From the NCBI GenBank assembly GCA_027488815.1, contig JAIYAX010000006.1, forward strand, positions 1 to 34,184: a stretch of 34,184 bases of DNA, given 5' to 3'. Shown in pieces: positions 1-34,184 of this stretch. The stretch's first letter is position 1. Every line of letters starts with the position of its first letter. Made by a program: the position numbers and the translations under genes. The notes beneath the pieces were generated by a model. It had not been told where the DNA came from, searched no databases, and saw only the letters and a program-made list of their open reading frames with translations. The DNA is from Cytophagaceae bacterium (GTDB taxonomy: Bacteria > Bacteroidota > Bacteroidia > Cytophagales > JAIYAX01).

Positions 1-579
1 ACTGTCATTTGGGTTCTAGCTTCGGTTTTTTCAACCAGTTGCAAAGATGAATGCGTTTGTGGACCACCGGGCACTTTCAGGATCACCACACAAGGCCTTG
101 ATCTAAAGGCTTATCAAACGCAGGGCTTTGGTATCAAACCGGTCATTGATTCAGCTTTTGGTATTCAAATCGACTTCAAACAGCTTTCTGAACGAATAGC
201 CCTCAAAGCGAATACAGGCTCAGACTTTTTTGGAAATGCAGCCTACGCATGCAGTTGCATTGGGCCTTCTTATGAGGTTCCGGATCCTGTAAATGAAATT
301 AATTTGTACCTGATCAATCCCCTTCAGGGAGATACCACATTGGTTTCTGATAAATTCAGGACCAATATATTTTATGGTCAAGAGCCAATCACCCTGGACT
401 CTGCCGTTTTTTACATGAATGCTTTTAAAGGAAACTATTATACCCCAGCTTTCTTTGGCTTTACCCTTGAACTGGTGGAGCCTTCACTGTTTTCAGGAGG
501 CAGGCAAATCCAATGTGTAACAAAACTTAAGTCAGGGAAGGTCTTTACTGCTTCTACTCAGAACATTTATTTTAAATGA
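1..579 (+). CDS. Uncharacterised lipoprotein, 5' end missing
   Basis: The frame is open from the first base, so the start lies upstream of the window. The visible part is about 192 residues. A hydrophobic stretch followed by FSTSC near residue 14 looks like the end of a lipoprotein signal peptide, with the Cys as lipidation site. It is followed at once by a Cys-rich segment (KDECVCGPPG). The rest is mixed beta-type sequence with no domain I can name. It probably sits in the outer or inner membrane facing the periplasm. The next gene starts 22 bases downstream on the same strand, so they may be co-transcribed. Function unknown; the lipoprotein call rests on the Cys context only. Confidence 0.7.
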   Translation, partial: TVIWVLASVFSTSCKDECVCGPPGTFRITTQGLDLKAYQTQGFGIKPVIDSAFGIQIDFKQLSERIALKANTGSDFFGNAAYACSCIGPSYEVPDPVNEINLYLINPLQGDTTLVSDKFRTNIFYGQEPITLDSAVFYMNAFKGNYYTPAFFGFTLELVEPSLFSGGRQIQCVTKLKSGKVFTASTQNIYFK

Positions 580-601
580 GGTTCATTAAAGGTTTTCATC
601 A

Positions 602-1492
602 ATGAATAGCAGGAAAATCTTTCAGAACATCCTTCAAGCTTTTTTTCCTTTTGGAGCCTTAGTTTCTATTTATAGTATACGCTTCTTCTTTGAAACAAAT
701 TTATTTCGTAGTCATTTGATTATTATTCCTATTGCTTCTTTGTGTTATGCCTTCATAATTAGGAATTCTGCTGATCGAAAAATACTTTTTCTTTATTTCT
801 ATATAGTAATGGTGATTTTTAGCTTTCCAATTCTGATATGGTATTGGAGTAAAGGTTTAGTCATAAGCTTACTTATCCCGGCTCCGTTTATTATTTACTC
901 TGCTTATCAATGGATAAAACCACCTGCTAAATGGCCAGTAACTACTTTGATCTTCCTGATCTATTTAGGAATTCTCATTTATGCTGTCGGTCAAGCCTCC
1001 CTGAAAAGGCCAGATAAGAAAATAATTACCCAAATAAACCAACAGCATCTGGATGCATTTGTCAAGGATGGGAAAAGGATAAGTTTTAAAAGTGAACAGA
1101 TCTACCTGATGGAATACTACACTTACTGGTGCGGTCCATGCCTTCAGAAACTCAAAGCATTGAAGCCTTTGACTTCGGAGTTTCCACAAGTAAAGTTTGT
1201 GATTGTTCACTGCGCAGCTTTGGAAGAAAAAGGTAAAAAACTTCCGTCTACGTTTTTGGATAATTACCCAGGGTTTGAACTGTGGACTGATCCTGATACA
1301 AGTCTGGTTTCACAATTCTCAGAAGGCTCAATTCCATTAACAATCATTATGAATGGTAACGGTAAGGTGTATGACCACGAAGTTGGATACCTACCAAAAG
1401 AAAGTATTCAATGGCTTCGCTTAACCTTACCAGAAGCTGATCGTGCAAACCTATTGCTCTTTGAAAACACCCATTTATCCAACTCAAAATGA
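602..1492 (+). CDS. Membrane-anchored thioredoxin-like protein (TlpA/ResA type)
   Basis: This 296-residue protein has about four or five hydrophobic segments in its first ~130 residues and a soluble thioredoxin-like domain after about residue 140. The redox motif WCGPC is at residues 176-180. An IPLT segment near residue 244 supplies the expected cis-proline. In the thioredoxin family such domains exchange disulfides with exported substrates, so it probably acts at the periplasmic face. A multi-span N-terminus is unusual, since TlpA/ResA proteins normally have one anchor. The N-terminal coding part is visibly more AT-rich than its neighbours. The stop overlaps the next start as ATGA, so translational coupling to the exported protein is likely. 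Redox fold fairly sure; substrate unknown. Confidence 0.8.
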   Translation: MNSRKIFQNILQAFFPFGALVSIYSIRFFFETNLFRSHLIIIPIASLCYAFIIRNSADRKILFLYFYIVMVIFSFPILIWYWSKGLVISLLIPAPFIIYSAYQWIKPPAKWPVTTLIFLIYLGILIYAVGQASLKRPDKKIITQINQQHLDAFVKDGKRISFKSEQIYLMEYYTYWCGPCLQKLKALKPLTSEFPQVKFVIVHCAALEEKGKKLPSTFLDNYPGFELWTDPDTSLVSQFSEGSIPLTIIMNGNGKVYDHEVGYLPKESIQWLRLTLPEADRANLLLFENTHLSNSK

Positions 1493-2079
1493 AAACTGTA
1501 GCCTTCATTTTCTTCCTCTTGACATGCCTGACAAGTGCGTCTAAAGCGCAGCAAAAGAAAATGGATCTGGCTGAGCGCTGGCGTGATAAACCTAAGCCCA
1601 TCTTTATCACTTCTTTTGACTCGGCTTACTACTGGAATCAAAAAAACATACGGCGTCAGGGTGGAACCTTTTACGCCGAACTGGATACCTTGAATCAAGT
1701 GCAGGTGTTGATGCTGGGTGAGCGATTAGGCTGTGAGGATACCCTTTGCTACCGCCTGATTTCAGTTGCAGATGGTTCCATTTTTCTAGACATCACCACC
1801 GAAATGATGCGTCCTCCTTTTTCCGTTGCCATCTACAAAATAGACGCTGACAATAGCTTGTACACTCAATCCGGGCTACCCAAGCTGGAGCGATGGAAAT
1901 ACGGCGTTCACCATAGCTACAGGCCTGCCCCAATTGGCAGCCCTATTCTGGAAACGAATGAGGAGCGTGCTACAGCAGCGGTTTCCTTTGAAACCAATGC
2001 TTTCAAAGACGCCGAAATGCTGTATGTGATGGTTTCCAGTCGCTATACCTGGGTGCATGGGTATGTAAAGCTCCCCTGA
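1489..2079 (+). CDS. Exported protein of unknown function
   Basis: This 196-residue protein starts with a typical signal peptide (MKTVAFIFFLLTCLTSASKA, cleavage probably before QQ near residue 21). The mature part is rich in aromatic residues and has two Cys close together (CEDTLC, about residues 77-82), which could form a disulfide. Its ATG overlaps the stop of the thioredoxin-like gene (ATGA), so the two are probably translated together. An exported Cys-containing protein encoded beside a periplasmic thioredoxin could be its substrate, but that is inference. No known family recognised. It converges with the NADH dehydrogenase gene, with only 6 bases between the two stops. Confidence 0.75.
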   Translation: MKTVAFIFFLLTCLTSASKAQQKKMDLAERWRDKPKPIFITSFDSAYYWNQKNIRRQGGTFYAELDTLNQVQVLMLGERLGCEDTLCYRLISVADGSIFLDITTEMMRPPFSVAIYKIDADNSLYTQSGLPKLERWKYGVHHSYRPAPIGSPILETNEERATAAVSFETNAFKDAEMLYVMVSSRYTWVHGYVKLP

Positions 2080-2085
2080 TCAGGC

Positions 2086-3408
2086 TTAAGTTTCCTGCGT
2101 TTGATCCAGCGTGTAGGGCTTTATAAATGGCCTGATAATAAGCCTGTTGCCTCTGTCAAACGTAATGTAGTGGTACACCCAGTTGCTGAAGATCACTACT
2201 TTGTTTCTAAAACCGGCGATCGAAAAAAGATGGACAAACATCCAAACCGCCCAGGCCATAAACCCGTGGAATGTAAATCCCGGTAAATCCACTACGGCTT
2301 TGTTGCGACCTACAGTGGCCATTGATCCCTTGTCATTGTATACAAAGGCTTTCATGGTTGAACCTGTGGTTAATCGGTAGAGGTTTGAAGCCAGAAGCCG
2401 GCCCTGCTGCTGAGCTACAGGTGCCAGCATAGGATGACCGTTAGGGTTTTCGGCTGTGCTCATCAGAGCGATGTCACCCAGTGCGAATACGTTTTCAGTT
2501 CCGTTCACCTGATTGTACTCGTTCACCAATAGCCGGTTTCCTCTGCCAATATTCTCGGCTTGAAAGCCTGGGATCACATTGCCCATAACTCCTGCTGCCC
2601 ATACAAGTGTCTCTGTTGGAATCTCTTCCCCATTGGAAAGAACAGCTTTTCGACCATCAAAACTCTTGACAACCGTATCCAAAATAACGGTGACGCCAAA
2701 CTTACGGGTATACTCCAGGGCTTTCTGACTGGATTTCTCTGACATCGCCGCCAGCAGCCTGCCGCTACCTTCTATTAGGAATACCTTCATCAGGCTCATA
2801 TCAAGCTCGGGGTAGTCATTTGGTAAAATATGCAGTTTGAGCTCTCCCAAGGCTCCTGCCACTTCTACTCCGGTAGGTCCGCCTCCTACAATCACAAAGT
2901 TGAGCAATCGTTGCTTTTCGGCAGGGTCTCTCACAATGACGGCTTTTTCCATACACTGCAAAATGTTGCTACGCAGGTCAAGGGCCTGAGGGATTTGCTT
3001 GAGCGGAAAAGCCTTTTTGTAAATCTCCTGATTGCCAAAATAATTGGTTCGTGAGCCATTTGCCACAATGAGGTAATCGTAGGTAAGCTCACCAATGGAA
3101 GTGATCACTTTGTTTTTCTGCAACTGAATCTCATTGACCTCAGCCAGCCTGAAATAGAACTCTTTAAAGCCTTCAAAAACCTTACGAAGAGGCTCTGCAA
3201 TGGAGTCGGGCTCGAGGCCTGCCGTGGCTACCTGATAAAGCAAGGGTTGAAAAGTATGGTAGTTGTGTCTGTCAAACATCACTACCTGAAAGAACCCTTC
3301 CGGTAAATGACGGACAAACTCAATTCCGGCGAAACCTCCCCCGATAATCACAACCCTGTTCTTTACCGTGTCAGGGATCTGAATGGTATTTTTTAAATCT
3401 TCTGTCAT
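2086..3408 (-). CDS. ndh: Type II NADH:quinone oxidoreductase (NDH-2)
   Basis: This 440-residue protein is normal in length for NDH-2. It oxidises NADH and reduces membrane quinone without pumping protons. An FAD-binding Rossmann motif GGGFAG is at residues 23-28 and a second, NAD(H)-binding motif GGGPTG is at 175-180. The FAD-contacting ALGD lies near residues 309-312, followed by the family AQQQG quinone-site motif at 332-336. The C-terminal ~60 residues carry hydrophobic and amphipathic stretches (AWAVWMFVHLFSIAGF and following) that typically attach the enzyme to the inner membrane. It is the last gene of a minus-strand run and starts 1 base after the M28 lipoprotein stop. Family assignment strong. 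Confidence 0.93.
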   Translation of the reverse strand: MTEDLKNTIQIPDTVKNRVVIIGGGFAGIEFVRHLPEGFFQVVMFDRHNYHTFQPLLYQVATAGLEPDSIAEPLRKVFEGFKEFYFRLAEVNEIQLQKNKVITSIGELTYDYLIVANGSRTNYFGNQEIYKKAFPLKQIPQALDLRSNILQCMEKAVIVRDPAEKQRLLNFVIVGGGPTGVEVAGALGELKLHILPNDYPELDMSLMKVFLIEGSGRLLAAMSEKSSQKALEYTRKFGVTVILDTVVKSFDGRKAVLSNGEEIPTETLVWAAGVMGNVIPGFQAENIGRGNRLLVNEYNQVNGTENVFALGDIALMSTAENPNGHPMLAPVAQQQGRLLASNLYRLTTGSTMKAFVYNDKGSMATVGRNKAVVDLPGFTFHGFMAWAVWMFVHLFSIAGFRNKVVIFSNWVYHYITFDRGNRLIIRPFIKPYTLDQTQET

Positions 3409-3409
3409 G

Positions 3410-4384
3410 TTATTCGTTGTAAACTGATGTTAATACGGTTTGTCCTACGGCTTTTAAGGTGGCTGGGTCTATAATGGCCATGTTGTCCTGATGGGTATGC
3501 CAGTAGGCTCCAAAATAAACAGGTCCCCCGTGGCTGTACTCAATGATGTCGATGGTTGGTATCTGTGAAATGGTGTTAATGAAATAATGGTCGTCAACAA
3601 TTTCCGGGGCATCCAATGGAATAAAGTACTGCTGATAGCCCAATCTCGATGCTGTTGACCATATTTTATCCACAACATTGGGGGCAAATTTTCTGGAAAT
3701 CCCTTCCCGGGCAAAGCGTGCATTTCTGGCTCCAACCATATCCAGCAAAACACCAAAAAATGCGCTGTAGTTTGCCTGATGCTTATTTTTTGACCAATAC
3801 TGACTTCCCAGGCACCAGCTGTCGGCATCACTTTCGGAAGGGTTGCCCTGGTCTTCAACATCCAGGAGCAACAGATCGACCCCTACCTGTAGTGAATCAG
3901 CATTTAGCGAAATCTGCCTGGCAATTTCCAGCAGTACTGCTACCCCACTGGCACCATCATTTGCCCCATCGATGGGTTCAGATTTACGTAATGTATCCTG
4001 ATCAGCCAGATAGCGTGTATCCCAATGGGCCATCAGCAAAATTCGCTTCTTCAGCTCCGGCTTAAAGGAGGCAATGATATTTCTGGCAGGCATTTCAACA
4101 CGGTCCCAACGGACGGCTTTGAAGTTTTGCTCTTGTACTGCTGCCCCACAATTCCTTAAAAAACCGGACAGATAGTTACCGCAGGCATAATGTGCCGAAC
4201 TGCCAGGCACTCTGGGGCCAAAATCCACTTGCTTCTGCGTGTAGGCATAGGCACTGTCTGCATCGAAAACAGGTGCAATCCTCAGAGGAGGCACACTTTT
4301 GTTTTCAGAAGCTTTTTCCTTTGAGCCTCCGCAGGCATAAACCAACATCAACAGGCTTAGCGACCAGAAGTAACTACTCCTCAT
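3410..4384 (-). CDS. M28-family zinc lipoprotein, glutaminyl-peptide cyclotransferase-like
   Basis: This 324-residue lipoprotein has a lipobox VYAC with Cys18. The body is an M28 / glutaminyl cyclase fold. Visible elements are LMAHWDTR (His120), GANDGASG (Asp143), DVEDQG (Glu177/Asp178), DDHYF near 264 and YWHTHQD (296-298), matching the spread of zinc and catalytic residues in this family. Glutaminyl cyclases convert N-terminal Gln to pyroglutamate; M28 relatives are aminopeptidases. The NWxRxExPxRN-like region and the overall length favour the cyclase-like branch, but I cannot separate the two activities from sequence alone. The start overlaps the cysS 3' end by 11 bases, and the stop is 1 base from the ndh start. 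Confidence 0.85.
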   Translation of the reverse strand: MRSSYFWSLSLLMLVYACGGSKEKASENKSVPPLRIAPVFDADSAYAYTQKQVDFGPRVPGSSAHYACGNYLSGFLRNCGAAVQEQNFKAVRWDRVEMPARNIIASFKPELKKRILLMAHWDTRYLADQDTLRKSEPIDGANDGASGVAVLLEIARQISLNADSLQVGVDLLLLDVEDQGNPSESDADSWCLGSQYWSKNKHQANYSAFFGVLLDMVGARNARFAREGISRKFAPNVVDKIWSTASRLGYQQYFIPLDAPEIVDDHYFINTISQIPTIDIIEYSHGGPVYFGAYWHTHQDNMAIIDPATLKAVGQTVLTSVYNE

Positions 4385-5861
4385 ATGCCCGGTATGATCC
4401 TGTTTTCAAATCTTTGATCAACAGACCCATTTCTTTAAATCTAGCCCTAATCTGGTCTACTTTGCCATAATCTTTTGCTGCCTTTGCCTCCCGGTAAATC
4501 TCCATCAGTAAATCCAGAGGAGCCGAAAGTTCGGGATGGTTCTCATCAGCGATGCCCAAAATCTCTTCGGTAAGCAAAGAAAACTGACTTTGCAGCTTGT
4601 CGAACAATGGCTGATCAAAAGAAGCGGCAGGTATCTGGTTGTTTTGTAAAGCGTTGATTTTCTTGATCATTCCAAATACGGCTGCTAGACAAACGGCAGT
4701 ATTTAGGTCATCATCCAGTCCGGCAAAGGCATCCAGACAGAGTTGATTTACCTCAGACTCCTGGGTTGGATCCGCCTGTGCACCTAATTGAGAAGCATCA
4801 AAATGCTGGAGAATAAGTCTGGCATTCAATATCTTACGATAGGCTTTGGCGGCAGCCTGCAATGCCTCATTGCTGAAATCCAGCGGGCTTCGGTAGTGAG
4901 CCTGAAGCATAAATAACCGGATGGTCATAGGGCTATAGACCTGAGTCAAAGCAGGGTGGCTTCCGCTAAAAAACTCACTCAGGTTAATGAAATTGCCCAA
5001 AGACTTCCCCATTTTCTGACCATTGATGGTGATCATGTTGTTATGAACCCAGTACTTAACCGGATGTGGGTTGCCTGCAGCAGTAGACTGTGCAAGTTCG
5101 CACTCATGATGGGGAAAGAGCAGGTCCATCCCTCCGGTATGAATATCAAACTGCCTGCCGAGGTACTTGTGACTCATAGCGGAGCACTCGATGTGCCAAC
5201 CCGGAAAACCAACACTCCAGGGAGAAGGCCAACGCATAATATGTTCAGGGGCTGCTTTTTTCCATAATGCAAAGTCAAGCGGATTTCTCTTTTCATCCTG
5301 ACCCTCAAGATCCCGGGTTCCGGACAATTGATCTTCAGGAATTCTGCCGGACAAAATCCCATACTCGCCGGATTTGCGGTAAGCCTCAATGTCGAAGTAG
5401 ACAGATCCATTCACTTCATAGGCAAGGCCCTTGCCTAGAATGGTTTGTATCATCTCAATTTGTTCTGAGATATGACCTGAGGCACGGGGTTCGATGGAGG
5501 GAGCTTTCACCCCAAGTTTTCGCATGGCATCCTGATACGATAAAGTATACCGCTGGGCAATTTCCATCGGTTCAAGCTGCTCCACTCTGGCCTTTTTAGC
5601 GATTTTGTCTTCACCATCATCAGCGTCTTGCTCCAGGTGGCCCACATCGGTAATGTTTCTCACATACCTCACTTTGTACCCTTGCCACTCCAGATACCTG
5701 CGCAACACATCAAAAGCCACAGCAGGGCGTGCATGGCCTAAGTGTGGTTCACCATAAACGGTCGGCCCGCATTGGTAAATGCCCACATAAGGCGGACTCA
5801 AAGGTTGGAAAACTTCTTTTTTACCGCTTAGGGTATTGGTAAGAACTAACGGGGAAGGCAT
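4374..5861 (-). CDS. cysS: Cysteinyl-tRNA synthetase
   Basis: This class I synthetase charges tRNA-Cys in the cytoplasm. It has 495 residues, slightly longer than the E. coli enzyme. The HIGH motif is present as HLGH (residues 40-43) and the KMSKS loop as KMGKS (283-287). Zinc ligands are recognisable as Cys31, Cys226 (WHIECSAM), His251 and Glu255 (HHECE), with spacing as in the known enzyme. The C-terminal anticodon-binding helical part is complete. The 3' end overlaps the start of the M28 lipoprotein gene by 11 bases. The upstream endonuclease-family gene ends 21 bases before the cysS start, so all four minus-strand genes may share a transcript. Confidence 0.96.
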
Positions 5862-5882
5862 GAATAATGGTGCAATTGCTGT

Positions 5883-6962
5883 TTACTCAGCAGAACTGAA
5901 CTCAAAGGTACAACCAATGGGGAAATGATCAGAGAATTTAAAACGGTGATCCACCATATGTTGCACTGGCCTCAGTTTAAGGTCAAAAAAGATCTGATCA
6001 ATTCTCAAAAACCTGAATCTGCCATTGTAAGTAAACCCAAACCCTCTCCCGGCTTTCTCGTGGCCATTCAAAAACTTCTTTCTGAACAATTGATAAACAT
6101 ACCCATAGGGCAGCTCATTGAAATCTCCGCATATGACCACCGGATGTTTGCTTTCTGAAGCATGTTCGATTAAAGCCTCTGCTTGCTGTGCTCTTGGCAG
6201 GTACCTTTCTTTGAGCCGCCTGATCACCTGGTACCATTGAGGCCGATCCTCTTCGCTTAACCGAAGTTTCAATACCTTCTTTTCCTGAATACTGTTGGAT
6301 ATCAAATGGGCGTTGTATACCCTTATTTTGCCTGCCGGATGCTCTATATCGGCCCAGACCACCCGGTTACCCGGATTTTTAGCTTTATTGATTTCACCTT
6401 TGGCTTTGATCGGATAGCGACTGGCAATGAGTGAACCCGTCATGTCGCAGCAAACCCCATCAATATTTTTCATCCCTTCCATAAAATAGCAATACGAGTA
6501 GCCTTGTTTTTTGAGCTTTTGAATAAAATTCAAGGGGTTTTTACCCGGTTTATAATAGACTTCCTGAAGGCAAAGAATATCTGATCTCAGTTGAGCCACC
6601 TCATTCATGTGTCTTTCGATTTTTTCAAGTGGTCGCTGGTCTTTGGGAACTAAAGCTCCAAAAAAACGAAGGTTAAAGCTGATGATTCTGATGTTTCGAT
6701 TTTGACTGGCTTCCTGAACCCCTTGCCCCCAGGTGGATTTCAATACCGGAACAGAGGCCAATAGGAGCAGAATTGGGAAAAGTAGTGTCCAACTTCTCTT
6801 CCAGCTGAGCCATAGCAACTGAAGAAGAGCAAATACCGGAACAGCAGGAACCACAAATGCAAACAGACCAGCCCAGGGCAGCACAGTCGGCCTAAGGGTG
6901 GGCAGCAGCAGAATGATCACTCCCGCAAAGGTGATCAGCAGATGTAGGAATAGTCTCAGCAA
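5883..6962 (-). CDS. Membrane-anchored endonuclease/exonuclease/phosphatase family protein
   Basis: This 359-residue protein has an N-terminal hydrophobic region with about three segments (residues ~5-73), then an EEP (DNase I-like) domain. Motifs appear in order: SFNLRFFG (Asn97), LCLQEVYY (Glu134), YNAHL (His219), GDFNELP (279-285), RIDQIF (320-325) and SDHFPIG (His346), so all the usual metal and catalytic positions look intact. This fold hydrolyses phosphodiesters or phosphomonoesters of nucleic acids, lipids or inositides; the substrate cannot be told here. The N-terminal anchor suggests the domain acts at or outside the membrane. It is the first gene of the minus-strand run and starts opposite rimP, with a candidate promoter box at 6994-7001. 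Confidence 0.88.
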   Translation of the reverse strand: MLRLFLHLLITFAGVIILLLPTLRPTVLPWAGLFAFVVPAVPVFALLQLLWLSWKRSWTLLFPILLLLASVPVLKSTWGQGVQEASQNRNIRIISFNLRFFGALVPKDQRPLEKIERHMNEVAQLRSDILCLQEVYYKPGKNPLNFIQKLKKQGYSYCYFMEGMKNIDGVCCDMTGSLIASRYPIKAKGEINKAKNPGNRVVWADIEHPAGKIRVYNAHLISNSIQEKKVLKLRLSEEDRPQWYQVIRRLKERYLPRAQQAEALIEHASESKHPVVICGDFNELPYGYVYQLFRKKFLNGHEKAGRGFGFTYNGRFRFLRIDQIFFDLKLRPVQHMVDHRFKFSDHFPIGCTFEFSSAE

Positions 6963-6993
6963 AATAGGTCTACAAGGTATCGAAGTTCAGAGG

Positions 6994-7001
6994 CAAAAAT
7001 A
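6994..7001 (-). promoter_or_regulatory. Candidate -7 box for the minus-strand endonuclease-cysS operon
   Basis: On the minus strand this reads TATTTTTG, matching the Bacteroidota -7 consensus TAnnTTTG. It lies 31 bases upstream of the ATG at 6962. No good -33 TTG is seen at the expected distance, so the call is tentative. Confidence 0.4.
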
Positions 7002-7020
7002 CCATTCTGGAAGCCTCATA

Positions 7021-7049
7021 TTGACTTTATAAAAAAAATGCTATATTTG
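7021..7049 (+). promoter_or_regulatory. Promoter of the rimP-nusA-infB operon
   Basis: TTG at 7021-7023 and TATATTTG at 7042-7049 match the Bacteroidota sigma-A type -33 and -7 (TAnnTTTG) elements, with 18 bases between them. Transcription would begin near 7055, giving a leader of about 50 bases that contains the 7075-7097 hairpin. Confidence 0.75.
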
Positions 7050-7074
7050 CACTCTATTTGTAAAAAAGCTTACT

Positions 7075-7097
7075 GAGGGGACGGTGTCCCCTCTTTT
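7075..7097 (+). promoter_or_regulatory. Leader hairpin with T-run before rimP (possible attenuator)
   Basis: GAGGGGAC (7075-7082) and GTCCCCTC (7086-7093) form a perfect 8-bp, mostly G:C stem with a three-base GGT loop. TTTT follows directly, then GTTAT. The hairpin lies between the promoter and the rimP ATG at 7109, so it is in the 5' leader of the operon. Its shape is that of a small intrinsic terminator or a translation-start-proximal regulatory stem. Which of these it is remains inference. Confidence 0.65.
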
Positions 7098-7108
7098 GTT
7101 ATACTCCC

Positions 7109-7579
7109 ATGAAAGTTGAAGATCTGATCAGACAAAAGCTCGAGGCGGACATTCTGAGTCCGGAGCAATTTCTGTTAAAGGTAGAGCATCATGGTCATGG
7201 AGGGGGTCGTCAAAAACTTACGATCATAGTAGACAGCACAGGCCCCCTTACAGTGGACCATTGCTCCGAAATAAGTCGTGCTCTGGATACTTTTCTGGAA
7301 GAAAGTAACCTGATCGATGCCGCTTATCATTTGGAAATAAGCTCACCGGGGGTTGATGTGCCATTTACAGACCGCAGGCAATACCTTAAAAATGCCGGAC
7401 GGGAGGTACTGATCTGGCTACAAGATGAAGAACAAGTCAAAGGAGTGTTGAAAGGAATAAGTGGAGAAGAAGTACAAATAGAGGTCACCCGAAAAGAAAA
7501 AGGAAAAAAACCCTGGAAAGAAGTGGTAAGTATTCCCTTCAGTAAGATCATAAAAACAAAAGTTCAGCTTACCTTTTAG
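7109..7579 (+). CDS. rimP: Ribosome maturation factor RimP
   Basis: RimP binds the 30S subunit during assembly in the cytoplasm. The 156-residue length is normal. The N-terminal domain contains the HGHGGGRQKLTIIVD segment and the DHCSEISRALD helix, followed by the family signature LEISSPGVDVPFTDRRQYLKN. The C-terminal SH3-like half ends in a basic, beta-rich segment. It is the first gene of the classic rimP-nusA-infB operon, 8 bases before nusA. The ATG at 7109 is chosen because it follows the leader hairpin and begins the conserved N-terminus. Confidence 0.95.
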   Translation: MKVEDLIRQKLEADILSPEQFLLKVEHHGHGGGRQKLTIIVDSTGPLTVDHCSEISRALDTFLEESNLIDAAYHLEISSPGVDVPFTDRRQYLKNAGREVLIWLQDEEQVKGVLKGISGEEVQIEVTRKEKGKKPWKEVVSIPFSKIIKTKVQLTF

Positions 7580-7587
7580 TTAAAGCG

Positions 7588-8829
7588 ATGGATAATTTAA
7601 ACCTGATTGAATCATTCGCCGAGTTTGCCAAATTCAAAAACATCGACCGGCCTACCATGATGCGTATTTTGGAAGATGTGTTTCGCACCATGATTCGCAA
7701 AAAGTATGTGACGGATGAAAACTTTGACGTCATCATCAACGTGGACAAAGGCGACCTTGAAATCTGGCACTTCAGAGAGATCGTAGAAGACAATCCTGAA
7801 GAGTTCGACGAAAACAAACAGATCAAACTGACTGACGCTAAAAAAATTGAGACCGACTTTGAAGTTGGAGAAGAAGTAGCCGAAGAAATCAAGCTAGAGG
7901 ATTTTGGACGCAGACTGGTCATGACGGCAAGGCAGACACTGATCCAAAAGGTAAAAGACCTTGAAAAGGATATTCTTTACCAGAAATACAAAGACCTGGT
8001 AGGTGAAATCATCAGCGGAGAAGTGTATCAGATTTTAGGAAAGGAAATCCTGTTGATCGATGCTGATGGCAACGAGCTGGTACTTCCAAAATCAGAACAA
8101 ATTGGCAAAGATCGTTTTCGTAAAGGCGATAACGTGAGGGCTATTGTCCATAAAGTAGATATGCAAAATGGTGCCCCCAGGATTGTGCTTTCCCGCACCT
8201 CTCCTATATTTCTGGAGCGCTTGTTTGAGTCAGAAGTTCCGGAGGTGTTTGATGGGTTGATCCAAATCAAGAAAGTGGTTCGTGAGCCAGGTGAACGTGC
8301 CAAAGTAGCCGTTGAGTCTTTTGACGACCGGATCGATCCCGTAGGTGCTTGTGTGGGCATGAAAGGTTCAAGAATTCACAGCATCGTTCGTGAATTAAAC
8401 AATGAAAACATTGATGTGATTAACTTCACAGACAATCAAGAACTGTTTATCGCCCGTGCCCTTAGTCCGGCTAAGATTTCCAGCATGAAAATCGATGCTT
8501 CTGAAGGTCGTGTTTCAGTCTATTTGAAGCCTGATCAGGTATCGTTGGCGATCGGTCGTGGCGGGCAGAATATCAAGCTGGCTTCCCGATTAGTCGGACT
8601 TGAAATAGACGTATTCCGTGAGCTGGAGGAGTACGAAGAGGAAGATGTGGTACTGGATGAGTTTTCAGATGAAATCGATGAGTGGATCATTGAAGAATTG
8701 AAACGAGTTGGTCTTGATACAGCCAAAAGTGTGCTTGCTGTTTCCAAAGATGACCTCCTTCGTCGTACTGAACTTGAAGAAGAAACGATTGACGATGTGA
8801 TCAGCATTCTTCGTCAGGAATTCGAATAA
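7588..8829 (+). CDS. nusA: Transcription termination/antitermination factor NusA
   Basis: NusA binds RNA polymerase and RNA and modulates pausing, termination and antitermination. At 413 residues this is the short form without the two extra C-terminal repeats of gammaproteobacteria. The N-terminal polymerase-binding domain spans ~1-125 and an S1 domain ~135-203 (GEIISGEVYQ onwards). KH1 has GMKGSR at 257-262 and KH2 has GRGGQN at 323-328. An acidic tail (EEYEEEDVVLDEF) leads into one helix-hairpin-helix-like end segment. It lies between rimP and infB, as in most bacteria. Confidence 0.96.
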   Translation: MDNLNLIESFAEFAKFKNIDRPTMMRILEDVFRTMIRKKYVTDENFDVIINVDKGDLEIWHFREIVEDNPEEFDENKQIKLTDAKKIETDFEVGEEVAEEIKLEDFGRRLVMTARQTLIQKVKDLEKDILYQKYKDLVGEIISGEVYQILGKEILLIDADGNELVLPKSEQIGKDRFRKGDNVRAIVHKVDMQNGAPRIVLSRTSPIFLERLFESEVPEVFDGLIQIKKVVREPGERAKVAVESFDDRIDPVGACVGMKGSRIHSIVRELNNENIDVINFTDNQELFIARALSPAKISSMKIDASEGRVSVYLKPDQVSLAIGRGGQNIKLASRLVGLEIDVFRELEEYEEEDVVLDEFSDEIDEWIIEELKRVGLDTAKSVLAVSKDDLLRRTELEEETIDDVISILRQEFE

Positions 8830-8851
8830 GCCTCAAACGGGTAATTATTAC

Positions 8852-8859
8852 TAATTTTG
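8852..8859 (+). promoter_or_regulatory. Possible internal -7 box upstream of infB
   Basis: TAATTTTG matches TAnnTTTG and lies 17 bases before the infB ATG, in the only gap of the operon. No -33 TTG is visible at the right distance and the leader would be very short, so chance occurrence in AT-rich DNA is quite possible. Confidence 0.25.
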
Positions 8860-8876
8860 TTGATTAAATCAGTTGA

Positions 8877-11834
8877 ATGTCAGATAAAAGGATAAGCCAG
8901 GTAGCCAGAGAGCTGAACGTCGGAAGAAATACCATCACAGAGTTCTTAGCTAAAAAAGGACATAGTGTGGACTCTTCTCCGAATGCTAAAATCAGCGATG
9001 AGCAATACCAGCTTTTGTTGAAGGAGTTTGAAGCCTCAGCGAGTATTAAAAAAGAGGCTTCGGAGCTTACCATCGGCAAAAAACACGAAAACATTACTGC
9101 TTCAACTGCGGCCAACGGAGGCCGTAAGCGTGATGACGATGATGATGATTTTGTGACAGGCAAGTCCCTGAGTACGGAAGACATCATGATCGCTGCAAAG
9201 CAGAGTGTAAAAACGGAAGAGCCGAAAGAAGCCGCCAAAACTGTAGCCCCTGCACCGGATCCAGTTAAAGAACCTGAGCCTAAGGCTGACTTAACTCCTA
9301 CTGCTGCACCAGTCGATGATTTGATTAGTGCAGGCAGAAATAAGATTCCCGGATTAAAAGTGCTTGGGAAAGTTGATTTGAGTGGTGGCAAGAAAAAAAC
9401 CTCTCCGCCACCTCCTCCCCCATCTGCACCTAAGCCTGCACCTGTTTCCGTAACAGCTACACCTGTTGCCAAAACTGAAACGAAGCCTGAACCACCACTG
9501 GTCAGCGTTAAAGAAGAGGCTCCTGAACCAGTGATTGAGGAAAAAGTATCGGTAGAGACGGTTGATGTTGAAAAAGAAGAAACAAAAACCATCGAGCTGA
9601 AAGCTAGTCCGGTACCCATCCAAGAGTTAGTGCAACCCAAATTGGTGGAAGCAAGAGCTGATCAATTGAAAGGATTGACGGTTTTGGGTAAAATCGAGCT
9701 GCCGGTAGAGAAAAAGAAAAAACCAGAAGAAAGCGGGCAGGATAAAAAGAAAAGAAAGCGTCTTGTTGCCTCATCCTCTGACAAGAAGCTGATTATCAAT
9801 CCACCAACAACGGATTACAACAGACCTGGAACTCAAAATCGTCCCGGAGGAGGACAGAACAGAGGACCACAAAATAGAGGACCAAGACCTGCTACACCTC
9901 TGGCTCCCAAGCAGGAATTGAGCGATAAAGAAATTCAGGATCACATTAAGGCCACACTAGCGAGGCTTTCAGGGCAAAAATCTTCTCAGCCTGGCGCCAA
10001 TCGTGCCAAATACCGAAAAGAAAAGCGTTCTGCGATCGCTGAAGCTCACGAAGAGCGGATGCAAGCCGAGCAAAAGAGCAAGAACATACTCAAGGTGACC
10101 GAGTTTATTTCAGCTAATGACCTCGCCTCTCTGATGGATGTAAGCGTGAATGAGGTGATCAAGGTATGTCTGGGTTTGGGCATGTTCATCTCCATCAACC
10201 AGAGACTTGATGCCGAAGCCATTACCATCATTGCTGATGAGTTCGGCTATGAAGTTGACTTTAGCTCCTCTGAAGAGGAAACCGTCGTTGAAGAGCTGGT
10301 TGACAGCCCCGAAGACCTAAAAGACCGTGCTCCGATTGTCACCATCATGGGTCACGTCGATCACGGTAAAACATCTTTGCTCGATTACATACGCAGCTCA
10401 AAAGTGACGGCATCAGAGGCAGGGGGCATCACACAGCATATTGGAGCATACGACGTACTTACCGATAATGGTAAGCGAATTACATTTCTGGATACTCCCG
10501 GTCACGAAGCGTTTACAGCGATGCGTGCCAGAGGTGCTAAAGTGACCGATATTGTCATCATTGTGATTGCAGCGGATGACAGGGTCATGCCACAAACCAA
10601 AGAAGCCATCAACCATGCATCGCTTGCAGGTGTGCCCATTGTGTTTGCTTTGAATAAAGTTGACAAACCTGCAGCCAACCCTGAAAAAATCAAGGAAGAG
10701 CTTGCCAACATGAATTATCTGGTGGAAAGCTGGGGTGGAAAGTACCAAAGTGAAAACATATCTGCCAAGTCTGGAGTGGGTGTACCTGAGCTACTTGAAA
10801 AAGTACTATTGGAGGCTGAATTGTTGGAGTTGAAAGCCAATCCCGCCCGAAATGCGAACGGAACCGTAATTGAAGCCTCACTCGATAAGGGTCGTGGCTA
10901 CGTGGCTACTCTGCTGGTGCAGACCGGAACCATGAAAGTGGGCGATATCATCCTTGCAGGTGCTCACTATGGCCGTGTAAAAGCGATGACGGATCATAAA
11001 GCAACAAGACTGAAATCTGCAGGGCCCTCTACTCCTGTTCAAGTTCTTGGACTTGACGGGGCACCTCAGGCAGGTGACAAATTCAATGTGATGGAAAGCG
11101 AGCGTGAAGCACGTGAAATTGCAACCAAACGTGAGCAGATTTTGCGTGAGCAGGCTATCCGGACCAGAAAGCATATTACCCTTGATGAAATCGGAAGGCG
11201 TTTGGCCATCGGGTCATTCAAGCAGCTCAACATCATTGTAAAAGGGGATGTGGATGGCTCAATCGAAGCACTTTCCGACTCTTTGCTACGCTTGTCGAAC
11301 GAAGAGGTACAAGTGAGTATCATCCACAAAGCTGTGGGTCAGATTTCAGAGTCAGACGTACTGTTGGCTTCAGCCTCTGATGCGGTTATCATCGGCTTCC
11401 AGGTAAGACCCAGCAACAGTGCACGAAAACTGGCTGAGCAGGAGGAAATTGAAATTCGTCTTTACTCCATTATCTACGACGCCATCAATGACGTGAAAGA
11501 TGCCATTGTGGGTATGCTTGCACCGAAACTTGAAGAAGTGATTACTGGAAATATTGAAGTAAGGGAAGTGTTCCGTATCTCAAAAATCGGTACTGTGGCA
11601 GGATGTTATGTAACAGATGGCATGATAAAGAGAGCCAACCAGATTAGGGTTATCCGAGATGGTATCGTGCTTCATACCGGCGAGATTGATGCTTTGAAAC
11701 GTTTCAAAGATGATGTCAATGAAGTGAAGTCAGGATTTGAATGTGGCCTAAGCGTGAAAGGCTTTAACAATCTCGAAGTCGGTGACACCATTGAAGGATT
11801 TGAGCAGAAGGAGACGAAGAGAACTTCGATTTAA
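8877..11834 (+). CDS. infB: Translation initiation factor IF-2
   Basis: IF-2 is the GTPase that brings initiator tRNA to the ribosome. An N-terminal helix-turn-helix-like IF2N region ([20 protein letters not shown]) is followed by a long, low-complexity, charged and Pro-rich linker up to about residue 400. This linker includes an aspartate run near residue 88 and a proline run near 178. A second IF2N-type region ([18 protein letters not shown]) comes next. The GTPase domain has GHVDHGKT at 492-499, DTPGH from 539 and NKVD from 593, then the beta-barrel and C-terminal domains. The 985-residue length is usual for this phylum. A strong hairpin terminator follows 14 bases after the stop. Confidence 0.97.
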
Positions 11835-11847
11835 AAACTAAGCGAAT

Positions 11848-11876
11848 AAAAAAAACCGGCTTCTGCCGGTTTTTTT
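11848..11876. terminator. Rho-independent terminator, probably bidirectional
   Basis: AAAAACCGGC (11851-11860) and GCCGGTTTTT (11865-11874) form a perfect 10-bp stem around a TTCT loop. A-rich sequence lies before the stem and T-rich sequence after it, so it can work in both directions. It lies between the convergent infB and the minus-strand exported-protein gene ending at 11896. Confidence 0.9.
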
Positions 11877-11895
11877 ATGGTCAATACCTCCCCTT

Positions 11896-12336
11896 TTAAT
11901 TCTCCAATTCACCCGTGTAGTTAAGCTTGATCACCTGACTCTTCAGGCGTCCTGCCACTACAAAATTTTCCTTTTCATCAAAGCTGCGATCATCCTTCAG
12001 GAAAAACATGCGCTCTACTTTGGTTTCTATTTTTTTACCACCTGTTTCGCACACATAGCGCACTTTCAGCTTAATACCTGCGTTTTTGTTTTCGCTACGG
12101 CGTGAATTGTAGGCCACCAGTTTGTAGCTCACCCCGATTTTCAATCCGGCATCATTGACGAGTGTAATGAGTGGTGTGTTTTTGTTGATGTAGAGGTCAA
12201 TTGTTTGATCAGGTCCGGAAACTACCGTACCATTTTGGTCAGCCTTTACCTGGCTTATCTTCATGGCAAGCTTATCCTGTGCAAAAACAGATGTGGCGAG
12301 GGCCATTGCAAAAAGAGAAATCAAAAGTTTTTTCAT
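11896..12336 (-). CDS. Small exported protein of unknown function
   Basis: This 146-residue protein has a clear signal peptide (MKKLLISLFAMALATSVFA, cleavage before QD near residue 20). The mature domain is predicted to be beta-rich, with basic segments and a VCETGGKKIETKVER stretch. It contains one Cys and no recognised motif. It is probably a small periplasmic or surface protein. The gene is divergent from the DUF4177-like gene at 12409 and convergent with infB, so it is likely a single transcription unit ending at the shared terminator. Function unknown. Confidence 0.75.
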   Translation of the reverse strand: MKKLLISLFAMALATSVFAQDKLAMKISQVKADQNGTVVSGPDQTIDLYINKNTPLITLVNDAGLKIGVSYKLVAYNSRRSENKNAGIKLKVRYVCETGGKKIETKVERMFFLKDDRSFDEKENFVVAGRLKSQVIKLNYTGELEN

Positions 12337-12392
12337 GGTTTTGTATTTTAGGTTCTGTCAGGCGACATTCGTGCCATCGTTTAATATTCATC

Positions 12393-12419
12393 CAAATTTA
12401 TCTCAAAAATGAACAGCAA
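12393..12419 (-). promoter_or_regulatory. Candidate promoter for the exported protein at 11896-12336
   Basis: On the minus strand TAAATTTG (12400 to 12393) matches TAnnTTTG, and a TTG lies at 12419-12417, 16 bases upstream. The spacing is a little short. The -33 part overlaps the first codons of the divergent gene starting at 12409, so the two transcripts may interfere. Confidence 0.45.
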
Positions 12420-12822
12420 CAGCTCACTTTCCAGATTTTACCTGATCGGTATGCTTGCCTTTGCAACACTTTTCGGTGTATTGGCATTCAAATCAGCAAG
12501 CCCTAAGCCTGCCACATTTGAATACCGTCAGTTTTCCACCATTGAGTCCATTATACCCGGCGGACTAGGTCGCTCCAGAGTAGTTTCAACCGATGCAAGC
12601 GGAACTACAGTTGAAAAAGAACTTCTCAACTTTTACAGCTTAGTTGGGATCAACTTTGGGAATATTTCCAACAACGACCGTGTGATTGTTGATAAAATCA
12701 ACGAATACACCAACGAGGGATGGGAATTGTATTCAGTAACTACAGGCGTACAGAGTCCTACAGACAGCGGCAAAGCAGGTATCTTTATTACCAGGTATCT
12801 GTTTAAAAAAGCAAAGGGATAA
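12409..12822 (+). CDS. Exported or membrane-anchored DUF4177-like protein
   Basis: This 137-residue protein has one hydrophobic N-terminal segment (about residues 10-27, RFYLIGMLAFATLFGVLAF) that serves as a signal peptide or anchor. The C-terminal half contains DKINEYTNEGWELYSVTTG followed by a final strand, FITRYLFKKAKG. The N-EGWEL-V pattern with a closing beta strand resembles the small DUF4177 fold, whose biochemical role is unknown. The gene is divergent from the exported gene to its left and ends at a hairpin terminator that it shares with the minus-strand gene at 12873. The DUF4177 assignment is by motif memory and only moderately sure. Confidence 0.7.
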   Translation: MNSNSSLSRFYLIGMLAFATLFGVLAFKSASPKPATFEYRQFSTIESIIPGGLGRSRVVSTDASGTTVEKELLNFYSLVGINFGNISNNDRVIVDKINEYTNEGWELYSVTTGVQSPTDSGKAGIFITRYLFKKAKG

Positions 12823-12841
12823 TCCAATCCTTTCTCAATCA

Positions 12842-12872
12842 AAAAGCCACTTAGCCTCAGGTTGAGTGGCTT
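12842..12872. terminator. Hairpin terminator between convergent genes
   Basis: AAAAGCCACT (12842-12851) pairs with AGTGGCTTTT (about 12865-12874), with an inner CCT/AGG that may extend the structure. T-rich sequence follows on the + strand and A-rich sequence precedes it, so it probably stops both the gene ending at 12822 and the minus-strand operon. Its right edge reaches the stop codon of the minus gene at 12873. Confidence 0.8.
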
Positions 12873-13190
12873 TTAGTTTTTTATCCGGTCACCATAAAAG
12901 TAGATGTAGGTATTCTCCTCGGCTTTGCATCTCTTGGCCATTTCAACCGTAGCGTTGATAAATTGAGTGGACTCCTTATCGATTGCTTTGGTGAGGCTGA
13001 GGGAAAGCTCTGAAATAAGATATTGCATTTGAAGCCGATTAAAGACTGCTATCCCATAGGGGTCAATAAACTTAAGGCAGATCATATTTTTATCATTGAT
13101 CTGTTCCAGAAGTTTTTCAAAATGTCCGTTTTCTGAAACGGAGGCGAGTTCCATGCCCAACTCGTCTTCCAAAGTAACTGTAAATGCCAC
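12873..13190 (-). CDS. Small soluble protein of unknown function
   Basis: This 105-residue protein has no signal peptide or membrane segment. The central motif LKFIDPYGIAVFNRLQMQYL is the most distinctive part and looks conserved in style. The second half is helical, with a Cys near residue 88 and the aromatic end TYIYFYGDR. It lies 12 bases downstream of the MFS transporter and is probably the last gene of the DUF3667-MFS operon, ending at the shared terminator. I do not recognise the family. Confidence 0.7.
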   Translation of the reverse strand: MAFTVTLEDELGMELASVSENGHFEKLLEQINDKNMICLKFIDPYGIAVFNRLQMQYLISELSLSLTKAIDKESTQFINATVEMAKRCKAEENTYIYFYGDRIKN

Positions 13191-13202
13191 TCAATTTCCT
13201 GG

Positions 13203-14432
13203 TTAAGGTTCGTTAAAATTTAGGTCAGCCGTAAAAGTCTCCCTCAACCCGGTATAAGCCAGAAAGGTGATTAAAAAGACCAACAGTCCTGTAACGCTTG
13301 CAGCTTGTATCATGTTACCTGAAAGCGAACGAAAAAATTCAAAACTGATCGTCAATGGGATAACAGTACCTCTGATAAAGTTGGGGACAGTCGTTGTAAC
13401 TGTTGCTCTCAAGTTTGTGCCAAACTGCTCGGCTGCCATAGTGACAAACAGGGCCCAGTATCCGGAAGAGAAGCCAAGAAACAAACAGCAGGAATAAAAA
13501 AAGAAAACGGTCCCAAAGGGCATCCACAGATAAAGAAGCACAGCGAACATACAAAGCAGGACAAATGCCAAAACCACTTTCTTGCGGGTTCGAAGCACTT
13601 GGGAAAGCAATCCGCTGGCCAAATCACCCAAGGCCAGACCCAAATAACAATACATCACTGCCTTGCCTGCTGATACGTCAATCGTAAGGCCCATTTCTTT
13701 TGCAAACTCAGGCGAGAAAGTGATCAGGATTCCCACGACAAACCAAATGGGTATACCGATAAATATGCAGGCAGCATAGCGTTTCAATCTATCGATTTTG
13801 GTAAACAGACTTAAAAAATTGCCCCTGCTGACCATCTCTTGTTTCATTTTTGTGTAAACCCCTGACTCATAAACACCAACCCTCAGTAAAAGCAGGCAAA
13901 GCCCCATTCCCCCTCCTATAAAATAGGCAATTCTCCAGTCAAAAGTTGCCGCCACAAAGTAGGCCACCACAGCGCCAAGCATGCCAATGGTAGCAATGAG
14001 GGTAGTGCCATATCCCCTTTTCTCCTTTGGAAGTACCTCGGCTACAAGAGTAATCCCTGCGCCCAACTCCCCTGCCAGGCCAATCCCAGCAATGAATCTA
14101 AGCCATGCATATTGATCAAGGTTTTGCACCATCCCATTGGCTAGATTAGCTAATGAGTACATCAGAATAGAGCCAAACAACACCGAGAGTCTTCCTTTTT
14201 TATCACCGAGTATGCCCCAAAGCAAACCCCCGATCAGCATACCGGCCATTTGCATGTTGAGCAACAGGATCCCTTCGCTAACCAGTGTGCTCTCCGGTAC
14301 ACCAAGATCAACCAGACTAGGCCTACGAACAATGCTGAAAAGCAATAAATCATAGATGTCAACGAAATAGCCTAGTGCAGCTACAATCACAGGTGCACTG
14401 ATCACCCCATGGGCCAGGTTTTTTTTCGACAT
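13203..14432 (-). CDS. Major facilitator superfamily transporter (MHS/sugar-porter-like)
   Basis: This 409-residue protein has about 12 membrane segments. Loop 2-3 carries the family motif GILGDKKGR (73-81). The fourth-segment region has RFIAGIGLAGELG followed by EVLPKEKRG (132-140), as in the metabolite:H+ symporter and sugar porter branches. An acidic residue in the first segment (YFVDIYD, Asp25/Asp28) fits proton-coupled uptake. The substrate is not predictable; organic acids or sugars are typical for relatives. The start follows the stop of the DUF3667 gene by 1 base, so the two are almost certainly co-transcribed. Confidence 0.88.
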   Translation of the reverse strand: MSKKNLAHGVISAPVIVAALGYFVDIYDLLLFSIVRRPSLVDLGVPESTLVSEGILLLNMQMAGMLIGGLLWGILGDKKGRLSVLFGSILMYSLANLANGMVQNLDQYAWLRFIAGIGLAGELGAGITLVAEVLPKEKRGYGTTLIATIGMLGAVVAYFVAATFDWRIAYFIGGGMGLCLLLLRVGVYESGVYTKMKQEMVSRGNFLSLFTKIDRLKRYAACIFIGIPIWFVVGILITFSPEFAKEMGLTIDVSAGKAVMYCYLGLALGDLASGLLSQVLRTRKKVVLAFVLLCMFAVLLYLWMPFGTVFFFYSCCLFLGFSSGYWALFVTMAAEQFGTNLRATVTTTVPNFIRGTVIPLTISFEFFRSLSGNMIQAASVTGLLVFLITFLAYTGLRETFTADLNFNEP

Positions 14433-14433
14433 G

Positions 14434-15219
14434 TTAAACCAGTTTGTTCATTGCAAGGACAGCAACTACTGTAGAAAGTAAAGAGATGTAAAGCAGATAA
14501 CTCAAAATGTAGGTAACAACTGACCGCCAAAGGCTTTGAAACCAAGAATACGAAAAAGTAGAGATAGAAAATTGAATATAGACTAGCATATTAATCAATG
14601 CTCCGGCAATGGTGAACCCTTCGTACGTTCTTAAACCGTCAAGGCCGGCCCAAATCAGCAGCATGAGGACCATTGAGTACAAAGTCGATTGCCCTAGAAT
14701 ATACGAGTTGAATACCAGGTGCTCAGCAAAGTTGTACCTGGCTTTTTTGAACAACAGTTTAGAAATCCAGGCAGCGAAAGGCAAATACACAATACTGAGC
14801 AATGACATGTAGTTGCTGATAAAGCCCATCATTCTTTTAGAAACATCTTTCTGCTGCTCTGTAAGCCCCGGTTTTGTGGCTTGGGTAGCAATGGTATCGT
14901 CAAACAAACCGGTGCCGATCATCAATAGCGCTGAGAATGAAGCAGCTACAAACACATATTTCAAAGGAGTGTAGTAGGGGTTGGTTATTCCTTTGATATA
15001 GTCATTCACCACTTTCCCGGGTTTATAGGCTAGCCCCTTAATGGTCCTGAGTATTCCTTTTTCAAAACTGAAGTTGCTTTCAAAAAAGCTATACACCATA
15101 AAACCCATCGTAAATGGCACTACTCTGAGTTTCTGGCCACAGGCCGGGCAATACAGGCCGGTAAAGTGATGACCACAGTTAAGGCAATCCTGGGTATAAT
15201 CTGCGGGGTTGGGTTTCAT
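14434..15219 (-). CDS. DUF3667 membrane protein with N-terminal zinc ribbon
   Basis: This 261-residue protein begins with a zinc ribbon with Cys12, Cys15, Cys24 and Cys27 (CLNCGHHFTGLYCPACGQK). A conserved SFFESNF stretch and a GITNPYYTPLKY segment follow. About five hydrophobic segments fill the remainder. This matches the DUF3667 family of Bacteroidota inner-membrane proteins, whose function is unknown. It is the first gene of a three-gene minus-strand operon with the MFS transporter and the 105-residue protein. It might assist or regulate the transporter, but only co-transcription supports that. Confidence 0.85.
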   Translation of the reverse strand: MKPNPADYTQDCLNCGHHFTGLYCPACGQKLRVVPFTMGFMVYSFFESNFSFEKGILRTIKGLAYKPGKVVNDYIKGITNPYYTPLKYVFVAASFSALLMIGTGLFDDTIATQATKPGLTEQQKDVSKRMMGFISNYMSLLSIVYLPFAAWISKLLFKKARYNFAEHLVFNSYILGQSTLYSMVLMLLIWAGLDGLRTYEGFTIAGALINMLVYIQFSISTFSYSWFQSLWRSVVTYILSYLLYISLLSTVVAVLAMNKLV

Positions 15220-15263
15220 AGAAAGCTTATACTAATTCAGATACAGTTTCGTTTAGGGTTCAC

Positions 15264-15271
15264 TAGTTTTG
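15264..15271 (+). promoter_or_regulatory. Candidate -7 box for the TPR lipoprotein/CreD unit
   Basis: TAGTTTTG matches TAnnTTTG and lies 20 bases before the ATG at 15292. The -33 region has only a weak TTTC. It sits in the gap between divergent genes, where a promoter is needed. Confidence 0.45.
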
Positions 15272-15291
15272 CAATATAATGCTAGAGAGTC

Positions 15292-15855
15292 ATGAACAAG
15301 CCATTCCTTAAAATTATCCTCCTACAGCTTTTGCTTGCGTTAACGTTTGCATGCAGCAAGGACCAAAAAAAATCAGAAGTAGTGCAGATGACGCAGCAGC
15401 AGCGTCTTTTGGTACGAATTGATAGCCTTTCCAAGCTATGTCAAATCGATTTTGACCGCAACCCGGGTGCATTGAATCTGGAACTTCATCAGGATCTGGT
15501 AAAAAATCTTGAAGAATACGGATATATGTTTATCGATACCATAGCCCCAAAATACTTGGTAAAGGCAGCGAGAATGCACGAAGAAATCTTTAAAGACAAG
15601 CAAAAGGCTGTAAAGTTGTATGGGGAGATTTACAATCTGTTTCCAGATTTCCCGGATCGACCTATGATGGTTTTTTACCAGGGGAACGCCTACCACGACC
15701 TCAACGACACCACAAAAGCGATTAACATTTTTCAGTTTTTCATAAAAAATTACCCCGATCATCCCTTTGCTGATGATGCAGAAGGCATGATTAATTTGAT
15801 ACGCATGACTGAAGAAGAGCGAAACAAGCTTTTTGGAGGTGATATACCTTCCTGA
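15292..15855 (+). CDS. TPR-containing lipoprotein
   Basis: This 187-residue protein has a lipoprotein signal (LALTFAC, Cys21). The rest is helical. The segment from about residue 95 to 165 has two TPR-like helix pairs, seen in KAVKLYGEIYNLFPDFP and KAINIFQFFIKNYPDHP with a YHDLND turn between them. This resembles YbgF/BamD-type periplasmic scaffold proteins, but the protein is shorter and lacks a coiled-coil start. It probably mediates protein contacts at the membrane. CreD follows 33 bases downstream on the same strand. Partner unknown. Confidence 0.8.
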   Translation: MNKPFLKIILLQLLLALTFACSKDQKKSEVVQMTQQQRLLVRIDSLSKLCQIDFDRNPGALNLELHQDLVKNLEEYGYMFIDTIAPKYLVKAARMHEEIFKDKQKAVKLYGEIYNLFPDFPDRPMMVFYQGNAYHDLNDTTKAINIFQFFIKNYPDHPFADDAEGMINLIRMTEEERNKLFGGDIPS

Positions 15856-15888
15856 TTTTTCTTTTCACATTTTTTAAACTGCAATTAG

Positions 15889-17202
15889 ATGGATTTGCAA
15901 AACAGGGACATCCTTTTTAAGGCATTGATCATAGGAGCATTGAGTTTCTTCCTATTGATCCCTACTTTTCTGATCAACAACCTCGTATCGGAGCGTCAGC
16001 AACGACAGACTGAGGCTTTTGATGAAATCAGTTCCAAATGGGCCTCAGCGCAAACGATCACAGGACCCATCCTTACCATCCCTTACATTGAGTATTCTAA
16101 AGACGCTTCTGGAATCGTGCGTGCACTTCGTAAGCAGATCCATATCCTGCCTGAGCAATTGAACATAGAAGGTACCATGCAGCCTGAAATAAGAAGAAGG
16201 GGATTGTACGAAGTGGCCGTTTACAAATCAGATTTGGCCTTTTCAGGGAATTTTAAAGACGCAGAATCCCAAACATTTGGGATACCTAAAAACCAGATTC
16301 TTTTTCAGGAGGCTTTTGTTTCAGTAGGCATCACTGACCTCAGAGGGATTAAAGACCGTGTGGATTTGCAATGGGACTCCGATACATTAAGCTTTAACTC
16401 AGGCGTAGAGGCTACAGACCTGATGAGTTCAGGAGTCAATTTGCGAATTGCACTTGACAGTAACCTTGCTGCAGGATCCAAACATCATTTCCGGTTTAAT
16501 CTGGCACTCAAGGGTTCAAGGAACCTCTTTTTCACACCAGTGGGTAAAGAGACTGCGCTCAAGCTCCAATCGCCCTGGACCAGCCCAAGTTTTGATGGCT
16601 CCTTTTTACCTGATAGCAGCAAGGTAAGCGAGAAAGGTTTTGAAGCCTACTGGAAAATTTTGCACCTTAACCGCAACTACCCTCAATCCTGGCTCAACAA
16701 CAAGCATCAGTTTACGGATTCGGCTTTTGGTTTAAATCTGTTGCTCCCAGTAGATAACTACACCCAAACTGACCGATCCATCAAATATGCCCTCCTTTTT
16801 ATTGTCCTTACTTTCTTGATTTTCTTCTTTTTAGAGCTGGTCAACAAAGTTTCAGTTCACCCGCTACAATACATTCTGGTGGGCTTTGCTTTGGCACTAT
16901 TCTATATTCTGCTACTTTCGATTTCAGAGCATCTGCATTTTCAGCTTGCTTACCTTATTGCTTCCTTAATGACCCTGGGCCTGATTGCCTGGTACTCAAA
17001 CAGTATCTTAAAACAGACAAAACTTGCTGCTTTGGTGGTTGCCAATCTGGTGATCTTGTACACCTTTATTTACACCATCATCCAAATGGAAAGCTATGCC
17101 CTACTGATGGGTAGCATTGGCTTGTTTATCATTCTGACGATCATCATGTACTTCTCCAGAAAAGTTGACTGGAAGTCGTTGAACATGAGCGAAGGAGGTT
17201 GA
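15889..17202 (+). CDS. creD: Inner membrane protein CreD family
   Basis: This 437-residue protein has one N-terminal membrane segment (about residues 10-30), a large periplasmic domain containing TGPILTIPY and a GVTDLRGI-like motif (GITDLRGIKD), and four or five C-terminal membrane segments from about residue 300. The hallmark SVHPLQYILVGFALALFYIL followed by LSISEH is present and very typical of CreD. In enterobacteria CreD is the output of the CreBC system and affects envelope behaviour and some antibiotic responses. No creBC genes are visible here, so regulation is unclear. It ends 8 bases from the convergent methyltransferase gene. Confidence 0.9.
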   Translation: MDLQNRDILFKALIIGALSFFLLIPTFLINNLVSERQQRQTEAFDEISSKWASAQTITGPILTIPYIEYSKDASGIVRALRKQIHILPEQLNIEGTMQPEIRRRGLYEVAVYKSDLAFSGNFKDAESQTFGIPKNQILFQEAFVSVGITDLRGIKDRVDLQWDSDTLSFNSGVEATDLMSSGVNLRIALDSNLAAGSKHHFRFNLALKGSRNLFFTPVGKETALKLQSPWTSPSFDGSFLPDSSKVSEKGFEAYWKILHLNRNYPQSWLNNKHQFTDSAFGLNLLLPVDNYTQTDRSIKYALLFIVLTFLIFFFLELVNKVSVHPLQYILVGFALALFYILLLSISEHLHFQLAYLIASLMTLGLIAWYSNSILKQTKLAALVVANLVILYTFIYTIIQMESYALLMGSIGLFIILTIIMYFSRKVDWKSLNMSEGG

Positions 17203-17210
17203 TTAGCCCC

Positions 17211-18392
17211 TTACTTTAGTCGTTCGGCGATCACAAAAAGACGTTGGTCCCAATGATCTGTTAGAGCAAAAAGAAAGCGTTCACCGCCCGGTTGAAGTTT
17301 AAGTTTCAGATATAACTTCTCCGGGCTAATGGGGAAATTACGGGTAACAATCAGTGCCTTTTTCTCAGGAAACCAGTTCAAAAGTTGATTTGTGCTGGCA
17401 GGCAAGGCTTTCAGAACCTTAAATTGGCGTCCGGGGAATTGATCGATATGCTCAGCAGAAGTATAAAGATGGGTAAAGGGATGTAATCGTTTAAGGCCAA
17501 TAGAGGAAGCAAGAAGCTTATAGGGGCCTGCTTTAAGAATGGAAACAAAGGGATCATATAAATAAATGCTTAATGCCCCGCATAGCATAGGAGCGGCTGC
17601 CTCTTCTTCCGGGATAAATACAAAAGGCAGAGAGTTGTATCCGATTTCTGCTGCTGTAATCTTAAGCGGCAGGTTTGAGTTAGGCTTAAGAAAAACCAGA
17701 ATCTCTTTGCATTCGTTTTTTACAGAAACCACATGGATTTCAGTTAACTGAGGCCATAAGCCCATCATTTCCGGCAGGCTATCCATTGGGCTGAGCTTCA
17801 GCAACAGCGGATAGTGTAATGATAAGCTTAATCGGATGAGTTCTGAGGGGTCTGGAACATACTGACTCAATTGGCTTTGTCTCCTGCCTTTTTCATCTCT
17901 TCGGCTAGGGTCAGCATAAATTAATGTGTCACCCTCGGATGGAGGCAATTGGCTTAAAAGATCCAAAGCGTCTTTCTGAGAATAGTCAATGTTTTGAAAA
18001 TTTAACTTTTGAAAATTGGCACGGCACACCCCACTAAGCATTTCATTGGGTTCATTATGAAGCACTTTTTGAGCTTGCTGAGCAAAAGCCCAGGTATCAA
18101 TCCCAAATCCACCGGTAAGGTCGATGACTTTTAGATAAGCAAAATGGGTGGCTTTGTAAGCTGCTGTTGCCTCTGAGGAAGATTGTTCAATATTAACAGG
18201 ATCAGGCCATATCAAATCTTTATGGGCACTCAGTGAGGGCAGTTTTTCTTTTCCTTTCAAATAGCTTTTCAGCCTGTTTGCCAGGTAGAACTGATCCAGC
18301 TTTGCTTTTCGGGCAGCTTCAGCCATTTGGGCCGGAATGAGATGCTTATGCTTCTCCCAGAATTCCTGCTCTTCCGGAAGTAAAGCCCTCAT
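17211..18392 (-). CDS. Class I SAM-dependent methyltransferase with THUMP-like domain
   Basis: This 393-residue protein has SAM motif I at 89-99 (VIDLTGGFGID) with an acidic motif II at NEPN. The catalytic motif DPSRR is at 161-165, in the style of the DPP/NPP motif of N-specific RNA or DNA methyltransferases. The C-terminal ~100 residues match the THUMP-like domain found with this family, whose target is probably RNA. The start overlaps the asd stop by one base (TAATG), so it is translationally coupled to aspartate-semialdehyde dehydrogenase. Target not known. Confidence 0.85.
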   Translation of the reverse strand: MRALLPEEQEFWEKHKHLIPAQMAEAARKAKLDQFYLANRLKSYLKGKEKLPSLSAHKDLIWPDPVNIEQSSSEATAAYKATHFAYLKVIDLTGGFGIDTWAFAQQAQKVLHNEPNEMLSGVCRANFQKLNFQNIDYSQKDALDLLSQLPPSEGDTLIYADPSRRDEKGRRQSQLSQYVPDPSELIRLSLSLHYPLLLKLSPMDSLPEMMGLWPQLTEIHVVSVKNECKEILVFLKPNSNLPLKITAAEIGYNSLPFVFIPEEEAAAPMLCGALSIYLYDPFVSILKAGPYKLLASSIGLKRLHPFTHLYTSAEHIDQFPGRQFKVLKALPASTNQLLNWFPEKKALIVTRNFPISPEKLYLKLKLQPGGERFLFALTDHWDQRLFVIAERLK

Positions 18393-19387
18393 TATCCGTT
18401 CACAAAGCCCTGCTTGAAGATGTACTCTGCAATTTGCACAGCATTGGTAGCCGCTCCTTTTCGGAGGTTGTCAGCGACGATCCACAGATTTATACCGTTT
18501 GTTATGCTCTCGTCCATTCGAATTCTACCAACGAAGACTTCGTCCTTTCCTGCAGCCATCAGAGGCATAGGGTAGATGTTCTCAGCAGGATTATCCATCA
18601 CCACCACCCCCTGGCTTCTTGATAACACTTTTCTGACTTCTTCAACGCTTATGGGTGCTTCAAACTCAATGTTGACTGACTCAGAGTGTCCCCCAAGAAC
18701 AGGAATCCTGACTGTTGTTGACGTGATCGGCAACTGGGGTTCGTCCATGATCTTGCGTGTCTCGTTGATCATTTTCATTTCCTCTTTAGAATAGCCATTC
18801 GGTTGGAAGAGGTCAATATGAGGAATGACATTGAGGTCGATTTGGTAGGGATAGGCCTTCTCGCCTTCAATTCCAGCCCTTTCATTTTGAAGTTGCTTAA
18901 CCGCTTTGATGCCTGTTCCGGTCACAGACTGATAAGTACTTACCACAATCCGTTTGATCTTATTAATTCGATGCAAAGGATTGAGCACCATCACCATTTG
19001 TATGGTTGAGCAGTTAGGGTTGGCAATGATATAATCCGTCTTCTTCAGGATCGAGGAATTAATCTCCGGCACCACCAATGGCACCTTAGGGTCCATTCTC
19101 CAGGCAGAGGAGTTGTCAATCACATACACACCTGCTTCAGAAAATCGGGGTGCATACTGCAATGAGGGGTCACGTCCGGCTGAAAAAATGGCAATATTGG
19201 GTTTTAGTGAGAGGGCCTCCTCAGGACTCATGACAAAGTAATCTTTCCCTTTGAATTTTAAGGGCTTGCCCAAAGTGCGGGCAGAGGCCACCGGATAAAA
19301 CTCAGAAACCGGCAAGCCAGAGTTTTCTAATACTTTGATAATCTCACAGCCTACAAGACCGGTAGCACCTACCAAGCAAAACTTCAT
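18392..19387 (-). CDS. asd: Aspartate-semialdehyde dehydrogenase
   Basis: This 331-residue enzyme makes aspartate semialdehyde from aspartyl phosphate with NADPH, for lysine/diaminopimelate, threonine and methionine synthesis. The cofactor motif GATGLVG is at residues 7-13. The catalytic cysteine is Cys126 in NPNCST. The substrate-binding Arg227 (TVRIP) and the catalytic His234 (GGHSES) are present. Length and order fit the family. It is the first gene of a two-gene minus-strand unit with the THUMP-like methyltransferase. Only 56 bases separate it from the divergent lamin-tail gene, and no clear promoter box is seen there. Confidence 0.95.
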   Translation of the reverse strand: MKFCLVGATGLVGCEIIKVLENSGLPVSEFYPVASARTLGKPLKFKGKDYFVMSPEEALSLKPNIAIFSAGRDPSLQYAPRFSEAGVYVIDNSSAWRMDPKVPLVVPEINSSILKKTDYIIANPNCSTIQMVMVLNPLHRINKIKRIVVSTYQSVTGTGIKAVKQLQNERAGIEGEKAYPYQIDLNVIPHIDLFQPNGYSKEEMKMINETRKIMDEPQLPITSTTVRIPVLGGHSESVNIEFEAPISVEEVRKVLSRSQGVVVMDNPAENIYPMPLMAAGKDEVFVGRIRMDESITNGINLWIVADNLRKGAATNAVQIAEYIFKQGFVNG

Positions 19388-19443
19388 GATTTGGTAAAAT
19401 AAGTAAGCGTAATTGAATAATCGTTTGTGCGTAGCTTGGGCGG

Positions 19444-22400
19444 ATGTTTCTAAGAATCTTCTCCATTTTCAGCATGTTGCTCTTGACAAAAGTAACACTA
19501 AATGCACAGGTAAATGAAACTTTCAATGATAGCGATTTTACCCAAAATCCTACATGGCAAGCGGATACTTCCAAATGGCGAGTACTTAATCAGGAACTGA
19601 ATTCAAAAAGTTTGATTGCCAACGATACGTTTTTTATAGCCACACCTAGCAGTTTGTTAAGTCAGGCAGAATGGTCGTGTAAAATTCGCCTTACTTTTTC
19701 TACTTCAGGTGCCAATTATGTAGACATGTTTGTGGCCGCCAGTAGCCCTTCTCTGACCTCTGCAGCCAATAATGGGTATTTTGTTCGAATAGGCGGCACT
19801 TCTGATGAGATTAGCTTGTATAGAAAATCAGGTACTACCCTCACGGAAATAATTGATGGATTAGACGGTCGCAGCCAGTTTAGCACCAGCAACAATACCA
19901 TTCTAATCCGACTAACAAGAAACGCCTCTGGATTATGGACTCTGCAAAGCGATAATGGCAATGGCTCCGGATTTTTTACCGAAGGTGATACAATCGAAAC
20001 CACATTTTCTTCCTCTTCCTGGTTTGGCTTTTTGGTAAGGCAATCAACTGCTACTTTTTTTGAGCGACACTTCTTTGATGATATTCTGGTTCAACCCCTC
20101 ACCGTAGATACAACTCCTCCGGTGGCTACTGGTATATCTGTACTTTCCGATACGGTACTTCAAGTTCAATTTAATGAGCCTGTGAGTTCTACTGGCAATT
20201 TTACCATCAGTCCGGGCAATCTAGTTCCGGTCTCGGTTTCAAATACATCTCCAGCCGTTTTGAGACTAAGTTTTTCATCGGTATTTGTTCCCAACCAAAA
20301 TTATTCACTGCAAGTCAATGGAGTTCAAGACCTCATAGGTAACACCATGATTGCAGGTCAATCTTTCCCCTTTGTTTGGGCTCCCCCTTTCACCCCGGGC
20401 TTTAGACAACTGGTCATCAATGAGTTGTTTGCAGACCCGAGTCCGCAAGTGGGTTTACCCAATTCAGAATTTATAGAAATTTTTAATCCAGGTACTCAAT
20501 CTATCTCTCTACTAGGCTATCGGCTAGCTGATCCGGGTACCACTACCCAAATAGGGCAAAATGTTAGCATTACACCCGGTGGCTTTGTCATTTTATGCCC
20601 CATTGCTTCTGTCCCTCTTTTTCAAGCTTTTGGCAATGTGATTGGATTAAGCAGTTGGCCATCGTTAAATAATGACCGGGATACGATCCGCTTTAGCAGA
20701 CCTGATGGCATCCTGATTGATGAGTTGGCCTATAGTAATACCTGGTATGCAAGTACCGTAAAGCGAGATGGGGGGTGGACTCTTGAACAGAAAAACCCAT
20801 TCAGCTTGTGTACCAGTCGCAGTAATTGGTCAGAGTCTCAGCAATCAGCAGGGGGCACTCCGGGTAGCATCAATAGTGTTTTCGATACGACCAGTGATAC
20901 TCAAAAACCTGTTCTGACATCTGCACTTTCAGGACCTGGCTTACTTCGGTTGCAATTCAATGAAATTCTCGACAGTCTCTCCGTAGCTCAGGCCACTGTG
21001 AACATCGGTGGAGTGCTGGCTACCGGCCTTCAACTCTCAGGTGACAAAACACAAGTGACAGCAATCCCGGGTCAAACGCTGGTAGTGGGTCAGTTGTACC
21101 CTCTGTTGGTGAGTGGAATTCGAGATTGCCCCGGAAATACGATGGATGTATTTCAAACAAGCATTGGCCTCGGAGAAGTGCCACTTGAAGGAGACCTTAT
21201 AATAACCGAGATCATGGCTGATGAAAGCCCGGCCCTGGGCCAAGCATTGGCTGAATATGTGGAGATCTACAACCGAAGCTCAAAACTCATTGAGCTTGAG
21301 GGTACTGTCTTTTCTGATCCTTCTACCAGTACTACGCTATTCCCCGGATTGCTACAGCCGGACAGTTTTATCATTATTCACTCGGCGAGCAGCAGCGCAT
21401 TGTTTCAAGCTGCCGCTTATCGCCGGCAAGGTCTTAGTCCTTGGCCGGGCCTCAACAATACGGGTGAATTGATCCAATTGACCAATGTACTGAACAATGT
21501 GGTCGATCAGGTCAATTATACCGACGATTGGTACCTTGACCCGATTAAAAAAGAAGGAGGTTACAGCCTTGAATTGATAAACCCAACGCTGCCTTGCAGT
21601 GGCTCAGGCAACTGGCGTGCATCCAATCACCCTAGTGGAGGGACACCAGGGGCGCAAAACAGTATATGGAATACCAGTCCAGACACACTCCCGCCCTTGC
21701 TTTTAGAAGCGATTGCCGAAACAGCTACACGAATCAAGCTACGTTTTTCAGAAACTTTGGGCTCCGCTTCGATCCTACCGGATAGCCTGAGATTGACCCC
21801 TTCCAGGCAGATCATACAGATCTTGCAAGACAGTGATGAGCCGGAACTTTACTTTGTTTTCCTGGCAGACAGTCTAAATGAAAACTTACTGTATACCCTC
21901 AAACTATCAGGTTGGCAAGATTGCAGTGGAAACGGCATGGCGACTGTACAATTTCAAACCGGTCTGGGTAAAACTCCGGGCTTTTTAGGCCTTATCATCA
22001 CAGAAATCATGGCCGATGAAAGCCCTGCTTTTGGTCCATTTGCCAGTGAATTTCTTGAGATCAAAAACAACTCCGCTGGCATTGTAAACACGGATGGGTG
22101 CAGGCTTCAAGATCAAACAGGCTCAGTGGCACTTCCCATAATTCAAATGCTGCCCGGTGAGCGGGTTGTATTCTGCCCCAGCTCATCCATTTCCTTATTT
22201 TCATCGGCTGCAGGAGCAAAAGTCATAGGATTAAGCGGCTGGTTAAGTCTGAACAACACCGGAGAAAATCTAAGCATTACAAATGCCAACGGAGCATTGG
22301 TGTTTAGTATGAGTTACACTGACGATTGGTACAATGACGCTGTGAAAAAAGAAGGAGGTTGGTCCTTGGAAATGCTGGACGAGCGGCTTCCTTGCCTGGG

Positions 22401-23628
22401 CATAAGCAATTGGTCGGCGAGTGTGGCATTACTGGCTGCCACACCAGGGGGTCTCAATTCTACTGTTCGCAATTTGGCAGACCTCAGCCCTCCTGAAATC
22501 TTAAGAGCCGATATCGAAAATCCAAGTCAAGTACTTATCAAACTGAACGAACATCTGGATAGCACCACTATATCGGGTTGGAATATTGGTCTTTCAAGCC
22601 CTAATGGAGTACTGAACATTAACAAAGTTGAACTGAAACTCCCGGAATTTGAACTCATTGAACTAAGTCTTGATGATACCATGAAGATAAAGTTGCCCTA
22701 CAAACTGAGTTTATCAGGCCTGGCAGACTGTTCAGGGAACAGGTCGACACTAAGCGAGCGCACGCTTTATTTGCCGGAACCAGCGCAAGAAGGCGATCTA
22801 CAGATCAATGAAATTTTATACAACCCTTTTCCGGGAGGAGTTGACTTTGTAGAGTTGGTGAACACCTCTTCCAAATTCATCGACCTGAGGTATTGGCAAT
22901 TGGCTCGAGTGGAAGAAGATAGTCTGGGTTCCTTTTCTACCATTACAGACTTGCCATTTATCATAGGTCCGGGAGATTATGTCACCATAACAACCAAACC
23001 AGATTTAATCAGCAGAGACTACCCCTCCTTCAGAAAAAATACAGCTCTCGTTCCGGCAAGCATGCCTTCATTCAATGATGATGAAGGTACCGTAGTGCTC
23101 CTGAATTCTGCAGCAACAATAGTAGACCAGTTTGCCTATACCGATGATCTGCATCTCAGCTTAATCGATGATACTGAAGGTATATCTCTTGAGAAACGCA
23201 ATCCCAAACTTAATTCCATGACACCGGAAAACTGGACTTCTGCTGCCACTACAGTCAATGCCACTCCCGGCTACAGGAACTCTCAATTCAGCGACCTACC
23301 CGGAGTGACAAGTGGTACAATTGAGATCAAGCCAGCGGTATTTACCCCTGATGGAGATGGGAATAATGACCAGGCCTTTATCTACTACCAGTTTGGACAA
23401 GCCGGATTCATTGGTAACGCAACAGTTTTTGACAGCTATGGAAGAGAAATCAAGAGGATAGCAAAAAATACGGTTCTAGGCACTGAAGGATTTCTAATAT
23501 GGGATGGCAGTAATGAAGAAGAGCAAAAAGCTCCTGTAGGTAGCTACCTGATTATGCTGGAGGTCTTTCAAACTCAAGGAACTACCGCATATTTTAAGCG
23601 AACAGTTGTATTGGGCGCAAGACTGTAG
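19444..23628 (+). CDS. Giant secreted lamin-tail/Ig-like repeat protein, likely T9SS cargo
   Basis: This 1394-residue protein has a signal peptide (cleavage probably after NAQ, residue 22). The first ~215 mature residues look like a lectin/LamG-type beta sandwich. Four alternating pairs follow: SbsA/Big_5-like Ig domains starting near 223, 487, 749 and 1015, and lamin-tail domains starting near 321, 584, 849 and 1117. The lamin-tail units share starts such as LIITEIMADESPA and ends such as KKEGGWSLE and GGTPG. From about 1290 a C-terminal domain with FTPDGDGNND, WDGS and VGSYLIML resembles CHU_C/FlgD-like ends used for type IX secretion. It is probably a cell-surface or secreted adhesive or structural protein. 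Domain calls are from motifs, with boundaries approximate. Confidence 0.88.
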   Translation: MFLRIFSIFSMLLLTKVTLNAQVNETFNDSDFTQNPTWQADTSKWRVLNQELNSKSLIANDTFFIATPSSLLSQAEWSCKIRLTFSTSGANYVDMFVAASSPSLTSAANNGYFVRIGGTSDEISLYRKSGTTLTEIIDGLDGRSQFSTSNNTILIRLTRNASGLWTLQSDNGNGSGFFTEGDTIETTFSSSSWFGFLVRQSTATFFERHFFDDILVQPLTVDTTPPVATGISVLSDTVLQVQFNEPVSSTGNFTISPGNLVPVSVSNTSPAVLRLSFSSVFVPNQNYSLQVNGVQDLIGNTMIAGQSFPFVWAPPFTPGFRQLVINELFADPSPQVGLPNSEFIEIFNPGTQSISLLGYRLADPGTTTQIGQNVSITPGGFVILCPIASVPLFQAFGNVIGLSSWPSLNNDRDTIRFSRPDGILIDELAYSNTWYASTVKRDGGWTLEQKNPFSLCTSRSNWSESQQSAGGTPGSINSVFDTTSDTQKPVLTSALSGPGLLRLQFNEILDSLSVAQATVNIGGVLATGLQLSGDKTQVTAIPGQTLVVGQLYPLLVSGIRDCPGNTMDVFQTSIGLGEVPLEGDLIITEIMADESPALGQALAEYVEIYNRSSKLIELEGTVFSDPSTSTTLFPGLLQPDSFIIIHSASSSALFQAAAYRRQGLSPWPGLNNTGELIQLTNVLNNVVDQVNYTDDWYLDPIKKEGGYSLELINPTLPCSGSGNWRASNHPSGGTPGAQNSIWNTSPDTLPPLLLEAIAETATRIKLRFSETLGSASILPDSLRLTPSRQIIQILQDSDEPELYFVFLADSLNENLLYTLKLSGWQDCSGNGMATVQFQTGLGKTPGFLGLIITEIMADESPAFGPFASEFLEIKNNSAGIVNTDGCRLQDQTGSVALPIIQMLPGERVVFCPSSSISLFSSAAGAKVIGLSGWLSLNNTGENLSITNANGALVFSMSYTDDWYNDAVKKEGGWSLEMLDERLPCLGISNWSASVALLAATPGGLNSTVRNLADLSPPEILRADIENPSQVLIKLNEHLDSTTISGWNIGLSSPNGVLNINKVELKLPEFELIELSLDDTMKIKLPYKLSLSGLADCSGNRSTLSERTLYLPEPAQEGDLQINEILYNPFPGGVDFVELVNTSSKFIDLRYWQLARVEEDSLGSFSTITDLPFIIGPGDYVTITTKPDLISRDYPSFRKNTALVPASMPSFNDDEGTVVLLNSAATIVDQFAYTDDLHLSLIDDTEGISLEKRNPKLNSMTPENWTSAATTVNATPGYRNSQFSDLPGVTSGTIEIKPAVFTPDGDGNNDQAFIYYQFGQAGFIGNATVFDSYGREIKRIAKNTVLGTEGFLIWDGSNEEEQKAPVGSYLIMLEVFQTQGTTAYFKRTVVLGARL
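20113..23300 (+). repeat. Four Ig-like + lamin-tail repeat units inside the giant surface protein
   Basis: Conserved anchors recur about every 263-268 codons. Lamin-tail starts lie near 20408, 21196, 21990 and 22796. Ig starts lie near 20113, 20905, 21690 and 22488. Units 2 and 3 are the most alike (MADESPA, DDWY, KKEGG shared). Unit 4 is the most diverged and lacks the KKEGG sequence. This indicates internal duplication followed by divergence. Confidence 0.8.
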
Positions 23629-23643
23629 CTTGTTGATTTATAC

Positions 23644-23651
23644 TATATTTG
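23644..23651 (+). promoter_or_regulatory. Candidate -7 box for the dksA-like/scpB/rluB unit
   Basis: TATATTTG followed by CAC matches TAnnTTTG in the same context as the rimP promoter. It lies 32 bases before the ATG at 23684 and 15 bases after the previous stop. No TTG is seen at ideal -33 spacing. Confidence 0.6.
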
Positions 23652-23683
23652 CACCCTGAAAATAACCAGGAGCAAGCATAGGG

Positions 23684-24067
23684 ATGAGCCAAGAAGAAAA
23701 ACTACGCTACAGCGAATCGGAACTGAAGGAATTCGAGGAGCTTATCACGGGCAAACTTGAAATAGCCCGTAAGGAGCTCAATTACATCAAAGAGCAACTC
23801 AGCAAAAAAAATGATCCCGGTACAGATACCACCTCGATCTCTGTAAAGGTGCTTGAAGACGGGGCCGATACTGCTGAAAAAGAGAATTTAAGCCAGCTTG
23901 CTGCCAGACAACAAAAGTTTATCACGCAATTGGACAATGCTCTCATCAGGATTAAAAACGGGACTTATGGGATATGCATTGATACAGGTAAGCTCATCCC
24001 AAAAGAAAGACTCAGGGCAGTTCCTCATACCCAGCATTCGATTGAGGCAAAGCTCAAAAGGGGTTAA
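23684..24067 (+). CDS. DksA/TraR-family regulator with degenerate zinc finger
   Basis: This 127-residue protein has an N-terminal coiled-coil-like helical region (residues ~5-90) with acidic residues in the middle, as in DksA. The C-terminal finger region reads GTYGICIDTGKLIPKERL then RAVPH. The four zinc cysteines of classical DksA are reduced to Cys98 alone. Many Bacteroidota members share this GKLIPxERLRAVPH form, so it is probably functional without zinc. The family binds the RNA polymerase secondary channel and tunes transcription, often with ppGpp. The stop overlaps the scpB start by one base (TAATG). Confidence 0.87.
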   Translation: MSQEEKLRYSESELKEFEELITGKLEIARKELNYIKEQLSKKNDPGTDTTSISVKVLEDGADTAEKENLSQLAARQQKFITQLDNALIRIKNGTYGICIDTGKLIPKERLRAVPHTQHSIEAKLKRG

Positions 24068-24648
24068 TGAGTTTCCTCCAAAAGCATATTGAAGCACTCA
24101 TTTTTTGTGCAGCAGAACCCATCACTCCAGAGGAGATCAGGCAATGCTTGGTAGAAATGTTTGAAGCTGAAGTACCTCAGGACGACATCATCAGTTGCAT
24201 TGACCAAATCAGAGAAAAATACCGGCACGATGACTATGTTTTTGAGCTTGCCGGAAGTGCCGGGGGCTTGCAATTTCTTACCAAGCCAGCATATCAGTCG
24301 AGCATAAGTATTTTACTTAGGCATAAGTCAAAGCGCAAGCTATCCACCTCAGCGATAGAGACACTTTCAATAGTAGCCTATAAGCAGCCCGTAAGCAAAT
24401 CGGAAATCGAGCAGATCAGAGGAGTAAACTGTGACTATGCCATACAGAAGCTTCTTGAAAAAGAACTCGTTGAAATAAGGGGTAAGGCAGACTCTGTAGG
24501 TAGACCCATCTTATATGGCACCAGCCCAAGGTTCATGGATTACTTTGGAATCAATAGCCTTTCTGAATTGCCCCAGCCAAAAGATTTTGCTGAAGAAGAT
24601 CAGCAACTTGACGGATCCAAGACTTTAGCATCCACAGAAGAAACCTAA
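24067..24648 (+). CDS. scpB: Segregation and condensation protein B
   Basis: ScpB is the winged-helix kleisin partner of the SMC-ScpA condensin that organises the chromosome. This copy has 193 residues, a normal length. The N-terminal winged helix begins FLQKHIEALIFCAAEPIT. The second winged helix has the family signature LSIVAYKQPVSKSEIEQIRGVNCDYAIQ, followed by GRPILYGTSPRFMDYFG. The tail is short and polar. Translational coupling with the upstream DksA-like gene (TAATG) and a 23-base gap to the rluB-like gene suggest one operon. scpA is not in the window. Confidence 0.95.
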   Translation: MSFLQKHIEALIFCAAEPITPEEIRQCLVEMFEAEVPQDDIISCIDQIREKYRHDDYVFELAGSAGGLQFLTKPAYQSSISILLRHKSKRKLSTSAIETLSIVAYKQPVSKSEIEQIRGVNCDYAIQKLLEKELVEIRGKADSVGRPILYGTSPRFMDYFGINSLSELPQPKDFAEEDQQLDGSKTLASTEET

Positions 24649-24671
24649 ATACAGTAGAGATACTGCAAGCT

Positions 24672-26198
24672 ATGCGCAAAAGAATAGATCGTAACCGCCC
24701 GGCTGGGCGGGAAGGAACAAATGATCGACCTTCAAGAGGTCGTTCAAGAGATGACAGAGAAAAGCCTGCCTCATCAGAGGCAGGAGGTCTTATCATCAGG
24801 CCAAGTAACTCCAATTCAGGAGATGCCCCTAAATACCCTTCAAAAAGGGGAGGATTTGATGAAAACCAAAGAGGTGGATTTAAGCCCAGGGAAGATGGTG
24901 ACTCAAGCCAAAGAAGAACGGCCAGGTCAGGTACAGACTCCGGTCAAAGGAGTTTTGAACGGAGGGAGCGATCAGGCCCGGGGCGGTTTGGAAACCGGGA
25001 AGGCAACCCGGGGGAAAGAAGCCCAAGGTCATCTGAAAGTCGTGCTCCTTTTGGAGAGCGACGTCGCCCAGGTTCAGATTCTTCTCCATCAAGAGAACCA
25101 TCAGGAGATAGAAAGAGGCCTTTTTCAGAGCGCAAATCATTTGGTTCCGGCAGAAATGAAAGACCCTCTTTCGGGGCTGGTCGTCCTACAAGAGAGCGAC
25201 CTGATCGACCATTCAGATCAGATCGTACAGAAAATACCGAGCGGCCAGAAAGAGTAAACAGAGCCCCATGGGCCGATAAAGTTGACAGGCCTGATAGATC
25301 AAGCAGAACAGGAAGGTCAGAAAGACCTTTCAGATCTGACCGAACAGAAAGACCTGGCAGACCAGATAGAAGCGGAAAAACAGAAAGTCGTAGAGATTTT
25401 TCATTTAATGGTGGTGAAAGACCTAACTACAGACCCTTCAAACCTGCTGATAAAAAAAGACCGGGTAGAAAAACACTAACCGAAGGCCCTAAAACGATAC
25501 GTTTGAACAAGTACATCGCTGACTCGGGTGTATGCTCCAGAAGAGAGGCAGATGAACTGATCAAGCTAGGAGAAGTAAAGGTGAATGGAAAAACCATCAC
25601 AGAGATGGGATATCAGGTCAATCCATCCGATACCGTTAAATATGGCAACCGAACCCTGAGTAGGGAAAAAATGGTTTACCTTCTGATGAATAAACCTAAA
25701 GATTTTATCACAACTCTCGATGATCCTGAAGGTCGAAAGACTGTAGTAGACATCCTTGGAAATCATGTAAAAGAGCGAGTGTACCCTGTAGGCAGGCTTG
25801 ACAGAAATACAACAGGTCTTTTGTTGTTGACGAACGATGGTGAATTGGCGGATAAACTTTCACACCCTTCGAACAATATTAAAAAGATCTACCAGGTCGA
25901 GCTTGACCAGCCCATCAGCAAAGAGGATGTTCAAAAGCTAAGGGATGGTGTTGTTTTGGAGGACGGCCCTGCCTCTATCGATCATTTGGAGCTTCTTGAG
26001 CCAAACGCTCAGATCATTGGTCTTGAACTTCATAGCGGAAGGAATAGAATTGTCAGGAGATTGTTTGAGCATTTAGGCTACAAAGTGACCAAGCTTGACC
26101 GGGTGATGTATGCTGAGCTTACTAAAAAAGACCTTCCAAGAGGTGCCTGGAGGCATTTAACAGAAAAGGAAGTCATCAGGCTTAAATATTTTATATAG
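24672..26198 (+). CDS. rluB: RluB-type 23S rRNA pseudouridine synthase with long disordered N-terminus
   Basis: This family isomerises a uridine in 23S rRNA (U2605 in E. coli). The S4 RNA-binding domain starts near residue 275 (IRLNKYIADSGVCSRREADEL). The RluA/RsuA catalytic domain has the catalytic Asp377 in GRLDRNTTGLLLLTNDGE, and the conserved HSGRNRIVRRLFEHLGY is near 457. The first ~273 residues are low-complexity, dominated by R, S, D, E, P and G, with no predicted fold. E. coli RluB lacks such an N-terminal extension. The FkbM-like gene starts 6 bases after the stop. Enzyme class is sure; the exact site modified is inferred. Confidence 0.92.
   Translation: MRKRIDRNRPAGREGTNDRPSRGRSRDDREKPASSEAGGLIIRPSNSNSGDAPKYPSKRGGFDENQRGGFKPREDGDSSQRRTARSGTDSGQRSFERRERSGPGRFGNREGNPGERSPRSSESRAPFGERRRPGSDSSPSREPSGDRKRPFSERKSFGSGRNERPSFGAGRPTRERPDRPFRSDRTENTERPERVNRAPWADKVDRPDRSSRTGRSERPFRSDRTERPGRPDRSGKTESRRDFSFNGGERPNYRPFKPADKKRPGRKTLTEGPKTIRLNKYIADSGVCSRREADELIKLGEVKVNGKTITEMGYQVNPSDTVKYGNRTLSREKMVYLLMNKPKDFITTLDDPEGRKTVVDILGNHVKERVYPVGRLDRNTTGLLLLTNDGELADKLSHPSNNIKKIYQVELDQPISKEDVQKLRDGVVLEDGPASIDHLELLEPNAQIIGLELHSGRNRIVRRLFEHLGYKVTKLDRVMYAELTKKDLPRGAWRHLTEKEVIRLKYFI
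24675..25490 (+). repeat. Low-complexity Arg/Ser/Asp/Glu-rich coding tract
   Basis: This tract encodes the disordered N-terminus of the RluB-like protein. Short degenerate motifs such as RPDR, RSDRTE, RPGRP and GRSERP recur, most densely between about 25190 and 25400. The DNA has many short GGTC/GACC and AGACC/GATC repeats, which also keep other frames open for long stretches. Those other frames look like by-products. Confidence 0.75.
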
Positions 26199-26204
26199 GT
26201 TTCC

Positions 26205-27041
26205 ATGCGTCAACTGGCTAAACAACTGGCCTTTGCTTTGGGGACTGTTTCTCCATTTTATGAAGTTGCGCTTTTGTTGAGCAAAGTAAGCAACCATCCT
26301 AAAATCGAGCTCAGGCTAAAAAAAATCAGAGCCGAGCGGCGATTTTCCAGCCTCATTGGTGTGCCTTGTCCAGTCCAAAGTGGGCCGTTTAAGGGACTCA
26401 TTTATCCCTTCAAAAGTGCATTTTACAGCAGTTTCAGCCCCAAAATACTTGGATGTTATGAGGAAGAACTCCATGGGGAACTAGAAAATCTGCTTGAGCA
26501 GGATTATGACTTGGCCATCGATATAGGATCAGCTGAAGGTTACTATGCGGCAGGTATCTTATTTAAAAAAAGAGAGCTGCGTTTATTGGCTTTCGATATT
26601 GATAAGACAGCCCGATCCATGACCCGGAAAATAGCCGAAGTGAACCTATTGTCAGACCGATTGAGTATCCATGAAGGCTGTAGCCCTACTGATCTGAAGA
26701 AAATCAAGCCTAATGAAAAAGTCTTGATCATTTGTGATTGCGAAGGATTTGAGAATGAACTCTTCACGGTCGAAACCATTGCTCATTTAGCAAGCAGCAG
26801 CCTCCTGATTGAGCTGCATGATCAATATGTTCCTGGCACTACAAAAAGATTGAGCGATATCTTTAGCCTAAGTCATCGATTGGTTTTGATTGAGAGTAAA
26901 AACAGAGGCGAGAGCCACCCTTTGCTGAAACAGCTTGGTTTTAGCTACAGTGAAATGGGTTTGCTATTAAGTGAAGAGCGGGATGGTATCATGGGTAGTA
27001 AGCCAATGAATTGGCTGATCGCTACGCCAAAATCAAAATGA
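26205..27041 (+). CDS. FkbM-like SAM-dependent methyltransferase
   Basis: This 278-residue protein has a SAM-binding motif DIGSAEG at 106-112, an acidic second motif (AFDIDK, ~129-134) and DCEGFENELF at 178-187. The last is the equivalent of the DVEG-x-E motif of FkbM-type methyltransferases. These often methylate sugars or other hydroxyls on surface glycans and natural products. The N-terminal ~100 residues are not typical of the SAM core. The stop overlaps the flippase start as ATGA, linking it to polysaccharide synthesis. It starts 6 bases after the rluB-like stop. Exact substrate unknown. Confidence 0.78.
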   Translation: MRQLAKQLAFALGTVSPFYEVALLLSKVSNHPKIELRLKKIRAERRFSSLIGVPCPVQSGPFKGLIYPFKSAFYSSFSPKILGCYEEELHGELENLLEQDYDLAIDIGSAEGYYAAGILFKKRELRLLAFDIDKTARSMTRKIAEVNLLSDRLSIHEGCSPTDLKKIKPNEKVLIICDCEGFENELFTVETIAHLASSSLLIELHDQYVPGTTKRLSDIFSLSHRLVLIESKNRGESHPLLKQLGFSYSEMGLLLSEERDGIMGSKPMNWLIATPKSK

Positions 27042-28294
27042 GAGAGCTTTTTAAAGGATCTTTCTTTTCACTGCTTTTTAAAGGCCTGGGGGCTTTATCT
27101 TTTTTCTTTTTACATGCTTATATCGCAAGAACCTACGGGTTAGAGGAGTTTGGAGCCTTCAACATGGTGCTTGTGTTATTGGTGATTGGTTCCACTTTTG
27201 GCAAACTAGGAATTGATATGTATCTGGTAAGAAAGCTGCCTGAATATGCTTCTGAACCGGAGAAAGCGGGTGCCTTTATTTTAAAAGCGGTGCGGATTGT
27301 GGTTGTGGCTTCAATTGCCATGAGTGTTTTAATGGGCTTATGTCTTCATTTTTTGGGGGAACTGTTGTTTGATTCTTATAATAAACCTCTTGTGCTGGCC
27401 TTATTACCCTTTAGTCTGCTGGTTTATTCATTGTATGAAATCACTTTTTCAATTTTCTGGGGCTATCATAAAATAAACTCCTATAATTTTTTCAAACTCT
27501 TTAGTAGTCAGTTTTTTACATTCTGTCTGATCATCGGGGCAGGCTATGCCGGTTTAAAAACAGAACCTATACTCATTTACTATGCTGTTTTGCTAGTCTG
27601 CCTGATCGTTGCATTGGTATATGGCTTTGGGTTGGTTAAAAAAGAGAAGATCAAATGGTTTGCAATTCAATACGAAATGCCCATCATCAAAAAGGCATTT
27701 CCTATGATGATCTCAACCATGATGCTCATCTTCACTCTTTCGATTGACAGGATGATGCTTAGCTATTACTGGGACTTAAAAACGGTGGGCATATTCTCGG
27801 CCATCTCGAAAATTACGTTCGTGATGACCTTCTTTCCGAGTATCATCAGCAGTTACATAATGCCTAAAGTGGCTTTGGCCTTTACAGAGAAAGACACAAG
27901 TGCTATTAAAGGCTTGTATAAGAAAAGCCTTAAAGCCATTCTGCTCAGTACCCTTCCTTTTCTACTTGTCTTTGCGTTCTTTCCCCAACCGTTTCTTCAG
28001 CTTTTCAATAAGGAGATCACTGGTCCTGAACACATTACAGCTTTTTACATTTTCCTTGGTGCCTATTTTGTCTCAGGTAGCCTTATTGGGCCTCTTGATG
28101 TATTCCTTAACATGACTGATAACCAAAAAGTGGGTCAGGTCACGATCATGCTAAGCACCTTGCTAAACTTGATTCTTAACTGGTTGCTGATACCTGATAT
28201 GGGTATTAGTGGTGCAGGGATTGCTACACTTATCAGTTTTAGTGCCTGGCAATCAAGCAACTATGTTATTCTAAAAAGAAAAGGAATTATTTAG
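27038..28294 (+). CDS. Wzx-like polysaccharide flippase (MOP superfamily)
   Basis: This is a 418-residue polytopic protein with about 12 or more membrane segments. The N-terminus has GLGALSFFFLHAYIARTYGL followed by EFGAFN, then KLGIDMYLVRKLPE, the usual start of polysaccharide-synthesis flippases. Such proteins move lipid-linked oligosaccharide across the inner membrane. I choose the ATG at 27038, because it forms an ATGA overlap with the upstream methyltransferase stop and starts directly at MRELFKG. An upstream in-frame ATG at 27011 would add nine residues that look like out-of-frame sequence. Its 3' end overlaps the convergent Wzz-like gene by 8 bases. Confidence 0.88.
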   Translation: MRELFKGSFFSLLFKGLGALSFFFLHAYIARTYGLEEFGAFNMVLVLLVIGSTFGKLGIDMYLVRKLPEYASEPEKAGAFILKAVRIVVVASIAMSVLMGLCLHFLGELLFDSYNKPLVLALLPFSLLVYSLYEITFSIFWGYHKINSYNFFKLFSSQFFTFCLIIGAGYAGLKTEPILIYYAVLLVCLIVALVYGFGLVKKEKIKWFAIQYEMPIIKKAFPMMISTMMLIFTLSIDRMMLSYYWDLKTVGIFSAISKITFVMTFFPSIISSYIMPKVALAFTEKDTSAIKGLYKKSLKAILLSTLPFLLVFAFFPQPFLQLFNKEITGPEHITAFYIFLGAYFVSGSLIGPLDVFLNMTDNQKVGQVTIMLSTLLNLILNWLLIPDMGISGAGIATLISFSAWQSSNYVILKRKGII

Positions 28295-29126
28295 TTTTCA
28301 ACTTCAGAAGCGCTTTAGCCAGCTCTGCAAACAAGACCAAAAGCACAAAAGATATTCCGAAGATGCTTGTAGAAAGCACGATGTACTTAAACTGATTGGG
28401 GCTAAACTTTTGATAAGAAGGTACAAATGACTGAATGACCTGGAAGTCCTCTGCGACAGCAAGTTCAGTTTCTAGTTTGCTCCTTTTCATTCGCAGTTCA
28501 AATGACTTAACATTGATGTCTGACAAGGTACCTGGATTCTCCAAAATCAACTGCCCGGGCTTTTGTGTTGAAAGCAATCGTTTAAAGTTAGTTGCCAGAG
28601 AATCGACATCTTTTGCAGAGTTTTCAGTGATCACGATATTCTCTATGAGCGACTTTTTGTAGCTGTCGATCCTACTCTTAATGTAAGGCATTTGGTTCAT
28701 GTAGGCCACAATTCCTTTTTCCAGGTCAGGCAGAACTGCATGGTCAGATACTACAGCTTCGAGAGAAAAGAAACAGCGGTAATCTCTCATTTTCAACAAT
28801 TCTTCACTCATGTTCTCCATAATGATATTCGCCTCCAGCTTCTTGACCATGTCAATTTGCTTCTTTGAAAGGCCAAGACCACCTTGCAAAAAGTCATAAT
28901 TGCGCTCTTCAATGGCCTTCTTCAATGTGCCAAAAGTGGCTAGTGCCTGTTCATTAGAAAGTGTTCTGGAGATTGCATAAAGCTCTGATTTATAGGTAAT
29001 CACCGCACTATTGTACCGGTAAAATGAATACCCGAAAACCACTACAGCAAGACCAACAAACAGAATAAAGTAGGATTGTATCTTTTTAAAGATACCCTTC
29101 AGAAGCTCAAAATAAGAATACTGCAT
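28287..29126 (-). CDS. Wzz-like two-span membrane protein
   Basis: This 279-residue protein has one hydrophobic segment near residues 18-38 (YFILFVGLAVVVFGYSFY), a ~200-residue helical, charged periplasmic part, and a second segment near 247-268 (IVLSTSIFGISFVLLVLFAEL). This is the topology of Wzz polysaccharide chain-length regulators. It is shorter than many Wzz proteins, and I see no clear proline-rich motif before the second segment, so family membership is by topology and location. It is the only minus-strand gene inside an otherwise plus-strand glycan locus, and its stop overlaps the flippase stop by 8 bases. Confidence 0.6.
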   Translation of the reverse strand: MQYSYFELLKGIFKKIQSYFILFVGLAVVVFGYSFYRYNSAVITYKSELYAISRTLSNEQALATFGTLKKAIEERNYDFLQGGLGLSKKQIDMVKKLEANIIMENMSEELLKMRDYRCFFSLEAVVSDHAVLPDLEKGIVAYMNQMPYIKSRIDSYKKSLIENIVITENSAKDVDSLATNFKRLLSTQKPGQLILENPGTLSDINVKSFELRMKRSKLETELAVAEDFQVIQSFVPSYQKFSPNQFKYIVLSTSIFGISFVLLVLFAELAKALLKLKTK

Positions 29127-29302
29127 GTAAAGTTAAATAGAGCGTAAAACTAGAAATAATTCTTAATTTTCGAATCAGACGGGGAATGAAGAAACTTTTT
29201 TTAAATATCTGTTTTTCATATCATTACGCTTTTTAGACGATAATTTACACCCCTGAAATGTATCTCACACCGGATAAGGCAATTGTAATCATCAAAGAGT
29301 AG
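29127..29302. other. Divergent intergenic gap in the glycan locus
   Basis: These 176 bases lie between the divergent Wzz-like and polymerase-like genes and should hold two promoters. I see AT-rich sequence and only imperfect -7 boxes. One is TAATTTAC near 29240 on the plus strand and the other is TAGTTTTA on the minus strand near 29144. There is no open frame of note and no strong hairpin. Confidence 0.5.
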
Positions 29303-30505
29303 ATGGGTTCTGACAATAAAAAGGGATCAGGTTATTACCTTAAACTTATTGCCATTTTCGTTTTGGTCGCCGGATATACCTCTGATGGAATTTACAAGTA
29401 CATTACCTCTTACCAAATATCAGAGTTCCGTATTTCCATCATTGTTAGAGGCTTAAGTATGCTGCTATTTTTCACCTACTTACTATTTAATTATAAAAAG
29501 ATTCGGGTTGAATTTTTACTTCTTCTGCTCTTTCTGGCTTGTACAACTCTTATCGGCCATTACTACTATTTTGAAATTACCAAAGAGCAATATGACTACA
29601 AAGAGAGCATCAATTTGTTTTTTAAATACATATTTACATTTGTCATATTCTACGCATTTGTTGATATAGAAAAGAAATACTTTCAGAAAATACTCACAGT
29701 ATATGAATGGGTATTGATAATCAACTGTCTTCTTGCGATTACTGGTCTTTTGCTAAACATTGAGTTTCTAAAATCTTACGTATGGCAGTGGTATCGCTTT
29801 GGCTATAATGGTCTGATCTACGCACAAAATGAATCTACCCAGTTTTATTTCATTGCCCTTATTTATACTACCCAATTGGCTTTTATACAAAAAAAGAAGC
29901 TATGGCTTTTTGCTTTAGTGGTTGTTGCATCTTTACTGAGTGGCACAAAAGCACTCCTTATCATTGATGTTGCCCTACTTGGTTTTATTGCTTTTTACTT
30001 TGGGTCTGTCAGACAAAAATTGGCCTTGTTTAGTTTTCTGATTATCATTATATCAGCAATTTCCATCATACTTTACACTGACAGTTTTAGGAACTACACG
30101 GATATATTTATCAGAATATATGAGGAGCATGGTTTACTCACTATGCTTTTGTCGCATAGAGATCTTCTTTTCCAATATCGTTTTCCATTAGTTACAGGCC
30201 AATGGGAGACAGTAAACTACTTTTTTGGTGGACATGACATCACCAGAAACTTAATTGAGCTCGATTATGTAGATCTATTTCTCTTTTTCGGAAGTATAGG
30301 GACAATCGCTTTTGTATGGATTCAATGCTATACTATATTCTCCGGATTTGGTAAAACAGCTTTGTACACTTTTTTTGTGCTAACTTATATTTCTATATCT
30401 TTTCTGGCAGGGCATTTTCTTGCGAGTGCGGTCAATAGTCTTTATCTGGTACTTCTAGTATATCACCTACACTTCCAACTTGATGCTGAAAAATCAATCG
30501 TTTAA
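29303..30505 (+). CDS. Polytopic membrane protein, probable Wzy-like polysaccharide polymerase
   Basis: This 400-residue protein has about ten hydrophobic segments and a larger hydrophilic loop with many aromatic residues (GYNGLIYAQNESTQFYF near 165-190 and DIFIRIYEEHGLL near 265). Its length, topology and location between a flippase and a ligase-like protein fit an O-antigen or exopolysaccharide polymerase. Sequence conservation in such proteins is low, so no catalytic residue can be named. Coding DNA here is visibly more AT-rich than the left part of the window. Its 3' end overlaps the next gene by about 23 bases. Confidence 0.65.
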   Translation: MGSDNKKGSGYYLKLIAIFVLVAGYTSDGIYKYITSYQISEFRISIIVRGLSMLLFFTYLLFNYKKIRVEFLLLLLFLACTTLIGHYYYFEITKEQYDYKESINLFFKYIFTFVIFYAFVDIEKKYFQKILTVYEWVLIINCLLAITGLLLNIEFLKSYVWQWYRFGYNGLIYAQNESTQFYFIALIYTTQLAFIQKKKLWLFALVVVASLLSGTKALLIIDVALLGFIAFYFGSVRQKLALFSFLIIIISAISIILYTDSFRNYTDIFIRIYEEHGLLTMLLSHRDLLFQYRFPLVTGQWETVNYFFGGHDITRNLIELDYVDLFLFFGSIGTIAFVWIQCYTIFSGFGKTALYTFFVLTYISISFLAGHFLASAVNSLYLVLLVYHLHFQLDAEKSIV

Positions 30506-31721
30506 CGACCTGTTTTTTATAGCATCTGTTTACACTTTTGTTGTTACTCTGCCTATTTCTTTATTAGCCAACAATATTGCTACTATAGCATTGGTCTTAA
30601 GTCATATCATCTATCGGGTAAAGACTAAAACTCACCTCAATAAATTCGATATTCTCTTTTTCATACCAATAGCTGGTTATGTACTTGAAATAGTCGGATT
30701 GTTGTATACGAAAAACCTTTCTGATGGCTATTTTGAGCTGGAAAAAAAGTTAGTTCTTCTGCTTTTTCCCCTAATTGCCTTGTATGACAATAGGTTTAAG
30801 AGCAAACTTAATATGTCCACAGTAATGGATGTTTTTAGTCTCACCATACTGTTCGTTTGCATTTATTGTCAATCTGTAGCTATAATTGATATACTCCAGA
30901 AAGATTTGCCTGCAAAAGAGTTTCTTGACTACGAATATTCCGGCCATGAATTGTTCAAGCCCTTATCATTACATGCCACCTATGTTGGAATCTACCTATT
31001 ACTTGTTCTTCATCATCTTTATAAAAGACTGCTAAGTGGAAGCAAGTTCTATGTAAAACTGCTTTTTGCATTCACCTTACTATATACCATATTCTGCATA
31101 TTCCACACTAGTTCAAGAGTAGCATTCATTGGATTGCTGGTGCTTATGGGAATAGTTTTTTACCAAAACTTGAAACAATTTTCATTGATGGTAAGGATCG
31201 TGATTCCTATCCTTCTATTAAGTGTTTTTACTGCTCTAGCATATTACTATCTGCCCTATCTGGCGTATAAATTTCTGTGGATCAAAGAGCTGATTGTTTT
31301 ACCAAAAGCTGACGATGTCAACAAGCTCGAATACCTACGTAACGAAAGGGTCTACTTGTGGCCAACAGCTATGGAACTGATCGCTCAAAAACCTATTCTG
31401 GGATATGGACCCGGTGATGTGTTTGACGATCTGGTCAACATATATAAGGCAAAAGGCTATACCGTTTGGGCTGAGGGTCGATACAATGTTCATTCTCAAT
31501 ATTTACATACCTGGCTTTCCACAGGTATACTAGGTTTAGGCTTACTCCTTGCCATGATTGTAACAGGAATAGTCAGAGGTATTCAAAAATCGTCTTACTT
31601 GTTTGTACTGTCAATTCTCACTGCACTGGTATGTGTGACTGAGGTATTCTTTGGCCTACATCAGGGCATTGCTTTTTTTGGCTTCTTTTATGTTCTCTTT
31701 GTAAAAAATGCCACTATCTAA
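30483..31721 (+). CDS. O-antigen ligase/polymerase-like membrane protein (Wzy_C type)
   Basis: This is a 412-residue protein with about ten to twelve membrane segments. Near residue 305 it has LGYGPGDVF, and RYNVHSQYLHTWLSTGILGLG surrounds His337. The H-x-x-Y-L-x-x-x-x-x-x-G pattern is the signature of the WaaL/Wzy C-terminal domain that joins or polymerises lipid-linked glycans. I use the ATG at 30483; a TTG one codon earlier is also in frame. The gene overlaps the preceding membrane protein by 23 bases and the following glycosyltransferase by 14 bases, so translation is tightly coupled. Confidence 0.8.
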   Translation: MLKNQSFNDLFFIASVYTFVVTLPISLLANNIATIALVLSHIIYRVKTKTHLNKFDILFFIPIAGYVLEIVGLLYTKNLSDGYFELEKKLVLLLFPLIALYDNRFKSKLNMSTVMDVFSLTILFVCIYCQSVAIIDILQKDLPAKEFLDYEYSGHELFKPLSLHATYVGIYLLLVLHHLYKRLLSGSKFYVKLLFAFTLLYTIFCIFHTSSRVAFIGLLVLMGIVFYQNLKQFSLMVRIVIPILLLSVFTALAYYYLPYLAYKFLWIKELIVLPKADDVNKLEYLRNERVYLWPTAMELIAQKPILGYGPGDVFDDLVNIYKAKGYTVWAEGRYNVHSQYLHTWLSTGILGLGLLLAMIVTGIVRGIQKSSYLFVLSILTALVCVTEVFFGLHQGIAFFGFFYVLFVKNATI

Positions 31722-32814
31722 AATCCTTGTTGTTTCTAATATGTTTCCTTCCGAAGGGCACAAAAGCTTCGGAATATTCGTGCAGAAATTTGTTTTCCAA
31801 ATGGGGCATCATGGCATAGCTTGTGATTTAGTCGTGATCAAGGGACGTGGCAGATCTGCTCCGGAAAAGATTGCTAAGTATCTTGTATTTTACTTTAGAT
31901 TGTGCATTTATTTACTGTTTAAAGAATATGAGCTTGTTTACATCCACTATGTCGCACACGTAGCGCCACTTTTATTGGTCTTAAAGCTATTTCGAAAGCC
32001 TTTTTTTGTTTGCAATTTTCATGGAGGAGACCTGATACCTGATACCAAAAATGAAGAATTGCTTCTTCCGTTTTCGCTGCAGTTGGCCAGAAAGTCCCAA
32101 CTTTGTGTAGTGCCTTCGCATTATTACAAAAGAGTTCTAGCCGAGAGGATGAAGACTGACAAACCTGAAATTCTGGTCTCAGCCTCTTCAGGTGTGAATT
32201 CTGCCCTTTTTCTTCCATTGGAGAAGAAACATCAGGAGCCAAACATTGTTACCTTAGGTTATGTATCAAGAATAGACAAAGAAAAAGGTTGGGATACATT
32301 TATTTTGGCCATACAGAAGCTAAAAAAAAGGGATACAGGGTACACTATCAAGGGGCTGATGGTAGGCACAGGCGCAGAATTACCTCAACTAAGATCATTG
32401 ATTGAGGATTGTAATTTGGCCAATGACATTCAATTGGTAGGAGAGGTGCCTAATCATGAGCTTCCTGCTTATTTTGCACAAATGGATGTTTTTATTTTCC
32501 CGACTCGCCGCTCATCTGAAAGCCTTGGCTTGGTAGGCCTTGAGGCAATGGCTTGTGGCGTGCCTGTGATCGCCTCAGAAATTGGGGGGATTACAGACTA
32601 CGTAAAGCATGAGTACACAGGACTCCTCGTTGACCCTGGCAACGAAGAGGATTTAGTGGAAAAAATCATCCTTTGGAAAAGTTTTCCGGAAGGTCAAAAA
32701 CAACAAATCATCCGGGCCGGCATAGAAATGTCGCATTCTTTTGACATGAAAGTGGTCTCAAAAGCATTGATTGACCAGTTAAACCAGCGATTCGATGCTT
32801 ACCAAAGGAGATGA
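31708..32814 (+). CDS. GT4-type glycosyltransferase (GT-B fold)
   Basis: This 368-residue protein starts with KILVVSNMFPSEGHKSFGIFV, typical of the GT4 N-terminal domain, and contains NFHGGDL. The C-terminal domain has the E-x7-E motif with Glu271 and Glu279 (ESLGLVGLEAMACGVPVIAS), then IGGITDYV and TGLLVDPGNEEDL. It probably transfers a sugar from a nucleotide-sugar to a lipid-linked acceptor on the cytoplasmic side. The start overlaps the ligase-like gene by 14 bases and the end overlaps the next methyltransferase by 20 bases. Donor and acceptor cannot be told. Confidence 0.9.
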   Translation: MPLSKILVVSNMFPSEGHKSFGIFVQKFVFQMGHHGIACDLVVIKGRGRSAPEKIAKYLVFYFRLCIYLLFKEYELVYIHYVAHVAPLLLVLKLFRKPFFVCNFHGGDLIPDTKNEELLLPFSLQLARKSQLCVVPSHYYKRVLAERMKTDKPEILVSASSGVNSALFLPLEKKHQEPNIVTLGYVSRIDKEKGWDTFILAIQKLKKRDTGYTIKGLMVGTGAELPQLRSLIEDCNLANDIQLVGEVPNHELPAYFAQMDVFIFPTRRSSESLGLVGLEAMACGVPVIASEIGGITDYVKHEYTGLLVDPGNEEDLVEKIILWKSFPEGQKQQIIRAGIEMSHSFDMKVVSKALIDQLNQRFDAYQRR

Positions 32815-33535
32815 AATAGCCTACTATAAGCAAAGTAGCGGAGAAAGTGAGAAGCATTTTCATCGTCTAGGCAATCCTGATTTCAAGGGTTTAACCGTGC
32901 TAGACCTTGGCTGTGGACAGGGAAGTCTCTGTGTTGAATTAGCCAAAAAAGAGGCAGCAAAAGTGTATGGTGTTGACATTGATCAGGAGCGTATTGCGTT
33001 TGCAGAAAAACAGCTGGAATCCAACTTTCATACGTACTCAGATATTATCAGCTATCACACTGGCCAGCTTGAAGACCTTGATATTCCAGAAGTTGATGTC
33101 ATTATTTCTAAAGACACCTTTGAACACATCATTGGATTGGAACAATTAATGCCAGTTCTTATCCGTAAGCTGAAGCCTGGGGGTAGGCTTATGGTTGGTT
33201 TTGCTCCATTTTATCATAGTGCCTTTGGTGATCACAAACGAACTGAGGCTGTTCTCCCATGGGCACATTTGATCATCCCGGAGCCAATCTTAATTAACAG
33301 ACTAAACAGAAAGTATCATCAGGACCTAAAATCCATTGCTGATCTCGGCCTTAATAAACTAAGCATCACGGAGCTTGAACACTTGCTGCTTAAATCTAGG
33401 TTACACGTTGAGCTTTTTATAACCAACCGAAGTGAGAATCCTGTGCTTGGCTTATATAGACTGCTCTCCTTCATCCCTTTTATGAGAAAGTACTTTACTC
33501 ACAACTGCTACTTTATCCTGAGAAAAAGTGCTTAA
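32795..33535 (+). CDS. Class I SAM-dependent methyltransferase
   Basis: This 246-residue protein has SAM motif I VLDLGCGQG at 35-43 and acidic motif II GVDID at ~59-63. A DVIISKDTFEHI segment near 106-117 is typical of Methyltransf_11/25-type enzymes. The C-terminal part has helices and a final hydrophobic, aromatic stretch (LSFIPFMRKYF). It is placed between glycosyltransferase genes with overlaps on both sides, so it probably methylates a sugar or lipid-linked intermediate, but this is inference. The GTG start of the last gene overlaps its end by 8 bases. Confidence 0.83.
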   Translation: MLTKGDEIAYYKQSSGESEKHFHRLGNPDFKGLTVLDLGCGQGSLCVELAKKEAAKVYGVDIDQERIAFAEKQLESNFHTYSDIISYHTGQLEDLDIPEVDVIISKDTFEHIIGLEQLMPVLIRKLKPGGRLMVGFAPFYHSAFGDHKRTEAVLPWAHLIIPEPILINRLNRKYHQDLKSIADLGLNKLSITELEHLLLKSRLHVELFITNRSENPVLGLYRLLSFIPFMRKYFTHNCYFILRKSA

Positions 33536-34184
33536 AAAGGTAAAATTGTTTGGCTTTGATTTTATTCAGGCAAGCGGGTTTGCTGAGGTTCTGGAGGAAG
33601 TCAACCATTTCCGCTCTACACTGGATTCTGACAAACTCCCACTGCTCATCACTCCAAACGTTGATCAGGTGGTGAGGATGAATGATTATCCTGAGCTGGC
33701 CCCTATTAAGCAAGCACGCTTTATTTTACCAGATGGTAAACCACTCTGTTGGGTTGCCGATCTTAAAAAAAAATCTCTTAACCGGCTTTCAGGCTCTGAC
33801 TTTTTTCAGGCGTACATGAACCAAAAGGCTTACGAAGGGAAAAGAGTACTGTTTATCGTTCCCAATGAAGAGGTTTATCATTACTTCACCCAGCGGTCAA
33901 TACCTGTTTCAGTCCAGATTGCTCCTCAATTACCCAAACAAAATCTGGCGGAACATTCTAAGGCGCTGCAATTGGCCGATGAAGTACTTAAACATGAACC
34001 TTTTGATCATCTGGTGATCGGCTTAGGCTTTCCAAAGCAGGAGCAGTTAGCCATGCTTATCATTAAAAAATGCCAGGAACATAGACTCAAGCCTCCCTTG
34101 ATAATGCTGCTGGGGGCTTCATTTGAGTTTTATGCCGGATTAAAAAAGCGTGCTCCAATCTGGATGCAACGCATAGGGATGGAA
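33528..34184 (+). CDS. WecG/TagA/CpsF-family glycosyltransferase, 3' end missing
   Basis: The frame runs open to the window edge, giving 219 residues. I place the start at GTG 33528, overlapping the previous stop by 8 bases; a TTG at 33546 is possible. TPNVDQ is at residues 42-47, with DGKPL near 69. GLGFPKQE at 165-172, GASFEFYAG at 196-204 and RAP at 208-210 are landmarks of the WecG/TagA/CpsF family. These enzymes add N-acetylmannosaminuronate, N-acetylmannosamine or related sugars to undecaprenyl-linked acceptors. About 20-40 residues are missing at the end. It continues the polysaccharide locus beyond the window. Confidence 0.88.
   Translation, partial: MLKKVKLFGFDFIQASGFAEVLEEVNHFRSTLDSDKLPLLITPNVDQVVRMNDYPELAPIKQARFILPDGKPLCWVADLKKKSLNRLSGSDFFQAYMNQKAYEGKRVLFIVPNEEVYHYFTQRSIPVSVQIAPQLPKQNLAEHSKALQLADEVLKHEPFDHLVIGLGFPKQEQLAMLIIKKCQEHRLKPPLIMLLGASFEFYAGLKKRAPIWMQRIGME

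Follow-up and report, generated by a model that had tools for sequence, protein, structure and literature searches.

A candidate attenuator of the rimP-leader kind ahead of the rimP-nusA-infB operon in Bacteroidota

The rimP-leader was called the most ubiquitous of attenuators by Naville & Gautheret (2010, PMC2965389), who proposed NusA as its regulator. Its consensus was given as GGGc...gCCC, with Firmicutes and Gammaproteobacteria as the groups named, and an additional upstream hairpin of reversed polarity was described for several of the Gammaproteobacteria (PMC2965389); the main text of that report, its supplement aside, makes no mention of the Bacteroidetes. In the summary given by a review (PMC12288461), NusA of B. 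subtilis stimulates termination in the leader of its own operon and thereby exerts feedback, and this nusA-operon leader is cited in PMC2965389 as being ~180 nt long. Closer to the DNA considered here, the published transcriptome of Flavobacterium psychrophilum (2021) is reported to include a structured rimP 5' element that is conserved in Flavobacteriaceae and has no Rfam matches (PMC9723704). The kind of element discussed below (rimP-leader, PMC2965389) and the F. psychrophilum example (PMC9723704) are already known to the extent that these two accounts describe them, and a literature search on the rimP leader in Bacteroidetes returned unrelated papers only. What is new in the current analysis is the breadth of the element in Bacteroidota, its extended motif, its spacing from the promoter and the reversed polarity of the stem in other classes of the phylum.

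The locus lies in a stretch of 34,184 nucleotides from a Cytophagaceae bacterium, which we refer to as the window. An earlier note, made from the letters of the window, had pointed to an 8-bp GC-rich stem with a 3-base loop and a following TTTT at 7075-7097, and direct reading of the sequence confirmed this. The 5' arm, GAGGGGAC (7075-7082, + strand), and the 3' arm, GTCCCCTC (7086-7093, +), both of which were also recovered by a pattern scan and by RNA folding, form 8 perfect pairs out of 8, 6 of them G-C, and enclose the loop GGT (7083-7085, +), whose length and sequence are variable among relatives. As in intrinsic terminators, the GC-rich stem lies directly 5' of a U-tract, TTTTGTTA (7094-7101, +), in which TTTT at 7094-7097 is the unbroken run; 6 of its 8 positions are T, and its U-score is 4.0, the median of 59 family leaders being 4.06. 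The T-run is followed by GTTATACTCCC and then by the rimP ATG at 7109, so that the start codon is 15 nt from the end of the stem (7093) and 11 nt from the end of the T-run, close to the 12-16 bases claimed before. As RNA, the 23-mer comprising the hairpin and the T-run has a minimum free energy of -14.8 kcal/mol (z = -3.97), with none of 200 shuffles equally stable, and both the exact hairpin sequence and its core GGGGACNNNGTCCCC, the latter even allowing 1 mismatch, have a single occurrence in the 3.37-Mb genome.

The gene order 3' of the hairpin was verified as rimP, nusA, infB. The first gene (7109-7579, +) encodes a ribosome maturation factor of 156 aa with a PF02576 match over the cut-off, its best NCBIfam matches being RimP models that score under their curated cut-offs. 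The assignments of nusA (7588-8829, +; 413 aa; TIGR01953, 372 bits) and infB (8877-11834, +; translation initiation factor IF2, 985 aa; TIGR00487, 797 bits) are each over the cut-off. Taken together, terminator-like patterns are no more frequent in the window than chance predicts (16 seen versus 20.7 expected), so that the pattern alone proves nothing and the case for the element has to be made from its position and conservation. The top terminator-like site listed in a scan of positions 1-20000 is a 15-pair hairpin with a T-run at 12842-12874 (+), which lies ~20 nt past an ORF at 12409-12822 and looks like an ordinary 3' terminator.

The promoter type of Bacteroidota combines a TAnnTTTG -7 consensus with a TTTG-type -33 motif (PMC7366714). 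In the window, TATATTTG at 7042-7049 (+) is an exact match to TAnnTTTG, and a predicted -33-like element, TTGAC (7021-7025, +), which resembles the TTTG-type motif (PMC7366714), lies 16 nt 5' of this box (18 nt counted from its TTG). Placed from the -7 box, the predicted transcription start would be at 7053-7056 (+) and the leader would be ~53-56 nt long, a prediction that fits the ~50-base leader proposed in the earlier note. Of 114 named rimP leaders among the matches listed, 104 have an exact TAnnTTTG 11-42 nt 5' of the stem, mostly at 23-31 nt, and in most loci of the order the hairpin lies 8 to 28 nt 3' of a TAnnTTTG-like box. The usual spacing in the named loci would put the stem ~20 nt past the predicted start. 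Given this conservation of the -7 box 5' of the hairpin, a transcription start downstream of 7097 is unlikely.

RimP is present in 50 of the 59 genomes of the order, which is probably Cytophagales, to judge from the best matches of its loci (Hymenobacter, Algoriphagus, Mongoliibacter and Cyclobacterium), and reading of the leaders found a similar hairpin and T-run before rimP in about 45 of these 50, with loops that vary in length and sequence and with distances of ~7 to >70 nt between the stem and the start codon. When the order set was joined to a 109-genome sample of the class, to give 136 leaders in 64 families, a single rule that required GGG in the 5' arm and at least 4 T in the 8 positions after the stem detected a terminator-shaped hairpin before rimP in 123 loci and 60 families; some of the other 13 loci have imperfect hairpins that the rule missed. 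The GGG/CCC core is present in 58 of the 60 families called, the GGG in the 5' arm having been required by the rule. Under a score cut that was applied by the same rule to both, 87% of the class leaders pass versus 1.9% of their dinucleotide shuffles, and this comparison is free of the pairing-selection bias that affects the family pair counts given below.

The earlier note had proposed that a covariance model be built from rimP leaders of Bacteroidota and searched for compensatory changes, and had made its reading depend on conservation of the stem in relatives; the hairpin proved to be conserved class-wide, and compensatory changes were found in the stem. A plain MAFFT alignment of the hairpins misaligned the 5' arms because the loop lengths differ, and a subset of near-equal length was taken for the covariance model. 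In a hand-picked set of 16 hairpins, double-sided changes affect 5 of 10 pairs, and the share of cells that pair is 93.8%, versus 86.1% in shuffles. In the representatives of 58 families, 66 cells carry double changes where shuffles give 11.4; this count is biased upwards by the choice of representatives for pairing, and the three central G-C pairs are invariant in these rows, part of the invariance being forced by anchoring on CCC and by the GGG rule. One further alignment (A3) was excluded from the pair counts, as it contains antisense copies of palindromic sites.

The stem is also nearly specific for rimP. In a scan of the named species collection (~85,000 species genomes), the extended motif GAGGGGAC-N3-6-GTCCCCTCTTT is, among the matches listed, directly 5' of rimP in 114 of 119 loci, with 4 undecidable where the locus ends and 1 elsewhere. 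The sole decidable match without rimP downstream among those listed is at 5083-5106 (-) of L117, from a Selenomonadales MAG. The motif is also carried by the laboratory species F. johnsoniae (L110). Specificity is lower for the core GGGGAC...GTCCCC alone, with 44 of 75 listed sites before rimP and 31 outside. We rejected the idea that the non-rimP sites are a transcription-factor operator, since at least 3 of the 9 inspected lie in an apparent coding sequence and at least 4 are ordinary 3' terminators. The bare palindrome GGGGACAATTTGTCCCC at L303, L305 and L306 (1501-1517 in each) lies inside what is apparently one conserved coding sequence, and this accounts for part of the off-target sites. 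For the hairpin covariance model, the rimP leader is the best or near-best match in many genomes; 11 of 12 further matches that were inspected lie where an ORF on the same strand ends, like ordinary 3' terminators, which indicates that the leader hairpin has the terminator form used by these genomes.

Class-wide conservation of the hairpin, together with its compensatory changes, lends good support to the earlier proposal of an intrinsic terminator or attenuator ahead of the nusA operon. We infer attenuation from the anatomy of the leader and from its conservation, and consider it probable that the hairpin and T-run are an intrinsic-terminator attenuator of rimP-nusA-infB, probably with feedback by NusA; that transcription is actually terminated in vivo at the T-run is, on the same sequence evidence, very likely. 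RNA polymerase would start at about 7053-7056 and would have transcribed hairpin and U-tract once it reached about +45, the terminator standing ~20 nt past the transcription start of the operon, and the polymerase would then either release an RNA of ~40-45 nt or read on into the operon. A strong terminator at such a place would cut expression of presumably essential genes unless read-through is substantial. The notion of a leader terminator that is weak by comparison with 3' terminators found no support, the leaders scoring no lower than a small and noisy comparison set of 17 sites.

The split between termination and read-through would be set by a factor whose target is either RNA polymerase during elongation or the hairpin. 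No antiterminator was found in the 104 leaders of named loci (matches listed), all of which are free of CCC 5' of the stem, and no stem-breaking fold appears among their minimum-free-energy folds, the stem being intact in each; nor is a larger conserved element visible beside the hairpin in the rimP leaders. A leader peptide was rejected as well, with an ATG in only 24 of the 104 pre-stem leaders and no short ORF conserved. The short leader, with neither a C-rich competing sequence nor a conserved short ORF, suggests that the split is most likely factor-set. NusA is the strongest candidate: it is encoded in the operon, and in B. subtilis it has been reported to stimulate termination in its own leader (PMC12288461); by analogy with this precedent, NusA is plausible as the sensor. 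As the product of the second gene, NusA would close a negative feedback loop in which more NusA means more termination. It is conceivable, if rather doubtful, that NusA (or RimP) reads the stem in the nascent RNA ~45 nt from the start by its sequence as well as by its shape. If this were true, recognition of GAGGGGAC/GTCCCCTC would represent a promoter-proximal, sequence-specific feedback switch on rimP-nusA-infB that operates without an antiterminator.

Other readings of the same anatomy have to be weighed against NusA-dependent attenuation. A constitutive partial terminator, by which the ratio of operon mRNA to initiation would be fixed at a low value with no feedback, would look the same in the DNA, and no sensor element is visible in the leaders. 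The recurrence of GAGGGGAC/GTCCCCTC before rimP across orders, however, is conservation far beyond the need of a fixed terminator, and feedback is what the review reports for B. subtilis (PMC12288461), so that we regard a purely constitutive device as unlikely. The conserved stem sequence, which suggests recognition, might instead mean that the attenuator is sensed by another factor that recognises the G-rich/C-rich stem, whether RimP (also considered by Naville & Gautheret, PMC2965389), IF2, NusG or a ribosomal protein, but the B. subtilis precedent belongs to NusA and a different sensor seems distinctly improbable. A hairpin at which RNA polymerase merely pauses, which the earlier note had entertained, is disfavoured by the position of the T-run directly 3' of the stem, as in terminators.

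The hairpin is close to the 5' end of the mRNA and 15 nt before the ATG, as might be expected of a post-transcriptional element that shields the 5' end of the mRNA or hides the start of rimP. Masking of the start site was the alternative offered in the earlier note and is disfavoured here: the stem is self-contained and unpaired with the start region in the minimum-free-energy fold, its distance from the start codon varies widely (~7 to >70 nt among relatives), and the leaders called have a T-run after the stem, although the rule demanded at least 4 T in 8. We therefore consider a post-transcriptional role very unlikely. The remaining reading, that the hairpin does no more than terminate transcription coming from upstream, could draw on the 11 of 28 order loci in which the closest long ORF upstream runs on the strand of rimP. 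This ORF is divergent, however, in the window and in 16 other order loci (17/28), from which it follows that the element is not needed for ending upstream transcription, and the hairpin is separated from the upstream gene by a promoter box; there is hardly any likelihood left for this reading. The divergent ORF of the window (5883-6962, -), with TTG as the first of its listed start codons, has weak matches to exodeoxyribonuclease III and endonuclease-exonuclease-phosphatase models, all of them below the cut-off.

Outside the class but within the phylum, 16 of 24 leaders pass a similar cut, versus 1.2% of shuffles, and several of those that fail it carry hairpins with a mismatch or a short stem that the rule missed. 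The stem sequence in these other classes is unrelated, and in some stems it is the 5' arm that is rich in C (TCGCCC...GGGCGA), opposite to the window motif. To judge from these leaders, the structure has been retained between classes of the phylum while its sequence has been replaced. The reversed polarity, with a C-rich 5' arm and a G-rich 3' arm before the T-run, is seen in L183, L190, L197, L198 and L200. In L177, tandem terminator-like hairpins, ggggggccgagacgcccctttttt and then GGCGCCCGT...ACGGGCGTTttttt, lie upstream of a RimP_N match and recall the tandem arrangement before rimP in E. coli. The conservation of the stem sequence throughout one class, next to unrelated terminator-shaped stems elsewhere, helps to separate the needs of termination from possible needs of recognition, and the compact template (promoter, 20 nt, terminator) is suited to a direct test of NusA feedback. 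A known but little-studied attenuator is here extended to a phylum with poorly understood transcription control.

The earlier note had suggested a comparison with the rimP-leader RNA known from other phyla, and this comparison held for shape, place and the GGG/CCC core and failed for the Rfam family. A scan of the window against Rfam, at gathering and at permissive thresholds, gave chance matches only. The 102-position rimP model RF01770, which shares its genomic place and its gene with our element, has no match in the window, and none of 39 order genomes exceeds its gathering cut-off of 47 bits; of 14 control genomes a single one passes, so that the model is narrow. The present Rfam model thus misses the Bacteroidota element. 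With its fit to the published description, and in the absence of recognition by RF01770, the element is filed as a rimP-leader in the broad sense and is not a member of RF01770. It resembles the rimP-leader (PMC2965389) as a short hairpin with G-rich 5' and C-rich 3' arms and a U-stretch in the 5' UTR of rimP-nusA-infB (a placement that in the window relies on the predicted start), as well as in having no antiterminator and a stem sequence that is conserved and nearly rimP-specific. The window fits that description except for where exactly the c-g pair lies: where the consensus has GGGc...gCCC, the class mostly has GAGGGGAC...GTCCCCTC; 40 of 56 families have A-T and 9 have C-G as the pair adjoining the GGG/CCC core, and the C-G is mostly one pair further in.

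The leader of E. coli K-12 metY-rimP, as read from its sequence, has GGGC...GCCC followed by seven T as the last hairpin before rimP; this hairpin is shared with the window, but E. coli has in addition a second, upstream hairpin of reversed polarity, whereas the window has one. With the B. subtilis nusA operon, the window would share an intrinsic terminator in the 5' leader, although a predicted ~55 nt replaces the ~180 nt cited for B. subtilis, and control by NusA would apply here by analogy with that summarized precedent. The F. psychrophilum element (PMC9723704) is, like ours, a structured 5' region of rimP, and is transcribed in that organism according to the published account; in its passages on the element, that account neither calls it a terminator nor ties it to the rimP-leader, and here the element is traced across the phylum.
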